A stretch of 64,000 bases of DNA, taken from assembly GCA_944327085.1 (NCBI GenBank), contig CALVGG010000005.1:1-64000 (forward strand). The letters are read 5' to 3'. This document shows positions 1 through 64,000 of this stretch, in pieces (within the stretch, counting starts at the first letter, position 1; each line of letters opens with the position of its first letter). The notes under the pieces are model-generated. The model saw nothing but the letters and a program-made list of their open reading frames with translations, had not been told where the DNA came from and made no database searches. The position numbers were made by a program, and so were the translations under genes. This DNA is from an uncultured Elusimicrobiales bacterium (lineage in GTDB: Bacteria > Elusimicrobiota > Elusimicrobia > Elusimicrobiales > Elusimicrobiaceae).

Positions 1-224
1 AAACTGTCAAAGTTAGTCGTGTAATTTTGGTCTAATGTGCAACGTCTTTCCTGTTCCGTTCTAACCGCGGACATCATCTCCTCCGCTTCCGTTACTTTGC
101 GGTTTTCTATCACGCGGCTGAATTTTGGCAATGTAACGGCGGATAATACACCAATTACAATTACCACAATTAACAACTCTGTAAGCGTAAAAGCACGCCT
201 ATTTGTGGTTTTTGCTTTATTCAC
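1..224 (-). CDS. Type IV pilin-like protein, 5' part only (cut by window start)
   Basis: Reverse-strand reading gives a short basic leader followed by RRAFTLTELLIVVIVIGV, a class III prepilin signal: cleavage would fall after the Ala preceding Phe, with Glu at mature position 5 and then the hydrophobic helix. The protein would be cut by a prepilin peptidase and built into a type IV pilus or a type II secretion pseudopilus at the inner membrane. A GTG start at 224 is preferred because GGAGGGG sits just upstream; an in-frame ATG at 236 lacks a Shine-Dalgarno sequence. The rest of the gene lies before base 1, so the globular domain, and with it the exact pilin type, cannot be judged. Confidence 0.85.
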   Translation of the reverse strand, partial: MNKAKTTNRRAFTLTELLIVVIVIGVLSAVTLPKFSRVIENRKVTEAEEMMSAVRTEQERRCTLDQNYTTNFDS

Positions 225-254
225 AATCCCCTCCATGTACTTTAAATAAAAATC

Positions 255-282
255 GTTATATCAAAAAAAAAAACCAAGTCAA
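255..282 (-). promoter_or_regulatory. Promoter of the pilin-like gene
   Basis: On the minus strand TTGACT (282-277) and TATAAC (260-255) are separated by 16 nt, each one base off the sigma-70 consensus, with a T-tract in the spacer. Transcription would begin near 248, leaving a short leader before the GTG at 224. Confidence 0.6.
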
Positions 283-399
283 GCGGTATATAAAAGCCAA
301 TAAAAAAGGCCATTTAATATAAAAAGACAAAAAAATCAACCCTCAGACGGGAAAATATCAAAAAGAGAAATTTGATTTTAGGCTTTGCCCTCGGCAAAA

Positions 400-426
400 T
401 TGACAAATATGCAAATTTGATAAAAT
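400..426 (+). promoter_or_regulatory. Candidate promoter of the ftsA-like gene
   Basis: TTGACA (400-405) is followed after 15 nt by TAAAAT (421-426). The spacer is shorter than ideal. A second possible -10, TATAGT, lies at 431-436. The AT-rich gap between the two divergent genes (225-450) holds nothing else that I can recognise. Confidence 0.4.
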
Positions 427-450
427 GAGGTATAGTTTTTAGGAGTTTAT

Positions 451-1599
451 ATGAACCGCAATATACTGGCACTGGATTTTGGCAGCGGAAAAATAGCAGC
501 CGCCCTTAGCGCATATGATGATGAAACCGGCACCCTGCGCGTGCGCCGCACGCTTATGCAGCCGTGCAAGGCCGTTAACGCATGCGTGGTGCTGGATTTG
601 CAGGAAACCCAAAACGCTTTAAACAAAATTTTTGCCGATATTTCGGAATACGTTTCTTTTAACCCTTCGGTAGTGGTTGGGCTTAGAGGCAGCTTTTTAA
701 GTTTTAAACGCGCAAGCGGTTTTAAAAATACGGACGGGAGAAACCGCATTATTTCCAACCGGGATATTGCCGACGCGGTAAACAACTCCGTCCCCCGCAA
801 TTTAAGCGATACGCTGGAAGTGGTGGACGTGCTTCCCCAGGCCTATACCATAGACGGGCAAACCGGCATTAAAAACCCGCGCGGAATGGAGGGCTTTGGA
901 CTGGAAGTGGAAACATTTATTTCCTGCGCATTGGTTACCCAACTAAATAATTTAAACCACGCTTTATGTGCCTGTGAATGCCCGGATTATACTGTCCTTC
1001 CCAGCAGTATCTGCCTGGCGGAAACCCTATTAAAACCCGAAGAAAAAGCCAATACTACTTTATTTTTAGATATCGGCGGGGAGAACTCCTCCGCCCTGCT
1101 GTACCGCAAAGACACTATTTTGGAAGGGTGGGAACTGCCCATCGGGGCCGAAATGATTGTGCAGGAAGTGGCCGATGTGCTGCAAAATGATTTAAAAGCT
1201 ACCCGCGCCACCTTAACCCAATACGAGTACGGCGACGACGAAATCATAGACGACGTATTGGACGAAGCCTCCAAAAAAATGCTGCGCGCCATTAAAAAAG
1301 AGCTTCTGCAGTCTATGCCGTTTGTAAAATATCCCCCGGTTTGGGCCGTGCTTAGCGGGGGAGGAAGCTCCTTAAGCGTGCGGGAAGCCGCTAAAGACGT
1401 TTTCAGCCTGCGTAAAGCCCGCCTGGCCGCCTATGACGATTTAATTTCCGACGCGCCCGATGCCGACGACCCCGTCTTTTCCTCGGCCATTGCCTTAACT
1501 TTGCACTCCCTGGAGCGCGACGCCCACACCCCGGCCCCCGTTCACCAAAAAGAAGAAGGCTTTTTGGGTGGTCTGCTTGCCAAACTGGGCTTAAACTAA
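451..1599 (+). CDS. FtsA-like actin-fold cell division protein
   Basis: 382 aa with the layout of FtsA: an N-terminal phosphate-1 strand (ALDFGSGKI, residues 7-15), an inserted SHS2-like region, a second phosphate loop (LDIGGENSS), an adenosine-site loop (LSGGGSS) and a C-terminal amphipathic tail (GFLGGLLAKL) like the FtsA membrane-targeting helix. FtsA anchors FtsZ filaments to the inner membrane. The second phosphate loop departs from the usual DIGGGTT, so ATP use may differ. No ftsZ or ftsQ lies beside it, which is unusual. AGGAG precedes the ATG. A pilus-type actin-like ATPase (PilM) is an alternative, but the tail favours FtsA. Confidence 0.7.
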   Translation: MNRNILALDFGSGKIAAALSAYDDETGTLRVRRTLMQPCKAVNACVVLDLQETQNALNKIFADISEYVSFNPSVVVGLRGSFLSFKRASGFKNTDGRNRIISNRDIADAVNNSVPRNLSDTLEVVDVLPQAYTIDGQTGIKNPRGMEGFGLEVETFISCALVTQLNNLNHALCACECPDYTVLPSSICLAETLLKPEEKANTTLFLDIGGENSSALLYRKDTILEGWELPIGAEMIVQEVADVLQNDLKATRATLTQYEYGDDEIIDDVLDEASKKMLRAIKKELLQSMPFVKYPPVWAVLSGGGSSLSVREAAKDVFSLRKARLAAYDDLISDAPDADDPVFSSAIALTLHSLERDAHTPAPVHQKEEGFLGGLLAKLGLN

Positions 1600-1612
1600 C
1601 CACGTTTTACAT

Positions 1613-1642
1613 AAAAAACCCCGGCTTAAACCGGGGTTTTTT
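1613..1642. terminator. Bidirectional terminator, ftsA-like / lpxK
   Basis: A 12-bp stem (A6CCCCGG paired with CCGGGGT6) around a six-base loop has an A-run on one side and a T-run on the other. It can serve both convergent genes. Confidence 0.85.
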
Positions 1643-1658
1643 GTTTTATTTGTTGGGT

Positions 1659-2756
1659 TTATTTGCGTTTGAAAAATTTGGGATACAGCACCTGGGTAAA
1701 TTTATCCATTTGCTCTTCCCCGCCGCGTATTTTTAAATTGACGGATAAAACATACACGTCTTTAGTTAAAATATCGCGCCAGTTATCGGGAAATTTTACA
1801 AAGTCCTTAAACGTTGTAATAAGCGGCAGGGAGCCGCGGGTATCCTCAAACGTGCGCAAGTGGGCGGCGGTGTAGAATTGATGATCCGGAAAGCGCCAGC
1901 GCTGGGCCAAGGTAAGGCCCAGGTTTTCAAGCGTTTTTTCAAACGTTTCCGGGTGGCCCAACGCGCAGAAGCAGGCGGCTTTGCCCTGTACGTCTTTCAA
2001 ATCCACCTTGCGGCCTTTGCATACGTCAAAGTAATATTCGGGCTTGTGTTCGCTTTCCAAAATTTCCACTTCGTCGTTATATTCGCGGATTTTGTCTTTG
2101 ATGTCTTCCAATTCGCGCGGGGTGGCCTGGTCGCAATGGGTAAGAACCACCAGGGCGGCGCGTTTTAAAGCGGTAAGCGGCTCGCGCAGGTTACCATAGG
2201 GCAAGAGCTCGCCATTGCCAAAAGGGTTTTTGGCGTCCACCAGCACAATGTTGGCATCGCGTTTCAAGCGGTGGTGTTGAAAGCCGTCGTCAAGCAAAAT
2301 AATTTGGCTTTTAAAGCGGCGCAAGGCTTCGGTGGCGGCTTCGGCCCGGTCCGGCGAGATGACCACCGGCACCTTATACTGGCTAAGCACGCGGCTCATC
2401 ATAAAAGGCTCGTCTCCGGCGCTTCTCCAGTCCGCGTCCGGGTTATCAAACAGCACCACTACATCTTTGCTTTTTTGCTGGCGTTTGTAGCCGCGGGAAA
2501 CTATCGCCACCCGCAGGCCTTCTTTAGCCAGCGCCGTGGCCGCCAGCAAAACGGCCGTGGTTTTGCCCGTTCCCCCCGCCGTAATATTACCAATACATAC
2601 CACGCGGGAATTGACACTTCTAACCGTCTTCCACCCGTTTTGATATGCAAAACGGTTCAGCCAGCCGGCAGCGCCATATAATTTACTTGCCCCCAATAAA
2701 AGCCAGCGGCCGGGAACGGAATTTTGCAACTTATTTCTTACTTCCTGTAAATCCAT
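1659..2756 (-). CDS. lpxK: Tetraacyldisaccharide 4'-kinase
   Basis: 365 aa. LpxK phosphorylates the 4' position of the lipid A disaccharide at the cytoplasmic face of the inner membrane. The family signature is clear: an N-terminal membrane-associating helix, the P-loop GNITAGGTGKT at residues 56-66, SRGYKR near 90, and the DDGFQHHRLKRD segment typical of LpxK. The length is normal. It stands alone on the minus strand, divergent from the acyltransferase and heptose genes, so lipid A and core-sugar synthesis meet at this point of the genome. Confidence 0.95.
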   Translation of the reverse strand: MDLQEVRNKLQNSVPGRWLLLGASKLYGAAGWLNRFAYQNGWKTVRSVNSRVVCIGNITAGGTGKTTAVLLAATALAKEGLRVAIVSRGYKRQQKSKDVVVLFDNPDADWRSAGDEPFMMSRVLSQYKVPVVISPDRAEAATEALRRFKSQIILLDDGFQHHRLKRDANIVLVDAKNPFGNGELLPYGNLREPLTALKRAALVVLTHCDQATPRELEDIKDKIREYNDEVEILESEHKPEYYFDVCKGRKVDLKDVQGKAACFCALGHPETFEKTLENLGLTLAQRWRFPDHQFYTAAHLRTFEDTRGSLPLITTFKDFVKFPDNWRDILTKDVYVLSVNLKIRGGEEQMDKFTQVLYPKFFKRK

Positions 2757-2861
2757 AAAACCATCCTTTTCTTAAAATCTGACAGTTAATATATTTTAGC
2801 ATTTATAAAGCCCGCTTTCCCGCCCAATACAGTCCCTATAGAAAATTGTTATAATTAAGGT

Positions 2862-3794
2862 ATGCGCTTTCAAAAAACACCTTTACATTATATTCAATAC
2901 CTATGCCTGAAAGCCGCCTGCGCGGCACTTAGGCTGCTGCCTTACTCTTGGGCGGTGGCGGCGGGCCGCTTTGCCACGGGGGCCGTGCGTTTTGTTATGC
3001 CCAAACGCTTTAAACGCACCATGTATGACATACAACGTGCCTTTCCGGACAAATCCCCCCAAGAAGTGTATGAAATTGCCTTGGAATCCTGGCGTAATAT
3101 GGGGGCTATTTTATCGGAATTTATCCATTTAACCGCCATGACGCCCGAAAAATTTAAAAAATATGTGGATATTATCGGTGCGGAAAAAATGCTGGACGCA
3201 CAAAACAAAAAAATTGGCGGCATTATACACATCGGACACTTTACCAATTGGGAAGCATTCGGCCTGGCCGGCGCCGTATGGGGCGTGGATAAAGCCGTTT
3301 TGGCCCAGCGCGTGGATAACCCCTATGTGGACGCGGAAACCAACCGCCTGCGCAATATTTTTACCGGGCGCACATTCTACAGTAATCACGAAGACAACCC
3401 TTTCTTTGCCTGTATGCGCTGGCTTAAAAAAGGCAAACTGCTGGGCATTTTGATTGACCAAAACGCCACTGCCAGCGAAGTTTGGGTGCGTTTTATGGGC
3501 CGGGTGGCGGCGTTTTCCCCCATTACGGCTTTACTGGCTATTAAAATGCAGGTGCCGGTATTCCCGGTGCAGGTAGTGCGTAAGATGGGCAAAATTGTAT
3601 GCATCGTGCATGACCCGCTTACCCCGCCTAAAGAATATTCCCCAAAAAGCGTGTTGGAATTTACAAAAGTTTTAGTAAAGTGTTACGAAGACTGGATGAA
3701 GGAAGACCCCGCCTCCTGGCTGTGGGCCCACAACCGCTGGAAACGCGAAGCCGAAGGGGAACGCTATTTACAGGAACACCCTGATGAAGCCTAA
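2862..3794 (+). CDS. Lipid A late acyltransferase (LpxL/HtrB family)
   Basis: 310 aa. The protein carries the HX4(D/E) motif of this family as HFTNWE (His126, Glu131), an N-terminal hydrophobic anchor at about residues 15-45, and the later segments around GKLLGILIDQNA and WLWAHNRWK. It would add a secondary acyl chain to KDO-lipid A, or to a lipid A precursor, at the inner membrane. It starts an operon: its last 11 nt overlap the next gene. Whether it is LpxL-like or LpxM-like cannot be told from sequence alone, so no symbol is given. Confidence 0.88.
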   Translation: MRFQKTPLHYIQYLCLKAACAALRLLPYSWAVAAGRFATGAVRFVMPKRFKRTMYDIQRAFPDKSPQEVYEIALESWRNMGAILSEFIHLTAMTPEKFKKYVDIIGAEKMLDAQNKKIGGIIHIGHFTNWEAFGLAGAVWGVDKAVLAQRVDNPYVDAETNRLRNIFTGRTFYSNHEDNPFFACMRWLKKGKLLGILIDQNATASEVWVRFMGRVAAFSPITALLAIKMQVPVFPVQVVRKMGKIVCIVHDPLTPPKEYSPKSVLEFTKVLVKCYEDWMKEDPASWLWAHNRWKREAEGERYLQEHPDEA

Positions 3795-4341
3795 AATCAA
3801 AGCCATTTTTTTTGACCGGGACGGCACCCTCATACACGAAAAACCGGGCACTTATCTAAGTGATCCCGCCAAAGTGCGCCCTTATAAAAGCGTACCTCCC
3901 GCATTAAAAAAATTACAAAAATTAGGTTTTTCGTTTTTTATTGTATCCAACCAATCCGGCATTGGACGCGGCTATTTTACCGCCAAAGAGGTAGACGCCT
4001 GCCACGCCCGCCTGCGCCAGCTTTTAAAACCGGTGGTTATACAGGATATTGTATATTGCCCCCACTCCCCGGACCAAGCCTGCCGCTGCCGCAAGCCGGG
4101 CACCCTGCTGGGGGAGAAGCTTATCAAAAAATACGGGGTGGACGTAAGCAAGTCCTATATGGTTGGCGATAAAAAGGCAGATGTGCTTTTTGGCCAGGCG
4201 TTGGGTTTAAAAACCGTACTGATGACCACCGCCAACGGCAAACACCACCTAAAAAAATACCCGGATCTAAAACCCAGTAAAGTGGCCAGCAATATGCTAA
4301 ACGCGGCCAAATTTATTGAACAGGACAGCGCCAATGAATAA
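3784..4341 (+). CDS. gmhB: D-glycero-D-manno-heptose 1,7-bisphosphate 7-phosphatase
   Basis: 185 aa HAD-family phosphatase. It has the DRDGTL nucleophile motif near the N-terminus, SNQSGIGRG as the second motif, the zinc-binding loop built from CPHSP and CRCRKPG, and MVGDKKAD as the acidic motif. This zinc loop separates GmhB from histidinol phosphatase relatives lacking the heptose context. It removes the 7-phosphate in ADP-heptose synthesis. It overlaps the acyltransferase by 11 nt and the next gene by 8 nt, which implies translational coupling. Confidence 0.9.
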   Translation: MKPKIKAIFFDRDGTLIHEKPGTYLSDPAKVRPYKSVPPALKKLQKLGFSFFIVSNQSGIGRGYFTAKEVDACHARLRQLLKPVVIQDIVYCPHSPDQACRCRKPGTLLGEKLIKKYGVDVSKSYMVGDKKADVLFGQALGLKTVLMTTANGKHHLKKYPDLKPSKVASNMLNAAKFIEQDSANE

Positions 4342-5437
4342 ATGGGCTTTATGGGTGGTGGTGGCGGCACTTTTAACGGGCTGTAAAACCGCCCAGCCGG
4401 CCGTATCTCCCCAACAAAACACCGCCGCCACGCAACCGATTGTTGCGCAAGTTCAAAGCCCCTCTTTCCCCCACGCAAAGCCCCAAACGCAAGAAACTCT
4501 TAAACAAAATATCCCCGCGGCACCGGCTGAACAGGTAAAGCCCTACACGAAAGAGCCGCAAACTGCCCCGCAGGAAGCGGCCCAACAAACACCCTCCCTT
4601 CCCGAAGAAAAACCGGCCCCAGCCGCCGAACCGGCCCCCAAAATTTTACCCAAAGACACCCCTGTTTTTGAAGATGAAGAGCTGATAGACACCACCGGCC
4701 GCCTGTTAAACCCCTACGCCTACTTACAGCCGGACGCTTCCGCCCGCACCGGTGCCCCGTGGGACGGGGAACAACTAAAATACGGCATTTACTATACGTT
4801 TATTAAAGCGGGCACGGCCTATATACGCAACCGCGGCGTGGTGGATATTGACGGGCAAAAAGCTTATTTAATACAAACCACGGCGTTTTCCGCCGCGGTG
4901 ATTGACGCTTTTTTTAAAGTGCGCGATATTAACCAATCCTGGATAGACACGCAAACTTTTTACTCCCGCGGCTACGGCCAAAGCGTGCGGGAAGGCAGCT
5001 ACAAGCGTGACGAATGGGTAAACTTTGCCCCGCTGGAAAACCGCTACTACGGCCAAATACAAAAGAAAGACCCCGCCCCACGTGAAATTAAAGGAGAGCT
5101 GGCTATACCGGTGGCGGACTTTTTGTCCTCTTTATATTTTGTTCGCGCCCAAAAGCTGGAAATTGGGCAAGACATTGTTTTTGATATTGTAAACCGCGAA
5201 AAACAATACCCGCTTATTGTAAAAGTGCTTCGCAAAGAAAAAATAAAAACCCCGGCGGGGGAGTTCAACTGCATTGTGGTGGAGCCCCAACTGCGCGGGG
5301 AGGGCATATTTGTAAGCAAGGGCAAAAGCCTTACCGTTTGGCTGACGGACGACCAATACCGCATGCCCGTTAAGATGAAAACGGAAGTTTTTATAGGCAG
5401 TGTATCGGCCTCTTTATTGGAATATAAAAGGCTGTAA
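4334..5437 (+). CDS. DUF3108 lipoprotein
   Basis: 367 aa from the ATG at 4334. An upstream in-frame ATG at 4316 lies deeper inside gmhB and would spoil the signal sequence. Residues 1-17 form a lipoprotein signal with lipobox LLTGC, so the protein should be lipid-anchored. Next comes a long Pro/Ala/Gln-rich linker (about 20-105), then a folded region (about 130-367) with the features of DUF3108: a YGIYYTFIKAGTAYI strand, the DINQSW segment and a C-terminal beta-rich half. The function of DUF3108 is not known. Its place inside an LPS-precursor operon suggests an outer-membrane or periplasmic envelope role. Confidence 0.75.
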   Translation: MNKWALWVVVAALLTGCKTAQPAVSPQQNTAATQPIVAQVQSPSFPHAKPQTQETLKQNIPAAPAEQVKPYTKEPQTAPQEAAQQTPSLPEEKPAPAAEPAPKILPKDTPVFEDEELIDTTGRLLNPYAYLQPDASARTGAPWDGEQLKYGIYYTFIKAGTAYIRNRGVVDIDGQKAYLIQTTAFSAAVIDAFFKVRDINQSWIDTQTFYSRGYGQSVREGSYKRDEWVNFAPLENRYYGQIQKKDPAPREIKGELAIPVADFLSSLYFVRAQKLEIGQDIVFDIVNREKQYPLIVKVLRKEKIKTPAGEFNCIVVEPQLRGEGIFVSKGKSLTVWLTDDQYRMPVKMKTEVFIGSVSASLLEYKRL

Positions 5438-5484
5438 ACACGGCAGTAAATATTTTATAATGGGATATAATAAGGAGAGGTTTT

Positions 5485-6470
5485 ATGACCACCGTACCTA
5501 CCAAAAGACTAAAAGAAATTTTACATTCATTTAAAGACCAGCAAATCATCGTCGTGGGCGATATTATGCTGGACCATTTTATCAAGGGGGACGTTACCCG
5601 CATCTCCCCCGAGGCGCCCGTGCCGGTGGTAGCCGTAAAAAAGGAATTTTTTGTAGCGGGCGGCGCCGGAAATGTGGCGGTGAACCTGTCTGCCATGGGG
5701 GCAAAACCCATTTTGGTCTCCGTCGTGGGGGACGATTTGGGCGGCGAAATGCTAAAAGGATTCCTGCGTGATAAACAGGTGGATTTGCGCGGCGTGGCCG
5801 AAGACCCCAACCGCCCCACCACCCAAAAAGTGCGTGTAATGGCCGAACAACAGCAAATTGTGCGTTTTGACCGCGAAAGCAAAAAAACGGTGGACGCCAG
5901 CGTGGGAAACCAATGCATGGAAAGCTTTAAAGCCGCGCTGAAAAATGCCAAAGGGGTGATTCTGTCCGACTACGGCAAAGGCATGCTGAGCGACCATAAC
6001 ATTGAAGACATCATCTCCATGTGCCGCGAGAAAAACATCCCCGTCTGTGTGGACCCGAAAATTGACAATTTTAAAAAATACAAACACATTACCTGCATGA
6101 CCCCCAACACCAAAGAAGCCTGGGAAGGCGTGGGCGAATCCCCCCGCAGCGGCGAGGAAGCCATTACGGAGCTGGGCAATAAAATTTTAAAAATGTTGGA
6201 TGCCGATTCCATCTTAATCACCCGCAGTGCAGACGGCATGAGCTTGTTTGAAAAAGGCCGCAAGACCCCCATTACGGTAAAAGCTACCGCGCGGGAAGTA
6301 TTTGATGTAACCGGCGCGGGGGATACGGTTATTTCCGTGCTTACCCTGGCCCTGGCGGCCGGCGCCAACTTGCAGGAAGCGGCTGTGCTTTCCAACTATG
6401 CGGCCGGGATTGTGGTGGGCAAATCCGGCACGGCTACGGCCAGCATTAAAGAAATTGAAGGAGTCTTGCC

Positions 6471-6474
<4 letters not shown>
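5485..6474 (+). CDS. hldA: D-glycero-beta-D-manno-heptose-7-phosphate kinase
   Basis: 329 aa, equal to the kinase half of HldE (RfaE). PfkB/ribokinase features are present: VVGDIMLD near the start, the GGAGNVAVNLS glycine-rich substrate loop, and the DVTGAGDT anion-hole and catalytic-base motif near residue 275. It phosphorylates heptose-7-phosphate at C1, giving the substrate of GmhB encoded two genes upstream. The cytidylyltransferase half of bifunctional HldE is absent, so ADP-transfer must come from a separate gene outside the window. GGAGAGG lies before the ATG. Its TGA overlaps the GTG of kdsB. Confidence 0.9.
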
Positions 6475-8854
<2,380 letters not shown>

Positions 8855-8860
8855 ACTTTT

Positions 8861-8888
8861 AATCCCCGCCACGCGGCGGGGATTTTTT
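8861..8888 (+). terminator. pyrG terminator
   Basis: AATCCCCGCC-ACGC-GGCGGGGATT followed by a T-run is a GC-rich intrinsic terminator seven bases after the stop codon. Confidence 0.88.
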
Positions 8889-9196
8889 ATTTGCCCCACT
8901 GCAACCCTACTGTGTCGTGCTGTCCAAAACTATCCTTATCCCTTCCTTTCCATTTACTGCATAAACCGCCGGTCGGGTGAGCCTGTGGCCGCGTGCTGTG
9001 CCGTGTTTCCCCCTGCCGGCATAAAAATACCGGGGGAAGCTTTTGGCTCCCCTCGGTTGAGGTTAAACTAATCGCCTTGGGATATCCCAAAACGACTATA
9101 CTGCAAAATCTGCCGGCCCCTTTACGGGGCTACAGATGCCGCGGCCCCGCTTATAAAACCCTGCGGGGCCAAGGGCAAAACAACTAAACAATTCTG
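8889..9196. other. Unexplained 308-nt gap between convergent pyrG and tig
   Basis: No convincing gene is seen: two short overlapping ORFs, one on each strand, lack ribosome-binding sites and family features. The gap holds several foldable elements: a perfect 14-bp palindrome TTGGGATATCCCAA (9077-9090), a GCCCC/GGGGC hairpin (9116-9130) and a GGCCCCGC/GCGGGGCC hairpin (9143-9170). TTTGCCC at its left edge can pair with GGGCAAA at 9173-9179. I checked for tmRNA, RNase P, SRP and 6S motifs and found none. It may be a non-coding RNA or a small repeat element. Confidence 0.45.
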
Positions 9197-10486
9197 TTAT
9201 TTGGTAACGGCTTGCGCCTTCAAGAAATCAAACACTTTGCGTTCGCTTAAAGTAGCCATAATGTGGGCTTTGCGTTCTTCAAAGAAGGTTTTGATTTTCT
9301 TTTCTTCGGCTTTGTTACCGTTGCTGGCGGCCAAGTTCTTGTCCAGTTCGGCCTTCCAGTCCGCTTCGGTGGCTTCCAAGTTTTCTTTCTTGGCAATGGC
9401 GTGGATAATGTACCCTACGCGCAGGTCTTTCTCCACAGACGGGCGGATGCGTTCTTCAAAGCTTTTGCGCTGTTCGGCGGTCAGCTGTTCGGGTTTCATA
9501 CGCGTCATGCTGGTTACAAAGTTGCGCAAAGAAGATTCCGTATATTCATCCACCAAGCTTTGCGGCAAATCAAAATGATTCATTTTTACCAAATGGTCTT
9601 CAATTTCGGCCGTTTCGGCGCGGCGGGCGTTTTGTTTGGCTTCTTCGTCCAGGCTTTCTTTCACTTTGGCTTTTAAAGCGTCCAAGGTGTCAAAACCCAT
9701 ATCTTTGGCAAAGGAATCGTCCAGCTTGGGCAATACTTTGGTTTTTATTTCGTCTACGGTTACTTCAAAAGAAAGGGTATCGTCGCCTTCTTTGGTTTCA
9801 AAGGTTTTTACAGCGCCTTTTTTAAGGCCTTTAATCGCTTCGGCCAAGCCGGGCATGGTTTGCGGGGCGGACATATCAATTAATTCGCTGTCGGCGCTTA
9901 ATTTGTAATCGTCATTGCCGTTTCTTTTGCCTTTATAGTGCACAACGGCGTAGCATTTATCGTCAATTACGGCGTCATCGGCGGTGTTTTCCAGGCGGGC
10001 GTTGGCGTCCAGCACGCGTTCCAGGTTTTCCTGCACTTCTGCGTCGGTAGCGGTTAGCTCTTTTTTGGAAAGTACAATCCCTTTATAATCTTTTACGTCA
10101 AATTCCGGGGCCACGTCTACGGCAATTTCAAAAGAGAAGGGCTTATCTTCGCTAAAGGTAGAAAAATCCCCCTTGGTAAGCACGGGCACAGTAACGGGGT
10201 TTAATTTGGTTTCTTCCAAAGCGCCGGTGATGGCGGCTTTTACCACTAAGTCCAAAGCGCGTTCTTTAATATGGCCGCCAAAATTTTGCTTGACCAAATC
10301 CAACGGAACTTTCCCGGCACGGAACCCCTGCATTTGCGCGCGGGATTGCACTTGCACGGCGGCGTTTTGAAAGCTTTTTGCTACCAGAGCGGGGGTAGCC
10401 TCCACGGCTAACGTAACCTTGCAGCCTTCTTTAGAGAGCTGTTTGGCCTTTACTTCGCCCGCTTCTGCGGTTTTAAAGATAGACAT
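9197..10486 (-). CDS. tig: Trigger factor
   Basis: 429 aa ribosome-associated chaperone and peptidyl-prolyl isomerase. The N-terminal ribosome-binding domain carries GFRAGKVPLDLV (about residues 54-65), the family signature loop. A central PPIase-like domain (about 150-240) and a helical C-terminal arm domain follow. It meets nascent chains at the ribosome exit tunnel. The usual neighbour clpP is absent; two tRNA genes lie upstream on the same strand. Confidence 0.95.
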   Translation of the reverse strand: MSIFKTAEAGEVKAKQLSKEGCKVTLAVEATPALVAKSFQNAAVQVQSRAQMQGFRAGKVPLDLVKQNFGGHIKERALDLVVKAAITGALEETKLNPVTVPVLTKGDFSTFSEDKPFSFEIAVDVAPEFDVKDYKGIVLSKKELTATDAEVQENLERVLDANARLENTADDAVIDDKCYAVVHYKGKRNGNDDYKLSADSELIDMSAPQTMPGLAEAIKGLKKGAVKTFETKEGDDTLSFEVTVDEIKTKVLPKLDDSFAKDMGFDTLDALKAKVKESLDEEAKQNARRAETAEIEDHLVKMNHFDLPQSLVDEYTESSLRNFVTSMTRMKPEQLTAEQRKSFEERIRPSVEKDLRVGYIIHAIAKKENLEATEADWKAELDKNLAASNGNKAEEKKIKTFFEERKAHIMATLSERKVFDFLKAQAVTK

Positions 10487-10514
10487 GTATTACACTCCTG
10501 TTTGGTTCAAGAAT

Positions 10515-10596
10515 TGGACGGAGAGGGACTTGAACCCTCAAGGATTGCTCCATACGCTCCTAAGGCGTACGCGTCTGCCGATTCCGCCATCCGTCC
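10515..10596 (-). tRNA. tRNA-Leu (anticodon UAG)
   Basis: The reverse strand folds into a cloverleaf with acceptor GGACGGA/TCCGTCC, an anticodon stem TACGC/GCGTA around the loop CTTAGGA (anticodon TAG), a long class II variable arm, and a T-arm with GGTTCAAGT. The 3' CCA is not encoded. It reads CUN leucine codons. Confidence 0.93.
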
Positions 10597-10640
10597 TAGT
10601 TTCTTTATTATTAATTAAAAATTGCGCGAAAAAAATAAAA

Positions 10641-10713
10641 TGGGCCATGTGAGGCTCGAACTCACGACCTTACGCTTAAGAGGCGTCTGCTCTACCAACT
10701 GAGCTAATGGCCC
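10641..10713 (-). tRNA. tRNA-Lys (anticodon CUU)
   Basis: A 73-nt cloverleaf on the reverse strand has acceptor GGGCCAT/ATGGCCC, D-arm TAGCTCAGTTGGTAGAGC, anticodon loop CTCTTAA (anticodon CTT), and T-arm GTGAGTTCGAGCCTCAC. CCA is not encoded. It lies 44 nt upstream of tRNA-Leu and probably shares its transcript. Confidence 0.93.
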
Positions 10714-10882
10714 GTAATAGGTATACTTAGATTATAGCAAAAAACGCGCTGAAAGGTCAGGCCCGGCCCCGTTGGAGCCCGGCCGCGGGAAGCCCCGCCG
10801 CACGTTTAAATTGGTATGTTTTATTTTAACATATTTATTGGGGGCGCGCAAAATTTTATCTCTTCGGTTTTGTATTAACAAT

Positions 10883-10891
10883 TGGTATAAT
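10883..10891 (+). promoter_or_regulatory. Extended -10 promoter before the DUF885-like gene
   Basis: TGGTATAAT is a perfect extended -10 element; no good -35 lies 17 nt upstream. The predicted start near 10898 leaves a leader of about 25 nt that contains GGAAGG before the ATG. Confidence 0.55.
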
Positions 10892-10923
10892 AAAAAGAAA
10901 ATCTACCCAGGAAGGCTTTTTAC

Positions 10924-12762
10924 ATGAACTATTGGAAAAACACCCTATCCGCCGCCGTGATTTGTTTGGCTGCTTTACTGCCCGCCGGCGCCCAGCAAGA
11001 CCCTTTCGCCGTATTTAACGATATTGACGATATGATGCAGGACAACGCCCTGATGGACGCCGCCAACCGCCACGCTTCGGCCGTGCTTACATTCCTGCCG
11101 GAACGGGCCACCCTGATTGGTTACGCCTCTGCCAACAGCCAGCTAAACGCCCGCAACACCGCGCAGGAACAGGCCGCTTTAAAAGCCCTGGAAGGCATTA
11201 AAACCTCTATGGCGGAAATGGATTTGAAAGAATTTTCCCCCGCCAAAAAGGCCGATTTTAACGTTATGCAAGGCCGCATTAATTATGATATTTGGAGTTT
11301 ATCCCGCAACCGCCTGGCGCAGGACCCTTTATATTACACCCAGGCGTTTGACGCCGTGTATGAGCTAATGCTTAAAAAATTAAGCGCGCCCACCGTGCAA
11401 AACGAAGCCCTGGCCGCCCGCGCAGGCGCTTTGGGCAGAACAGCTAAAGAAGCGCAGGCTAATTTAAAAAATCCGTCTGCTTTCTTATCCCAATTGGCTA
11501 TGGAACACGCTTACTACGCTTACCTGTCTTTTGACGATATCACCGCTCAACTTAACACCACGGCCGAAGATACCGTATCCCGTCAGGAAGCGGCCGTTAC
11601 GGCCAACCGGGCGCGCAGAAATTTAAAAGAAATGTTTGAGTTCTTTAAAAAATTGTCTAAAGAGCAAGACACGCCGGATTTCCGCCTGGGAGAAGAAGAC
11701 TACCGCTTTGTGTTGCAAAACAAATATTTCATTAACACCGCGCCGGACAAACTGCGCAAAACCTTAACCAAACAATTTAAACAAGCGCGTGAAAATTTAT
11801 ATTTTGCCTTGGAGCCCTTTACTGCCGCACAAGACCCGGAAGTGGTAACAGTGGACGGTGCTTCCGCCCCCGTTTCCAACAAAAAGAATAAAAAACGTAA
11901 AATTTCCAAACACCAGCCCCTTCCCACCGCGGCCGATTTTTACACCGTGCGCGGCCGCTTGGCGCTGGATGTACCGGCAAACATCAATCTGCTAGCCAGC
12001 ATTAAAAACCAGGCCCAAAGCCTGGAAGCGGACTTGGTGCAAAAAAAGGTATTGCCCAAAAATGACGTATCTTTTAACATCCAACCCATGCCCGCCTATT
12101 TTGCTTATATGACGCCTTACCTATTTGTTCCCCCGTATGGCACGCAAAACCTGCCCACATTTGACTTTTTTGTACGCATGCCCAGCGGCAACAAAGTAAC
12201 CCGCGCCGAAATGCTTACCAAGGATTTTAACGAACCGGCCCGCAAGTTAATGATAGCCGGCCAGCTGGTGCCGGGCCTTTATTATAAAGCGGTATACGGG
12301 CAGAATGCCTCCCCCACCCGCAAACGCTACCCCGTGCCCACTTTGGCCAACGGCTGGAGCGTGTACGCCCAGCATTTGGCGGCCGATAACGGTTTTATTA
12401 TTACCGATACGGACTTGCTTTTCCTGGCGTGGGAAGATTACCGCCGCGTGGTATCGGCGTTGGTGGATCTAAATTTGCAAACCCGTCAATTTTCTTATGC
12501 GGACGCCATGACCTTCCTGGTGCAGGCAAACGGTTTTGAACAAGAAGAAGCTGAAAACATCATCAAAGTTTCTGCCTTAAAACCGGGTGAAGCCGTAAGC
12601 TATACGGTAGGTTACGACGTGTTAAATGCCCTGCATAAAAAATACCAAAAGAAATTCGGCAAACATTTTGACGAGGCCGATTTCCACGCCAAGCTGATGG
12701 CCATTGGCAATGTGGCGCCGGACGTGCTGGAGCAGGAACTGGCCGACGCCTATAAAAACTAA
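10924..12762 (+). CDS. DUF885-family protein without the metal-binding motif
   Basis: 612 aa. A signal peptide (about 1-23, ending PAGA) points to the periplasm or outer membrane. The C-terminal third follows the DUF885 plan: a GWSVYAQHLAADNG segment, a DYRRVVSALVDLNLQ helix, then PGEAVSYTVGYDVL and FHAKLM. DUF885 proteins are thought to be zinc peptidases with HExxPGH. Here the matching stretch near residue 445-451 reads GQLVPGL, so both His and the Glu are gone, and the later EGW is NGW. It is probably a non-catalytic homologue, perhaps a binding protein. The gene is single, with its own promoter and terminator. Confidence 0.7.
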   Translation: MNYWKNTLSAAVICLAALLPAGAQQDPFAVFNDIDDMMQDNALMDAANRHASAVLTFLPERATLIGYASANSQLNARNTAQEQAALKALEGIKTSMAEMDLKEFSPAKKADFNVMQGRINYDIWSLSRNRLAQDPLYYTQAFDAVYELMLKKLSAPTVQNEALAARAGALGRTAKEAQANLKNPSAFLSQLAMEHAYYAYLSFDDITAQLNTTAEDTVSRQEAAVTANRARRNLKEMFEFFKKLSKEQDTPDFRLGEEDYRFVLQNKYFINTAPDKLRKTLTKQFKQARENLYFALEPFTAAQDPEVVTVDGASAPVSNKKNKKRKISKHQPLPTAADFYTVRGRLALDVPANINLLASIKNQAQSLEADLVQKKVLPKNDVSFNIQPMPAYFAYMTPYLFVPPYGTQNLPTFDFFVRMPSGNKVTRAEMLTKDFNEPARKLMIAGQLVPGLYYKAVYGQNASPTRKRYPVPTLANGWSVYAQHLAADNGFIITDTDLLFLAWEDYRRVVSALVDLNLQTRQFSYADAMTFLVQANGFEQEEAENIIKVSALKPGEAVSYTVGYDVLNALHKKYQKKFGKHFDEADFHAKLMAIGNVAPDVLEQELADAYKN

Positions 12763-12779
12763 TACCTTCCGCATAATAC

Positions 12780-12811
12780 AAAACCCCGGGGCTTACCACC
12801 CCGGGGTTTTT
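12780..12811 (+). terminator. Terminator of the DUF885-like gene
   Basis: AAACCCCGGGG and CCCCGGGGTTTTT pair around a short loop and are followed by T-rich sequence. Confidence 0.85.
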
Positions 12812-12978
12812 ATATAGCAAACTTTTTACCTGCCGTTGGTTACACAATAACAGGCACAAAAGATGCGCGCCAACCAAAAATATTTTAAAAAAAATACGCC
12901 GGTTTGGAAAAACTTTTATACAATAAAAAGAACATTTAAAAGAAAAAGAATTATAAACTCTAAGGAGGGTTTCAACTT

Positions 12979-14145
12979 ATGATTACTATTCCCGAGGAAT
13001 TACTCCCCACATCCACCTTTACCTGCGGCCCCAGCCAAGGGCACCCCGTCTTGCGGGAAACCCCCATTTCCAAAACGATGTTTGAACGCAGCCACCGCGC
13101 TAAAGACGTATCTACCGACGGCTTATATAAAGAAGCCACCGAAAATTTAAAAAAACTTTTATCCCTGCCGGATGATTATACGGTTATTTTCTTTTTAGGC
13201 GGCGCCACCCCCGCGCTGGACGCCGTCATGTGGAACCTGGTTACTAATTCCGTTTCCGGGCTTAGCTTTGGGGCTTTTTCCAAATTATGGTGCCAAAAGA
13301 TAGCCTCCCGCCTGGGGGACAGCGTAACCAAAGATTTTAAAGAAGCAAAAGAAGGGGAATTTTTCCCTTCAGAAAAGCCCGACTTTAACGCCAGCCTGGT
13401 AGTGCTTACCCCTAACGAAACTTCCACCGGCGTGCAAATTCCCGACGAATACCTGGAAAACGCCTGGAAATCCCGCGGGGAAGACACCCTTATTGCCTGG
13501 GACTGCACCAGCTGCGCCGGAGGGCGGGACTTGCCCAAAAACATTTTTGACGTGATGTTATTTTCCATGCAAAAATGCTTTGGCGTGGGCGGCGGCAGCA
13601 GTGTAATTATTTTAAGCCCCAAAGCGGTAAAACGCGTGGAAGAGGTAAAAAAATACCGCACGGTGCCTTACTCGCTGGATTTAGCGGAAGCCGTTAAAAA
13701 AGCACAGGAAAAATGCCAAACGGTAAACACCCCCTCCACCACCAATATTTGGATGTTTAACGAAGCCTGCAAATGGATGTTGGACAACGGCGGCCTGGCC
13801 GCTATGGACGGCTTATGCCGCCAGCATGCCCAAGCCATTTTGGATTTTGCCCGCCACAGTGATTATTTGGCTCCGCTGATTAAAGACGAAAAATACCGCT
13901 CTTACACCACCCTTACGCTGGAAGTGACCGACCCGGCCATTAAAGACGCCGATATTTCCGCCGCTTTAAAAGCCACCGGCAAAGCCAACCTGGCCGACGG
14001 GGTAAAAAAATACTCTTCCGTTAAGCAAAATTCCCTGCGCATCGGTTGTTTCCCATTTATAGACATTCACGGTACGCAGCAATATGAAAAACTGCTTAAA
14101 TGCATTGATTTAATCGTAAAAGATTTACGCGCCAACAATAAATAA
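12979..14145 (+). CDS. serC: Phosphoserine aminotransferase
   Basis: 388 aa PLP enzyme of the class V aminotransferase fold. It resembles the divergent SerC type found in actinobacteria and archaea rather than the E. coli type. The PLP lysine is Lys199 in FSMQKCFG, preceded by the TPNETSTG and AWDCTSCAGG segments. It converts 3-phosphohydroxypyruvate and glutamate to phosphoserine. A strong AAGGAGGG precedes the ATG. It leads a compact operon with serA and a DUF1015 gene, supporting serine synthesis as the role. Confidence 0.92.
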   Translation: MITIPEELLPTSTFTCGPSQGHPVLRETPISKTMFERSHRAKDVSTDGLYKEATENLKKLLSLPDDYTVIFFLGGATPALDAVMWNLVTNSVSGLSFGAFSKLWCQKIASRLGDSVTKDFKEAKEGEFFPSEKPDFNASLVVLTPNETSTGVQIPDEYLENAWKSRGEDTLIAWDCTSCAGGRDLPKNIFDVMLFSMQKCFGVGGGSSVIILSPKAVKRVEEVKKYRTVPYSLDLAEAVKKAQEKCQTVNTPSTTNIWMFNEACKWMLDNGGLAAMDGLCRQHAQAILDFARHSDYLAPLIKDEKYRSYTTLTLEVTDPAIKDADISAALKATGKANLADGVKKYSSVKQNSLRIGCFPFIDIHGTQQYEKLLKCIDLIVKDLRANNK

Positions 14146-14154
14146 GGAGATTTT

Positions 14155-15102
14155 ATGAACATTTTAATTGCCGATAAATTCCCCGCCCGCTGGACGGAGG
14201 AACTAGCCAAACATTATGCCGTAACCACCAACCCCGCGCTGGACGAAACCACCCTGCCCCAAGCCGTGGCAGACACGCAAATTTTAATTGTGCGCAGCAC
14301 CAAAGTGCCCGCCGCCGTGATAGACGCGGCCCCCAAATTAAAACTTATTATCCGCGCCGGCGCCGGGTATGACACGATAGACACCGCCCACGCCGCCCAA
14401 AAAGGCGTGGCCGTGTGCAACTGCCCGGGCACCAACTCTATAGCCGTGGCGGAACTGGCCATGGCGCTTTTGCTGTCTTTAGACCGCCACATCTGCGACA
14501 ATGTTTTTGATTTGCGCCGCGGCGTATGGAATAAAGCCAAATACAGCAAAGCCAAAGGCATCTTTGGCCGCACGCTGGGCATTATCGGCCTGGGCAACAT
14601 TGGCAAAGAAGTGGCCAAACGCGCCCAAGCCTTTGGTATGAAAGTGCTGGCTTACGACCCCTTTGCCAAAGAAGAAACTTTTACCCAACTGGGCATTACC
14701 CGCTATACCGACCTGTACCAAATGGCCGCCCTTTGCGACGCGGTAACCGTGCACCTGCCCGATACCCCGCAAACGCACGGCCTGTTTAACAAGAAATTTT
14801 TTGACTGTATGAAAGACGGCGCCATTTTTATTAATACGGCCCGCGGCGGATTAGTAAACACGCAGGATTTGGTAGACGCCATGAAAACCAAACATCTGCG
14901 CGCCGCTTTGGACGTATACGAAAAAGAACCCAAAGCCACAGACACCGCCTTTGATTACACCCCCTTTGAAGGGACGGACTTTTACGGCACGCATCACATT
15001 GGCGCCTCTACGGACCAGGCACAAGACGCCGTAGCCCAGCGCGCGGTGGAAATTATCAACCACTACGCCAAAACCAATAAATTTTTATATAAGGTAAACT
15101 AA
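14155..15102 (+). CDS. serA: D-3-phosphoglycerate dehydrogenase (short form)
   Basis: 315 aa. It has the D-isomer 2-hydroxyacid dehydrogenase fold: a substrate domain with IIRAGAGYDTID, the NAD-binding GIIGLGNIGKEVA, the Arg in FINTARGGLV, the Glu segment DVYEKEPK and the catalytic His in GTHHIGAST. It oxidises 3-phosphoglycerate, the first step of serine synthesis. There is no ACT or ASB regulatory domain at the C-terminus, so classic serine feedback through ACT is not expected. It lies 9 nt after serC, with AAGGAG before its ATG. Confidence 0.93.
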   Translation: MNILIADKFPARWTEELAKHYAVTTNPALDETTLPQAVADTQILIVRSTKVPAAVIDAAPKLKLIIRAGAGYDTIDTAHAAQKGVAVCNCPGTNSIAVAELAMALLLSLDRHICDNVFDLRRGVWNKAKYSKAKGIFGRTLGIIGLGNIGKEVAKRAQAFGMKVLAYDPFAKEETFTQLGITRYTDLYQMAALCDAVTVHLPDTPQTHGLFNKKFFDCMKDGAIFINTARGGLVNTQDLVDAMKTKHLRAALDVYEKEPKATDTAFDYTPFEGTDFYGTHHIGASTDQAQDAVAQRAVEIINHYAKTNKFLYKVN

Positions 15103-15105
15103 TTT

Positions 15106-16353
15106 ATGGCAACAGTAAAACCGTTTAAGGGCGTGCGCCCGGTAAAGGATTTTGAAAAGATAGCCTGCCCGCCTTATGATGTTTTAAACAGCGAAGAGGC
15201 ACGCGCCATGGCCAAAGGGAACCCGCTTTCCTTTCTGCATATAGACAAGCCGGAAATTGACCTGCCGGAAGGAACAGACCCTTATTTCCCCGCCGTGTAC
15301 GAAAAAGCCAAAGAAAACTTTGATAAATTTTTGGCCCAAGGCATTTTAAAACAAGACAGCAAACCCTGTTTTTATTTATATGCCCAAACCATGGCGGACC
15401 GCACCCAATACGGCCTGGTGGCGGCCATATCCACCCTGGAGTATGACCGCGGCATTATCCGCAAACACGAACTGACCCGCAAAGATAAAGAACTGGACCG
15501 CAGCAAACATGTCAACATCTTAAACGCCACCACGGGCCCCGTGTTTTTAACTTACCCGGATAAACAGGAATTGGACGAAGTAGTGGCCGGCGTAACCACC
15601 CAAATACCGGTATGCTCTTTTATGTCCGACGACGGCATCCGCCACACCTTTTGGGTTATTGACGACGACAGCGACATTAAAAAAATAACGGCCGCCTTCA
15701 AAAAAATACCCGTGTTGTATATTGCAGACGGGCACCACCGCTCCGCCGCCGCCGGCAACGTGGCTGCCATGCGCCGCAAAAAACACCCCAAGGCCGGGGC
15801 AGATGCTTCTTTTAATTACTTTTTGGCTGTTATTTTTCCCGCCAGCCAATTGTATATTATGGACTATAACCGCCTGGTGAAAGACTTAAACGGCCACACG
15901 CCGCAAGAGTTTATCCAAGCGCTAAAGAAAGACTTTTTTGTCCAGGCCACGGGCCTTTCCAAACCGCCTAAACGCCACATGTTTGGTATGTATTTTGGCG
16001 GCCAGTGGTATACGCTGACGGCAAAAAAAGGCTCTTTTAATGAAGAAGACCCCGTCAGCCGCTTAGACGTAAGCATTTTACAGCGCAACGTCCTGCAGCC
16101 CCTTTTAAACATTGGGGATCCCCGCACCGACAAAAGAATAGATTTTGTTGGCGGCATACGGGGTGTGGCAGAGCTGGAACGCCGCGTAAACAGCGGGGAA
16201 TTTAAAGTGGCGTTTAGTATGTATCCCACTTCTATAGAAGAGCTGATAAAAGTGGCCGATGCCGAACTGATTATGCCCCCCAAATCCACCTGGTTTGAAC
16301 CCAAACTAAGAAGCGGTTTGGTGGTGTATAAATACGAAGAGAAAGACCTGTAA
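15106..16353 (+). CDS. DUF1015 family protein
   Basis: 415 aa. The start KPFKGVRPVKDF...CPPYDVLN, the RKHELTRKDKELDR segment and YIADGHHRSAAA are typical of DUF1015. The His-rich GHHR and the RKHE residues look like an active site, but no activity has been firmly assigned to the family. It begins three bases after the serA stop. DUF1015 genes often sit beside serA/serC, which suggests a function tied to serine or phosphoserine metabolism (inference). Confidence 0.88.
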   Translation: MATVKPFKGVRPVKDFEKIACPPYDVLNSEEARAMAKGNPLSFLHIDKPEIDLPEGTDPYFPAVYEKAKENFDKFLAQGILKQDSKPCFYLYAQTMADRTQYGLVAAISTLEYDRGIIRKHELTRKDKELDRSKHVNILNATTGPVFLTYPDKQELDEVVAGVTTQIPVCSFMSDDGIRHTFWVIDDDSDIKKITAAFKKIPVLYIADGHHRSAAAGNVAAMRRKKHPKAGADASFNYFLAVIFPASQLYIMDYNRLVKDLNGHTPQEFIQALKKDFFVQATGLSKPPKRHMFGMYFGGQWYTLTAKKGSFNEEDPVSRLDVSILQRNVLQPLLNIGDPRTDKRIDFVGGIRGVAELERRVNSGEFKVAFSMYPTSIEELIKVADAELIMPPKSTWFEPKLRSGLVVYKYEEKDL

Positions 16354-16361
16354 CATTTTCC

Positions 16362-16393
16362 CCCGCTTCTTGTGTAAAGAAGCGGGTTTTTTT
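16362..16393 (+). terminator. Terminator of the serC-serA-DUF1015 operon
   Basis: CCCGCTTCT and AGAAGCGGG pair in a 9-bp stem followed by seven T. Confidence 0.85.
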
Positions 16394-16415
16394 ACCAGGA
16401 TATTTGCCCAAAATA

Positions 16416-16450
16416 AAACCCGGGCCGCTTAAAATAAGCGGCCCGGGTTT
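16416..16450 (-). terminator. Terminator of the outer-membrane protein gene
   Basis: A perfect 15-bp stem (AAACCCGGGCCGCTT) has a 5-nt loop; on the minus strand it runs into TTTTATTTT. It closes the minus-strand operon that ends at 16466. Confidence 0.85.
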
Positions 16451-16465
16451 ACCTTTACAGCTAAA

Positions 16466-17233
16466 TTAGAAACGGAAAGAGATGGACCCCTCCGCCCCTA
16501 AGCCATAGTTGGCATAGTTAGCGGCAATGCTCAAATCCAAATAAGCAGGCAATTTAAAATTTAAACCGGCCGTGGCGCGGGCTGTGGTGGCATATTCACG
16601 GGCGCCTTCTAAAGAAGCATCTAAATCAGCCCGGTTAATATGCAGGGTGGTATAATCCACCCCACCGCCAATATAAGGAACCACATATTTAAATTTCATA
16701 GAAAGCACCAAGCTGGCATTGTAATGCGTGGCGGAAAAGTCCCGCGCGCTGGCGCTGTGGGCAGATACCACCAGCATGGGCTGGAAAGAATACAGCACTT
16801 CGCTGGGGCGGGTAATACCCCACCGCAAGCCGCCACCGGCAATGGTCATGCCCTCAAAACTGCTGGCACGGATAAACCCGTCCACGCGAAACGGCATCCC
16901 GATATCCGCCTGCAGCCAAGGGTACCACACCGTGCCTACTTCTTCCCGGTCCCCCAAAGCGGTTTTTTGGCGGGCTTCGTGCGTATCGCCATTGGCTTCG
17001 CTCATTTTAAAAATCATACTGGCACGCGGGCCGATTTGAAAGCCGCCCCAGCCCAGCACACGCCCCGTGGTATACGTGCCGGAGCCGATTAAGCCGCCCA
17101 AGTCCTTCGTAAACGCACGCACGTTTTGGGCGGTTACGTGGTCACCAAAATCGTCCCAAATATTTCTGGCGCTGGCCGGCAGGGCAAAGGCCAAAAACGC
17201 CGCCACAACAAAAAACTGCTTTTTCCAATTCAT
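16466..17233 (-). CDS. Predicted outer-membrane beta-barrel protein
   Basis: 255 aa from the ATG at 17233, chosen because GAGGAAG lies in front; a GTG four codons upstream would overlap that site. Signal peptide about 1-22, ending PASA. The mature part shows alternating hydrophobic/polar strands rich in Gly, Tyr and Phe, and ends SISFRF with a terminal Phe, the usual C-terminal signal for barrel insertion. I do not recognise a named family. It may be the last gene of the efp operon (31 nt after the DUF192 gene). Confidence 0.65.
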   Translation of the reverse strand: MNWKKQFFVVAAFLAFALPASARNIWDDFGDHVTAQNVRAFTKDLGGLIGSGTYTTGRVLGWGGFQIGPRASMIFKMSEANGDTHEARQKTALGDREEVGTVWYPWLQADIGMPFRVDGFIRASSFEGMTIAGGGLRWGITRPSEVLYSFQPMLVVSAHSASARDFSATHYNASLVLSMKFKYVVPYIGGGVDYTTLHINRADLDASLEGAREYATTARATAGLNFKLPAYLDLSIAANYANYGLGAEGSISFRF

Positions 17234-17264
17234 ATTCTTCCTCACAGCGATATTAAATAAAATC

Positions 17265-17609
17265 TTACGCGCGGGTAAATTCCACCCGGTCCCCCTTTTT
17301 TACACGGCCTTTTAAAGTGCCGGCCGGAAGCTCCAGCGTGCCGCTTGCCCCCCAAAAAATAGGGCTTACGCGCCAGGGCTTAAAATTTTCCAATACCCCT
17401 TTTACTAAACCCGAAGCGTCCACAAATATTACATCTATGGCAAACCGCATAAAAAACATATGTATCTGGCAGCAAGGCTGCAGCCATAGCCCTTTCCCCT
17501 TCGCCAAAGACGGGCGAAACATGAGCCCCAATAAGCGGGTTTTAAAAGTTTTGGCGTCCTCCACTTCAGAGGCAATAACAAAATCCGTACCTTTTAAAAT
17601 ACATTTCAT
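17265..17609 (-). CDS. DUF192 family protein
   Basis: 114 aa. The DUF192 pattern is visible: an N-terminal strand, RLLGLMFRPSLAKGKGLWL, the conserved MFFMRFAIDVIFVD block, and the C-terminal ELPAGTLKGRVKKGDRVEF. Many DUF192 proteins are exported, but this one lacks a signal peptide. The function of the family is not established. Its start overlaps the stop of the 150-aa gene by 4 nt (ATGA), so the two are co-translated. Confidence 0.85.
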   Translation of the reverse strand: MKCILKGTDFVIASEVEDAKTFKTRLLGLMFRPSLAKGKGLWLQPCCQIHMFFMRFAIDVIFVDASGLVKGVLENFKPWRVSPIFWGASGTLELPAGTLKGRVKKGDRVEFTRA

Positions 17610-18058
17610 AGTTTGGCCTGCACTTGGCGCAACAGGGCGGTTTTAATTTCTTCAAAAAAAGGCTGATCTTTAAAAGCTACTGCCTGCGGGGCAATTATAT
17701 TAAACGCGTCCGCCCGTTTAAAAATTAAAAATGTAATTAACAACTGTTTATTTATGCCTGCCTGGGCAATCCACATATTGGGGCGGGTTTTTGCCTCGCG
17801 GAAAGAAACAATTTCTATCTCTTTGCCCGGTGCATTAAAAGAACATTCTTCCCCGCAAGATAAAAGAAACTGATATAAAGAACGGTCCAGCAGGCGCACA
17901 TCGGCATATTTTTTACGGCTTAAAGGCATTTGCAGGCGGGAATCTGTTCTGCTAATGCCATGTACTTCAAGCAAACTTCCATACAAAAGGTTTGCGGCGC
18001 CCGCACCTGCCGCCCAACACAACAAACAGGCCGGCAAAACCAGGCGCCGCAACCACAT
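17606..18058 (-). CDS. Small exported protein of unknown function
   Basis: 150 aa. Residues 1-21 form a signal peptide (MWLRRLVLPACLLCWAAGAGA). The mature part has two Cys close together (LLSCGEECSF), which may form a disulfide, and mixed alpha/beta character with no family I can name. Its ATG overlaps the efp stop by one base, and it overlaps the DUF192 gene by 4 nt, so it is a firm member of this operon. Confidence 0.7.
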   Translation of the reverse strand: MWLRRLVLPACLLCWAAGAGAANLLYGSLLEVHGISRTDSRLQMPLSRKKYADVRLLDRSLYQFLLSCGEECSFNAPGKEIEIVSFREAKTRPNMWIAQAGINKQLLITFLIFKRADAFNIIAPQAVAFKDQPFFEEIKTALLRQVQAKL

Positions 18059-18624
18059 TAAGCGTTTACCCGTTCCACGTAGGAACCGTCGCGCGTATCC
18101 ACCAGTACGGTGTCCCCTTCGTTAATAAACAAAGGAACTTTAATCACGGTACCGGTTTCCAGGGTGGCTTCCTTGGTCATATTGGCCACGGTGTCGCCTT
18201 TTACACCCGGAACGGTAGAGGCAATTTTAAGCGGCACTTTAATGGGCAAATCAATGCTGAACAACTGGTCGTTAATATACAGGCCGGTTACTTCCATATT
18301 GTCTTTTAAATACTTGCGCTGGTCCCCCAGTTTGGACAAAGGAACTTCAACCTGTTCATAATCGTTACTGTTCATAAAAGTGGCCATATCGCCGGAAGTA
18401 TACAGATAGGTAAAGGGGCGTTTTTCCACTTCAACTTCTTTAAATTTATCTTCAGGGCGGTAGGCCGTTTCAATTAAGCCGCCGGTGTGAATATTGCGCA
18501 GTTTCACGCGCACCACGGCACGGGCTTGGGATTTGCGGTGGTGCTGATATTCAATAATTTCCACCAGCTGGCCGTTTTCGTCTTCAAAAATAAGACCTTC
18601 GTGAAAGTCAGTCGTACTCAACAT
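18058..18624 (-). CDS. efp: Elongation factor P with an unusual tip loop
   Basis: 188 aa, three beta domains, ending DTRDGSYVERV as EF-P does. EF-P enters the ribosomal E site and relieves stalling at polyproline. The tip of domain I, normally KPGKG with a modified Lys34, aligns to RKSQA (residues 30-34), so Gln33 replaces the modified lysine and the Pro-Gly turn is missing. Flanking residues (RVKLRNIHTG) align without gaps. The upstream neighbours are two prolyl peptidases, a common arrangement. No EF-P modifying enzyme (EpmA, EarP) is seen nearby. Confidence 0.92.
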   Translation of the reverse strand: MLSTTDFHEGLIFEDENGQLVEIIEYQHHRKSQARAVVRVKLRNIHTGGLIETAYRPEDKFKEVEVEKRPFTYLYTSGDMATFMNSNDYEQVEVPLSKLGDQRKYLKDNMEVTGLYINDQLFSIDLPIKVPLKIASTVPGVKGDTVANMTKEATLETGTVIKVPLFINEGDTVLVDTRDGSYVERVNA

Positions 18625-18653
18625 AATATTACCTCTTTTCGGGGCAAAAGCCC

Positions 18654-19718
18654 TTAATTTTTAGTCAACTTTTTGGAACCGCCGGCCGTTACCAAATAGG
18701 TATCTTCCAGCCGCACGCCCCATTTACCTGCCAGATAAATGCCGGGCTCCACCGTAACGGGAGAGTTTTCTTCCAGCTCCTGCACCGAACGGGGCCCCAA
18801 TAACGGCCCGTCATGCACCAGTAAGCCCACGCCGTGGCCGACGGAATGGAAAAATTCCTTTCCAAAACCGGCATCTTCTATAATGCGGCGTGCTGCGGCG
18901 TCGGCCTCCCGGCAGGGCAGGCCCGCGCGCAAACTTTTGGCGCATGCCCGGTAAGCGGCGTGCGTAATATTCCAAATCTGTTCATATTGGGCCGGGGGAT
19001 TATCCCCATGCCACCAGCTGCGTGTCATGTCGGAGCAATATCCTTCATACTGGCAGCCAAAATCCATTAATATAGCTTCGTTCTTTTTTAATTTGCGCGT
19101 TTTGGAAGCGGTGTGATGCGCGTCGGCTGTGTTTTCCCCAAAACACACAATGTTAAAAGGGATAGCCTCCGCCCCGCGGCGAAGCATGGCCCCCGCCAAT
19201 AAAGCAGCCACGGCTTGCTCCGTCATACCGGTTTTTATTTGCGGTTTTACTTCTTTAAACGCTTCAGAAGCTATGCGGCAGGCCGTTTGCAATTTGGCAA
19301 TTTCGTCCGGGTATTTAGTCAGGCGCATTTCGTCCATTAACGCCCCGGCGGAAACACAGCCGGCCTGTTCCAACCGGCGGCCCAGCAAAAAGTTTACTTT
19401 GTCTTGGGCAAAACCCACCGTTTTTAACCCGGCCGTGTGGGCCGCCTGCAGGGCGGCGTCCGTCAATGTGCCGAGGGAAACATCCTGCACTTTAATAAAA
19501 GAACGAACCCCCGCCATTTTGGGCACAATCATTGTGCGGGTAAAAAAATAAGTTTTACCTAAAGTAACCAGCAACACGGCTTCTCCTTCCGAAAGTTCCA
19601 CCCCGGAAAGGTAACGCATTTCCAGCGGGGCGGCGGTAAAGTAACCGTCCAGCCCGGCCTGTTTAATTAAACGTTTAAACGCGTGTAAGCGTGCTTTAGA
19701 TAAATCTTTTACTGCCAT
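18654..19718 (-). CDS. M24 Xaa-Pro peptidase, copy 1
   Basis: 354 aa: creatinase-like N-terminal domain (1-125) and pita-bread catalytic domain. All five metal ligands can be placed: Asp in LMDFGCQYEGYCSDMTRSWW (two Asp), His in VGHGVG, Glu in VEPGIY and Glu in LEDTYLV. It would cleave a residue next to proline in peptides in the cytoplasm. Its ATG shares one base with the stop of the paralogue upstream, and efp follows 29 nt later, so peptide turnover and polyproline translation are encoded together. Confidence 0.92.
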   Translation of the reverse strand: MAVKDLSKARLHAFKRLIKQAGLDGYFTAAPLEMRYLSGVELSEGEAVLLVTLGKTYFFTRTMIVPKMAGVRSFIKVQDVSLGTLTDAALQAAHTAGLKTVGFAQDKVNFLLGRRLEQAGCVSAGALMDEMRLTKYPDEIAKLQTACRIASEAFKEVKPQIKTGMTEQAVAALLAGAMLRRGAEAIPFNIVCFGENTADAHHTASKTRKLKKNEAILMDFGCQYEGYCSDMTRSWWHGDNPPAQYEQIWNITHAAYRACAKSLRAGLPCREADAAARRIIEDAGFGKEFFHSVGHGVGLLVHDGPLLGPRSVQELEENSPVTVEPGIYLAGKWGVRLEDTYLVTAGGSKKLTKN

Positions 19719-20773
19719 TATTTTTTAGTTAAAATTTTGCAGCCCGTTTCGGTAACGGCTACGGTGTCTTCCAAACGCACGCCGTATTTACCGGGCAGAT
19801 AAATGCCGGGCTCCACGGTAACAATATTGCCGGCCACCAAAACAGCGTCGGACTCCTGGTTATTATAAGGCGTTTCGTGGTTTTCCATACCCATACCGTG
19901 GCCGAGGCCGTGCGTAAAGTACGGGCCGTAACCGCCGGCTTTAATAATATTGCGGGCGATAGTGTCCACATCGCGGGTGGCCATGCCGGGCTTTACGGCT
20001 TTGATACCCGCTTTGCGGGCCTTATCCGTCAACTGCCAGATTTTTTTGTATTCGGCCGGTTCTTTTTTGCCGTGCCACCAGCTGCGGGTAATATCGGAAC
20101 AGTATCCGTTATAAATACAGCCAAAATCCATCAAAATACAATCTTCCGCCTTCAGCTTGCGGGAACCCGTTACGTGGTGCGGGTTGGCGCAATCTTCCCC
20201 AAAGCCTACAATGGTATAAAAGGAAGTGGTGGTGGCCCCGTGGGTGCGCATATATTTTTCCAGCTCGGCGGCTACGTCCAACTCCGTCATGCCGGTTTTA
20301 ATTAACGGTTTTACGTATTCGTAAGCGTTATAAGCAATGCGGCACGCGTCGCGAATAATTTTAATTTCCGCGGAGTCTTTTACTTCTCTAAGTACGCTGA
20401 TTAAGCTGGGGCATTCCACAAAGCCGTTTTTGGCCAGCAACTTACCGGAGGCATAGCCTTCTTTGGCGGCGTCAAAACCCACTTTTTTAAGGCCGCATTT
20501 TTGGGCCTGTTTAATGGCGGTGTTTAAGCGGTCTTCGTCGGCGGCCGTGGTCATAAACGGGGCGCGCACGGCTACATCGGTTAAATAGAGTTCACGCGTC
20601 CAACAAAAAACATCTTTAGCAGTAATTAAAAATACAGCTTCGTGCGGGTAAAAATAAAAACCGCCCAAATAAAATTGGTCTAAATTATCGGTAACTACAA
20701 AACCGTCCAAACCGTTTTTTTTCATCAACTTACGTAATAAAGTAATTTTCTGCGGGATTTGTTTTTTGTTCAT
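19718..20773 (-). CDS. M24 Xaa-Pro peptidase, copy 2
   Basis: 351 aa, a tandem paralogue of the downstream gene. It keeps the metal ligands: LMDFGCIYNGYCSDITRSWWHG (two Asp), GLGHGMG (His), VEPGIY and LEDTVAV (Glu). The substrate-proximal region differs (GHGMGMENHETPYNN against GHGVGLLVHDGPLL), suggesting different peptide preference, for example aminopeptidase against prolidase. First gene of the operon. The strand run starts here, divergent from the two-TM membrane protein. Confidence 0.92.
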   Translation of the reverse strand: MNKKQIPQKITLLRKLMKKNGLDGFVVTDNLDQFYLGGFYFYPHEAVFLITAKDVFCWTRELYLTDVAVRAPFMTTAADEDRLNTAIKQAQKCGLKKVGFDAAKEGYASGKLLAKNGFVECPSLISVLREVKDSAEIKIIRDACRIAYNAYEYVKPLIKTGMTELDVAAELEKYMRTHGATTTSFYTIVGFGEDCANPHHVTGSRKLKAEDCILMDFGCIYNGYCSDITRSWWHGKKEPAEYKKIWQLTDKARKAGIKAVKPGMATRDVDTIARNIIKAGGYGPYFTHGLGHGMGMENHETPYNNQESDAVLVAGNIVTVEPGIYLPGKYGVRLEDTVAVTETGCKILTKK

Positions 20774-20911
20774 ATAGCGGGATCTCCTCTATATATATCA
20801 TAACAATTTTACCCCTGCGACACAACGCCAAAAAGCCGATATTCTTGGGATTTTTTGCCTCATTTACGGCAGAAATATAATATAATAATTTATATTGTGG
20901 ACTTAAATATA

Positions 20912-22543
20912 ATGAAGCGTAAAATTTTATTATTTTCAGCGGTGCTGTTTTGCGCCCAAACACTTATGGCCGGGGTATTTACATCTTCCGACGGGAGATT
21001 TACCATGGATATGCCCTCCGGCTGGGCAAGCGCCGCCTCTAAAGACAAAAACAATGTATTAAGCCTGCAAAAAGCTTCCGCCCGCATAGACATTGCCACC
21101 TTTGCCGAATGCAAAACCGAAACCTGCCTGGAAAAGAAAATAAACGAAGACTTGGCCGCCGTAAAAGCCAAGAAAATGAAAGTAATCGGCAATACTTATA
21201 CCGGGGAGGAAATTAAACGGATTGATTTTTCCACCGGGGAGCCGTTTTTTTACATCAGCTACTTTTCCCCCAAAGAAGATTTCAGCTCCGGTTATTTTTT
21301 GGTAGGGCAAACGGCATATGCCATTATGGCAAAAAAGCTTTCCTATGCGGAAACGGATTTGATTTTCTCTTTTATCTACCCCGTTGAACAAGAAGAAAAA
21401 CCAGCCACTGCCCAATCCACAGAAAACACCATTACATTAAATATGGACTTGCAGGATCCCCGCGCCTACGACATTGCGGCCGCACCCCAAGTGCAGGAAG
21501 AAAATTTGCTAGAGGAAAAAGCTCCCGCGCAAACCCAAACCGCCAAGGAGGCTCCTGCCGCATCCAAAAAAGAAGTGCTGCACAAATATTGGCAAGCGCT
21601 TAAAAACCGCCTGCCCGAATTAAACACAGGCACACTGGTTACGGCGGATATGCCGCCATTTGTCCGCCAGGCCGGCCACACGCTGGACGTAATTGCCTTG
21701 CTGTTTGCACTTTACCTGCTGGCGTTGGTATTGGGCCTGGCGGTAAAGATACTGCGCCCCTCCAAAAAACAGGAACAAAAAGTAAACCCTAACTCTTTAT
21801 ATCCCATTAAATTTAAACGTTTATACGGCACGCCTTCGTTAATCTTTCGCGCGCGGGATAACCAGGGCAATACGCTCACGTCGCTTTCGTCCCGTTGGGA
21901 TTCCGTATTCCTGTTTACCGGCGCCATGGCCGTAGTGCTGGCCCTGGGCGTAATGGCGGCGGCCGGGTTGCTGCAAACGTTGAATTTGTTTTCTATATCC
22001 GCATTTGCATACAGCACCATTTATTCGGGTGCGTCTTTGGTATTGCCGTTGGGGGTGTTGGTATTTTTCTGCGGGGTGATATGGTCTCAATTAATGTTAA
22101 GGGAAATCACTTTGTATGACCGCCGCGGGCAAAAAGCCGTGTTTATTTTGCAGAAAGGTTTTGGCCTTACCAAAGAACGCTACGAAATTTATTTTGCCAA
22201 ATCCAAAGATGTGGTAGTACTGGAGCGCAAACGTTTTAGCTATTACAGGCAGTGGAAAATGTTCACGCGGGACGGAAAATTCCTGGCCGTCATTACAGAA
22301 AACAACCGCTTTAAAGCCGTGCTTCGCAAATTTACGGGGCATTTGTGGGGGCTGCTGCGCGCCAGTTATTATATTGAAGGCCCTATGGACAGCAAAGGAG
22401 ACATTACCAACGCCTGCCAAGCGTTTGACCGCTTTACCTGCAATATAGACAAGCCCCAAGCCATTGCCGCGCGCGATATGCTGGCCGCCGCGCTGGTAAT
22501 AAACATACGGGATAAAGATAAATGGTACCCCTGGTTTAACTGA
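20912..22543 (+). CDS. Exported and membrane-anchored protein of unknown function
   Basis: 543 aa from the ATG at 20912, which opens a clean signal sequence (MKRKILLFSAVLFCAQTLMAG); a farther upstream start would mask it. Residues 20-165 form a domain of about 145 residues beginning FTSSDGRFTMDMPSGW, the pattern of small periplasmic PsbP/DUF1795-like domains. A low-complexity linker follows (about 165-235), then a TM at about 265-285, two more at about 345-410, and a cytoplasmic beta-rich tail (EITLYDRRGQKAVFILQKG onward). I recognise no family for the whole. A terminator follows. Confidence 0.65.
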   Translation: MKRKILLFSAVLFCAQTLMAGVFTSSDGRFTMDMPSGWASAASKDKNNVLSLQKASARIDIATFAECKTETCLEKKINEDLAAVKAKKMKVIGNTYTGEEIKRIDFSTGEPFFYISYFSPKEDFSSGYFLVGQTAYAIMAKKLSYAETDLIFSFIYPVEQEEKPATAQSTENTITLNMDLQDPRAYDIAAAPQVQEENLLEEKAPAQTQTAKEAPAASKKEVLHKYWQALKNRLPELNTGTLVTADMPPFVRQAGHTLDVIALLFALYLLALVLGLAVKILRPSKKQEQKVNPNSLYPIKFKRLYGTPSLIFRARDNQGNTLTSLSSRWDSVFLFTGAMAVVLALGVMAAAGLLQTLNLFSISAFAYSTIYSGASLVLPLGVLVFFCGVIWSQLMLREITLYDRRGQKAVFILQKGFGLTKERYEIYFAKSKDVVVLERKRFSYYRQWKMFTRDGKFLAVITENNRFKAVLRKFTGHLWGLLRASYYIEGPMDSKGDITNACQAFDRFTCNIDKPQAIAARDMLAAALVINIRDKDKWYPWFN

Positions 22544-22547
22544 TTTT

Positions 22548-22577
22548 AAAACCGCGCTTAAAACGCGGTTTTTTATT
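22548..22577 (+). terminator. Terminator after the two-domain membrane protein
   Basis: AAAACCGCG and CGCGGTTTT pair around a 7-nt loop, then T-rich sequence. It lies four bases after the stop. Confidence 0.82.
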
Positions 22578-22618
22578 TGTGTTTGCACGCCCGGCAAAGC
22601 GTTTGCTATTCTATAATT

Positions 22619-24073
22619 ATGAAAAAATTTTTTATTATCCCTTTTCTTTTTAGCGGTCTGGTGCAGGCACAGCCGCTGCAACAAACCGTGCACGATATGA
22701 CGGCCAACGCCCCCGTTTTACAAGGGGCCTGGTGGGCAGGAACCGCCGGTTACCCGGGCGGAGAAGTTTTATTTTCCGTAAACGAAAGCCAACGTATGGC
22801 GCCGGCTTCCACCTTAAAATTAATTACCAGCGCGGCCGTGCTGGAAGCGTTCGGGCCGGACCATCAGTTTGAAACCCGTTTATACGCAGACGCCCAACCC
22901 GATGAAGAAGGCGTGTTAAACGGCAATATTTATATCCGCGGCGGGGGAGACCCTGCCCTCGGCTCCACCCGCCCCAAAGGCGGAACGGACGCAAAACAAT
23001 TAATGCGCGCCTGGGCCAAAGCCATACAAAAAAGCGGCATAAAAACCATACGCGGCAATATTTATGCCGATGAAACTTTATTTGAAGGGTTGTCCGTCCC
23101 CCCCAAAGTAAATTGGGAAAATATGGGCAATTATTATGCGGCGCCCGTGTCGGCCTTGTCTTTGGGAGATAATGCTTTTAAAATCCGCTTCGCACCCCAG
23201 CCCGGGCACGGAAAAGAAGCCAAAGTGTCCAAGACCGAGCCCGAAATCCCCGGCCTTTCCATCCGTTCTTATGTAACGGCCAACGCGCAGGACCGGCGGG
23301 ACAATGCCTATGTTTACGCCGCACCCGGCCAGTTTGATTTGGATATTTACGGCACCATTCCCACCAATTTACTGGGGTTTACCATCCAGGCCGCACTGCC
23401 GGACCCGGCCCTCTTTACCGCACAATATTTAAAACAAACTTTGCAGGAAGAGGGCGTAAGCGTAACGGGAGAAGCGCAGAAAATAAACCCGGCGCCCGAT
23501 TACGCCCCCATGCATTTGCTCTACACGCAAAAATCACCCAAGTTAAAAGATATTTTATACGTGCTTAATAAACGCAGTTTTAATTTTTATGCGGAAATGC
23601 TGGTGCGCCACCTAGCGCTAAACGCCGGGCAAAAAGGCACCCTGCAAAACGGTATACAACAACTGGAATTGTGGCTAAAAACACACAATATACCGCTTAG
23701 TGACGTAAAAATTTATGATGCAAGCGGCCTTTCGCGCGATAATATGCTTACCGCACGTGCCTTAACCAGCACCTTAAACGCCATGGTAAACACCCCGTAT
23801 TTTGATGTTTATTACCAAACCCTGGCCACCCCTAACGACCGGGGAGACCTGCTTCTTCTGCGCCGCTGGCTCTACCCGCAAAAACGCTTGGACGACGTGC
23901 ACGTAAAAGGCGGCACCATAGACGGCGTAAAAGCCATGGCAGGTTACGTAAAAAACAAAAACGGCCAGTTGATTTCTTTTGCTTTAATAGCCAATAATTT
24001 AGAAGACAAAAGCGAAGCCATCAACCGCATACACGAAAATATTATAAAAACACTTTTGCACACGCAGCCGTAA
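22619..24073 (+). CDS. dacB: D-alanyl-D-alanine carboxypeptidase/endopeptidase (PBP4, S13)
   Basis: 484 aa from the ATG at 22619; the signal peptide (MKKFFIIPFLFSGLVQA) decides this start. Class C low-molecular-weight penicillin-binding protein: SxxK motif STLK (Ser64, Lys67), SxN motif as SFN in KRSFNFYAEML, and KTG box as KGG in VKGGTIDGV. It trims peptidoglycan cross-links and stem peptides in the periplasm. The length matches PBP4. A strong terminator follows and is shared with the convergent MATE gene. Confidence 0.93.
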   Translation: MKKFFIIPFLFSGLVQAQPLQQTVHDMTANAPVLQGAWWAGTAGYPGGEVLFSVNESQRMAPASTLKLITSAAVLEAFGPDHQFETRLYADAQPDEEGVLNGNIYIRGGGDPALGSTRPKGGTDAKQLMRAWAKAIQKSGIKTIRGNIYADETLFEGLSVPPKVNWENMGNYYAAPVSALSLGDNAFKIRFAPQPGHGKEAKVSKTEPEIPGLSIRSYVTANAQDRRDNAYVYAAPGQFDLDIYGTIPTNLLGFTIQAALPDPALFTAQYLKQTLQEEGVSVTGEAQKINPAPDYAPMHLLYTQKSPKLKDILYVLNKRSFNFYAEMLVRHLALNAGQKGTLQNGIQQLELWLKTHNIPLSDVKIYDASGLSRDNMLTARALTSTLNAMVNTPYFDVYYQTLATPNDRGDLLLLRRWLYPQKRLDDVHVKGGTIDGVKAMAGYVKNKNGQLISFALIANNLEDKSEAINRIHENIIKTLLHTQP

Positions 24074-24086
24074 CCAATATCTACAA

Positions 24087-24127
24087 ACAACAAGGCCGCG
24101 CTTTATAAACGCGGCCTTGTTGTTTTT
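24087..24127. terminator. Bidirectional terminator dacB / MATE
   Basis: A 14-bp perfect stem (ACAACAAGGCCGCG with its complement) and a T-run on the plus side. It also ends the minus-strand MATE transcript. Confidence 0.85.
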
Positions 24128-24141
24128 GTACAAAGTATATA

Positions 24142-25509
24142 TCAATTTCCCGTTACGCTGATATGCTTCCATTTACCGCCCAAAAAGCGCCACAACATAA
24201 ACACCGCCGTTAAAGCGGCGTAAAAGGTAAGCCAGCTCCATACCTGAAACACCGTCCCGTGCAGTTTATAAACAATCACCCAAGTGCCGGGAATCAGCAA
24301 CACCCACGCGCAAAACAGCATGACATACATATAAAACTTGGTATCGCCCGCGCCGCGGATGGCTTCGCCAAAAATCAGGTAAGTGGCGTCAAACAAAACA
24401 AATATGCTTACCAGTTTCATAAGCGGGTAAGTTTTGGCCGCAATTTCTGCCGCATCGGGCGAATTGGCCGGGATAAACAACCCCACAAAAAACGGAGAGA
24501 AAAAGAAAAAACTAAACCCCACCGCGCCCGCATACGCATAGCCTAATTTACAGGCGTTTTTTATTACTTTTACGGCTAAATCCGAGCGTTTTAACCCTTG
24601 GTATTTGCTTACTAAAATTTGAATGCCGATCCCCAGCCCCAAAATAACCGTAAACACCACCGGCTGCATAGACATTACCACATTGCTTGCCTGCAGGGAG
24701 ATGGTATCAATATTACCAATCATAAAGGTAAACAGGGTAAAAGACATAATGTCCATTAAAAACCCAAATCCGTTTGGCACCCCGAAGCGAAGCAAGCGGG
24801 AAAATACCGGCTTATAAAACCCCGCCAGGCGGGATACTTTAAACGCTTTGCCCGTTTTAGAAGCAAAAATAAGCGTGGCAAAAACTACCGTCATACTGGC
24901 GGTCCCCAGCACGGTGGCCCAGGCAGCGCCGGTTATGCCCATTTCCGGAAAGCCCAACTTGCCAAAAATCATTACATAATCCAACACAATATTCACGGCA
25001 TTGCCAAACAAAGAAGTATACATGGGCACTTTGGTTTTTCCGCGCCCGCTAAAAAAACTGGCCAGTGCATTATTAATGACCGAAAACCCGCCAAACAAAT
25101 TTAAAATGGTAAAGTATTGTATTTCCAGTGCGGTAACCTGCGGGCCGTGGTTAAACATTTTAATCACCCAGTTTCCCGCCGGCGTAAGAGAGGCTAATAA
25201 TACAGACGATAACACGGCAAGCAAAATACCCTGCCATAAAGAAACCGTAACAGACGCAAACTTACGCTTTGCATAATATTGGGAAATAAACACGCTGGTG
25301 TAAGTGGCCAGCCCCATAAACAGGGAACCAAACGTCATGGCCAGCACCCCGCCCGGCACACACGCGGCCAAAGCGTCGTGCGAATACCACGCCAGAAACA
25401 TTCTATCCACAAATTGCATCACCACCTGAGAGGCCATGGTAACAATTAACGGATAAGACAAAAACCACAATTCCGCCAACGAGGCTTGCGGATATGTTTT
25501 ATGACTCAC
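24142..25509 (-). CDS. MATE family efflux transporter
   Basis: 455 aa with about twelve hydrophobic segments in two halves, the MATE layout. Typical stretches include SYPLIVTMASQVVMQFVDRMFLAWYS at the start, GGFSVINNALASFFSGRGKTK and FGEAIRGAGDTKFYMYV (the duplicated polar loops). It would export a cationic drug or metabolite with Na+ or H+ at the inner membrane. The start is GTG with GGAGT upstream. The substrate cannot be inferred. Confidence 0.92.
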   Translation of the reverse strand: MSHKTYPQASLAELWFLSYPLIVTMASQVVMQFVDRMFLAWYSHDALAACVPGGVLAMTFGSLFMGLATYTSVFISQYYAKRKFASVTVSLWQGILLAVLSSVLLASLTPAGNWVIKMFNHGPQVTALEIQYFTILNLFGGFSVINNALASFFSGRGKTKVPMYTSLFGNAVNIVLDYVMIFGKLGFPEMGITGAAWATVLGTASMTVVFATLIFASKTGKAFKVSRLAGFYKPVFSRLLRFGVPNGFGFLMDIMSFTLFTFMIGNIDTISLQASNVVMSMQPVVFTVILGLGIGIQILVSKYQGLKRSDLAVKVIKNACKLGYAYAGAVGFSFFFFSPFFVGLFIPANSPDAAEIAAKTYPLMKLVSIFVLFDATYLIFGEAIRGAGDTKFYMYVMLFCAWVLLIPGTWVIVYKLHGTVFQVWSWLTFYAALTAVFMLWRFLGGKWKHISVTGN

Positions 25510-25536
25510 TTCTGTTTACTCCTTTATACAACGCAC

Positions 25537-25568
25537 CAAAAAAAGACCTGCCCTTTAAGAGCAGGTCT
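25537..25568 (-). terminator. cspA terminator
   Basis: AGACCTGC/GCAGGTCT stem around a 9-nt loop, followed on the minus strand by eight T. It separates cspA from the MATE gene. Confidence 0.87.
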
Positions 25569-25588
25569 GTTCAGTAGTTAAACTTAAA

Positions 25589-25792
25589 TTACAGTTTGCG
25601 AACTTTAACTGCTTTCGGGCCTTTTTCAGACTCAACGATATCAAATTCAACTTCCTGTCCTTCAGCTAAGGTTTTGAAACCATCGCCTTGGATTTCTTGA
25701 TAGTGAACAAAGAGATCTTTAGAACCATCTTCGGGGGTTACGAAGCCGTAACCTTTCTGGTCATTAAACCATTTTACTTTTCCTTTAGCCAT
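25589..25792 (-). CDS. Cold shock protein (CspA family)
   Basis: 67 aa, a single cold-shock OB-fold. RNP1 is visible as KGYGFVTP and RNP2 as LFVHYQEI. The family binds single-stranded RNA or DNA and melts RNA structure at low temperature or during growth. The gene has its own promoter and terminator. Its leader of about 55 nt can form a hairpin at its very 5' end, which could control message stability. Confidence 0.95.
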
Positions 25793-25823
25793 TTTACTTT
25801 TTACTTCCTTATTTAATTATATC

Positions 25824-25860
25824 AGGTGCTTGAACTTAACAAGTACCTACAATTATTATA
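25824..25860 (-). promoter_or_regulatory. cspA promoter -10 and 5'-terminal leader hairpin
   Basis: On the minus strand a perfect TATAAT (25860-25855) is followed about 7 nt on by AGGTACTTG-TTAAGTT-CAAGCACCT (25848-25824), a 9-bp stem with one mismatch. Transcription should start at or next to the first base of the stem. No consensus -35 is seen. Confidence 0.5.
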
Positions 25861-25930
25861 CTATAAATCACAAGAATTGGCGCAAAATATTTTTTGATTT
25901 TTTCTTCTCACGCAAACCCGTTTTATAGTA

Positions 25931-25936
25931 TATAAT
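25931..25936 (+). promoter_or_regulatory. ftcD promoter -10, leaderless arrangement
   Basis: TATAAT ends seven bases before the ATG at 25943, so the start of transcription would fall at the start codon. No Shine-Dalgarno sequence is present, consistent with a leaderless message. Confidence 0.45.
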
Positions 25937-25942
25937 TATTTT

Positions 25943-26920
25943 ATGAAAATAATAGAGTGTGTACCAAATATTTCTTTATCGGCTAATGCGCAAAAATTAA
26001 AACGCATTATTGAAGCTGTGCGCCAAGTGCCCGGCGCCGCCCTGTTGCATACTGACGAAAACCCCTCCGCCAACCGCACCGTGCTTACCTTTGCGGGGGA
26101 ACCGTGCGCCGTGGTGCAAGCGGCGCGGGCCTGCATTAAAACAGCTTTGCAGGAAATTGATATGCGCACCCACCGCGGCGCACACCCGCGCCTGGGCGCG
26201 GTGGACGTGTGCCCGCTGGTACCCGTGCAAGGCATTACTTTGGAAGAAACCGCTCAGCTGGCCCGCACCTTGGCCCGCCAAGCCGCGCAAGAAAACAATT
26301 TACCCGTTTATTTGTATGAAGCCGCCGCCACCGCGCCTGAGCGCAAAAACCTGGCAGATGTGCGCCGCGGGGAATATGAAAGCCTGCCCCAAAAATTACA
26401 GAACTTCCCGCCGGATTTTGGCCCCCGTACCTGGGGCGAACACATCCGCCAAACCGGCGCCTGCATCATTGGTGCGCGTCCGGTGCTGATTGCTTTTAAC
26501 ATTAATTTAAACACAAAGGACCCGGCCCCCGCCAAAAAAATAGCCGCCGCCGTGCGGGAAAAAACCGGCCGCTTAAAGGCCGTAAAAGCCATCGGTTGGT
26601 ATATGGAAAATTTTGGCTGCGCGCAGGTTTCCTGCAATTTAATTAATTATGAAATTACCGGCCCCGCGCAAGTGTTTGAAGCCTGCAAACAAGAGGCCCA
26701 ACGCCTGGGGCTGAAAGCCACCGGGTGCGAAGCGGTAGGCCTTATCCCCCGCCGCGCGTTGGAAGAAGCAGGCTGTTTTTACACGCAAGAGGAAGCACTC
26801 CCCGCGCAAAAACTGGTAGAGCTTGCCATCCAAAAATTAAACTTAAATGATGTAAAACCTTTCCTGCCACAAGAGCAAATTTTGGAAGAAAAACTGCGCG
26901 TTTGCCTGCCGCCCCGCTAA
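25943..26920 (+). CDS. ftcD: Glutamate formiminotransferase
   Basis: 325 aa, equal to the formiminotransferase part of FTCD; the cyclodeaminase domain is absent. It opens IIECVPNISLSAN, close to the ECVPNFSEG signature, then has DMRTHRGAHPRLGAVDVCP with the catalytic-site His residues and IGARPVLIAFNINLNT. It moves the formimino group from formiminoglutamate (histidine breakdown) to tetrahydrofolate, or acts as a formyl transferase. Only three bases separate its stop from the convergent rsmA stop, with no terminator between. Confidence 0.9.
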   Translation: MKIIECVPNISLSANAQKLKRIIEAVRQVPGAALLHTDENPSANRTVLTFAGEPCAVVQAARACIKTALQEIDMRTHRGAHPRLGAVDVCPLVPVQGITLEETAQLARTLARQAAQENNLPVYLYEAAATAPERKNLADVRRGEYESLPQKLQNFPPDFGPRTWGEHIRQTGACIIGARPVLIAFNINLNTKDPAPAKKIAAAVREKTGRLKAVKAIGWYMENFGCAQVSCNLINYEITGPAQVFEACKQEAQRLGLKATGCEAVGLIPRRALEEAGCFYTQEEALPAQKLVELAIQKLNLNDVKPFLPQEQILEEKLRVCLPPR

Positions 26921-26923
26921 CAC

Positions 26924-27709
26924 TTAACCATGCAGGCAGGCGGCCAATTGTTTGTAAGCGCAAAGAGATATACGCTCCGCCCGCGTTTGCGGCAAAATGC
27001 CGGTGCACGCCAAAGAAGCGGAAACTTTTTCTTTATCAAACCCGCACAAAAGAAGGGAATTATAAATGGTTTTGCGGCGGTGTAAAAAAGCCGCCTGCAC
27101 CAGCTTTTTAAACCGGGGCCAATCTTGCGGCTCAATAAAAGGCTGGGGTAGTTTTTCAAAAACAAGCACGGCGCTTTCCACTTTGGGCGGCGGGTTAAAA
27201 CTGCCTTTGCCCACATTGCAAAGCAAAGAAATTTTTGCCCGCGCCCGGCTTAATACGGAAAGAGGGCCGTAAAACTCTCCCCCCTCTTTGGCCTGTATGC
27301 GGTTGGCCTGTTCTTTTTGAAACATAAAAACACCGGCTGAAAAATAAGGAAAGGAAAGCACCTTATCCAAAATGTCCGCCGCGGCCGCATACGGCAAGTT
27401 GCCCACAAACAAAGTATCCTGTGCGGGCAAGGCCCCGGGCGGGAGGAGGCAAAAATCCCCCTCCAAAATTTCCACCCCGGCCTGCGGGGGCAGGTTTTGT
27501 TTTAAAAAAGCAATCATTTCCGGGTCAATTTCCGCCGCTTTAAAATGGGTAAAACCCGCCTTAATTAAGGCAAAGGTAAGGGCGCCTTTCCCGGGGCCTA
27601 TTTCCACCATTTCTTTGGTTTGCAAACGCCGGGCGGACTGAATAATTTGTTCAATCACCCTTTCATTTACCAAAAAATGCTGGCCGTAACGCTGGCGCAT
27701 GTGGCGCAT
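26924..27709 (-). CDS. rsmA: 16S rRNA dimethyladenosine transferase (KsgA)
   Basis: 261 aa. The N-terminal YGQHFLVN, the SAM-binding loop VEIGPGKGALT and the catalytic FVGNLPYAAAADIL are diagnostic. It dimethylates two adjacent adenosines in helix 45 of 16S rRNA during late 30S assembly. It starts three bases after the TPR-protein gene (AAGAGGAA before the ATG), so the two are co-transcribed. Confidence 0.95.
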   Translation of the reverse strand: MRHMRQRYGQHFLVNERVIEQIIQSARRLQTKEMVEIGPGKGALTFALIKAGFTHFKAAEIDPEMIAFLKQNLPPQAGVEILEGDFCLLPPGALPAQDTLFVGNLPYAAAADILDKVLSFPYFSAGVFMFQKEQANRIQAKEGGEFYGPLSVLSRARAKISLLCNVGKGSFNPPPKVESAVLVFEKLPQPFIEPQDWPRFKKLVQAAFLHRRKTIYNSLLLCGFDKEKVSASLACTGILPQTRAERISLCAYKQLAACLHG

Positions 27710-27712
27710 AAA

Positions 27713-29407
27713 TTATTCCTCTTTTAAGACGTTTAAATTCTTTTTGGCGGTTTTGTTTTTGGGGTTTAACTGCAAAGCCAGGTTATAAAATTTTTTGGCT
27801 TCCCCGTCATTACCGGCAATAACGGCCGCCGTGCCAAGGCCCATAAGGGGCAAATCGTCCTGCGGGGCCAGGCGGCGGGCCTCATCAAAACTTTGGGCGG
27901 CCTGAGAGGCCTTGCCCGCCACCAAAAAAGCAAGCCCCGTAAGCAGGGAAGTTTCCTCTTTAGTTAATGCACTGTCTTGCGCGGATAAATCGTCCAGTGC
28001 GTCTTCCACCAAGGCCAACCAGGACTTGCCCGTCACCCACAGCCCCATATCATTGCCCACCATGCGCGGGTCATACGCGGCGCGCGGGGCGGCCGTATCG
28101 TTTTGCGTCAGCGCACTGGGGGAGGCGTAATCCATCGTACGACCCTGCAAAGAAAGCGTAACATTATATTTGCCTTCCCCTTGTTTTACAGCCTGTTCCA
28201 GGCCGTCAATAAACTCTTTAATTTGCGCTTCCCGCTGGGTTTGCGTGGCGGCGCCCAACACAAAACTGCGCCTGAAAGCCATGGGTTTGGGGGCGTCTTC
28301 GGTAGGCAAGGCCGTGGAAGAGCGAAGTTTTTGGTATGCCCGTTCAAACGCGCAGGAAGAAGACGAGGACTTCTCCTGCGGTTTGGCCAAAGGGGTATAT
28401 TCCAGGGCAACGTCCACATTAATGTCTTTGGCGGCGGGAACGCGGGAAAGATTGTTGCGGAAGTTTTCTATTTCTTTATTAAAATCCTGCGCGCTACGGC
28501 CGCTGGAGCGGTATACCGCGTTTAAGGCCAGGCCGTCCTGCTTAAAACGGATGATGGAAAAAGCCCCGTCCAACACTTCGCGCGCTTTGGCGGGTTCTTT
28601 TTGCTGGTAATATAATTTGGCCAGCAGCAGGCGGGCTATAAAATCACCCGGCTTGGTGCGCACGGCCTTTTTGTAATATTTTAAAGCGGCGGAATCATCC
28701 CCCGTTTTTTCATACAGGGCGCCTAAAGAAAGCATGGCGTCTTCATATCCCCAAAATAAAGATAAAGCTTTTTTAAAGCTGGCTTCGGCTTGTTGGTCCC
28801 GGCCCATACGTTCATACAAAGAACCTAACTGATAATGATACAGCGGCTCCCGCGGGGCCAGTTCCACCGCGCGGCGGTAATGCTCAAGGGATTTTTCCCA
28901 CTCTTTTTGGGCGGCAAAGGTGGAAGCAAGGTTCATGTTGGTGTCGGCCTTGTCAGGCTCTAAATCATAGGATTTTTGAAAATAGTTCTGCGCCTGTTCC
29001 AGGTCCCCCTTCCAGCCGTAGGCAATGCCCAAAAGCTGGTAAGCCAGGGCGTTTTGAGGGTCTAAATGCAGGGCTTCGCGGTATTCGCTCATGGCTTCGT
29101 CCACCTTGCCGCTCCAGTACAGGGCGGCGCCCAAAAGCAAAAAGCCCATAGGGTCTTTGGGGTTTTTAATAACGGCTTTGGCAAAAGAGTTTTGTGCGTC
29201 TTTATAGCGGGCCAGGCTCATTTCCCCCAAGCCGCGCATCATGTCGGAGCGGGACTGGTCCTGCATAATTTGGTCCCACACGGTGTTAGAATAATCGGTG
29301 CGAATGGTTTTTTCTCCAAACGAAAACGGGAAAACCGCCCCCCAGCCTGAAGATGCCAAGCTGATAAAAACCAAAGCGCACAGCCATTTTTGCCCTGTTT
29401 TAAACAT
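27713..29407 (-). CDS. Exported TPR-repeat protein
   Basis: 564 aa from the ATG at 29407, which places the signal peptide (LCALVFISLASSGWGA) at the N-terminus; an in-frame TTG twelve codons upstream is less likely. About eight TPR units run from residue 45 to 290 (for example NPKDPMGFLLLGAALYWSGKVDEAMSEYREAL), followed by a non-repeat region (about 320-480) and two more TPRs at the end (PQDDLPLMGLGTAAVIAGNDGEAKKFYNLALQ). It probably works as a periplasmic scaffold. Its neighbour rsmA gives no functional hint. Confidence 0.8.
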   Translation of the reverse strand: MFKTGQKWLCALVFISLASSGWGAVFPFSFGEKTIRTDYSNTVWDQIMQDQSRSDMMRGLGEMSLARYKDAQNSFAKAVIKNPKDPMGFLLLGAALYWSGKVDEAMSEYREALHLDPQNALAYQLLGIAYGWKGDLEQAQNYFQKSYDLEPDKADTNMNLASTFAAQKEWEKSLEHYRRAVELAPREPLYHYQLGSLYERMGRDQQAEASFKKALSLFWGYEDAMLSLGALYEKTGDDSAALKYYKKAVRTKPGDFIARLLLAKLYYQQKEPAKAREVLDGAFSIIRFKQDGLALNAVYRSSGRSAQDFNKEIENFRNNLSRVPAAKDINVDVALEYTPLAKPQEKSSSSSCAFERAYQKLRSSTALPTEDAPKPMAFRRSFVLGAATQTQREAQIKEFIDGLEQAVKQGEGKYNVTLSLQGRTMDYASPSALTQNDTAAPRAAYDPRMVGNDMGLWVTGKSWLALVEDALDDLSAQDSALTKEETSLLTGLAFLVAGKASQAAQSFDEARRLAPQDDLPLMGLGTAAVIAGNDGEAKKFYNLALQLNPKNKTAKKNLNVLKEE

Positions 29408-29568
29408 AAATATATGATAGATAAAAACCTGTTTATACGGCAACCGGCCCTTTTTGTTTTTGATTATTTAAACGTTGCCCCACGGCAAATATAAAGGAAA
29501 AACAACAGGCCAATATAAACACTTTACCAATTATGCTGAAACGGCCTTAACAGTAAATATACCTGGCA

Positions 29569-29598
29569 CAAAAAACAAGGCCCGCATTATGCGGGCCC
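29569..29598 (-). terminator. Terminator at the end of the surface-protein block
   Basis: GGCCCGC/GCGGGCC stem with a 5-nt loop runs on the minus strand into TTGTTTTTT, 20 nt past the stop of the 1297-aa gene. It ends the long minus-strand locus. Confidence 0.85.
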
Positions 29599-29618
29599 TG
29601 TTTGAAAACTACCACTTA

Positions 29619-32600
29619 CTATTCGTTTACTACCCCTTGTCCGGCGGTGCCTTGAGCCGTATCACCGGTATAACCACGTCTGTCCACATCCATCTTTTCA
29701 TAGCCTGTTTGCGGTTTAAAATTTAAACCGTTGCGACAGAGTAAGTTTAAGTAAGCCAAAACATCATTTACTGCCATTCTGGCTTGGTTGGAGTAAACTT
29801 GACATCCACCCGCATCATAGAAGGGACGATTATACTGTTCGTGATACTCATTACGCCATTGTCTGGTCCCTTTATGGCTGTTGGCACGGCCACCGCTCCA
29901 TTCGTTATAGGCTTTGTTCCCTGCAGATCCGGCATAAGACGGATCACGCGGATTGGGAACATTCAACGCTACATTCAACGAAGGATAGTTTAACTGCATA
30001 GAAGCCAGCGGATAATACCCGCCTACACCAATTCCATGAGCAGTTAAGAAGTCTTGATATCCCACAAACCCACTCGGATAAGTGGAATCCACCCCGTTAA
30101 AGCCTTCTCCGCTATCCCAGAAGCTATGGTCATAATAACCCCAGTGGATAGGAGCCCGGCCGGTAAAACGAGGGTCCTTTTGTGCCGTACTGGCTTTACC
30201 GTTTACATTTAATACTTTAGACGTTTGCATAGGGAACAGATAAGAATCCGGCCCTACGTACACCGCAAACGTACCAAAAGTATTTGGGAATTTGGAGTTG
30301 TTGGATACGTCCGGATCTGCAGAGATTTGTGCAATAGAGCGTGCTAAATAACACACACTGCGCACCGGTACGGTATTGTCCCCTTTATTTTGAGACATAT
30401 AATCCAAGACGATTAAATAATCCATGGTGGTCAGCCACCATTCGGATGTTTTTTCTTTATCCAAAATACCCTTTGCAACAGATATGGCCTGTTTCGCTTT
30501 TTTATTGGCCAGTTCTAATTCTGCATATTTAGAATCACTCACAGGAACACCGGCCTTTTTAAGTTGTTCAATAGAAGCTTCGTTTGTCTTTACAGCGTCC
30601 TCGTTGGTTTTAATAACCTGAGAAAGCACCTGTTTGGCCGTATCCTGGCATTCGCGGCACCAGATGGGGTTTTCTTTATATGCCGTATTGATGTCTACAC
30701 TCTTGGTTTGACCATTATAAAACACCAAGCTGGAAGAAGGTGCCCCTTCATACTGGCTGGGATCGCACGAGTAATTAGCCAAAGAACCACCTCTTTGCAC
30801 TGCCACCACAGGGGTGGGAGCCGGAGGTTCTACTTTTTCAGCTTCTACAGGTACTTCATCCGCCGCCGTACGCTGGCTGGCTTTTTCCATGGCTTTCCAA
30901 TTCACATTGGCTTTCACCTTGCCATCTGCACCGCTTAAGTCAAAACCAGGTTTCAGTTTCCCGTTTTCCACTAATTCCGGGTGCTGCTGCATTAACAATT
31001 TTTTAGCGTCCTTAATGCGATACTGCTGCGTTTGGTTGGCGCCATCCTTTTTGACGGTATTAGGTACAGGCTCAATTTCAGACGCCGGCACAGTCACCTG
31101 GTAATTTTGGCCTTCCCCTTCATAAGTAATAACAGCAGTTACTTCATAACCTTTAAAGTCCGTCGTTCCCGGAATCTTTAACGTTGCAACAGGGCTGTTA
31201 TCCGTAATTTTTTCGCCCAAGATTGCAAGGTCCGTAAAATCACACGGAGTGGTTAATACATATTCGGAGCGCTCTTTGCGATTAAATACTTTGTCTAAGT
31301 CCCTTTCTCTACCAGCAGAACGACCTTTTGTACGCTGGATATAGCTGTTGTCAAAGTCAAAGTAAATCATGGGCATAGCCGGAAGCTTGGCATCATTTTT
31401 GCTAATTTTGCCATCCACAGCCAAAGGCTTTTCTGAAGCCATACCCCGGATATATCTTAACTCTAAGCGTCCAAACGCCTGTTTTGCCGCGTTATAAGCT
31501 GTGGCATAACCTGGGTCATGCTCCAGTTCGTAGAAGGTATTTGCCTGGCTACCCTGCAGTTGCGCCAGCAACAGCATCGTTTCTTCTTTAAATTTGCGCC
31601 ATTCAAAAACCTGCCCGGCGGCCAAGTAAATTACACAGTCATGATAGTTAATTTCTACGTCCGTATTTTCATCACCGGCTTTACCGGCATTGGCATTAAT
31701 GTCTTCATAACTGTAGCGGCCTTGTACACGCCCGCTCTGCTGGGAGCGTTTAGCAAAGTTGTTGCCTACGGTTACCTCACCAGAAACACGAGCTTTTTCC
31801 AAGGAATGTTCCATTTTTTCAATTTCCGCTTTTAATTCTTTGGCGGAATAAGTTTTTCCTTCTACAACTACTTCCTTCGGTTGGCCCTTGCCGGCAGCTT
31901 CTAATTGTTTTAACTGCCCTTTCGCTACAGACAATAAGCGATACCCTTCATTTAAAGACACATAAGGGATTACATCTTCCACCCCCGTAGAGGTAGATTT
32001 GGTATACTGGCGGGAGCTGTCAAAACCGCATAAACGCTTGCCATTGCCAAACGGACTGTTATTGCGGGCAACCACAAAGTGATATGCATGCCATTTGGAA
32101 GCATCTCCCTGCAACTTAATAGAATAGACTTTATTAATTTGAAAGTCTTTACAAGCTGCACGGCCAGTACCGGACGGGGAAGAAATATCCGCTATCACGC
32201 CCAAACCACGGCGATTACGTCCAAAACCAAAACCTAAACAATCTAAACGTGTTTGGATAAAACTTCCACCAGTGGCTTTGGCTTCCACCCATTTACAGCC
32301 AAACTTTTCAGCATCTTTGGACTTACAAAAATCCTTTAAAGATAAGCCTGGAGGTGCAGAGGCCGGAGGATTTGTAATATAGGATTTTCCGCATTTGCAG
32401 CCTTCCATTTGGGCACCTTCTCCGCTGGAGCCTAAGACTTCACCCATAGCACCATCATCCTCACCGGTCAGCAAGCAGTTAATTAAGCCACCCAAAATGT
32501 TTTGGGCCAATTTATCTGCCCAGCCAATCCAGTCCCACTTGCGGTTAAAGCGTTTTTCCCATTCCATTTGGGAGCGGGTTTTCATCAAATCCCACCACCA

Positions 32601-33512
32601 CGGAGTAATACCGTTATAGCCAAAGCCGTGTTTCAAGTCGCTATGGCCGCCGGGCCCGCGGGATTCCCCACTAGATAAACCGCCTACGCGGCCGGGATTA
32701 ATCGGCGCGTACTGCGCGTCACGCAAAGCCTGCATGGCATTGCCTTTGGTTAAAGCTTGGGCAGACCGACGGGCCTGTTCCCCCGCGCCCATACCAAAAT
32801 AACCACGCTGCGGGCGTCCTGCCGCTTGTAAAGGCTGCAAAGACACCGGTTTAGGCGGGGTTACCTGTCTGGGGGCACTTACCTTTTTGGCAGCACCTTT
32901 TAAGCTGCCACCCCAAGGAGTAATGTTCAACCCACCGCCGGCAGAAGCCATGGCGGCACGGCCCATTTCTTTAATTTTGGTGGTAGAACGACGCACTGCC
33001 GCACGCGTGGCAGGGGCGGCAGTTCTTCTATATATATTGGTTGTGGTCTCCGTAGTGGGAGAAGAAGTATAAGAAGAGCTGCTGTCATCCAAACCGCTGC
33101 GGTCATAATCGTAAGAAGTATCCGCCGGTTCTTCATCACTGCCCCAGCCTTTAATAAGGCTTAACGGGTCACGCGCAGAAAGCTGCGCAATTTGACCGTC
33201 CGGATCCGTCACGGCAGTATCAAAACCGTAGCGTTCCGGGTCAAAAATGGTGTCCTCGCTGGAAGGAGCGATGACGGGCTCTTCATTCACTTGACCGCTG
33301 TATTTATACAAAAACGGCAACAGTAACAAAGCAGCCAGCGCCGCAATAAAGAACGGCGCATCCCGTTTGGTACGCTCAAAAAGCGTTTTCTTCGGGCGGC
33401 CATTGCTCCCTATCTTGGAGGAAATACGATTAGCAAAAGATGCAGGACCAGCGGCTTTGCTGTTTCTGATCTTATCGCTAAAGGTAAAACTGTCCTTTTT
33501 TTCCTCTGGCAT
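29619..33512 (-). CDS. Giant membrane-anchored protein of unknown function (1297 aa)
   Basis: AGGAGG directs the ATG at 33512. Residues 1-50 are basic and cytoplasmic, and 52-69 form the only clear TM, so over 1200 residues would be extracytoplasmic. A Ser/Thr/Ala/Arg-rich stretch (about 130-280) carries MASAGGGLNITPWGGSLKG, which resembles MASASGG...FGGTVKG in the 449-aa protein of the same block. Cys-rich patches (EGCKCGKS; CKSKDAEKFGCKW; WCRECQ) suggest disulfides or metal binding. The last 250 residues are rich in Tyr, Trp, Asn and Gly, like a surface domain. No family is recognised. Last gene before the terminator. Confidence 0.75.
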   Translation of the reverse strand: MPEEKKDSFTFSDKIRNSKAAGPASFANRISSKIGSNGRPKKTLFERTKRDAPFFIAALAALLLLPFLYKYSGQVNEEPVIAPSSEDTIFDPERYGFDTAVTDPDGQIAQLSARDPLSLIKGWGSDEEPADTSYDYDRSGLDDSSSSYTSSPTTETTTNIYRRTAAPATRAAVRRSTTKIKEMGRAAMASAGGGLNITPWGGSLKGAAKKVSAPRQVTPPKPVSLQPLQAAGRPQRGYFGMGAGEQARRSAQALTKGNAMQALRDAQYAPINPGRVGGLSSGESRGPGGHSDLKHGFGYNGITPWWWDLMKTRSQMEWEKRFNRKWDWIGWADKLAQNILGGLINCLLTGEDDGAMGEVLGSSGEGAQMEGCKCGKSYITNPPASAPPGLSLKDFCKSKDAEKFGCKWVEAKATGGSFIQTRLDCLGFGFGRNRRGLGVIADISSPSGTGRAACKDFQINKVYSIKLQGDASKWHAYHFVVARNNSPFGNGKRLCGFDSSRQYTKSTSTGVEDVIPYVSLNEGYRLLSVAKGQLKQLEAAGKGQPKEVVVEGKTYSAKELKAEIEKMEHSLEKARVSGEVTVGNNFAKRSQQSGRVQGRYSYEDINANAGKAGDENTDVEINYHDCVIYLAAGQVFEWRKFKEETMLLLAQLQGSQANTFYELEHDPGYATAYNAAKQAFGRLELRYIRGMASEKPLAVDGKISKNDAKLPAMPMIYFDFDNSYIQRTKGRSAGRERDLDKVFNRKERSEYVLTTPCDFTDLAILGEKITDNSPVATLKIPGTTDFKGYEVTAVITYEGEGQNYQVTVPASEIEPVPNTVKKDGANQTQQYRIKDAKKLLMQQHPELVENGKLKPGFDLSGADGKVKANVNWKAMEKASQRTAADEVPVEAEKVEPPAPTPVVAVQRGGSLANYSCDPSQYEGAPSSSLVFYNGQTKSVDINTAYKENPIWCRECQDTAKQVLSQVIKTNEDAVKTNEASIEQLKKAGVPVSDSKYAELELANKKAKQAISVAKGILDKEKTSEWWLTTMDYLIVLDYMSQNKGDNTVPVRSVCYLARSIAQISADPDVSNNSKFPNTFGTFAVYVGPDSYLFPMQTSKVLNVNGKASTAQKDPRFTGRAPIHWGYYDHSFWDSGEGFNGVDSTYPSGFVGYQDFLTAHGIGVGGYYPLASMQLNYPSLNVALNVPNPRDPSYAGSAGNKAYNEWSGGRANSHKGTRQWRNEYHEQYNRPFYDAGGCQVYSNQARMAVNDVLAYLNLLCRNGLNFKPQTGYEKMDVDRRGYTGDTAQGTAGQGVVNE

Positions 33513-33698
33513 AAGTGCCTCCTATGAAAATTAAATTTGCCTATAAACATAAACCAGGTTGGAATTGCCGGATTTTACAAATCCCCAATTACACAACCTT
33601 AGCCGTTACAAATTGTTCCCCAAACAACAGGGCACTGCCTACAGCCTACTACTCTACTATTATCTTAGCAACTGAAAGCCAAATAATCAAGGCCCAAT

Positions 33699-35309
33699 TT
33701 ACTCTAAATAGCTCCACCCTTGCGAGCCGGAAAGATCCGTCTCCGGGAAGAAATCATTGGGGGTAGACGTTCCGCCCGAATTGCCCCACACCGGCACGTT
33801 AAACGTACCCTGTACGCTTTCGGTTACCTGTTGGTTAGAAAATTGTTCCGGGTTATAAATGGATAAATCAATTTCTGCGCCTTCACCGGCATTGGCTTTA
33901 TCTTGTAAATATTCGGCGCACATACGTTCATATTCATTTAATTTATCATCTAAATTATTGGTGCTGCACTGGCCGGTGCGGTTATATTTTAATTGTAAGT
34001 AGCACTTGTCTTGCAAGGTGCTATAGTCCTTTTTTACCTGGGAGCAAGCATTGCGCACCTGCGCCAGGGAAGTGCGCCAATTATTTACTTTGGCCGTGTT
34101 TGCGCAATCCCCGGGAAACGCCGGGAAAGTGCCCTGCAATGCATTAATTTGGGCTATTACACTGGACGTCATCTCCGTAATCCGCGGGCCAACAGTACGG
34201 CTGGCGTCTTCACACTCCTGTTGGCGTTTTTGTTGTTCTTCAGCCGTTTCTATATCTGCCACCACATCGTCTTCTTCCAACCCGGCTACGGCTATTCCGC
34301 CTGTGGCACTAAATACTTTTTGGGGCATTTCTTCCGCAAAGAAGCCGGCCGCGGCCAATGTTTTCTTTAACGGAACTTGCTTGGCACGGCTGGAAGCCTG
34401 GCTGGTAAGCCAAATATAGCGGAAATCCGTCAACGTACGCCCTGCATTTTGCAATTGCATCATGGCAGAACTGGGCCCGCCTAATTTTTTATCCAAGCCG
34501 GAGGTTTGCTCCAATATGGCTTTATTTACAATATCTGCTTTCCAATCACTTTTTTGGGAGCCAATTACGCCTGCTTTTAAATTTTTTAAAGCGGCCGAGC
34601 CGTCAAACCCGTCCTTAGGGTCCCGGGCGATTAACCCCGTATCCGTTCCGTAATACAGTTCCGTCTGAGCTTGGGCAGAAGCGCGTGCATCTTTACTGAG
34701 TTGATTAATGCCTTTATTAAAACGAACCCCTTGTTTGTCTCTATCATCACCCGTATCAGGCGCCACGGAGGCCAAATAATCACCGCTTTTGCCTTGGCGG
34801 CGCAAGGAGGCATTAACGGCCTGAAAATCAATTAAAGAAGAAGACTCTTCCCCCACGGCCCCATAAGCCGCAGCGCCGCGTTTTATGGCATCAAAACGCC
34901 CCGGCTGGGTAGAAAAAATGGAATAAGAATTAGCCGCTATACGTGCCGCCGGGCCGCGCTCGTCATCGGCCCAAAAAAGCAAAGTTTTTAAAAAAGACAT
35001 TTCCTGCATTTGTTCTTCGCTATATCCCATCGCACGCGCCAACGAGGACAGCACCGGTATTTGGCTAACCGGAACAAAGCCCCCCACGCCGCCAAATACT
35101 AAAAGCAGCAAAATAAGCAATAACCAATATTTTTTGGCCAGCAATTTTTGTTTTAAACCGGAAGGAGAAGGCTTACCCGCCCCGTTTACGGGTTGGTGTT
35201 GGGGAGCGGCAGAAACCGGCATTGGATTAGGCTTTTGCACAACAGCCTGCACCGGCCTTTGTGCGGCCGGTGCAGCAGATGAATGATCCGGAGGAAGTTG
35301 GTCTACCAT
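33699..35309 (-). CDS. Membrane-anchored protein of the surface block (536 aa)
   Basis: The start is the ATG at 35309 (AAGGGG upstream); a GTG two codons earlier has no spacing for that site. Residues 1-60 are Pro/Gln/Ala-rich and presumably cytoplasmic, TM at 61-79, and the rest is extracytoplasmic and helix-rich. A FSATGGIAVAG stretch near residue 340 recalls the Ser-Ala-Gly-Gly motif of its neighbours. Five or more Cys occur in the last 170 residues. No family is recognised. A 186-nt gap separates it from the 1297-aa gene, larger than any other gap in this block. Confidence 0.7.
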   Translation of the reverse strand: MVDQLPPDHSSAAPAAQRPVQAVVQKPNPMPVSAAPQHQPVNGAGKPSPSGLKQKLLAKKYWLLLILLLLVFGGVGGFVPVSQIPVLSSLARAMGYSEEQMQEMSFLKTLLFWADDERGPAARIAANSYSIFSTQPGRFDAIKRGAAAYGAVGEESSSLIDFQAVNASLRRQGKSGDYLASVAPDTGDDRDKQGVRFNKGINQLSKDARASAQAQTELYYGTDTGLIARDPKDGFDGSAALKNLKAGVIGSQKSDWKADIVNKAILEQTSGLDKKLGGPSSAMMQLQNAGRTLTDFRYIWLTSQASSRAKQVPLKKTLAAAGFFAEEMPQKVFSATGGIAVAGLEEDDVVADIETAEEQQKRQQECEDASRTVGPRITEMTSSVIAQINALQGTFPAFPGDCANTAKVNNWRTSLAQVRNACSQVKKDYSTLQDKCYLQLKYNRTGQCSTNNLDDKLNEYERMCAEYLQDKANAGEGAEIDLSIYNPEQFSNQQVTESVQGTFNVPVWGNSGGTSTPNDFFPETDLSGSQGWSYLE

Positions 35310-35324
35310 ACACACCCCTTTGCG

Positions 35325-35537
35325 TTACGGGCGGGAGCCATATTCCCGCTGGAATTTTAAAAACTGTTCCTGGCGGGCTTGGCGTTCTGCCTTTTGGGCA
35401 CGATATTCATTTAACTTTTGGGTGGCGCTTTGGTATTGGGCGTCAAAATACAACCAAATACCAACACATGTGGCAACCAATACAATTAATATCGAAAGGC
35501 CGATAAACCGTCTTATTTTAATATCTACATTTGCCAT
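35325..35537 (-). CDS. Small single-TM coiled-coil protein (70 aa)
   Basis: MANVDIKIRRF is followed by one TM (about 12-30) and a charged helical tail (QKLNEYRAQKAERQARQEQF) that should form a coiled coil. It fits tightly between two larger genes of the block (9 and 15 nt gaps). The design matches that of the 89-aa protein two genes upstream, so both may be adaptor or linker subunits of one membrane complex. No family known. Confidence 0.7.
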   Translation of the reverse strand: MANVDIKIRRFIGLSILIVLVATCVGIWLYFDAQYQSATQKLNEYRAQKAERQARQEQFLKFQREYGSRP

Positions 35538-35546
35538 AACACACCC

Positions 35547-37013
35547 TTAGTTTCCATCCAAATTGTTATTGGTAATATCACTGTCCTCATACCCCTTAAT
35601 ACCTTTTATAGAATTAAGCGCTTGGGAACCAGCGCCTGCTGCTGTACTAATGGACGATGCTCCTCCCACAAGCGGGCCGCCCAATTTTTCACTCAGCTTT
35701 CCTATAAATTTATTAAGTTTGTCCGCCACAGATTTAATATAAGAAATACCAATCAAAGCAAGTAAGGTAGGGCCAACAATCATACATGCAGTGGTTAATC
35801 CGCTGCCACCCCATTTTTTTATGTACTTTCCAGCATCTACCATAAACAAAGAAATAGCTACAGCCATCGCGGCGCCAATTGCAATAGCAGCAACAGTGCC
35901 CCATGGTGGTTTCCTAAATAAAGCACTAATGGCAAACATAGCGGGAATGGTTAACATAACCAAAGCAACCATAGCGCGTTTCAAGCGGGTGCGGTCCTGT
36001 AAGCGCTGTAATTCCTGTTCCGTTAAGTCATTGGCAGCCTGATCTAAATTATTGCGGGCATCAATAGTGGCTTGTTCAAAATCGTCAGACATTACCCCTC
36101 CTTCTGACAATTCCCCCTCATTTAACTGTATCCCGCCGGAATTTTGAGAGCTGGCCATAAAAGCGCGGCCCGCTTCGTTAGCGGAGCGGTTGGCGTTTTG
36201 GGCAATTTCTGCCGAGCGTTTGCGTATTTGTTCCAATGTTCTGCCTTCGGCAGAATCCATTCCGCGCCCGGCACGCGCACTGCGGGAAGGATCAAAAGAT
36301 GCATCTACGTCTCTAAATTTGGCACTGGCCACCAGCGTAGAGCCTTCCGGCATGGCGCCGGATAATTTATAAGAACTTCCACCGGTCATACCTAAAGAAT
36401 TGCCGCTTCTGTTAACGGCACCCGCGGAACCGCTGCCAGAACGAGATGAAGTTCCTCCATACATATTGCCGGATACCCCGCCGCTGGCAGTAGCCATCAC
36501 ACCGCGTTGGGCCATGGCGGCAGAAGCCGCACGCGTTCCGCCGGCAGCACCGGCAGCAGCCAAAGCCTGGCCGTTGGCGTCCACCTTTTGATTATTTATT
36601 ACAATATCGTTGTTGCCTCCCAGGCCTTCGCTATGGCCGGCCATGTTTCGTGCGGCAGGTGTTTTGCCGCCATTTAAATTAGTGCCTAATTTATCTACCG
36701 CGGCCAAGCTGGCGTCATCAGCACCCCAATCATAACCGGCGGAGGCTAAGCCGCCGCTGGCAGAAGTAATACCCTGCGCCCCGGAAATTTTAATGGTTTC
36801 TTCCATAGTACCGGCGGCATCTGCCTCGCGGCCGTAGCTGCTCATAACGGCCCCGCGCACACGGGCTTCTTGCTGGGGCGCGCCGGACTGATTACCCGTT
36901 GCATACCACACCCCGGCAGCGGCAGCCCCCAAACCGGCCGTTAGAGCCAGCTTTTGCGGCAAGCCCAATACAAACTTGCCGGCTTTACTTTTTAAAATAG
37001 CCAATATGTTCAT
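35547..37013 (-). CDS. Surface-block paralogue A (488 aa)
   Basis: GGAGG precedes the ATG. N-terminus ILKSKAGKFVLG with a TM at about 21-38, then a long Ala/Gly/Ser-rich region (40-240) with MATASGGVSGNMYGGT at 173-188. A conserved block KRSAEIAQNANRSANEAGRAF (265-285, then NSGGI and SDDF) is shared almost residue for residue with the 518-aa protein. Three TM segments follow at about 347-365, 372-392 and 404-425. The N-terminal anchor plus C-terminal multi-TM bundle would leave the low-complexity part as a loop outside the membrane. Family unknown. Confidence 0.75.
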   Translation of the reverse strand: MNILAILKSKAGKFVLGLPQKLALTAGLGAAAAGVWYATGNQSGAPQQEARVRGAVMSSYGREADAAGTMEETIKISGAQGITSASGGLASAGYDWGADDASLAAVDKLGTNLNGGKTPAARNMAGHSEGLGGNNDIVINNQKVDANGQALAAAGAAGGTRAASAAMAQRGVMATASGGVSGNMYGGTSSRSGSGSAGAVNRSGNSLGMTGGSSYKLSGAMPEGSTLVASAKFRDVDASFDPSRSARAGRGMDSAEGRTLEQIRKRSAEIAQNANRSANEAGRAFMASSQNSGGIQLNEGELSEGGVMSDDFEQATIDARNNLDQAANDLTEQELQRLQDRTRLKRAMVALVMLTIPAMFAISALFRKPPWGTVAAIAIGAAMAVAISLFMVDAGKYIKKWGGSGLTTACMIVGPTLLALIGISYIKSVADKLNKFIGKLSEKLGGPLVGGASSISTAAGAGSQALNSIKGIKGYEDSDITNNNLDGN

Positions 37014-37034
37014 AAAATCCTCCGCCAGTTACCT

Positions 37035-37304
37035 TTAGCGATCCGTCACCGCGTTAAGGCTTTGGTTTTCCGCAGAAGAAGAATTAAGTTTAGTGGCGCG
37101 CATAAAACTTTGCGCACGCCGCATTTCTTCCTGTCTTAATTCATATTCCGCTTCCTGCTTTTTTAAAACGGCTTTATCGTGGAAATAACCGCTCCAACCC
37201 CACACCATCCAAACGGCCCATATTAAACATAAGGCGCCATACAGCCACCCGGCCCGGTTGAATATTTTTATTTCTTGCTCCGTCAAAATATATTTCCCTG
37301 CCAT
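37035..37304 (-). CDS. Small single-TM coiled-coil protein (89 aa)
   Basis: One Trp-rich TM (about 20-41, LYGALCLIWAVWMVWGWSGYF) is followed by a Glu/Lys/Arg-rich helix (DKAVLKKQEAEYELRQEEMRRA). GGGGG lies in front of the ATG. It sits between paralogues A and B with gaps of 8 and 21 nt. The topology matches the 70-aa protein, one small anchor after each large paralogue, which suggests pairing between them (inference). Confidence 0.7.
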   Translation of the reverse strand: MAGKYILTEQEIKIFNRAGWLYGALCLIWAVWMVWGWSGYFHDKAVLKKQEAEYELRQEEMRRAQSFMRATKLNSSSAENQSLNAVTDR

Positions 37305-37312
37305 AAAGCCCC

Positions 37313-38869
37313 CTATTTAGCAGCATCCGAACCAGATATTTGTGACTGCATTTCTTGCCGGCTCATATTGCTGGCAGAGCGTCCTTCCTGCACGTCCAGC
37401 GTGGAACCGGGCTCATTGACGCCCGCTCCGCCTCCGCTTACCGTACCCACACGGGTATCATCGGCCGAGCCGTCATCATGACGCAATTCATCTACTGAAG
37501 TAGTCCATCCGAAAGCATCTGCCAGCATCCACGGAATCATTGCTACAAACAGGGCCAACCCGCCAAAGGCACCGGCCTTGGCACAAATTCTTAATTTTTT
37601 AGCAATTTTCTCCCCGGCTTTGGCTTCTTTGCTACGGTCGCCATACTCCGCATTATAAGAGGCAGCATCCGCAAAGTATTTATTAAATTTTCTTTTCACT
37701 GCACGCCAAGACAAGAACGGCGGTAAGAAACACACACCAATTGTTGCCCCAATCAATTGGCGAAGCTGACGGCGAAGGTTTTTTCTTTGTTCCTTAAACT
37801 CTTCTTCCGCGGTTAACAACTCATCCATTGCGCCATTTACGGCACCGTGAATACCGGATAAAGAGGCATCGCCAAAATCGTCGGAACTGGCACCCTGCCC
37901 TACGGAAACTTCCCCTATACCATCTAAGCGAATACCGCCAGAGTTTTTGGTGCTGGCCAAAAAGGCACGCCCGGCTTCGTTGGCGGAACGGGTTTCGTTA
38001 CCGGCAATTTCCGCCGAACGTTTTGCTATCATTTCCAAGCTGTTAAATTCCTGAGAACCTTGTATTCTATTTACATTGGCCCCAAAACTGGGTTTAGCCC
38101 GCTGATTGCGCGCCGTGGGGATGCGAGCCCCTTCCTGACCGGGCAGATAAACAGCATCCGTACCCGAAGCAATACCTTCAGAACCGCTAGAAGAACCAGC
38201 CCCGCCCGGCATACCTACATATTGTACAGAGCCGGAAGAAGATAAGCCTGTACCCGCCATCATACTGCCAGAACGGCCAGAAGCCCCTGCCGCAGCCCCT
38301 AAACCACCGCGGGATGCAGCCCCATTTACCCCACTGGCCGCTGCAGCGGCTATGGCATCTGCCTGGGCTTTACCTGCGGCTATGGCATCCTGTGCTTGCT
38401 GCATGGTCTGCGCTTGCAGTGCCTTAATTTCTTCCGGCGTCATGGCTTCCAGTTTTTTGTTGCCCAAGCCCTCGTTTAAACCGCCAAAAGAATTAGCCTG
38501 CACACTGGGAGTAGACAAATTGGCCTCATACGCAGCACGTTCAGCCTCTTCCCGCGCCTGTTCCTGTTGGCGCAAATACTCGGCTTCCTGCTGTTGCATT
38601 TCTATGGCTTTGGACGGGGCCGCCCGGAAAGAACTTTCCGTGCTTTCCCCCCGGCCATATTTACCCGTAGAAGCACTGGACACATAAACAATCTCTTCCT
38701 GCGGTTGGTAACCCAAGGAGTTGTAGGCAGTGTCCGAAGGAGAAGATGAACTTAAAAATTGCCAGGCGGCAATGCCGCCTAAGCCCACCGCCGCAGAAGC
38801 AGCAATGGCCTGTGTGGCGGAAAGTACTGCTTTACCTGCTTGGCTGCTAAAAAATTTGAATAATTTCAT
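37313..38869 (-). CDS. Surface-block paralogue B (518 aa)
   Basis: The ATG at 38869 is chosen because TGGAGG lies five bases upstream; an in-frame TTG inside that site is rejected. N-terminus FFSSQAGKAVLS with TM at about 20-38, a Gln/Glu/Ala-rich coiled-coil stretch (85-175), a Gly/Ser-rich stretch (185-250), then the block KRSAEIAGNETRSANEAGRAF (283-303), with NSGGI and SDDF, shared with paralogue A. TM segments at about 372-387 and 431-450 flank a basic loop. Tandem duplication with divergence best explains A and B. No known family. Confidence 0.75.
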   Translation of the reverse strand: MKLFKFFSSQAGKAVLSATQAIAASAAVGLGGIAAWQFLSSSSPSDTAYNSLGYQPQEEIVYVSSASTGKYGRGESTESSFRAAPSKAIEMQQQEAEYLRQQEQAREEAERAAYEANLSTPSVQANSFGGLNEGLGNKKLEAMTPEEIKALQAQTMQQAQDAIAAGKAQADAIAAAAASGVNGAASRGGLGAAAGASGRSGSMMAGTGLSSSGSVQYVGMPGGAGSSSGSEGIASGTDAVYLPGQEGARIPTARNQRAKPSFGANVNRIQGSQEFNSLEMIAKRSAEIAGNETRSANEAGRAFLASTKNSGGIRLDGIGEVSVGQGASSDDFGDASLSGIHGAVNGAMDELLTAEEEFKEQRKNLRRQLRQLIGATIGVCFLPPFLSWRAVKRKFNKYFADAASYNAEYGDRSKEAKAGEKIAKKLRICAKAGAFGGLALFVAMIPWMLADAFGWTTSVDELRHDDGSADDTRVGTVSGGGAGVNEPGSTLDVQEGRSASNMSRQEMQSQISGSDAAK

Positions 38870-38883
38870 AAAAACCTCCAAAA

Positions 38884-40233
38884 TTAAGGTTTATACTGAT
38901 CACAATCGGGCCCCTTATTTTTTTTACAATTTTCATATTCCGTCCAACTTTTATTATCCTTGGATGAATTAACCGAAGACCGATTCGTTGTATTCCCTAA
39001 AGTGATTGTGGGTGTATTCAAAATACCATTTCCAATAATATTACCGGAATATTTAGACGGATCCGCATTGGCACGTATTTGATTCTGAAAGTATGAGGCG
39101 CCTTTATCCGTAATAACCCATTTCTTTGAATCTTGATTAAAAGTTACATAACCATTGGTTTGATAATTGGCATAATTTGAATCCAGATTTTCCCCAGTTA
39201 CCCAAGTCAAAGGGGCCTCCTTGCCGGATTTTAAATCACCGGGAGAAGCGCCAAAGGCACCTCTGGCATAAGCAGAACGGGCCTGGTTCATAGCCGTAAT
39301 TTGATTAATTTTATTACCGGCCCACTGTTTTGCCAAGTCTAACCCAGCATTAAAAAGAGCTTCCCCAAACATTCTCCAAATACTTTCTTCCTCCGCCAAT
39401 TGCTGTTCTTGCGCTTTTTCACGCGCGTCGGCGGCGCGTTCCTGCATGGTGTCATCCAACCCGCTCAAATCGGGCGTATCGCTTGCTTCATAATTTACCC
39501 CGCTGCCCGTACCTTTAAGCGGCACACCATTAGAGTCAAACCCACCCGTACCCGATACGTGTGAACCAAATAACGCTTTTTGAGAGTCCCGCGCTTTATT
39601 GGCCCCGCGGGCAGCCGCACGACTGGCGGAATTAAAACGAGCTAATGCCTGGCGGGCATTGTTAGGGTCTACAAATGGGGCTTCCCGGCCTTTATCTTCA
39701 CGTTGAAAAGGCGAAAAATCCCCCTTTACCGTACCGCCAAACGTGGCAGAAGTATTCCCCCCGCTGGCGGAAGCCATAGAACTGCTGGGGGTAAAAGAAC
39801 CGATTTGCGTAGGCGTACGTGCGGCCCCGCTGCCGCCCCCGCGGCTATAGCCGGTATACCCGCTGGAAGAAGAACTATCCGTTGAGGAAGTCTCTTTCTC
39901 CTCTTCTTTAGCGGCGTCCTCTGCTTGCCGGGCCTCTTTTTCTTCCTTGGAATAAATGGCGTTTACATTATTATTGCGCATATCCGGATATTTGGACGCC
40001 AATAAAAACTGTTCGGCCTCGTCATTTACAAAGGGCATTTGGGCCAAATCGTACCCGCGGCCCTGCAAATCGTCAAAAGAATCATCCGGCCCGCTCCCCG
40101 CGGCGGAGGCTAGCGTTAACAGCGCCACCAAAGCCACAATGGCAATAGCCCCGTATGTATAGGCCTGCTTTTTATCCATATGGCTCAGTTTTTTAAATAC
40201 CTTGCCGGCCATGGGAGATTTAAAATTAAACAT
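38884..40233 (-). CDS. First protein of the surface block (449 aa)
   Basis: AAGGGG precedes the ATG at 40233. N-terminus SPMAGKVFKK with TM at 25-44, echoing the AGK anchors of paralogues A and B. A Ser/Gly/Tyr-rich segment (about 125-150) is followed by MASASGGNTSATFGGTVKG and an Ala/Arg helix ending SGTGGFDSNG, comparable with the NSGGI region of A and B. The C-terminal 150 residues look folded (TWVTGENLDSNYANYQ...GYVTFNQDSKKWVITDKGASYF), perhaps a small winged domain. It is led by the promoter and leader at 40234-40374. Confidence 0.72.
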   Translation of the reverse strand: MFNFKSPMAGKVFKKLSHMDKKQAYTYGAIAIVALVALLTLASAAGSGPDDSFDDLQGRGYDLAQMPFVNDEAEQFLLASKYPDMRNNNVNAIYSKEEKEARQAEDAAKEEEKETSSTDSSSSSGYTGYSRGGGSGAARTPTQIGSFTPSSSMASASGGNTSATFGGTVKGDFSPFQREDKGREAPFVDPNNARQALARFNSASRAAARGANKARDSQKALFGSHVSGTGGFDSNGVPLKGTGSGVNYEASDTPDLSGLDDTMQERAADAREKAQEQQLAEEESIWRMFGEALFNAGLDLAKQWAGNKINQITAMNQARSAYARGAFGASPGDLKSGKEAPLTWVTGENLDSNYANYQTNGYVTFNQDSKKWVITDKGASYFQNQIRANADPSKYSGNIIGNGILNTPTITLGNTTNRSSVNSSKDNKSWTEYENCKKNKGPDCDQYKP

Positions 40234-40374
40234 AAATTACCCCTTTTTACATGATATAAAAATTACTCTTGTCGGCCCGTGCGCAAGTAACCCGCACGCC
40301 CAAACACAGAGTTTCATATAGTTTCCCCTATAGGGGGTTACTTTTAGTATAGGCAACCAAAAAGGTCTTGTCAA
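40234..40374 (-). promoter_or_regulatory. Strong promoter and structured leader of the surface block
   Basis: Minus strand: TTGACA (40374-40369), 17-nt spacer, TATACT (40351-40346), the best sigma-70 promoter in the window. The start should lie near 40339. A palindrome CCCCTATAGGGG covers 40336-40325. Further on, GTGCG/CGCAC (40297-40279) forms a hairpin whose loop GGTTACTTG matches the 5' end AAGTAACC (40343 onward) base for base. This allows a pseudoknot, or alternatively marks a 9-bp inverted repeat (AAGTAACCC / GGGTTACTT) bound by a protein. The AGGGG ribosome site could also pair with the CCCCT of the first hairpin. Confidence 0.65.
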
Positions 40375-40400
40375 GGGACAAAAACCCCATTTTTCACCCG

Positions 40401-40934
40401 TTAATCCGGCTGCACATACGGCATAACGCGGTCGTTCTTGCCTACAAATTTTTTAACCTCAATTTCTCCGCCGGTATCACACAAATATTCATACCCTTTA
40501 AAACAGCGGTTATCCCCTTTGCATACTTCAAATTTGTCATAATTGCAAAGAAAGCGAATACGGGGCGGATTAGTATACACTTTTAGGGTAACCAAGGTCC
40601 ATGTGCCGGAAGTTTCTACCTCCAGCACAAAACGCCGCAAGCTTAAAAAGGTTTTCATACCGCTGTTATTAAAACCCAGGTAATCTTCCACCTTTTTTTG
40701 AATGTCTTTTTCCAAAAATTGCCGGTTCCAATTTTGCATAGAATCAGGCACCCCACCCTGCAACTGGTAGCGCCGCGCGGCATAAAATGCGGCAATTTCC
40801 ATCTTTTGGTTTAGTACCAGCAAACCAAATATTTTAATGATAAACACGGCAAAAATAACAAACAGCGGAAACAGCAGCACCACCTCTGTGGTGGCCTGCC
40901 CCTTACGCTTGCGAAGAAAAGACAAATCCATCAT
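40401..40934 (-). CDS. TadE-like pseudopilin 2
   Basis: 177 aa. RKRKGQATTEVVLLFPLFVIF is the TadE signature: basic residues, a Gly before the cleavage point, Glu five residues on, then a hydrophobic helix. The mature C-terminal region carries four Cys in two pairs (RFLCNYDKFEVCKGDNRCFKGYEYLCD). It would be processed by a TadV-like peptidase and act as a minor pilin. It overlaps the TadG-like gene by one base. This is the second TadE of the locus; the other is at 56269-56757. Confidence 0.85.
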   Translation of the reverse strand: MMDLSFLRKRKGQATTEVVLLFPLFVIFAVFIIKIFGLLVLNQKMEIAAFYAARRYQLQGGVPDSMQNWNRQFLEKDIQKKVEDYLGFNNSGMKTFLSLRRFVLEVETSGTWTLVTLKVYTNPPRIRFLCNYDKFEVCKGDNRCFKGYEYLCDTGGEIEVKKFVGKNDRVMPYVQPD

Positions 40935-42043
40935 TATGGCTGCATCCTTATGCTATATTTAGGCAGCGGGTTGGGCCATACACAGTTGTTGCCGCTGCGC
41001 GGGCACTGCACCCCCACCTGGGTACGCACTTTGGGTTTGTATTTAACCGTTAAATTAATATCAAAATTGTTTAAAGGGAGCTGATAGCTCTGCTCCAGCT
41101 TAATACCGTTGCGCAATTTTTTAAGACGGTCCAAACTGGAAGAATCCAAATAAGAAAACTGAAACAGTTTCTTGCGCACATCGGTGGACATATTTAAATC
41201 TATCGGATAAGATACCGTCATATACTGGCCGATATCTTCCGTAAAATAAGCGCGAACTTTGTCAATTTCAAACGGCTTGGCATTAATTTGCAAATAGTTT
41301 GCCATAATGGCTGCACTCTGGCGGGCGCAGTCTTTCTGATTGCGGCAAGAGGGAGAATTTAAATAATACGCTTCTCTAAACATGCGCGCTTCGCGGGTGG
41401 TATCCTGGAAGGAAAACGTCTGCGATTGGAAAATCTGCCCCAACAGCAAATAGGTTGTAATATACTGTTTTAAAGACGGAATACCCACCGTGGTAGACGG
41501 GAAAAAGTTTTCATCCGCTATTTTTTTGCTGGTCAGCACATAACGGCCTTCTTCATCCGGAGATTCAGACGGCTGTTCCTTGTTCCAGTTTTTACGGGTA
41601 TTTTGATAGTAGGCAAAATCCCAATCGTCCGCCTCCGGGGAGGGGTTTGGGTTAAAGCCGGCATTGGCGCCATGGTCCGGCCCCAAAGCAGGGAAAGCCC
41701 CGGCCTGATAAAAAATATCAAAAACAGTGTACTGGCCTTTGGTGCCGGCCGCCCCTTTGGGGGAAAGATAATCTCCATTATAACTGCGCATAACCCTGTA
41801 GGCCATGTTGCCGTTGGTATAGGCCAAGGCATTCAGGTACACCGTTAAGGATGACATTTGGCTGTACGCCGCATTATCCAAGGCAAACTGGTTGCGTATT
41901 TTATACATGGATACTTTGGACGTTTCAAATAACAAGTAAATAACCAAAATAAAAATGGGAGCCAGCAACACCGCCGGAAGCAAAATTTGCGCCCGGTTGT
42001 TGCTTACGGTTTGTTTACATAAACGCCCAAAAGTACCCAGCAT
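40934..42043 (-). CDS. TadG-like pseudopilin
   Basis: 369 aa. The N-terminus (SNNRAQILLPAVLLAPIFILVIYLLFE) matches the TadG/TadE class, with an atypical 'RAQILLP' in place of the usual G-Q-x-A pattern. A long extracytoplasmic part follows with two Cys pairs (SPSCRNQKDCARQ; VQCPRSGNNCVW). The usual TadG von Willebrand domain is not apparent. It lies between a Flp-like pilin and TadE 2, so it probably joins the tip or base of the filament. Confidence 0.7.
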   Translation of the reverse strand: MLGTFGRLCKQTVSNNRAQILLPAVLLAPIFILVIYLLFETSKVSMYKIRNQFALDNAAYSQMSSLTVYLNALAYTNGNMAYRVMRSYNGDYLSPKGAAGTKGQYTVFDIFYQAGAFPALGPDHGANAGFNPNPSPEADDWDFAYYQNTRKNWNKEQPSESPDEEGRYVLTSKKIADENFFPSTTVGIPSLKQYITTYLLLGQIFQSQTFSFQDTTREARMFREAYYLNSPSCRNQKDCARQSAAIMANYLQINAKPFEIDKVRAYFTEDIGQYMTVSYPIDLNMSTDVRKKLFQFSYLDSSSLDRLKKLRNGIKLEQSYQLPLNNFDINLTVKYKPKVRTQVGVQCPRSGNNCVWPNPLPKYSIRMQP

Positions 42044-42045
42044 AT

Positions 42046-42222
42046 TTAGTACCCCATCAGCATGCCGATGAACGAAAAGAATATGCGTACAATGTCTTTG
42101 TTAAACAGCATAATAAAAGCAGAAAACAGGGTGAGTATCGTCCCCAACATCAGGATGTACTCTATAGTAGCCTGCCCCTTGCAAGAGGCTGCCTTCTGCA
42201 AAATATGCTGCCGCCAAAGCAT
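42046..42222 (-). CDS. Flp-like pilin 3
   Basis: 58 aa from the ATG at 42222. A longer in-frame reading would run 59 nt into the response-regulator gene; GGAG just before 42222 supports the short form. CKGQATIEYILMLGTILTLFSAFI is the Flp/TadE-type prepilin helix with Glu at position 5 after the Gly cleavage site. It is followed directly by the TadG-like gene. It may be a minor or second major pilin, as two Flp-type pilins are encoded at 56773-57210. Confidence 0.8.
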   Translation of the reverse strand: MLWRQHILQKAASCKGQATIEYILMLGTILTLFSAFIMLFNKDIVRIFFSFIGMLMGY

Positions 42223-42226
42223 AAAG

Positions 42227-42916
42227 CTATTCTCCGTAATCGTCGGAAATACGCGTCCCTTCAGAAGAGATAAGGCCTTTTTCAATGGCTTTTACCACCG
42301 CTTCCGTGCGGCTGCTTACCCCCAGTTTATGGAAAGCGCTGTTTAAATGGTTTTTAATGGTTTTTACGCTGCAGTCCAACTCTTTAGCCAATTCTTTATT
42401 GCTCATGCCTTTGCCCAACAGATCCATTACTTTAATTTCTGTTTTGGTTAAAGTGGCTTGAGACGGCATAGACCCATCCCCCATTTTGCGCAAACCGTGC
42501 AGCAGTTTGCCCATTAACTGTTGGGGAATCATTAAGCCTTCGCTGGTGAAAGTTTTAATGGAATTAACCAGTTCCGCCGCAGGCAGCATTTTGGACAAAT
42601 ACCCGTTGGCCCCGGCTTGGATAGCGTCCAGCACGTGGGCTTCGTCTTCAAAGCTGGAAAGCATAAGCACATTCACTTCCGGCACCGCCAAGCGGATTTG
42701 CTTGGTGGCGGAAATACCGTCCATCTTGGGCAGTTTAATATCCATCAGCACCACGTCCGGTTTGAGTTTTTTGGCCAAAGCAACGGCTTCCACGCCGTCG
42801 GCCGCTTCACCCACCACTTCAATCCACTTTTCATTGCTCAGCACATCTTTAATGCCTTCGCGGAAAAGGGTTTGGTCGTCCGCAATCAACACTGACACTT
42901 TTTTCTTTTTGTTCAT
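42227..42916 (-). CDS. NarL/LuxR-type response regulator
   Basis: 229 aa: receiver domain (1-125; acidic pair IADDQ, phospho-acceptor Asp59 in VVLMDIKLP, Lys in the later helix) and a C-terminal LuxR helix-turn-helix (about 160-225; LTKTEIKVMDLLGKGMSNKEL, VKTIKNHLNSAFHKLG). It binds DNA when phosphorylated. It lies directly after two kinase genes and before pilin genes, so it is a good candidate to control the pilus and surface block, for example at the promoter near 40350 (inference). Confidence 0.93.
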   Translation of the reverse strand: MNKKKKVSVLIADDQTLFREGIKDVLSNEKWIEVVGEAADGVEAVALAKKLKPDVVLMDIKLPKMDGISATKQIRLAVPEVNVLMLSSFEDEAHVLDAIQAGANGYLSKMLPAAELVNSIKTFTSEGLMIPQQLMGKLLHGLRKMGDGSMPSQATLTKTEIKVMDLLGKGMSNKELAKELDCSVKTIKNHLNSAFHKLGVSSRTEAVVKAIEKGLISSEGTRISDDYGE

Positions 42917-42943
42917 GTGTTAGCTCCCATATCCTAGTTAGAA

Positions 42944-44068
42944 TTATAAACTGACAATCGGCAAAGTGAAAATAAATGTGGCCCCTTTGCCTAAACCTTC
43001 GCTCTGGGCCCAAATACGCCCGCCATGGTTTACCACAATATCCTTGGCAATAGACAGCCCCAACCCCAAACGACCCACGCGGTTCTTATCGCCCACCTGG
43101 GTAAAACTGGTAAACAAATTGGGGGCCTGGGCAGGGTCAATACCGTCACCAGAGTCCGTAACCGATACTTTAGCATTTTTTTCGTCCATTCTGCCAACGC
43201 GAATGGCAATTTTACCGTTATCCGGCGTGTGGCGAACGGCATTTTCCAAAATGTTGGAAATAACCTGGCGGATGCGTTTCTCGTCGGCAAATACGCCAAT
43301 TTCCCCCTCGCTTTCAAACGTGACGGCAATGCCGCGCTTGGCGGCTTTGGCTTTAAAAATTTCCGCCGTCTTTTTTAAGCTGGACGTCAGTTCAAACTTG
43401 GCTTTTTCTATACGCAGTTTGCCTTTTTCTATGGCGGCCCAGTCTACCAAGTCTTTAATTAAATGTTCAATTTGCCCTATGCTCTCATCCATAAACATCA
43501 TCTTGCGGGTTTGGTCTTCATCGGGGGATTGGATTTTCTTTTTCAGCATATCAAAGCTCATTTTCAACGTCATTAATGAGTTGGACAAATCATGCGACAC
43601 AATGGAAAAGAATTTGGACTTCATATTATTTAAACGGTCCAAATCCTGGTTACGCTGTTTCAGCTGGACCAATAACTCTTTGTTGCTTTGTTCCAGGAAA
43701 AACTTGTCCAAAGCGCGGGAAATGGTGCGTTTTAAATAATCAAAATCCACCGGTTTAACCAAAAAATCATAAACGGATTCCTGCATAGCTTCCATAATGG
43801 CGTTTAAAGAAGCGTAGGCCGTAATCATAATAATTTGGGAATCCTGGTTAAACGCACGGATTTTGCGGATTAACTCCAGCCCGGTTTCGTCCGGCAGGTT
43901 GTAATCCATTAAAATAATATTAAAAAATTCATTGGCGCAAATATCCAAACATTCCTTGGCATTGCCCGCCTGGTAGACTTTATATCCTTCAATCTCCAGC
44001 AAATCCACCATGGTTTCGCGCAAGTTATTGTCATCATCTACCACTAAAATTTTAGCTTCCTGCTCCAT
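42944..44068 (-). CDS. Receiver-histidine kinase hybrid, soluble
   Basis: 374 aa: N-terminal receiver (1-125; VVDDDNN, Asp55 in ILMDYNLPD, KPVDF), coiled linker, HisKA with the phospho-His around residue 158 (SIVSHDLSNSLMTLK) and HATPase_c (NILENAVRHTP, DSGDGIDP, GRLGLGLSIAK). No TM. The order receiver-then-kinase suits a phosphorelay in which the membrane kinase encoded upstream passes phosphate in. Its start overlaps the stop of that gene by 17 nt. Confidence 0.92.
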   Translation of the reverse strand: MEQEAKILVVDDDNNLRETMVDLLEIEGYKVYQAGNAKECLDICANEFFNIILMDYNLPDETGLELIRKIRAFNQDSQIIMITAYASLNAIMEAMQESVYDFLVKPVDFDYLKRTISRALDKFFLEQSNKELLVQLKQRNQDLDRLNNMKSKFFSIVSHDLSNSLMTLKMSFDMLKKKIQSPDEDQTRKMMFMDESIGQIEHLIKDLVDWAAIEKGKLRIEKAKFELTSSLKKTAEIFKAKAAKRGIAVTFESEGEIGVFADEKRIRQVISNILENAVRHTPDNGKIAIRVGRMDEKNAKVSVTDSGDGIDPAQAPNLFTSFTQVGDKNRVGRLGLGLSIAKDIVVNHGGRIWAQSEGLGKGATFIFTLPIVSL

Positions 44069-45947
44069 AACTGGTATCTCCCGGTTTTCTGTAAATTTTT
44101 AAATAAAGTTCAAAACAAGTGCCTTTGCCTTCCTGGCTGTGAATAAAAATTTTGCCTTTATGGCGCGCCATGGCTTTGCCCACCACAGCCAAACCAAGCC
44201 CCGTACCGCGCGCCTTGGTGGTAAAGAAAGGAGAAAATATCTTTCCGCGCAGTTCCGGGCTGATGCCGGGGCCTTCGTCAGCCACAAAAATACACACCAC
44301 ATTCTTGCCCACTTTAGTGCCTACGGTAATGGTGCCTTTATCCTGCATGGCTTCGGCCGCATTGGCTATTAAATTGCGAATGGCCTGTTTAATTTCTTCC
44401 GCATCCACTTTTATACGCACGCTTTCCGGGTCCAATGCTTCTTTAATGTGTATGGAACCGCTGACGGGAAAAGAAAGAATGATTTCTTTTAAATAGCTGT
44501 TTAAATCTATGGCGGTTAAAATTAGTTCCCGGCTGCGTGCGTAACCCAGCACCTCATTAATAATGCTGCTGGCTTGTTTAATTTCCGCATCAATAATGCC
44601 AAATTGTTTAATGAGTTTGGGCTCCTTAGGGGAAACAATGGTTTTAATTAACCGCGTGGCATTGCTGATTACCGCCAGCGGGTTGCGTATTTCGTGGCTG
44701 ATAATGGAAGCCATTTGCCCGATAGCCGCCAAACGTTCGGTTTTTACCAGTTCCCGGGTGGTTTCTTTCAGTTCCCGGGTGCGTTCTTCCACCCGTTTTT
44801 CCAGGGTGCGGTTCATCTGGGCCAGTTCCTGCTGGGATTTTAACACCTCGGCCTTGCGTTGTTTCAACGTGGCGGCCATATCCAAAAATACGCTGGCCAA
44901 GTCTCCAATTTCGTTATGGGGGATTTCCACATCTTGCGCCGTGGGCACATAATTGTCTTCTTCCCGCAGGCGAATGGCGGCCGCCTGCAAACGCCCCAAA
45001 GGCCGCGTGATGGGAATAATGACCAAATAGCTAACAATTACCACAAATAAAATCATCCCCACCACAATCACCAGTATATCCACTATGGAGCTGAAAGTAT
45101 CTTCCAGCAAGAGGGCGGTGGGTTGGTCGGCCGGCTGCATAACAAAAACCGTCCAGTGGGCTTGTGCCACCTCGGCCGATGCCACCAGCAGGCGCTGCCC
45201 GTCCGGCAGGACCACTTCCCCCGCGCGGCGGGCACCCAGTTGCCGTTCTATATATAAAGCTTTTTCTTTTAGTTCAGGCTGCGCCGTAAGCGCCAGCCCA
45301 TGCGGGGCGCCGGAATAAGAAATAATGGTTCCGTCCGAAGCAAACACCAGAATTTGTAAATCCGGAGGATACGCCAATGCCAGGCTTTCCCCCAGGTCTG
45401 CCAAGTCTAACTCCACCACCAATACGCCGGTTACTTCTTTATCTTCCAAATGTTCCCGGATAGGAAAGGCCATTAAAGCATACATTTGGTTATCGGCCCG
45501 TTTAACAGAGCCCACATAATCCCGCCCGTTCATCACGCAGGTGGTTAAAATATTGTCCAGCTCGGCCGCGTAACTAAAGCGGCTTTTGTCTTCACTGGAA
45601 TAAAAAAGCTGCTGCCCGTTGCCGTTTAAAACGGAAATATGTGTAATACCCGGGTTGCGTTCCCGAAGGTAATCAATATCTGCCTGGTCTATAAAGCGGT
45701 GGCCGCCAAAATCCGTATGTAAATCGGTAAAAATAGAGAACATATTGGCCTGGCGGGTCACATTATTACGTAAAATGGAAACCAAACGGCTGGCCACAGC
45801 CTGTTGTTTTTCTAACAGTTCATTATTTAACAGGCGGTTATTTACCCCCAGCACATGGTAACCTATAATAAAAATAGGCACAATGGACACAATGCTAAGC
45901 ACCAATAACGCTTTGGGGAATAATCCGCCTAATTTATATTTCACCAT
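44052..45947 (-). CDS. Membrane sensor histidine kinase
   Basis: 631 aa: TM1 about 11-31, a large periplasmic dCACHE-like sensor (about 35-285; HISVLNGNGQQLFYSSEDKS), TM2 about 293-315, HAMP (about 315-370), coiled coil, HisKA (SHEIRNPLAVIS, His near 417) and HATPase_c (NLIANAAEAMQ, DEGPGISPE, GTGLGLAVV). It senses a small molecule outside the inner membrane. It is the first gene after the terminator at 45980-46003, so it starts a regulatory-pilin operon with its own promoter. Confidence 0.93.
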   Translation of the reverse strand: MVKYKLGGLFPKALLVLSIVSIVPIFIIGYHVLGVNNRLLNNELLEKQQAVASRLVSILRNNVTRQANMFSIFTDLHTDFGGHRFIDQADIDYLRERNPGITHISVLNGNGQQLFYSSEDKSRFSYAAELDNILTTCVMNGRDYVGSVKRADNQMYALMAFPIREHLEDKEVTGVLVVELDLADLGESLALAYPPDLQILVFASDGTIISYSGAPHGLALTAQPELKEKALYIERQLGARRAGEVVLPDGQRLLVASAEVAQAHWTVFVMQPADQPTALLLEDTFSSIVDILVIVVGMILFVVIVSYLVIIPITRPLGRLQAAAIRLREEDNYVPTAQDVEIPHNEIGDLASVFLDMAATLKQRKAEVLKSQQELAQMNRTLEKRVEERTRELKETTRELVKTERLAAIGQMASIISHEIRNPLAVISNATRLIKTIVSPKEPKLIKQFGIIDAEIKQASSIINEVLGYARSRELILTAIDLNSYLKEIILSFPVSGSIHIKEALDPESVRIKVDAEEIKQAIRNLIANAAEAMQDKGTITVGTKVGKNVVCIFVADEGPGISPELRGKIFSPFFTTKARGTGLGLAVVGKAMARHKGKIFIHSQEGKGTCFELYLKIYRKPGDTSYGAGS

Positions 45948-45979
45948 GTGGGGCCTTCCGTTTGATATTTAAGGGAAAA

Positions 45980-46003
45980 CGGGGGCTGGCAAACCAGCCC
46001 CCG
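45980..46003 (-). terminator. Internal terminator of the Tad locus
   Basis: CGGGGGCTGG and CCAGCCCCCG pair in a 10-bp stem with a 4-nt loop, followed by TTTT on the minus strand. It lies 42 nt after the thioredoxin-like gene and splits the locus into two transcription units. Confidence 0.8.
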
Positions 46004-46044
46004 CTGTTATTTATAGAAACTAAATAATCAGTTTTGCACGTCTT

Positions 46045-46995
46045 TTAGCAGCTTCCGGCAGGAGCAGCGGGCTGCCCGTTGGCAGCAGGCGCGGCAGGGT
46101 TCATAAATTCAAACCCTTCAATTTCGGCCACACCGCCAAAATCCAATACTACTTTGCCTTCCCACAGGAAGGACGGAGAAGCATTCACCCCGTATTCCTG
46201 GGTGTATTTGGCTTCTTCTTTTAAAAGTTCTACGCCTTCGGTATCAAATTTTTTCATGATTTTTTTGCTGTTGATACCGGCTTCTTCCATGGCTTTATCC
46301 CAGCGGCTGGAGCGATAATCTTTATTGCGGATTTCCAAATATTTCCAGAATTTTTTGGGATAGTATTTGGCAATTAACAATTGGCGGATGTCTTCTTCCC
46401 ATTCAGCAGAACCGTGCAGGCTGGAGAAACCGTCTTTATCGCTGTAATTTACAATATAGCGCACGCGGATATCTTTGCCCTCCGGCAGTTTGCCCGCTTT
46501 TTGGGCTTCAATTACTTTGTTTTCCGCCATTGCACCATAAGGGCACTGAGACATAACAAACAGTTCCAACACGCCGGGTTTGGCTTCTTTTTCAGGCAGA
46601 ACGCCCTGGCGGGTTTGGCGCGGAAGGGCAATAAACTCGTCCTTTTCAATGGCTACGCCATACTGAATGTGCTGGCTCAGTTTTTCACGAATGGCATCCG
46701 TCTTTTTAACGATATACAAAGGCAGGAAAGAGTAATTCATTTCGGCCAATTTGGGGTCTTTTTTGGCTTCAGACACCGGCACCTTGGTTACTTTCGGTTC
46801 CATACCCAAAAATTGGGAAATGCCCAGCGTAAGCTGCGGGTCTTCTTTCCCGGCGTCGTAATCTTCCGATTCAACGATAATAAACTCCGCCGTTTGTTTG
46901 GCAGGTTCTGCTTTCTTTTTAGCGATTTTAGCCGTGGCCGCAAATGCCGCACCGGCCAAAGCAAACACCACAAATACCGTCAATAATTTTTTCAT
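46045..46995 (-). CDS. Exported thioredoxin-like protein with a single CPYG cysteine
   Basis: 316 aa. Signal peptide about 1-20 (ending AFAA). A thioredoxin/DsbA-like domain starts near residue 140: LELFVMSQCPYGAMAEN has Cys151 but Gly where the second Cys of CxxC would be. The cis-Pro loop is present (GVNASPSFLWEGK). The only other Cys is the last residue, Cys316 (APAGSC), after an Ala/Pro tail. An N-terminal extension (about 35-135) has no known match. It probably assists disulfide handling of the Cys-rich pilus and surface proteins (inference). Confidence 0.75.
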   Translation of the reverse strand: MKKLLTVFVVFALAGAAFAATAKIAKKKAEPAKQTAEFIIVESEDYDAGKEDPQLTLGISQFLGMEPKVTKVPVSEAKKDPKLAEMNYSFLPLYIVKKTDAIREKLSQHIQYGVAIEKDEFIALPRQTRQGVLPEKEAKPGVLELFVMSQCPYGAMAENKVIEAQKAGKLPEGKDIRVRYIVNYSDKDGFSSLHGSAEWEEDIRQLLIAKYYPKKFWKYLEIRNKDYRSSRWDKAMEEAGINSKKIMKKFDTEGVELLKEEAKYTQEYGVNASPSFLWEGKVVLDFGGVAEIEGFEFMNPAAPAANGQPAAPAGSC

Positions 46996-47012
46996 TATCC
47001 GTAATCTCCTGT

Positions 47013-47282
47013 TTACTTATCTTCTAATTCTACCCTTACGCCGCGTATTCCCACAGCGCATAAAATGTTGTATGCCAATAAGAAAAACACCACACTTACC
47101 AAGGCTAGCAGCGTGCCCTGTATGGCGCGCATGACCAGGCTCATGATGTAATCCATATTAATGGCCCCGTCCGGGTTAAATAACTCCAGCAGTGCGGTAA
47201 TTAACATCACCGCAAATACCGCCACCGGAAACGCGGAAAAAATGACATTGCTGACTGCTATCTTTTTAATTTCTACTTTCAT
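47013..47282 (-). CDS. Small membrane protein with two TM segments
   Basis: 89 aa. TM segments at about 13-33 and 50-75 are followed by VGIRGVRVELEDK. The layout resembles DUF3566-type proteins, but I would not rely on that. It sits between the HAMP sensor and the thioredoxin-like gene with gaps of 17 and 24 nt, so it belongs to the same transcript. Function unknown. Confidence 0.6.
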   Translation of the reverse strand: MKVEIKKIAVSNVIFSAFPVAVFAVMLITALLELFNPDGAINMDYIMSLVMRAIQGTLLALVSVVFFLLAYNILCAVGIRGVRVELEDK

Positions 47283-47306
47283 AAACTCTCCCGTTTTTAA
47301 ACCTGC

Positions 47307-48413
47307 TTACTTCTCCGGTTCCAACACCAAAACCATACGGTTTTTGCCGGCATCATCCGGCAGTTGTACGGCTTTCACCAAACATTGTACATTTTTATTA
47401 ATCACCGTGCCGCGCAAAACTTTGGTGGGGTTTTCCAACGCTTCGCCCACTACCTGAATAATATTCTGCTGGCGGCCGTCAAAAATATCCAACAAATGCA
47501 CAGGGCCGGTTTTTTTGCTGTTCAATTCAAAATTGGTATATAAAATATTGTTGTTCTCATCTATCACCAAAGCGCGGGAGCCTTTGGGTACCGTTACGGC
47601 CAGAATGGTTTTCCACCATTTGCGTTCTTTTTCCAAAGACATAATTTCCACATTTTCCAAACTTTTTATGTCTTCGCGTATTTTAAGCAAAAGCCCGTCT
47701 ATAGATTTGGCCACATCGCCAATTTCATCCCCGCGGGACGGATAAGACAGCGTAAGCGTATTTAAAGATACCGCATCCACCGCGTCTTTCAATCCTTCCA
47801 ACGGGCGCAAAATCTTTAACAGCATAAACAAATACAACACGCCGCCAATCAGCAGTATCATAAAAAATACGCCTATGGTATAACGTATCATGGCGGAATG
47901 AATCAAGTCTTTTGCGCTTTTGCGTGAAACCGACACATTCACCACCCCGGCCACCGCATCCTTGGCCAACAGCGGGATTGCCATATCATACGTGTTGCCG
48001 TTATCATACATAATGGCCTTGGGGGAACGCTCGTTAATGGCGTACACTACGGCACTGGTAGGGAAACCGACCGTATTGTTAAAATCCGAATAGGAAAGCC
48101 CCAAAAACTGCGTGTTTTCATGCCAGCGGACGGAACCGTCATAGTTTAAATAAATCAAATCTCTAATGCGGTCATCATTATTCTTCCAGGACTTCATAAT
48201 ATCCGCTTCTGCAAACGAAACCGGGCCCTTGGGGCGGGCCGCCAAAGCAGACACCAACCGCGGTGCACGGAAACGCACCATTTCCACCATTTCGTTTTGC
48301 AGTTTTTTGTCAAACACAAATTTGAACATATTGTAGTATACCAACCCGCCAAATACCGCCGCATACAGCGATACCAGCGCAAACCACAATATCCACTTAG
48401 ATGTCAATTTCAT
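47307..48413 (-). CDS. HAMP-domain sensor without kinase or cyclase output
   Basis: 368 aa from the ATG at 48413 (GAGGA upstream; a TTG three codons earlier is rejected). TM1 about 7-29, a periplasmic sCACHE-like domain (about 30-175; LIYLNYDGSVRWHENTQFLG), TM2 about 180-202, HAMP (203-255; SRGDEIGDVAKSIDGLL) and a C-terminal PAS-like domain (RALVIDENNNILYTNFE). No enzymatic output follows. Within the Tad operon it may regulate the motor directly or pass a signal to the downstream kinases. Confidence 0.8.
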   Translation of the reverse strand: MKLTSKWILWFALVSLYAAVFGGLVYYNMFKFVFDKKLQNEMVEMVRFRAPRLVSALAARPKGPVSFAEADIMKSWKNNDDRIRDLIYLNYDGSVRWHENTQFLGLSYSDFNNTVGFPTSAVVYAINERSPKAIMYDNGNTYDMAIPLLAKDAVAGVVNVSVSRKSAKDLIHSAMIRYTIGVFFMILLIGGVLYLFMLLKILRPLEGLKDAVDAVSLNTLTLSYPSRGDEIGDVAKSIDGLLLKIREDIKSLENVEIMSLEKERKWWKTILAVTVPKGSRALVIDENNNILYTNFELNSKKTGPVHLLDIFDGRQQNIIQVVGEALENPTKVLRGTVINKNVQCLVKAVQLPDDAGKNRMVLVLEPEK

Positions 48414-48432
48414 ATTATTCAAATCCTCAACA

Positions 48433-49794
48433 CTAACGTATGCCGGTTAATTCTTCCACCTTTTGCAAGCCGATGGCAGCATCCGTATTGCCCGGGTCTA
48501 ACTGTACGGCCTGCACCCAGGCTTCGCGGGCGCGCTCGTAATCGTCTTGGTTGAAGGCGTCCAAACCTTCCACGTATTTTTGGCGGGAAGCAGCGCGCGC
48601 TTCTTCCGACACGCGGCCCGTGGTGGGCGTTAATTCAGGCAAGGTTTCGTTTACACCCACTGTTTCCGGCAGCGGTTCGGGTTCTTCCGGCTGAGGAACC
48701 GGCTTGGTAACGGTGGTGGTTTCGGTAATTTCTTCCACAATATTGCCTTGGGCATCCGTGGTGCGTTTTACGGTGCGTTTGGTCTTTTCCGCCGCGGCGC
48801 GCAAAGCGGCTTCTTTGGCATTGCGGGCCTTTTTAATCCAGGTGTCCATTTCGGCCGTATTGGCACCCCATTTTTTGGCTTTGGTCCAGTATGCAATGGC
48901 GGAGTCATACTTGCCGTTGCCATACGCTTTGCTGCCGGCATTGGCGTAGCCGTCATAAATTTCTTCTTTCAGCTGCATCATGTATTTTTGCACGCGCTGG
49001 TCGCCGGGTTGTATTTTAATAATCCGTTCAAATACGGAATAAGCCTCCACAAATTGCCCTTGGTTATAATAGGCCATGGCTTGTTCCATAGCGTCCTGCA
49101 CCTGTTGTTTGCGCAGCAGGTTTTCCGTCTGGGAAATTTTGGTAACCAGGCTGGAGTCTTCTTTGCGAATCATCAACGCATTATACCAATTATCCAAAGC
49201 GGTTTGATAACTGCCGGCATCATAAGCCGTATCCCCGCGGCGTACATATTCGGCCGCAATATCGGCATTGATTTTGCGTTTCCAGGTCTGGGCTTTGCTG
49301 TTGCCGGGGCGAATGGTTAAAATTTCATCCAACTTTTGGTTGGCTTCCACCAGGCGGCCGCTGTCATACAGGCGCAACGCTTCCTGAAATTTGGCCTCTA
49401 TTACCTGAGACTCGGAAACCGTACCATATGTACCCATATGGTTGGCCTGCATGGCCAGGGTTTGGGCTTGGGTAAAGTTAGGGTCTATGCTTAAAATGGT
49501 TTGGGCCAGTTCTTGTGCGCGCTGGTAATCCCCGTGTTTATACAGCTGGTAGGCATTTTCGTACACCATGCGCAGCGTATAGTTTTGAATGCGCTGTTTT
49601 TCCAACTGAACGGTGGATAAATATTGCTTGCGTTCTTCCACATCGTTTAAAGTGCCTAAGGAAATTTTGCTTAAATCCAACAGCATGCCCGCTTCTTTAC
49701 CGTGCTGGCGGACTGGAATTTCCCGCAGAACCGGGGCAGCCACAGACGATATGGCCGTTACAGCAAACAGAGCAAACAAGAAATGTTTTTTCAT
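48433..49794 (-). CDS. Exported TPR protein of the Tad operon
   Basis: 453 aa. Signal peptide 1-20 (MKKHFLFALFAVTAISSVAA), no lipobox. TPR-like repeats from about residue 75 to 330 (AYQLYKHGDYQRAQELAQTIL; EALRLYDSGRLVEANQKLDEIL; ALDNWYNALMIR), a charged linker with TRTTD and Pro/Glu-rich parts (about 335-400), and one last TPR (KYVEGLDAFNQDDYERAREAW). It takes the place of TadD, the TPR pilotin of Tad systems, but is larger and not a lipoprotein. It follows tadC in the operon. Confidence 0.75.
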   Translation of the reverse strand: MKKHFLFALFAVTAISSVAAPVLREIPVRQHGKEAGMLLDLSKISLGTLNDVEERKQYLSTVQLEKQRIQNYTLRMVYENAYQLYKHGDYQRAQELAQTILSIDPNFTQAQTLAMQANHMGTYGTVSESQVIEAKFQEALRLYDSGRLVEANQKLDEILTIRPGNSKAQTWKRKINADIAAEYVRRGDTAYDAGSYQTALDNWYNALMIRKEDSSLVTKISQTENLLRKQQVQDAMEQAMAYYNQGQFVEAYSVFERIIKIQPGDQRVQKYMMQLKEEIYDGYANAGSKAYGNGKYDSAIAYWTKAKKWGANTAEMDTWIKKARNAKEAALRAAAEKTKRTVKRTTDAQGNIVEEITETTTVTKPVPQPEEPEPLPETVGVNETLPELTPTTGRVSEEARAASRQKYVEGLDAFNQDDYERAREAWVQAVQLDPGNTDAAIGLQKVEELTGIR

Positions 49795-49806
49795 GGTTTA
49801 ACCTCT

Positions 49807-50700
49807 TTAAAAACTAAGCCCGCCCTTAAAAAAGCCTGAAATCATAGGGGCAAGAATTAAAATAAAAATAGTGGGGAATATGAAAAAGAACAGCGGAAAC
49901 AACATTTTGGTAGAAGCCTGCGCGGCCACCTTTTCGGCCAGGCTTAAACGGCGGGAGCGCAAATCCGTTGAGAAGTTGCGCAGCAAATCCACCAGGCTGG
50001 TACCTAATTCATCCGACTGTTTAATAAGCCCCACCAATGAACGGACCTCCTGCACACCCGTACGGGCGGTAAGACGGTCCAACGCTTCGCGCCGGGAATA
50101 GCCCAGCCTAATTTCATTGATGGTTTTTTCCAATTCCTCTTCCAAAACGGTTTTTTCTTTGGCTATTTTAATAATACGTTCAAAAGCGGTTAAATAGTCT
50201 AAGCCGGATTCAATAATCAAAGCGGCTAAATCCACCGTAGTGGAAAAGTTACCCAAAATTTCCGCCTGGCGCTTTTGAATTTTGCTTCTTAAAATGATGT
50301 CCGGCAAATAAAACCCCACGGGAAAAGCAATTACCGCCAATACAAAACTATTAAAAATAATCAATGCCCCCACCGGGAAAGCCAACGCCAACCCCACCTT
50401 TAAATACAAAATATCCACCGGCTGGGGTGTATCCGGGCTGCCCAGCTGCAGGTGCATTTCTTCCAAAGGCTGTTCCAAATGAAACGCGTGCAGGCAAAAC
50501 AAGGCAAGACGGTCAAAAAATTTATCCGGGTTCAATTTAGAAAAGCTGGAGGTGGATTTATATTTACGCACGGCCACGTCCACCAGCGTTTCTTTTTCTT
50601 CTTTGGGGGAAAGCAACATCAACACCCCAATAAACAACGCGATGGTTCCAATAATAGCACAAACGCCCAATATTAAACGTAAGCCCAAAGAGACTTCCAT
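49807..50700 (-). CDS. tadC: Tad inner-membrane platform protein TadC
   Basis: 297 aa. T2SSF-type platform protein: TM near the N-terminus (LRLILGVCAIIGTIALFIGVLML), two in the middle (about 105-140), a cytoplasmic helical domain with FSTTVDLAALIIESGLDYLTAFERI and TRTGVQEVRSLVGLIKQSDELGTSL, and a C-terminal TM (MLFPLFFFIFPTIFILILAPMI). It works with TadB and the ATPase to push pilins out of the inner membrane. Its ATG shares one base with the tadB stop. Confidence 0.9.
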   Translation of the reverse strand: MEVSLGLRLILGVCAIIGTIALFIGVLMLLSPKEEKETLVDVAVRKYKSTSSFSKLNPDKFFDRLALFCLHAFHLEQPLEEMHLQLGSPDTPQPVDILYLKVGLALAFPVGALIIFNSFVLAVIAFPVGFYLPDIILRSKIQKRQAEILGNFSTTVDLAALIIESGLDYLTAFERIIKIAKEKTVLEEELEKTINEIRLGYSRREALDRLTARTGVQEVRSLVGLIKQSDELGTSLVDLLRNFSTDLRSRRLSLAEKVAAQASTKMLFPLFFFIFPTIFILILAPMISGFFKGGLSF

Positions 50701-52385
50701 TATACTTTCACCTCGCCCAATTTCTTAATCACTTTCATACCGATACAAATCCAGATCACACAAACAAAGAAAATCCCCAACCCCAACGGAGTGGAATAGA
50801 ACGAAATCATATCATCGGGGCGGAAAACAAACATTACACCCAACATTAAAAACGGCATAATGCCCACCACCACAGACTGGATCTTCTGCTGCGCCGTCAT
50901 GGCCTGCAGTTTTTCTTCCAGCTTGCTTTCCTCGCGGATATTTTCCACCAGGCGGGAGAAAATAACCGTTAAGTTACCGCCCACTTGCCGCTGAATAACA
51001 ATCGCCTTAATGGTATAGCTTAACATGCGGCTGTCTACGCGGTCGTTCAAGCCGTCCAAGGCTTTTTCAAAAGGGGTACCCAGTTGATAGTTTTTAATCA
51101 CCAAGCCAAATTCGTCCGAAATTGGGGGACGCATTTCCGTGGATACTTTTTCAAAACCTTGCACAATATCCATACCGGAACGCAAAGAGTTAGAAAGCAA
51201 AATCAGCGCGTCCATCAGCTGGGCATTGATTTTGCGTCCGCGGGCTTTTTTAAGGGAGTCCAATACCGCTTCCGGCATACGGATACTGACAAACACCCCC
51301 ATAGCCACAAAAATTAAAAACATAAACACGCCGCTAAATCCGCCCGTGTTAATCCCGGCCAGCAACCCAAAAAAGGCAAATACCCCTATGGTACCAAAAA
51401 CGATATAACGAATGTCTATGCTTAAAAACTGGCGGTTGAAATCTTCCGCCCAGGCCACGCTTTTCACGCGGTAATTTTCCACCATCAGTTCAATGCTTTG
51501 GCGTTTTACTTCCAACAATAAAAATACCGCCAAACCGGCCAACGCACTGCCAATAAGCAGCATAATCCAAAAAATCAATCTTTCTGCTGCAGTGGTTTGC
51601 AAATTTTTAGGGTCCGGTGGGAACACCGGCACCGCGCTGGACATAAACTCCGAATACAACTGGTTGGAAAGCACCACCACCGCCTGTACGGCGCGGCGGT
51701 ATTTGTCTTCCCGTTCTTTAGACGGGCTGGAAAAAGATTCTATGGTGCTGAAAAATTCGCTGTTAATCAATTCCAGCGTGGCCAGCATGGCCCGGCCGCG
51801 GCCGTCCATACTGTTTTTCATAATTAAAGGTTTGGAACCAAAAAGCAAATCTTTGTTTAAGCGGTCCAACGTGGCCACCAAATTGATGCGGTTACCCACA
51901 TAACCGCGGGCAAGTTGGTCCATAGAAATAGGCTGGGAAGGATCCATGGACGTGTTGGCGCGGTCCAAATACAAATAGACGTTAGAAAATGCCTGGCGCC
52001 ACAAATCGGCCTCGCTGTAGGTGCCTTCACCGGGGATATACACCACTTTGGTCTTATCCATACGGGAAAGTTCCGCTTCTTTATGCACAGTTACCACTTT
52101 GCCGGTAGAATCTTTTGTCTGCACATCCTGCCCTTCTATAAACCATTTGGGCGGCTTAATTACTGCGCCTGCATTGGGGCATTGTTCCGGCACGGTTTGC
52201 ATTTTTTTGTCATTGGGCACTTTTACATCAAACATTTCCGCCAGCGCAGCCATTTTAAACATGGCGCATTCAATGCGTTTTTTGTCGTTTCTGGTTAAAC
52301 CGCGCGCAGAAACCGCCGCCGGGGCCACAAGCACACCGGCTGTAAATGTAAAAATAAAAAGAGGAACCAAATATTTTTTTATCAT
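50700..52385 (-). CDS. tadB: TadB platform protein with an added exported N-terminal domain
   Basis: 561 aa, against about 300 for a normal TadB. Residues 1-28 form a cleavable-looking signal peptide (ending VSARG), 29-260 an extra, probably periplasmic, helical domain with two Cys, followed by a TM at about 267-290. The usual TadB part starts after that: paired TMs at about 325-380, the cytoplasmic T2SSF domain (LMDALILLSNSLRSGMDIVQGFEKV), and two final TMs. GGGGAG precedes the ATG. The fusion places a sensing or anchoring domain on the platform. Confidence 0.88.
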   Translation of the reverse strand: MIKKYLVPLFIFTFTAGVLVAPAAVSARGLTRNDKKRIECAMFKMAALAEMFDVKVPNDKKMQTVPEQCPNAGAVIKPPKWFIEGQDVQTKDSTGKVVTVHKEAELSRMDKTKVVYIPGEGTYSEADLWRQAFSNVYLYLDRANTSMDPSQPISMDQLARGYVGNRINLVATLDRLNKDLLFGSKPLIMKNSMDGRGRAMLATLELINSEFFSTIESFSSPSKEREDKYRRAVQAVVVLSNQLYSEFMSSAVPVFPPDPKNLQTTAAERLIFWIMLLIGSALAGLAVFLLLEVKRQSIELMVENYRVKSVAWAEDFNRQFLSIDIRYIVFGTIGVFAFFGLLAGINTGGFSGVFMFLIFVAMGVFVSIRMPEAVLDSLKKARGRKINAQLMDALILLSNSLRSGMDIVQGFEKVSTEMRPPISDEFGLVIKNYQLGTPFEKALDGLNDRVDSRMLSYTIKAIVIQRQVGGNLTVIFSRLVENIREESKLEEKLQAMTAQQKIQSVVVGIMPFLMLGVMFVFRPDDMISFYSTPLGLGIFFVCVIWICIGMKVIKKLGEVKV

Positions 52386-52396
52386 TTTATGCTCCC

Positions 52397-54715
52397 CTAT
52401 TTAACCGCCGGAGGAGGAGGCGGAACAACCGCCCCCGCTGCCTTGCCGGCAGCTTGTGCGGGGGTTAAAAGCGGTTTGCCGTTTTCATCAAAAGGCACCG
52501 CATTTTTGGTAAAAATATCTTCCGGAAGTGGGACACCCTTGGCCTTAAAATCGCCAAAGAAAGAAGGAATATTGCCCGTAGGTGCAAAGAAACCTTCCAC
52601 CTTGCCGTTTTCATCTACGCCCGTTTGTACATATCTAAATAAATCCACAGATTGGATAACCCCATCCTTTTGGCCGGTCATTTCGGTAATATAGGTTACC
52701 TTTCTGGACCCGTCCGAAAAACGGGAAAGCTGCACAATCATGTTAACGGCAGAAGAAATCATTTCACGAATAGCGAAAATCGGTAAATCCGCACCGGTTT
52801 GCATGCACATGGCTTCCAAACGAGACAGCCCGTCGCGCGGTGTATTGGCGTGAATGGTGGTTAAAGACCCTTCGTGACCGGTGTTCATAGCCTGTAACAT
52901 GTCCAAAGCTTCGGCGCCGCGGCATTCCCCTACCACAATGCGGTCAGGACGCATACGCAAGCAGTTTTTTACCAAATCCTGAATGGTAATGGCCCCTTTG
53001 CCTTCCACGTTTGGCGGGCGGCTTTCCAGCGAGACCCAGTGCGGCTGCTGCAGCCTAAGTTCCGCCGTGTCTTCCACCGTAATGATACGTTCATCGTGCG
53101 AAATATAGCCGGACAAAGCATTTAAAAATGTTGTTTTACCGGTACCGGTACCGCCGCAAACAATAATGTTTTTACGAATGCGCACACATTTTTCCAAAAA
53201 GTCCATACATTCGCGGCTGATGGTGCCGAAGCGGAAATAATCCTCCGGCCCGAAAGGTTTTTGAGAGAAGCGGCGAATGGTAAGCGTAGGGCCGGATACC
53301 GCCAACGGCGCAATAATGGCGTTTACACGGGAGCCGTCTTTCAAACGGGCGTCCACCAGCGGGACGGATTCGTCTATACGGCGGCCCAAGGGGGATACAA
53401 TGCGTTTAATAACCTGCACAACCTGCTCATTATTGCGAAATTTATATTTGGTCAGCGTCAGTTTACCTTTTTGTTCAATAAAAATTTTATCAAACGCGTT
53501 TACCATAATTTCGGTAACGCTGGGGTCTCTCATTAAGTTTTCCAGCGGCCCCAAGCCCAAAATTTCATCCAACAGTTCCGAGCTAAAACGCATGCGCTGT
53601 TCACGCGAAAACTGCAGGTTGGGTTGTTTTTGTAAAATATCATCCACAATAGTAGCTACACGTTTGCGGGTTTGCTCACTGGCGGTGCTTTCGTCGCTAA
53701 TTACAATATGTTCAATTTCCAACGTGCGCACCACTTCTTTATGTACTTTTTGTTTTAAATCATCCCAAAAAGACATTTTGGTTTTGTTGGCGGCAGAGTT
53801 GGAATCATCTTCCGCGGCAAAGTGGGAATTAGCCGCCTGTGTATCCCCACCTTGGAAAAGGATGGGGCTCCAAATTTCTTTGGCGGCTTGGGTAAATTCT
53901 TCGTCGGTTACTTCGGCCACCCAATCTTTGGGAGCCGGTTTTAAATCCCGTATTTGGGCTAAAATTAAACGAAGCCCTTTTATCCACTCGCTTTGCGGAT
54001 TGACGATAATTTCAATTTCGCGCCGGTTGGCAGAGGCCATAATGCCTTCGTCCCACGGCAGGAAAACATCAATATTGCGCCCCAGCAAAGACGTATACAC
54101 ACGCTCCATTTCTTCATAAGGGATAGAGCCGGGCGTATCATAAGCATTGCAAATTACGCTGATGCGGTCCAGCGGGTAGCGCTGTTCTTTATAATCATTA
54201 AACAACTGTACGGTGGAATTTAAATGGGAACGCGTAGCATGCGTAACCCAAAAAATCTTGTCGGAAATATCAAAAGCAAACGCCTGCATGGGAAAGCTGG
54301 AATCCACATCCAAAAAGATATCAAAGGTTTGGGACAGGCGCGATAAAATGGGAATTAAAATTTTAGGGCTAATACTGGCCACTTGTGCACGGGTATTACC
54401 TAACGGAAGCACCCCCACCCCCCACTGAGACATGGAAATCTTCCCGCGCAAAAGCCCCCCCACCACGGCAATGTTGGTATTACCCAGCGTGCGCAAAATA
54501 TCGGCCACGCTGACGGGCTTTTTAATGTTTAAATAAAAACTATGCTCCTGCCGGGCCAAAGGGTCCAGCGGGACGATAAGAACAGGCCTTTTTTGAATAC
54601 CCGCCCATCCCAATGCCAAATTGAGCACAAGCGTGGTCTTCCCCGCTCCTTCTTTCGGGCCGGAGAATGTAATAATCTTAGCGTCTGTTTTTAAAGAAGG
54701 GTCCTGTTCAGCCAT
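52397..54715 (-). CDS. CpaE/TadZ-CpaF/TadA fusion ATPase
   Basis: 772 aa. Residues 1-265 are a MinD/ParA-type domain with deviant Walker A KEGAGKTT (21-28), as in the CpaE/TadZ localisation factor but without its receiver-like part. A linker (about 270-330) leads to a full CpaF/TadA secretion ATPase: N-terminal domain 340-480, Walker [10 protein letters not shown] (521-529), Asp box VEDTAEL, Walker [11 protein letters not shown] (591-600), His box [13 protein letters not shown] (612-624). A Pro-rich tail ends the protein. Both functions are usually separate genes. It powers pilus assembly from the cytoplasm. Confidence 0.92.
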
Positions 54716-54720
54716 AACTG

Positions 54721-55467
54721 TTATTCAACAACCTCTACCGTTACAAACAAGAACAAAGAGCGCTGGTCTTCGGTTACGTCTTTGCTCTTAAAAAACAAGC
54801 CGATTAACGGCAAACGGCCCAAGAAGGGCACGCGGTCTTCCGACACGTTGCGGCTGCTGCTTTTTAATCCGCCGATTACCAATGTCTCCCCGCTGTTGAG
54901 CTCCACATGGGTTTGCACCAAACGTTCCAAAATAGAATAAGAGGTGGAAGTACCAATCATAATGGCGCGGGAATAATCCGGCTGGGATACTTTTAATTCC
55001 AACTGCAAGTCAATAATATTGCCGCGTTCCGGAATGATGGTAGGCGTTACGTTTAACAATACCCCGTAAGTTTCCATCTGCGTCCCCACGGCACCCTGGC
55101 TGTTAACCACCGGGTACGGTATACGCCCACCCACAGATATGTTAGCCTGATTGCCCGAGCTGGTAACAATTTTAGGGTTAGATAAAATCTGCGCACGGCC
55201 TTCGTTTTCCATCAGCCTTAAACGGGTGGCTACTGCCGTTTTGCGTTCAAAATCCCCCAAAGAGAAAATCCCGGGGATGGCGGCTTCTTCAAAGTCAAAG
55301 ATTTGGTTCCATGCAAAACCTTTAACAGAACTCATAGAGCCGGCAATTTCAACCACGTCGGCGCTGACGGATACCAAACGCGTCTTTTTGGCGTGCACGC
55401 ACGGGGCCGCCAAGGCCACAAATAACACGGCGACAGATAGTTTAGTAATAAAGTTTGTTTTTATCAT
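54721..55467 (-). CDS. Short CpaC/RcpA-type secretin
   Basis: 248 aa. Signal peptide about 1-26, then a short lead and the secretin domain (about 90-248): RLMENEGRAQILSNPKIVTSSG, GGRIPYPVV, VTPTIIPERGNIIDLQLEL, LNSGETLVIGGLKSS, the C-terminal FLGRLPLIGLFFKSK block. Tad secretins commonly have 400-600 aa with N0/BON domains, which are missing here. The protein should form the outer-membrane channel, but with no periplasmic arms to meet the inner complex. It lies 5 nt before the fusion ATPase. Confidence 0.88.
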   Translation of the reverse strand: MIKTNFITKLSVAVLFVALAAPCVHAKKTRLVSVSADVVEIAGSMSSVKGFAWNQIFDFEEAAIPGIFSLGDFERKTAVATRLRLMENEGRAQILSNPKIVTSSGNQANISVGGRIPYPVVNSQGAVGTQMETYGVLLNVTPTIIPERGNIIDLQLELKVSQPDYSRAIMIGTSTSYSILERLVQTHVELNSGETLVIGGLKSSSRNVSEDRVPFLGRLPLIGLFFKSKDVTEDQRSLFLFVTVEVVE

Positions 55468-55479
55468 GATGGTTCCTGT

Positions 55480-56232
55480 TTACTGAAATAATTTTTCAAA
55501 TGTAGCAATTTCCATCAGGTAGTTGGCCCCATCGCCGGGGGAACGCAAGATGACGGAAATTTCCCCTTCGGATTGCGCCAAAGCCAAATACTGCGCATCA
55601 CGCGGGGAAAGAGCCAAAGACAGGGTAGAGCTGTCCGTATAAGCGGCAGCTTCTTCTTCTTTGCTTTGCAAGCCGGCGGCACTCTTGGCATCCAAACCTT
55701 GGCCCAAGTTCGCACCGACGCCCAACACTTTAATATTCTGTAAAAGGGTTACCGTTACTTTCTGTTGCGCACCGTTCTTCATGACAGCAGAGAAAGTTAA
55801 CAAAATATCCACGTTGTCATCCGGTTTAATCATACCGGCAGAAGCAGAATCCACCCGAATGATAAAACCTCTCATTCTGGCCGGGATTTTACTGGAAAGG
55901 CCAGCCTCCGGAGACAAAGAGGTAATGGCGTATTTAGAAATTTGATTTCCTTTGGGGATTTGAATGCGGGCAACAGCGTTTTCTACGGTTGAAAAATCCG
56001 CATCGGTAGAATAGGTTAATGCATCTTTTTGTACGTATTTGGCCGGTATGGGCACCCATTTTATAGAGTCCCTCTTAATTACTTCCCGCTCTTTAATATC
56101 CCGCACGGGCACAAATACCCGTTTAATGACTTTGTCATTTTCTAACTTGCTGGAAGCGCTGTTGACAATCAGCAAATAAACCAATGCCGCGCCCAGCGCC
56201 ACAATGAACGGCAAGAATACTCCTTTTTTCAT
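55480..56232 (-). CDS. cpaB: Tad assembly protein CpaB/RcpC
   Basis: 250 aa: one N-terminal TM (about 5-24), then a SAF-type beta-clip region (VFVPVRDIKEREVIKRDSIKWVPIPAKYV) and the RcpC-like part (ARMRGFIIRVDSASAGMIKPDDNVDILLTF, LLQNIKVLGVG, LSLALSPRDAQYLALAQSEGEISVILRSP). It is a periplasmic part of the Tad apparatus, working with the secretin encoded directly downstream. The length is normal for the family. Confidence 0.92.
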   Translation of the reverse strand: MKKGVFLPFIVALGAALVYLLIVNSASSKLENDKVIKRVFVPVRDIKEREVIKRDSIKWVPIPAKYVQKDALTYSTDADFSTVENAVARIQIPKGNQISKYAITSLSPEAGLSSKIPARMRGFIIRVDSASAGMIKPDDNVDILLTFSAVMKNGAQQKVTVTLLQNIKVLGVGANLGQGLDAKSAAGLQSKEEEAAAYTDSSTLSLALSPRDAQYLALAQSEGEISVILRSPGDGANYLMEIATFEKLFQ

Positions 56233-56268
56233 AAATTCTCCTTAAAAACGCTGTTAATTAATAAAAAT

Positions 56269-56757
56269 CTATCTTTTATCCGTACTTAAATACATCTTTT
56301 CCACAGGCATGCGAGCCTCGGTTTCTATAAAACGGATCCCGTCTCTGCGGGGTTTACTGGCTAAAATAAAACTGCTGCCGGGAAAAAGCAATTTTACAGG
56401 ATATTTCAGCTCCACCACAATATCCTGATGGCGGTGCGGAGAATACAACGGATCCCGGCCCGTTGTTTCCATTTTTATACTCACTTTTATTCTGTCCCCG
56501 GCCGCCCCAAATACCCGGCGCTTGGCCTGGGATATTTTTTGCTGCACCGTCCAACTATTTGGCTGCCCGCTGGGCTCCTTTACGGCTACCATAGCCCCTA
56601 TACGGGCAAATTCATAGGAAGCGTGATTTGCCAAAAGCGTGTGGTATGCAATATTGCCATATTCCAGGATGAAAAAAACCATCAACATAAATATCGGCAA
56701 TATTAGCAGTAACTCCACCGTTACCTGCCCATCACGCCCCCTACGAAAAAATTTCAT
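56269..56757 (-). CDS. TadE-like pseudopilin 1
   Basis: 162 aa. RRGRDGQVTVELLLILPIFM is a TadE prepilin signal (Gly cleavage point, Glu at mature position 5), followed by a hydrophobic helix to about residue 32 and an extracytoplasmic mixed domain without Cys. It should be cut by a prepilin peptidase and function as a minor pilin. It lies between the major-type Flp genes and cpaB. Confidence 0.88.
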   Translation of the reverse strand: MKFFRRGRDGQVTVELLLILPIFMLMVFFILEYGNIAYHTLLANHASYEFARIGAMVAVKEPSGQPNSWTVQQKISQAKRRVFGAAGDRIKVSIKMETTGRDPLYSPHRHQDIVVELKYPVKLLFPGSSFILASKPRRDGIRFIETEARMPVEKMYLSTDKR

Positions 56758-56772
56758 GCGTGCGCCCCGATA

Positions 56773-56997
56773 CTACTCAATGCTGTTTACGCCGCCTAAA
56801 ATCTTGGCTTTTACGTTTTCAAACACTTCCGGCATCATTTTCTTAACCAAACCGCCCACTAACAGAGCCACACCTACCACAACGGCTAACATCAACATGT
56901 ATTCCACAGTGTTCTGGCCCTCTTTCTTTTTCAAGCAAGACAAGGCGGCATTTTTTACAGCTTCCAGCTTGTTTTCCAAAGCAATAATGAACTTCAT
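56773..56997 (-). CDS. Flp-type pilin 1
   Basis: 74 aa. A 27-residue basic leader ends KKKEG, then QNTVEYMLMLAVVVGVALLVGGL: Gly cleavage, Glu at position 5, Tyr at position 6, all as in Flp pilins. The mature part has about 47 residues, the expected size for a Tad major pilin. GGAGGAG lies before the ATG at 56997. The leader is long for Flp (normally under 20). Confidence 0.9.
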   Translation of the reverse strand: MKFIIALENKLEAVKNAALSCLKKKEGQNTVEYMLMLAVVVGVALLVGGLVKKMMPEVFENVKAKILGGVNSIE

Positions 56998-57024
56998 ATG
57001 CTCCTCCTGATTCTACCAATCAAA

Positions 57025-57210
57025 TTAATTTGCATCATATACTTCTAAAATTACTTTTGCACCCTGTTCAAACTGCATGGGTACAATGTGGGAATAAAAA
57101 GCATAAAAAGCTAAAAACGCACCAAATAACGCCGCCGCAGTAATTACATATTCAATAGCGGTTTGGCCTGTTTTACTTTTAAGTATATGCGGTTTTTCCC
57201 CTTTTATCAT
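57025..57210 (-). CDS. Flp-type pilin 2
   Basis: 61 aa: leader MIKGEKPHILKSKTG then QTAIEYVITAAALFGAFLAFYAFY, a Flp-like prepilin with Glu and Tyr at mature positions 5 and 6. It lies three bases after the PorV-like gene and before pilin 1. The mature part (about 46 residues) is the same size as pilin 1 but differs in sequence, so the filament may be mixed or the two may form separate fibres. Confidence 0.85.
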   Translation of the reverse strand: MIKGEKPHILKSKTGQTAIEYVITAAALFGAFLAFYAFYSHIVPMQFEQGAKVILEVYDAN

Positions 57211-57213
57211 ACA

Positions 57214-58179
57214 TTAAAACTGGATACCAATAGCTATCTGTTGCGAAGTGCCCAATGCCCCAAACGGCGTTACGGCATAATCAATGGACGCCCCGTACCC
57301 AAATAATTCAGAGCTGTAAATACCAAACCCAAACGATACTTTGGACGTTTCATCCAGCCCCAAACTTTGCAAACCTTTGCTGTCGCTAATACCGGTATTG
57401 TCACGCGTATAATACCCAACACGCAAATCAAACCGGGCCACGGAAAGCAAATCTTCCGGAATATGCACTTCCAAACCTACACCATAGCGGGTGTCGTCGT
57501 CTTCATAGTCCATCCATTCGCCGGAAATGGTGAAATAACGCGTATTAATATCCGCACCTAAGCGCAAACCTTGCGGCATATCTTCACTATCGCCAATATT
57601 CACCAAGGCGCCGCCTAAGCCCAACCAATTTACCAAACGCAATTTTGCACCTACGTCAAAACCTACGCTGGTATAGCGGTTGGTGTCTAACTTTTCATTA
57701 ATATATTTAGCGGTACCGCCAATTTGCAATTTCTGGCTGAAAAACCCGCGGGCCAAAGATACGCTGCCCACAAAGTTCTGCACCGGGTGCGCACCGGAAT
57801 ATTGCGGGCGGCCCTGTACGTCGCGGTAATCGAAACCGCCCATATCCATATAGTTAAGCGTAACGCCTAAAATGGTTTTGCCCAACGGCTGCAAATACGC
57901 TAACGTGCGCGCTTTATAACCTTGCAAATAATCCAAGTAAGAAAATTGCAATTCGCGCGAAGTGGCTGAAGCAGAACCCGCAGGGTTCCAAAACAGGGCT
58001 TCCGGCCCGTCGGCAATAGATACATACGCATTACCCAAAGCCTGCGCACGCGGAGAGCCGGCATCAATCTTTAAAAACTGGCTTCCGCTGGTACCGGCCC
58101 AGTCGTCAATGGCATAAGCCGGAACATGCACCAAACCGGCAATTAAACAAGCTGCTAAAAGTTTTATTTTTATATTCAT
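57214..58179 (-). CDS. PorV/PorQ-family outer-membrane protein
   Basis: 321 aa. Signal peptide 1-23 (ending AYA). The N-terminal pattern FLKIDAGSPRAQALGNAYVSIADGPEALFWNPAG is diagnostic of the PorV/PorQ (UPF0164) family. The remainder is beta-strand rich, and the protein ends AIGIQF with a terminal Phe, as barrels do. In Bacteroidota PorV belongs to type IX secretion; here no other T9SS gene is visible. It is the gene after a secreted protein with a T9SS-like C-terminal region, suggesting a dedicated partner. Confidence 0.88.
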   Translation of the reverse strand: MNIKIKLLAACLIAGLVHVPAYAIDDWAGTSGSQFLKIDAGSPRAQALGNAYVSIADGPEALFWNPAGSASATSRELQFSYLDYLQGYKARTLAYLQPLGKTILGVTLNYMDMGGFDYRDVQGRPQYSGAHPVQNFVGSVSLARGFFSQKLQIGGTAKYINEKLDTNRYTSVGFDVGAKLRLVNWLGLGGALVNIGDSEDMPQGLRLGADINTRYFTISGEWMDYEDDDTRYGVGLEVHIPEDLLSVARFDLRVGYYTRDNTGISDSKGLQSLGLDETSKVSFGFGIYSSELFGYGASIDYAVTPFGALGTSQQIAIGIQF

Positions 58180-58193
58180 AAATCCTTTCTACC

Positions 58194-61100
58194 TTACGGG
58201 ACCAAAATTTTCACTACTTTTTGGCAGTGTTCACGCCCGTTTTGGGCTTTGAAATCCACCAAGCCGAAATACACACCGCGGGCAATCTTTTTGCCGTGCT
58301 GGTTGGTCTTATCCCAGCGGCAGCGCAAGGCCGCATTGCGCACATTGGCAAAAGAATCATCCGCCACTGTGCCGCTGATATTATTATCCGGGCTGAAAGA
58401 CAAGGTTTGCCCCATGGTGGTGGTATAGTTATTTGCGTCCACGCAGGTGTAGCCGCTGTCACGTATTAACGTACCGGACAAGGTATACAACTTGATAGAC
58501 ATCGTACCCGGAACAGGCATCTTGGTTACTTCTAACGTACCGTAGGCCTGGCGCAACGGGTTCGGATAGAAGAAGACGGTCTTTTCCCAGTCTTCGCACA
58601 CGAAGCGTCCGTCACCCACGGCAATGGTGGCTTTATGCAGGTTTTGATACTGATACGTATCGGCCACATAATTCACTTTCCAGTCTGCCGCATCTAACGA
58701 GGTATCGTCCCCCGGCACAATTTCGCCGGTAATGGTATCAATATCGGCCGAGTTGGTGGCCGTTACGAAGCGGAACGGATAGGTTCCGTCCGGCACTTCC
58801 TGCTGGGCATAGTCGCGTCCGTCCCACTCTTCGGTAATTAACGTGGTGGAAGGGCGGATACCCACAATGGTGCGTACCAATACTTCATTAATATCCTGCA
58901 CTTCTTTACCCGTGGCCGGGTTGCGCAAGGTACCTTTTTGATAGTCATAAATGGTGGTACCCGGCTTAAAGATTTGGATGGCTACTTTCATGGGCACGGA
59001 AATCTGGTAGCTTATCGGCACCACTTGCCCGCGCGCAGCTTGGGCATAACCGTCCACTTCGGCCAAGTCAAACACTTTCAGCAAGTCCGCATTGAGTGTA
59101 AGGCTCTTTACCGTTTCCTGATACAAGTTGGCATCCGGATAGTTCTTGGCAATTAAACGCACTTCGTAAATGGCAGATTTTACATAGTAGCCATTATCGT
59201 CCGTACCGTCCCAATACACTTTGCGGATGGCGTTTGCGTCAAAATGGCCCGTATCCAAAATGGTGGTGGTAGCCAAATGTTTGCAGACATCACCCACCGC
59301 ATTGTTTTTGGTGCTGCCGTCCGTGGCCGACGTGGTGCACACATTGGGCTGCAAGGCCACAATCTGCACGTCCACCGTAGAGGCGCGGGATACCGCAAAG
59401 TTTACTTCATACGGCGGAACAAAAGCCGTGCCGCTGGATGTATTAAACAGCTGGGGCTGGTTCGGATACACAGCCGTAGAGCCTTCCAGGAAGAACACCG
59501 GCCCGCGGGTTACGTTAATGCGGGAATTGGGTTTTTCCGTAGCGTAAATATAGCCCACTTGCTGCACATCTTCCTGCGTTTTAAACGGCTCGCTGACGGC
59601 ATAGTCAAACTGGGTACCGTCCGTACCGGTTGTATAGGCCCGGTCCGCATAATATAAGGATACGGGCTCATTGGAGCGGGCAGAGATATAGAACGGATAC
59701 TGCCCATCCGGCACCATTTCATAGGCGCAGGTTTTCAAATCCGTAGAACCTTGGCACTGCTGGGAAGAAGGATTGTAGAAATACAACGCATCCCATTCTT
59801 CCACAATGCGGGCCCCTTCACCCGGGCGGGTGGAGCTGGCATCAAAGGTTTTTACAGGCTGCAAACGTACGTCAAGCGCCGTATAATTTTGGTTAGCGGG
59901 ATAGTTTGTAAATGTTTGGTCATTTACATAAATACATTTTTTACCGGTAGACGCCACTTTGGCCGGGTCCACATAACCGTGGGTCATAATGTCCGTATCG
60001 GTCTGGTCGCACACGCGGGGCGGCCAGGTGGCCATTACGCTCTTGGTGGTGGTTACCGTGGTTTGTACTTTATATTTATTTTCCGCATAGCAGGCGGCCA
60101 GTTCCGTCGGGTCCGTAATGCCGGGGCACTGGGCAGCCAGTTCATCCTGCGTGGCCAAGGCAACTTCCTCTTTGGTGGTAGTTACCGTGGTGATGTTATT
60201 TTCAAAATCTGTTTGGGTGTCATACGTAGTGCCCACCGTGGCAGACGGCACATACGTGGTGGTGGGGCCTTCCACCGTGGTGGAAGAAGTCTGCCCGTTT
60301 ACCAAAGTATTTGCCGTGGGGATGACCACATCCTTATTATAAATGTTCACCTGAACATTCATGGCTTTAGACAAATAATAGCTGATGGTGGCTTTGGCTT
60401 CGCTGTCGCCATACACGTCCGTAGTGCCTACATCAACCACGTGGTACAAGTCCACCGGGAACACCGCCGTGGCCGTGGTTTGCACTTCGGGGAACATGGC
60501 ATCTTTAGAAGTTACCGCAAACACATAAGTGCCAGGGCCAACCATACGGCCGGCATCGTCGCGCCCGTCCCAGCTTAAGGTATTAATTTGCTGAGACACC
60601 GCAGCAGTGCCTTCCTGCGGCGTGAGCATTTTAACCGTCACACCGGCCGAGTTCTGCACGCTGGCTACAGCCACCGCATCGCGGGACAAAATGTATTTGA
60701 ACACGAACGGATCCAACCCGTATGCCGTGGGGCTGGAGCCCACAGTGGAATAGCTGACCGGTTGGATGGTAATATCCACCAATCCGCGTTCCACCGGCAT
60801 CGTGCCAACTGTATAGGTAGCGGTCTTTACGGCATCATACGTAACACCGGCCGCATTGGTATACTGGGAACCTTCCGCATACGGAATTTCAGCCCACAGT
60901 ACATATACATAGTTACCGTCCGGCATGGGGGCACCATAGAAGAACTGTTTGTTGTCCAACGACGGGATTGCCGTGGGCGTACCGCTGACAGGGCACACAG
61001 CCGTATTGGTACAAGTACCGTCCCACTTGGTGGTATAGGTAGCGCGGGAACCGCGTTCTTCCACAGAGGAGTAGAGCAGGAAGCCTGTACCCGCTTTAAT

Positions 61101-62747
61101 GGCAGGGCCTTGCGCCGTACCGGTGGCAGACGGCACCAAAGAAGTAAATTGTGTACCGGGCGAGTATACCTGGAAGTATACTTTGGAAGCTTCCGTGGGT
61201 ACATATTTAATGGTGGCATAAGCTGTGGCCATTTTATTCAAGCCGGCAACCACCACGTCCGTCAGTTTCAAAGGATCTAAGGACAGCTGGCGGGTTACCG
61301 CGCGGGAGAAGTCAATCCCCGGCCATTCATCCTGAGATTTGGCCTGGATGGACACCACATAGTTACCCGCAGGCAACAGGCGACCGCTGTCGTCACGCCC
61401 GTCCCAAGAGTCAAACTCTACCAGTTGTTTATCGGAAGACTGGCCTTTCATACCTTCGCCCAAGCGGGGCTGCCAATCCACCAACAGGCGGCGCAAGTTG
61501 GCAGTATCTAAATTGGCCGGGTCAGCCGTGCCGGTATAAGAGCTGTCGCTAGAGGTGGAAGCATCATAAATAGCGATGCGCACGTCCGCATCTTTACTTA
61601 ACCGATACGCTAACGTATACGGCTGAGCGGAAACAGACGTGATATCACCCACCACCGTAGGCGTGCTGCGCACGGTGTGCACGTTGGTAACGTCCACCTG
61701 TATCGGGATTTGGTTTTCACCCGGGTAAGGGACAGAAGAATCAATGGTAATTTTATCTACGGTAATGTTGTCTCCGGGCACATCGCTCTGCACCGTGGCG
61801 CGGAAGCCGTACTGGCCGTTCATTTTACCAAATTCACCGCTGATTTCATAAGAGCCGTCCCACCCGGCGCAGAAAGACATTGGGCTGCCGTACTCTTTAC
61901 CGTTATTATCAAAAATTACACAGTTGCTGGAACCAGATACTCCGCCATATTGGTTTGTACAACACTTTTGTGGATTGTTGTTATCGCAGCCTGTGGTAGT
62001 AAACTTGAAACAAGAAGCATCTGCTTTATCAGTTCCGCACTGAGAAGGACCCGAAGAAGCACCCTCAGCCACACACCAGCTGGTTGTACTGGTACCGTTA
62101 CAATAATACAAAGCGGAAGGGCAGGTGGTTCCGTTGGAGGCATCATAACAATGGTAAGAACCGCAAATATAATCTTCCGCCTCCACCGTGCCGGTTTCGC
62201 CGGCGCCAGGATACATCGTCAAGGTGCGGATAGGCGGCGTATCGCTGCTGCTGGCTATATTTTTGCCGTTTTCATATTTAACAATATCAAATTTAATGGT
62301 TTGTAAAGGGAAAGCAATGGAATAGGTACTCATCGCCAAAGGCTTATTGGCGCAGTAAACCGTCATACATAAACCCAAGCACTGGTTAGGATAATTATTG
62401 GCAACACCCGGGCCGGGATAAGGCTGGTCATATTCAATTAAAGCGGAGTTCTCCCAAGGGTCAGCATAAGTGGAACCGTTGGCATTAGTAATATCGGTTG
62501 ATACAAAGCTGCGGTTTGACGGATCTGTTTTTAAGTTACCGCTAAAATCAGCCGCACTCCAACCGCAGTATTGCTGGGCCGTTTCCGTTGCCCCATTTTG
62601 GTAAAACACCCCGGCAAATTTTACGTCTGCCTGGGCCTGGCCAAACACGGGGGTGGCCGTCAATACAAAAAACAAAGGCAAAGCCGCCAAAAAGGCTACT
62701 TTACCAAGTAAAATTTTCCACATGCTTTTATTAGTAATTGTGTTCAT
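58194..62747 (-). CDS. Large secreted protein with FlgD-type Ig repeats (1517 aa)
   Basis: The ATG at 62747 opens the signal peptide (LLGKVAFLAALPLFFVLTATPVFG); farther upstream ATGs only add a hydrophilic extension. N-terminal third: unique, with a Cys-rich patch of about a dozen Cys (residues about 190-300). From about 400 on, at least six FlgD-Ig-like units follow, each ending in W-D-G-x-D-(D)-x-G...G-x-Y (around residues 449, 729, 985, 1182, 1307, 1479). Near 1392 a YPNPLRQAYG motif starts a region like the T9SS C-terminal sorting domain; the end is KVVKILVP. Probably a cell-surface adhesin or pilus-associated protein. Confidence 0.85.
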   Translation of the reverse strand: MNTITNKSMWKILLGKVAFLAALPLFFVLTATPVFGQAQADVKFAGVFYQNGATETAQQYCGWSAADFSGNLKTDPSNRSFVSTDITNANGSTYADPWENSALIEYDQPYPGPGVANNYPNQCLGLCMTVYCANKPLAMSTYSIAFPLQTIKFDIVKYENGKNIASSSDTPPIRTLTMYPGAGETGTVEAEDYICGSYHCYDASNGTTCPSALYYCNGTSTTSWCVAEGASSGPSQCGTDKADASCFKFTTTGCDNNNPQKCCTNQYGGVSGSSNCVIFDNNGKEYGSPMSFCAGWDGSYEISGEFGKMNGQYGFRATVQSDVPGDNITVDKITIDSSVPYPGENQIPIQVDVTNVHTVRSTPTVVGDITSVSAQPYTLAYRLSKDADVRIAIYDASTSSDSSYTGTADPANLDTANLRRLLVDWQPRLGEGMKGQSSDKQLVEFDSWDGRDDSGRLLPAGNYVVSIQAKSQDEWPGIDFSRAVTRQLSLDPLKLTDVVVAGLNKMATAYATIKYVPTEASKVYFQVYSPGTQFTSLVPSATGTAQGPAIKAGTGFLLYSSVEERGSRATYTTKWDGTCTNTAVCPVSGTPTAIPSLDNKQFFYGAPMPDGNYVYVLWAEIPYAEGSQYTNAAGVTYDAVKTATYTVGTMPVERGLVDITIQPVSYSTVGSSPTAYGLDPFVFKYILSRDAVAVASVQNSAGVTVKMLTPQEGTAAVSQQINTLSWDGRDDAGRMVGPGTYVFAVTSKDAMFPEVQTTATAVFPVDLYHVVDVGTTDVYGDSEAKATISYYLSKAMNVQVNIYNKDVVIPTANTLVNGQTSSTTVEGPTTTYVPSATVGTTYDTQTDFENNITTVTTTKEEVALATQDELAAQCPGITDPTELAACYAENKYKVQTTVTTTKSVMATWPPRVCDQTDTDIMTHGYVDPAKVASTGKKCIYVNDQTFTNYPANQNYTALDVRLQPVKTFDASSTRPGEGARIVEEWDALYFYNPSSQQCQGSTDLKTCAYEMVPDGQYPFYISARSNEPVSLYYADRAYTTGTDGTQFDYAVSEPFKTQEDVQQVGYIYATEKPNSRINVTRGPVFFLEGSTAVYPNQPQLFNTSSGTAFVPPYEVNFAVSRASTVDVQIVALQPNVCTTSATDGSTKNNAVGDVCKHLATTTILDTGHFDANAIRKVYWDGTDDNGYYVKSAIYEVRLIAKNYPDANLYQETVKSLTLNADLLKVFDLAEVDGYAQAARGQVVPISYQISVPMKVAIQIFKPGTTIYDYQKGTLRNPATGKEVQDINEVLVRTIVGIRPSTTLITEEWDGRDYAQQEVPDGTYPFRFVTATNSADIDTITGEIVPGDDTSLDAADWKVNYVADTYQYQNLHKATIAVGDGRFVCEDWEKTVFFYPNPLRQAYGTLEVTKMPVPGTMSIKLYTLSGTLIRDSGYTCVDANNYTTTMGQTLSFSPDNNISGTVADDSFANVRNAALRCRWDKTNQHGKKIARGVYFGLVDFKAQNGREHCQKVVKILVP

Positions 62748-62891
62748 TGTGCAATTTTCCATAACCTTAAACCGGCTACTGTTTAATTGAATATATTCCA
62801 AATCGATTGTGCCGTACCGATAATACGACGTGCCGGTCCAACGCATACAATATATTATATATAAAAATACGCGTCGTGCCTGCTTCTATAA

Positions 62892-62920
62892 ATTTTTGCA
62901 ACTTTTGGAGAACTTGTCAA
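62892..62920 (-). promoter_or_regulatory. Candidate promoter of the large secreted protein gene
   Basis: A perfect TTGACA (62920-62915) has only a weak -10 (AAAAAT, 62897-62892) at 17 nt. The 203-nt gap (62748-62950) also holds a TATAAT further down without a -35, and an imperfect ACGACGCGTA / TATGCGT stem. The start of the Tad transcript probably lies somewhere here. Confidence 0.35.
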
Positions 62921-62950
62921 CTGTTTTATACTCCTTGCTGTGGGCGGAAA

Positions 62951-64000
62951 TTATTCCTCCGCACCGGCCACATCGCGGTATAAAGCAAAAGAACCGCGGC
63001 CGGACTGTTTTACCGCATACAAAGCCTTATCCGCCTTCTCCAGCAGGGAAGATTCGTCCTTCCCGTCCTGCGGAAAGACGGAAATACCCTGGCTGATGCT
63101 TAAATGTACGTCTTTTCCCTCCGTATACCGGGTGGGAAGCGTAATAGCGCGTATACGCTCCTGCAGGCGTTTGGCAATGATTTTTGCCTCTTCCCCATTG
63201 GTACGGGGGAGCATAATAATCATTTCGTCCCCGCCAAAACGGCATGGAAAGTCCGTCTGCCTTAAACTGGTGCGTATCACGCGGGCTACCTCTTTTAAGG
63301 CCCAGTCACCAATTTGGTGGCCGTAGCCGTCGTTAATCTGCTTGAACAGGTCAATATCCAAGATGATTAAAGACATAATTAAATCAAAGCGTTTGGAGCG
63401 GTAAAGCTCCTCGGCAAATTTTTCGTTAAAGAAACGCCGCACCGGCAGTTTGGTCAGCTCGTCATAGTTAGAGAGTTCCTGCACACGTTCAAACAGCATA
63501 GCGTTATCAATAGAAAGGGCAATTTGAGTAGAAAACTGTTTTAAAGAGATAAAATCCAAATACCCGATTTTGCGGCGGGAAAGCAAATTATCAAATGTTA
63601 AAAACCCCACCTTGTTGCGCTGCACTTTAAGCGGAATATAAATCACGCTGCGGCGGGACGTATAGGTATTGGGGGAGTCAAACACTTCGCGCAAGAGCTC
63701 TTTTTCCCCCTCTTTTAAGGCGCTTTCATCCTGCACGGTTACCTGGCCGGAAATATCCGCCCCTAAAATAGACTTTATTTTCGTGCCGTCATAATTGGTT
63801 AAATACAGGCGTACGCGGTCAAAGCGGAAATACTTTTGCACACCTTTTAAAATCAGCTCCAAGCCGTCATTAAGCCGCAAAGACGAGGCAAAAATGGTGG
63901 CCAGCTGGTTTAACGCCGTAGATACGGCCAAACGCTGGTTTTTGGCTTGGTCAATTTCCGTATTGCGCAAATTGTGGGAAATTTCTTCCGCCAGGGCTTT
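62951..64000 (-). CDS. GAF-GGDEF diguanylate cyclase (5' part beyond the window)
   Basis: The reading frame stays open through base 64000, so the true start lies outside; an internal TTG at 63970 is not taken as the start. A GAF-like domain (LRLNDGLELILKGVQKYFRFDRVRLYLTN...) is followed by a GGDEF domain: LDIDLFKQINDGYGHQIGD, I-site RQTD five residues before the active loop FGGDEM. Met replaces the final Phe of GGDEF, while the catalytic Asp-Glu is kept. It should make cyclic di-GMP, a signal commonly tied to pili and surface attachment; the adjacent pilus locus fits. Confidence 0.9.
   Translation of the reverse strand, partial: KALAEEISHNLRNTEIDQAKNQRLAVSTALNQLATIFASSLRLNDGLELILKGVQKYFRFDRVRLYLTNYDGTKIKSILGADISGQVTVQDESALKEGEKELLREVFDSPNTYTSRRSVIYIPLKVQRNKVGFLTFDNLLSRRKIGYLDFISLKQFSTQIALSIDNAMLFERVQELSNYDELTKLPVRRFFNEKFAEELYRSKRFDLIMSLIILDIDLFKQINDGYGHQIGDWALKEVARVIRTSLRQTDFPCRFGGDEMIIMLPRTNGEEAKIIAKRLQERIRAITLPTRYTEGKDVHLSISQGISVFPQDGKDESSLLEKADKALYAVKQSGRGSFALYRDVAGAEE

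What the first reader, a model, noticed from the sequence alone, without database searches (positions are those of the whole stretch)
29619..40233. Undescribed block of membrane-anchored, partly paralogous surface proteins behind the Tad genes
Seen: six genes (449, 518, 89, 488, 70 and 536 aa) run with gaps of 2-21 nt, followed by a 1297-aa gene. Three start with a basic segment holding AGK and then a TM. Two share the block KRSAEIA...RSANEAGRAF, NSGGI and SDDF, followed by C-terminal TMs. A motif of the form MA(S/T)A(S/G)GG...(F/W/Y)GG(S/T) recurs in the 449-, 488- and 1297-aa proteins. Two small TM/coiled-coil proteins alternate with the large ones. I recognise no family. Inference: they form one envelope-spanning complex that extends, anchors or decorates the Tad pilus.
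Basis: partly seen in the sequence, partly recalled or inferred. Interest (0 to 1): 0.82.

Follow-up and report, generated by a model that had tools for sequence, protein, structure and literature searches.

The report
Tad-linked envelope module with variable heads
Behind the pilus (Tad) genes of a gut Elusimicrobia bacterium lies a conserved set of membrane-anchored proteins that match no known family; two of them keep a constant anchor but carry fast-changing, apparently exchangeable heads, which suggests a surface-display or attachment device that only this bacterial class uses.

Summary
In detail: seven same-strand genes (A-B-C-D-E-F-G; 449, 518, 89, 488, 70, 536, 1297 aa) have no acceptable Pfam, NCBIfam, PHROG, PADLOC or PDB match. 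B and D are clear paralogues; A shares the MASASGG...GG motif region with D and G. The block is not peculiar to this genome. It occurs in all 52 sampled genomes of the family and in recognisable form in three more families of the class: 84 of 86 genomes carrying the close TadZ-TadA fusion, 0 of 113 other phylum genomes. It usually follows tadG-tadE on the same strand, also in a distant family, so the Tad linkage is old. It is still a separate transcription unit: TTGACA-N17-TATACT precedes gene A in 44 of 45 loci and stays with the block where it has moved away from Tad. G and A have conserved anchor halves and hypervariable C-terminal heads; G heads appear to be exchanged between species. F and G carry invariant cysteines, and the Tad locus encodes a DsbA-like protein. 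Best reading: a Tad-associated, inner-membrane-anchored, envelope-spanning module that presents variable disulfide-bonded heads. The function and the physical link to the pilus are inferred, not shown. None of the seven carries the type IV prepilin motif.

The parts
40346..40374 (-). Conserved sigma70-type promoter TTGACA-N17-TATACT in front of gene A
   Evidence: 11 of 12 match; conserved in 44 of 45 loci against 1.7 expected; only 4 strict matches in the 1.67 Mb genome; kept at detached blocks
38884..40233 (-). Gene A (449 aa): N-in single TM (28-46), conserved anchor half with MASASGG motif, hypervariable C-terminal head (about residue 271 on, 38887-39423)
37313..38869 (-). Gene B (518 aa from ATG; TTG start at 38881 gives 522): marginal N-terminal hydrophobic segment, KRSAEIA..RSANEAGRAF block, C-terminal TM(s)
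37035..37304 (-). Gene C (89 aa): small TM plus charged helix; homologous small protein at this place in most relatives
35547..37013 (-). Gene D (488 aa): paralogue of B, with MATASGG motif and about three C-terminal TMs
35325..35537 (-). Gene E (70 aa): second small TM/coiled-coil protein; in relatives one small protein (C-like) lies either between B and D or between D and F
33699..35309 (-). Gene F (536 aa from ATG; 538 from GTG): TM and a C-terminal helical bundle (33801-34274) with six cysteines conserved in 87-98% of 55 homologues
29619..33512 (-). Gene G (1297 aa): conserved anchor and linker (residues 1-340, 32493-33512) and a variable head (from about residue 381, 29622-32372) with conserved cysteines
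40401..42043 (-). tadE-like (40401-40934, Pfam TadE 22.3 bits, just under cut-off) and tadG-like (40934-42043, assigned by position and shape, no Pfam match) genes directly upstream; the anchor point of the conserved linkage
46045..46995 (-). DsbA/thioredoxin-like protein with CPYG in the Tad locus; candidate partner for disulfide formation in F and G
   Evidence: (weak, E 0.004)

Best explanation
The block is an envelope-spanning accessory module of the Tad machine of class Elusimicrobia, expressed from its own promoter. Five of its proteins (A, C, E, F, G) have an apparent N-terminal inner-membrane anchor, and B and D are firmly anchored by C-terminal TMs. A and G are the presenting proteins: a constant half (basic cytoplasmic start, one TM, long Gly/Ser/Pro linker with the shared motif) stays with the machine, and the variable C-terminal head is presented outward and exchanged between lineages. 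B, C, D, E and F are the constant scaffold; F and G are disulfide-stabilised, probably by the DsbA-like protein of the Tad locus. Most likely role: adhesion or contact at the cell surface, with the heads reaching the outside through or beside the Tad secretin. Shown: anatomy, synteny, promoter, constant-anchor/variable-head pattern, conserved cysteines. Inferred: complex formation, exposure of the heads, physical link to Tad, adhesive role.
For: Conserved gene order A-B-C-D-F-G in the genus and behind tadG-tadE. Same arrangement Tad-HK-tadG-tadE-A-B/D(x3)-F-G in distant family f7 (L208/L209) and tadE-A-B-C-F in g14 (L205). Homology of f2 and f1 members by profile: A 2.6e-11, D 3e-7, F 4.3e-13, G 3.7e-13, all well above shuffled controls. 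Block found only in genomes with the close TadZ-TadA fusion (84/86 against 0/113, tallied). Promoter in 44/45 loci. In 56 locus pairs with tadE at 80-90% identity: G anchor 77% and head 36%, A anchor 67% and head 18%, TPR flank 75%. Two species about 92% identical in the flanks differ most sharply in the A head and the G head. The window's G head is 75% like L095 but 10% like L098, although L098 is nearer in B, D and F. Cysteines of F and G conserved up to 100%. Tandem G copies in G161.
Against: The block leaves the Tad locus in f2 and in about 10 genomes of f1. Tad genomes of other classes live without it. No outer-membrane channel lies in the block. The G and A anchors could simply keep the heads in the periplasm, where fast change could be relaxed constraint. 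No structure match supports an adhesin; the CBM21-like hit to part of the G head has E about 0.03.
Confidence: 0.5

Rival explanations
1. An autonomous envelope complex (surface-layer-like, gliding or cell-cell contact) that merely sits next to Tad in many lineages, perhaps because both are surface functions.
For: Own promoter that travels with the block; separate location in family f2 and in Elusimicrobium; Tad is present in 154 of 199 phylum genomes, so co-occurrence alone is weak.
Against: Same-strand position behind tadG/tadE conserved in f1 and the distant f7; the block is confined to genomes with one particular Tad lineage.
Confidence: 0.3
2. The heads of G and A are secreted or injected toxin-like or effector payloads handled by the module, rather than displayed adhesins.
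For: Constant N-terminus with a polymorphic exchangeable C-terminus is also typical of polymorphic toxins; G can be duplicated in tandem.
Against: No toxin domain in Pfam for 8 G proteins checked and no PADLOC match; no immunity-like small gene directly after G (TPR and KsgA, or unrelated genes, follow); the head is very large and cysteine-rich.
Confidence: 0.1
3. Fast-evolving periplasmic scaffold: the variable heads are not exposed, they vary through relaxed constraint, and the module helps assemble Tad across the periplasm.
For: Low-complexity linkers; low-confidence stretches in the F and G models.
Against: Invariant cysteines within the variable region and the patchwork of similar and unrelated heads at equal anchor identity point to folded, exchanged domains.
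Confidence: 0.1

Closest known systems
Tad (Flp) pilus system, TadE/TadF/TadG minor pilins
   Same: Genetic neighbourhood; small to large proteins with an N-terminal membrane segment, encoded after the machine genes
   Different: No prepilin G/A-x4-E motif in any of the seven, while the neighbouring TadE has it; TadE Pfam does not hit them; B and D have C-terminal TMs; cytoplasmic basic starts of up to 50 residues
PilY1-type tip adhesins of type IV pili
   Same: Very large protein, at the end of an operon of membrane proteins linked to a type IV filament machine, variable part presumably outside (PilY1 features recalled, not tested)
   Different: Here the N-terminus is constant and membrane-anchored and the C-terminus varies; no Pfam or structure match
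Inner-membrane-anchored, periplasm-spanning proteins of the TonB/TolA kind
   Same: Anatomy: short cytoplasmic start, one TM, long flexible linker, distal domain (recalled)
   Different: No sequence match; variable heads; several paralogues in one operon
Constant-stem/variable-head surface proteins (polymorphic adhesins, tail-fibre-like proteins)
   Same: Pattern of evolution: conserved anchor, exchanged head
   Different: No shared domains; an N-terminal TM anchor instead of an outer-membrane barrel or cell-wall anchor

Membership tests
Tad/type IV minor pilins (TadE/F/G) | Class III prepilin motif (basic leader, G/A, x4, E) before the first hydrophobic segment | tested here: not met
   none in A-G; present in TadE 40401-40934
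Tad/type IV minor pilins (TadE/F/G) | Match to the TadE/TadG profile families | tested here: not met
   no TadE/TadG hit in the seven; TadE hit only in P0008
Tad locus accessory component | Conserved genetic linkage to Tad genes beyond close relatives | tested here: met
   behind tadE in f1 genera and in f7; exceptions listed
Tad locus accessory component | Physical or functional dependence on the Tad machine | not testable with these tools
   needs co-purification or deletion
PilY1 tip adhesin | Sequence or fold match to PilY1 | tested here: not met
   no match by Pfam, PDB sequence or Foldseek
CBM21 carbohydrate-binding module (part of the G head) | Significant fold match | tested here: inconclusive
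   probability 0.97 but E 0.02-0.05 over about 115 residues; probably the strand-rich part near residues 751-876 (the output gives no query range); no Pfam support
Anti-phage defence system | PADLOC model match | tested here: not met
Phage or mobile-element protein | PHROG match or presence on viral contigs | tested here: not met
   only weak hits of the 70-aa protein; no relative of A among IMG/VR contigs

The most novel reading that the evidence does not exclude
A previously undescribed, class-specific envelope machine in which a fixed inner-membrane scaffold (B, C, D, E, F) presents exchangeable giant heads (A, G) through the outer membrane, using or borrowing the Tad secretin: a modular head-swapping display system built from protein families with no known relatives.
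Probability: 0.25. Interest if true: 0.85.

Novelty: new variant of a known kind. Interest (0 to 1): 0.62.

Why it matters
Tad pili were detected by survey in Elusimicrobia (PMC6668835), and no paper in the searched library described this companion module. It adds seven protein families of a Tad-linked system that is nearly universal in several families of the class.

Tried and rejected
Foldseek of F against PDB (best hit HopQ scaffold, E 0.45) and of the G head against PDB and viral models: nothing at E<0.001. TrbK/VirB-like reading from the weak TrbK hit of the 70-aa protein (E 0.0012; 19 bits against a cut-off of 50): rejected, short TM/coiled-coil similarity only. Spanin-like PHROG hit of the same protein: same reason. 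SseC-like Pfam hit in one of 39 B/D proteins (E 0.00096): isolated, rejected. G as part of a type II secretion locus in E. minutum: rejected, because oppositely oriented housekeeping genes lie between. A general short motif shared by all paralogues, tried by regex on f2, was not general. Claim of recent head transfer between L096 and L098: withdrawn, because downstream flanks are also 95-100% identical over several kb there; the swap argument rests on other pairs.

Full report
What is there. The window (G000:C5) comes from a 1.67 Mb genome whose relatives are gut Elusimicrobiaceae; named hits of protein G are all labelled Elusimicrobia, Elusimicrobium, Avelusimicrobium or unlabelled MAGs. G090, with a contig of 1,643,562 bp, matches the size I recall for Elusimicrobium minutum Pei191. 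The seven genes exist as described. I call them A (449), B (518), C (89), D (488), E (70), F (536) and G (1297). None has an acceptable match in Pfam, NCBIfam, PHROGs, PADLOC or PDB sequences, except one isolated marginal SseC hit in one of 39 B/D proteins. Foldseek found nothing at E<0.001 for F or the G head.

Paralogy. B and D are paralogues (P 2.5e-32). A shares the motif region with D and with G above column-shuffled controls (A~D 42.9 against a null maximum of 15.3; A~G 38.6 against 14.4), while F is unrelated at this sensitivity. The motif count is above shuffles in A and G, and only slightly in D.

Distribution. G is found in 36 of the 37 genus genomes; the last, G003, has A, B, C, D and F at a contig end. 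F profiles reach families f2 and f8. Reading the f2 loci showed an operon of the same order, A1-A2-B-D-F-G, away from Tad. Profile comparison confirms homology gene by gene: A 2.6e-11, D 3e-7, F 4.3e-13, G 3.7e-13, with scores 62-125 against shuffled maxima of 14-23; the f2 B matches D (4e-6) rather than B. New profiles then found f7. My tally over: all 52 f1 genomes, 16 of 17 f2, 15 of 16 f7 and 1 of 1 f8 carry recognisable block genes. These 86 are the genomes with a TadZ-TadA fusion at 51% identity or more; none of the other 113 sampled phylum genomes shows the block. Shared ancestry explains part of this, so it is not an independent proof of dependence.

Linkage to Tad. In most genus genomes the block follows HK, RR, tadG and tadE on the same strand about 20 kb after the TadZ-TadA gene. 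The same holds in some g12 genomes, in g14 (L205) and apparently in g16 (L188/L190), where the genes after tadE are assigned only in part (F, G). It also holds in f7: L208/L209 read cpaB-rcpA-TadZA-...-HK-tadG-tadE-FtsH-like-A-B/D-B/D-B/D-F-G on one strand (Pfam of the FtsH-like gene; one of the three B/D genes is assigned by place only). Six f7 genomes have G 22-37 kb downstream of TadZA in the same direction. The linkage is therefore old. Exceptions are real: G030, G004, G147, G097, G099, G073, G140 and the Elusimicrobium genomes in f1, and all f2 loci read.

Own promoter. TTGACA-N17-TATACT lies at 40374-40346, between tadE and A. A strong promoter-like match of this kind is present in 44 of 45 distinct tadE-A intergenic stretches against 1.7 expected. 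It also precedes A in the detached blocks L050, L045, L093, L080, L177 and L178, and the lone G of L075. The strict pattern occurs four times in the whole genome. So the block is its own transcription unit, which moves with its promoter.

Anatomy. Hydropathy gives one N-terminal TM with positive residues on the start side in A, F and G, and C-terminal TMs in B and D. The N-terminal hydrophobic stretches of B, C and D fall below my threshold, so their N-terminal TMs are less certain. None has a prepilin motif; TadE does. F is modelled as a TM helix plus a confident helical bundle (residues 348-505, pLDDT mostly above 90) holding six cysteines conserved in 87-98% of homologues; in G five cysteines are invariant in 61 rows. 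The Tad locus encodes a DsbA/thioredoxin-like protein with CPYG (weak E 0.004), a plausible oxidase for them (inference).

Constant anchors, variable heads. Along G, consensus conservation is 0.40-0.83 in residues 1-375 and drops to 0.11-0.47 after that. For 56 locus pairs with tadE at 80-90% identity the means are: HK/RR 92%, tadE 84%, tadG 72%, TPR flank 75%, A anchor 67%, A head 18%, B 50%, D 46%, F 54%, G anchor 77%, G head 36%. L138 and L141, about 92% identical in DNA around the block, fall to 49-70% in the A head and to 50-83% in the G head, the lowest stretches of the block. The window's G head is 75% like L095 but 10% like L098, with both anchors at 87-88%, although L098 is nearer in B, D and F. 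This discordance needs exchange or replacement of heads. No formal recombination test was run. The near-identical heads of L096 and L098 are not evidence of transfer, because their downstream flanks are also nearly identical.

Mechanism. Shown: a conserved unit, own promoter, membrane anchors, cysteine-rich parts, constant-anchor/variable-head pattern, old linkage to Tad. Inferred: the anchors form one inner-membrane complex; the heads of A and G reach the outside through or beside the Tad secretin; they act in adhesion or contact. Rivals are an autonomous envelope complex, a toxin/effector payload, and a hidden periplasmic scaffold.

Novelty. The protein families appear undescribed in the libraries and papers searched; many papers are not held, including the E. 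minutum genome paper. Because the most likely home is the known Tad machine, I rate it a new variant of a known kind, with a categorically new display machine as the most novel reading not excluded.

Noticed in passing
window 52397-54715 (-): TadZ/CpaE-like and TadA/CpaF-like domains are fused in one 772-aa protein; similar fusions run through the class, while many genomes of other classes align over the TadA part only.
   Followed up: partly
window 57214-62846 (-): Upstream of the pilin genes lie a UPF0164 (PorV-like) protein and a 1550-aa protein with FlgD Ig-like repeats and a weak CHU_C type IX secretion signal, suggesting a second, type IX-like surface route beside Tad.
   Followed up: no
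L208:11264-12973 and corresponding genes in L212, L215, L218: In family f7 an AAA + M41 (FtsH-like) protease gene (Pfam-checked in L208 only) sits between tadE and gene A; absent from the window's locus.
   Followed up: partly
L218:14567-19823 and L206:4565-9593: Two G-like genes in tandem in G161 and, probably, in G165.
   Followed up: partly
G000:C5:96105-96133 and 96735-96763: Two identical strict promoter matches 630 bp apart, outside the window; what they drive was not examined.
   Followed up: no
window 27713-29443 and 26924-27709 (-): The TPR protein and KsgA follow G in many relatives and also flank F or G in genomes where the block has left Tad, so the TPR protein may belong to the system.
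   Followed up: no
L041, L046, L175, L186 upstream of tadG: Many relatives have a short extra Flp-pilin-like ORF (about 55-62 aa) just before tadG, not listed at that place in the window.
   Followed up: no

Follow-up and report, generated by a model that had tools for sequence, protein, structure and literature searches.

A MinD-like ATPase domain fused to the CpaF-type Tad motor of an uncultured Elusimicrobiales bacterium, and its distribution across phyla

CpaF/TadA is the hexameric motor for both extension and retraction of the Tad pilus, and in well-studied bacteria its MinD-like partner is a separate protein, TadZ or CpaE. The hallmarks of TadZ/CpaE include a C-terminal amphipathic membrane helix and polar localisation, the latter said to have been attributed to the receiver domain by Xu in 2012. 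Among the wider relatives of this partner, FleN/FlhG and MinD act in placement, and in MinD/ParA biochemistry a signature lysine is assigned to contacts across the dimer.

A comparison of 292 CpaF orthologues distinguished three architectures, bearing no addition (class I), a disordered tail (class II) or an FHA domain (class III), and a MinD-fused form is absent from the three named in its main text, as distinct from its supplementary list (PMC12019362). A role in modulating direction has been proposed for the N-terminal region of CpaF (PMC11300603, PMC12019362), and the three-helix bundle of the motor is predicted to contact the N-terminal helices of the platform proteins (PMC12019362). In situ work on Caulobacter, with docking and AlphaFold3 predictions, has modelled CpaE around CpaF as six MinD-family dimers that the receiver domains are suggested to join, and the same source describes the role of the TadZ/CpaE receiver domain (PMC13170226). 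Described here is a CpaF motor that carries a MinD-like ATPase domain within its own polypeptide, an architecture beyond the three published classes that is both new and widespread. Among open-licence papers, no description of this fusion in print was found in the parts covered; the domain pair may be present in databases as an automatic annotation.

The fused protein and its Tad locus

The window, which is the whole stretch of 64,000 nucleotides analysed, contains an intact frame of 772 codons running from ATG to stop on the minus strand (54715-52397), and the plus strand across the same interval is interrupted by stops throughout. An earlier note, made from the DNA letters, had claimed that a MinD-like ATPase and a complete CpaF share this single frame, and the claim holds for the minus strand, with no stop between residues 265 and 340 of the assembled frame. 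The parts of the protein are as follows.

52397-54715, minus strand: fused TadZ-ATPase-CpaF (TadA) protein, 772 aa (single open frame; Pfam, NCBIfam and PDB sequence matches)
53936-54679, minus strand: ParA/MinD-type ATPase domain, residues 13-260, equivalent to the ATPase half of TadZ/CpaE (CbiA, hhalign and structure matches)
54632-54661, minus strand: deviant Walker A of the MinD-like domain, residues 19-28, a KEGAGKTT variant with signature lysine K21 and P-loop lysine K26 (sequence)
53774-53869, minus strand: disordered linker, residues 283-314 (pLDDT below 50; inside the fastest-evolving part)
52502-53773, minus strand: CpaF/TadA motor, residues 315-738, with three-helix bundle, NTD and ATPase domain (8rjf alignment)
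53132-53155, minus strand: Walker A of the CpaF motor, GGTGTGKT, residues 521-528 (sequence)

A domain search of the full protein recovers both halves, with Pfam matches to CbiA (CobQ/MinD/ParA) at residues 15-232 (E 1.5e-8, above the family cut-off) and to T2SSE (PF00437) at residues 387-665 (E 4.5e-63). The MinD-type character of the first 265 residues is further seen in a PDB sequence match to the ParA-family protein 3ea0 at residues 76-229, and residues 313-720 match Caulobacter CpaF (9e24; E 2.4e-115). The best NCBIfam match is TIGR03819 (TadA family ATPase; E 4.4e-100), its 335 bits lying under the cut-off of 373. No FHA domain was among the Pfam matches listed (25 of 42 families), and only about 12 residues precede the MinD-like domain. 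The statement that both Walker A motifs are intact stands for the lysines, K21 and K26 being present; the N-terminal motif is nonetheless a deviant variant, with Glu in place of Gly22 and with Pro (P49) at the leading Asp position of the motif that follows, D51 and D136 being kept.

An AlphaFold2 model of the single chain, built on an alignment of 58 fused sequences (A2), has a mean pLDDT of 82.1, with the N domain and the motor confident and the linker (283-314) as the stretch below 50; at a pTM of 0.53 the mutual placement of the domains is not readable from it. A single-sequence fold of the N domain (pLDDT 36.7) was set aside. Superposed with VIA-align, model residues 315-738 fall on residues 80-503 of CpaF 8rjf (Z 37.3, 419 residues, 44% identity), and on these alignments they make up a complete CpaF/TadA motor, with a predicted role as a hexameric pilus motor. 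Residues about 11-260 match FleN (Z 23.6), Chlorobium ParA (3ea0; Z 23.5), the dimeric E. coli MinD (3q9l; Z 21.1) and the ATPase part of Eubacterium rectale TadZ (3fkq, chain 120-354; Z 20.2).

The three-helix bundle, NTD, ATPase domain and Tad context are thus shared with CpaF of classes I-III (Caulobacter 9e24, 8rjf), whereas the N-terminal addition differs in being a folded MinD-like ATPase domain. The disorder up to the three-helix bundle that marks class II is not seen, residues 11-260 being predicted as a confident ATPase fold, and nor is the N-terminal FHA domain of class III, FHA-type CpaF N-extensions giving an hhalign probability of 0.1 against the N-domain profile. KilF of Myxococcus, an FHA-CpaF, likewise bears an extra folded N-terminal domain on its CpaF motor and is accompanied by a short secretin, but its added domain is FHA where the present one is MinD-like (PMC8460266). 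The general fold (Z 21-23.6) and the deviant Walker A are held in common with FleN/FlhG and MinD (5j1j, 4rz2, 3q9l); unlike those proteins, this domain is fused to a secretion motor and displays the KEGAGKTT variant and P49.

The fused gene occupies the tadZ-tadA slot of a Tad locus, with the secretin upstream and TadB and TadC downstream, and secretin, CpaB, TadB and TadC are all encoded alongside, as befits a CpaF/TadA.

48433-49794, minus strand: TPR protein in the TadD position (Pfam TPR)
49807-50700, minus strand: TadC-type platform protein (Pfam T2SSF)
50700-52385, minus strand: TadB-type platform protein, 561 aa, with a long N-terminal extension (Pfam T2SSF at 394-518)
54721-55467, minus strand: secretin, 248 aa, short, core only, directly upstream of the fusion (Pfam Secretin, E 2.6e-41)
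55480-56232, minus strand: CpaB/RcpC (NCBIfam TIGR03177, above cut-off)
56269-56757, minus strand: TadE-like minor pilin (Pfam TadE)
56773-56997, minus strand: Flp-type pilin candidate, 74 aa (Class_IIIsignal and Flp1_like, both under cut-off)
57025-57210, minus strand: possible second small pilin, 61 aa (by eye; without a Pfam match)

The secretin is nearly devoid of N-domains, and frames of Elusimicrobia measure 245-271 aa as opposed to about 520-590 aa in Omnitrophota and Bdellovibrionota. The TadB-type protein has a signal-like start in the long region before T2SSF, and most of its Elusimicrobia relatives are also long (527-585 aa, against about 290 in Bdellovibrionota). Between the tad genes and further TadE-like genes (40401-42043), and on the same strand as the former, lie a LuxR-type response regulator, a receiver-histidine kinase hybrid and a Cache/HAMP histidine kinase (42227-45947, minus strand), which are possibly tad regulators. 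On the other side, the frame at 58194-62846 (minus strand) encodes 1550 aa that contain FlgD-Ig repeats and match CHU_C (type IX sorting) weakly; beside it lies a 321-aa protein (57214-58179) of PorV/UPF0164 outer-membrane appearance by eye and without a Pfam match. The single Peptidase_A24 (prepilin peptidase) found in the genome is on a contig other than that of the tad locus (G000:C3:103192-103536; L257). A PHROGs search added nothing.

Relation to TadZ/CpaE

The first domain is identified, by profile and fold comparison, as the ATPase half of TadZ/CpaE without its receiver. In hhalign, the Elusimicrobiota N-domain profile (A3) aligned with a profile of ten split TadZ proteins (A1) at a probability of 100 (E 3.4e-45), over TadZ columns 159-403 of 422 only, past the receiver domain. 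When A1 was searched against 22 genomes, the two split controls matched over their full length (3-403 and 4-403 of 404; 536 and 530 bits), and a scan of both control TadZ proteins found the receiver domain PF00072. The fusion of the present genome matched TadZ positions 141-381 of 404, and in most fused genomes the fusion was the best match, beginning at profile position 116-144 of 404. Among the exceptions, the best match in G310 was another ATPase frame, and in the present genome, G311 and G312 a receiver-only response regulator came first (at window 42227-42916 in the present genome, where the fusion was the next row). A separate TadZ elsewhere in the genome was considered and set aside, as no full-length separate TadZ was among the A1 matches listed for the 20 non-control genomes, which include this one (95.5% complete, 12 contigs). 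At least 100 residues stand ahead of the MinD-like domain in just one of 133 fused frames.

The earlier note's description of CpaE joined to CpaF is therefore right for the ATPase domain, including its deviant Walker A with signature lysine, and wrong for the N-terminal (atypical) receiver, which is missing. Its further suggestion, that the fusion couples polar placement to the motor, is without evidence here, because the receiver domain, the part credited with polar localisation, is absent and no separate TadZ was found. Loss of the C-terminal membrane helix from the fused forms, though suggested by eye, is not claimed, a crude amphipathic-helix scan giving no separation of fused, split and shuffled sequences: it scored 19 of 133 fused linkers against a shuffled mean of 15.4, and 7 of 29 split tails against one of 5.2.

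Compared with TadZ/CpaE as represented by E. rectale 3fkq and the split TadZ of Chloroflexota and Bacillota, the fused form shares the ATPase domain, the signature lysine and the slot before tadA, and differs in lacking the receiver, in not being a separate protein and in its fixed 1:1 ratio to the motor. That the two partners are separate in described loci was borne out by the controls, in which a split TadZ lies beside TadA (29 of 201 places; Chloroflexota). A permanent 1:1 link between the TadZ ATPase and the motor is supported, and the expectation that a CpaF hexamer would carry six MinD-like domains finds support in the CpaF hexamer structures.

Distribution and descent of the fusion

The MinD-fused Tad motor is widespread, occurring in at least five phyla, and in several phyla it is the usual form. 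Single-frame fusions were found in separate genomes of Elusimicrobiota, Omnitrophota, Bdellovibrionota, Caldifarciminota (WOR-3) and Eremiobacterota, as well as on a contig titled Deltaproteobacteria, and a fusion unique to the window is refuted. A first search for relatives kept 80 genome loci, and independent assemblies of about 94-96% protein identity (L002; L085-L088) have the same unbroken frame. In searches of whole genomes, a CpaF relative was found in 237 of 294 Elusimicrobiota (E<=1e-40), all 114 Bdellovibrio-phylum and 71 of 145 Omnitrophota genomes. All 30 loci fetched from the Bdellovibrio phylum and all 30 from Omnitrophota are fused, these being the best 30 of each and so biased to top scores; unfused CpaF proteins (about 420-490 aa) are also numerous in Omnitrophota, and some genomes have no other match. 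The 201 CpaF places comprise 133 that are fused, 29 with a TadZ-like ORF nearby, 30 with CpaF alone and 9 with another long N-terminus. Matches were found in 9 of 80 WOR-3 genomes, 8 of them with a fused locus, and in 27 of 78 from Eremiobacterota, where 15 of 15 fetched loci are fused. Chloroflexota served as the negative control, with matches in 54 of 81 genomes; the 8 loci fetched all have two genes, and stops interrupt all 17 listed matches that span both domains.

Both domains are under strong purifying selection and the linker less so, dN/dS against nine close relatives being 0.012-0.064 in the MinD domain, 0.020-0.070 in CpaF and, where computable, 0.06-0.15 in the linker. From the end of the N domain to the start of CpaF the distance is 20-51 residues (5-95% range).

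All trees are unrooted. In that of the N domain, a single branch (SH-aLRT 98.8) parts 63 fused from 27 split rows, and Omnitrophota, the Bdellovibrionota type and two Elusimicrobiota groups each hold a branch of their own; trimming of the linker again parted 62 fused from 25 split rows (support 99). Thirteen loci, mostly with strongly decayed domains or odd frames (L124, L126-L133, L135-L137, L140), were omitted from the N-domain trees, as were L014, L051 and L056 from the trimmed one. In the CpaF-domain tree the fused state needs 3 changes over 130 rows (199 rows minus near-copies and ten long or odd rows) and 2 changes over 83, a set from which long rows were also removed, together with additional fused, split and unfused ones and the three unfused Elusimicrobiota paralogues L141-L143, which in the 130-row tree fall among fused rows. 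The fused rows lie together, not strictly on one side, and a single clade, tested on the 83-row set with groups chosen after a tree had been seen, has a p-AU of 0.68 with the held tree 10.3 log units better, a value compatible with one clade and no proof of it.

One old fusion is plausible because the fused ATPase domains form one branch as against split TadZ, and with later loss in some paralogues it is the simplest reading. Independent fusions in each phylum are not favoured, given the few changes in the CpaF tree and the outcome of the clade test; the reverse direction, fission of an ancestral fusion, is possible in trees without a root.

Possible roles of the fused domain

The active site of the N domain differs in its state between lineages. 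The window's class has both lysines in 39 of 43 rows, Omnitrophota in 32 of 37, the Bdellovibrionota type in all 38 and split TadZ in 11 of 29, with the signature lysine found in 40/43, 37/37 and 38/38 of the first three. Within the window's class, 39 of 43 rows have Glu for Gly22, 34 have Pro (P49) for the leading Asp of the motif that follows, and D51 and D136 are retained in 40 each. The signature lysine stands without the P-loop lysine in WOR-3 (8/8 and 0/8 loci) and in Eremiobacterota (14/14 and 0/14 readable loci, of 15), a pattern of residues that in these two phyla favours ATP-bound pairing over turnover. The other Elusimicrobiota classes retain the domain with both lysines in none of 18 rows and the signature lysine in 8; with the P-loop mostly gone and the domain kept, nucleotide-driven pairing is not the whole function everywhere. 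Several of their loci (L131-L133, L136, L137, L140) have about 250-300 residues before CpaF in which the N domain is barely visible to a profile search, and decayed N domains in a few rows reach an hhalign probability of 73 (an Endomicrobia-like set, named by eye). L138 is a long frame with an Elusimicrobia-type MinD domain (GPKQGVGKTAVC), and no CpaF match was found in its locus.

The reading preferred here, at a probability of roughly 0.5, is that a TadZ ATPase domain fixed to the N-terminus of CpaF clamps or regulates the ring through ATP-dependent pairing of neighbours. Each subunit of the hexamer would carry one MinD-like domain on a linker of about 20-50 residues, beside the three-helix bundle and at the N-terminal region of CpaF, the part proposed to modulate direction. 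On binding ATP, the domains of neighbouring subunits would pair face to face, as in MinD, with the signature lysine reaching across the interface, and the six N domains of a ring could form three dimers at most. The paired domains would stand in for a separate TadZ ring and may clamp, seat or gate the motor at the inner-membrane platform, slow or absent turnover making for a long-lived clamp rather than an oscillating positioner. In its favour, the in situ model of Caulobacter sets MinD-family CpaE dimers about CpaF. Points against such a clamp are the Gly22-to-Glu and P49 changes of the window's class, and the six CpaE dimers per ring of the Caulobacter model, which are twice what a 1:1 fusion allows; with half that number and no receiver to join them, the fusion cannot be built like that CpaE-CpaF assembly.

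Less probable, and the best placed of the alternatives, is that the N domain is a structural pseudo-ATPase, a passive scaffold for hexamer assembly or platform docking in which the nucleotide state is irrelevant. Its retention without a P-loop in other Elusimicrobiota classes fits such a role, as do the continued linkage of P-loop-less domains to A3 in hhalign (f21 set; probability 99.9, E 2.2e-37) and the scarcity of both lysines among the split TadZ proteins, yet a passive scaffold accords poorly with the near-constant lysine pair of the window's class and the Bdellovibrionota-type rows and with the low dN/dS of the MinD domain. That the fused domain is a positioning factor of the MinD/ParA type, placing the motor at the cell pole, is unlikely: FleN/FlhG and MinD are among its closest solved relatives, but the receiver domain is absent, as both the short leader of the fused frames and the late start of their TadZ matches indicate, and polar placement is no demonstrated part of the mechanism. 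Far more doubtful is a separation of the halves by cleavage or internal initiation, which would make the fusion genetic only; the disordered and fast-evolving linker would suit it, against which stand the short inter-domain distance kept over many lineages and the branch that sets the fused domains apart from split TadZ. An artefact of sequencing or assembly, such as a lost stop or frameshift, is refuted by recurrence of the frame in independent genomes across five phyla, and no point was found in its favour.

The in-ring clamp can be extended to a bolder and rather improbable proposal, namely that the fusions constitute a fourth class of Tad motor, descended from one ancient event and retained in five or more phyla, the predatory Bdellovibrionota among them, in which an ATP-bound trimer of dimers acts as a clutch that sets whether, and which way, the CpaF ring turns. 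If true, the 2:1 CpaE:CpaF model of Caulobacter would not be the minimal working unit and the receiver domain would be dispensable.

The way in which TadZ/CpaE and the Tad motor work together is unsettled, and a phylum-wide fusion supplies independent evolutionary evidence of a direct partnership. It sets the ratio at 1:1 and shows the receiver domain to be dispensable in these lineages. The Flp pilins of Bdellovibrio are needed for predation, and its motor Bd0111 is named simply TadA in the same source (PMC5430801); by analogy with the best 30 loci of its phylum, all of them fused, Bd0111 very likely has the same architecture. The fused proteins offer single chains for structure work, with Bdellovibrio as a tractable test organism.
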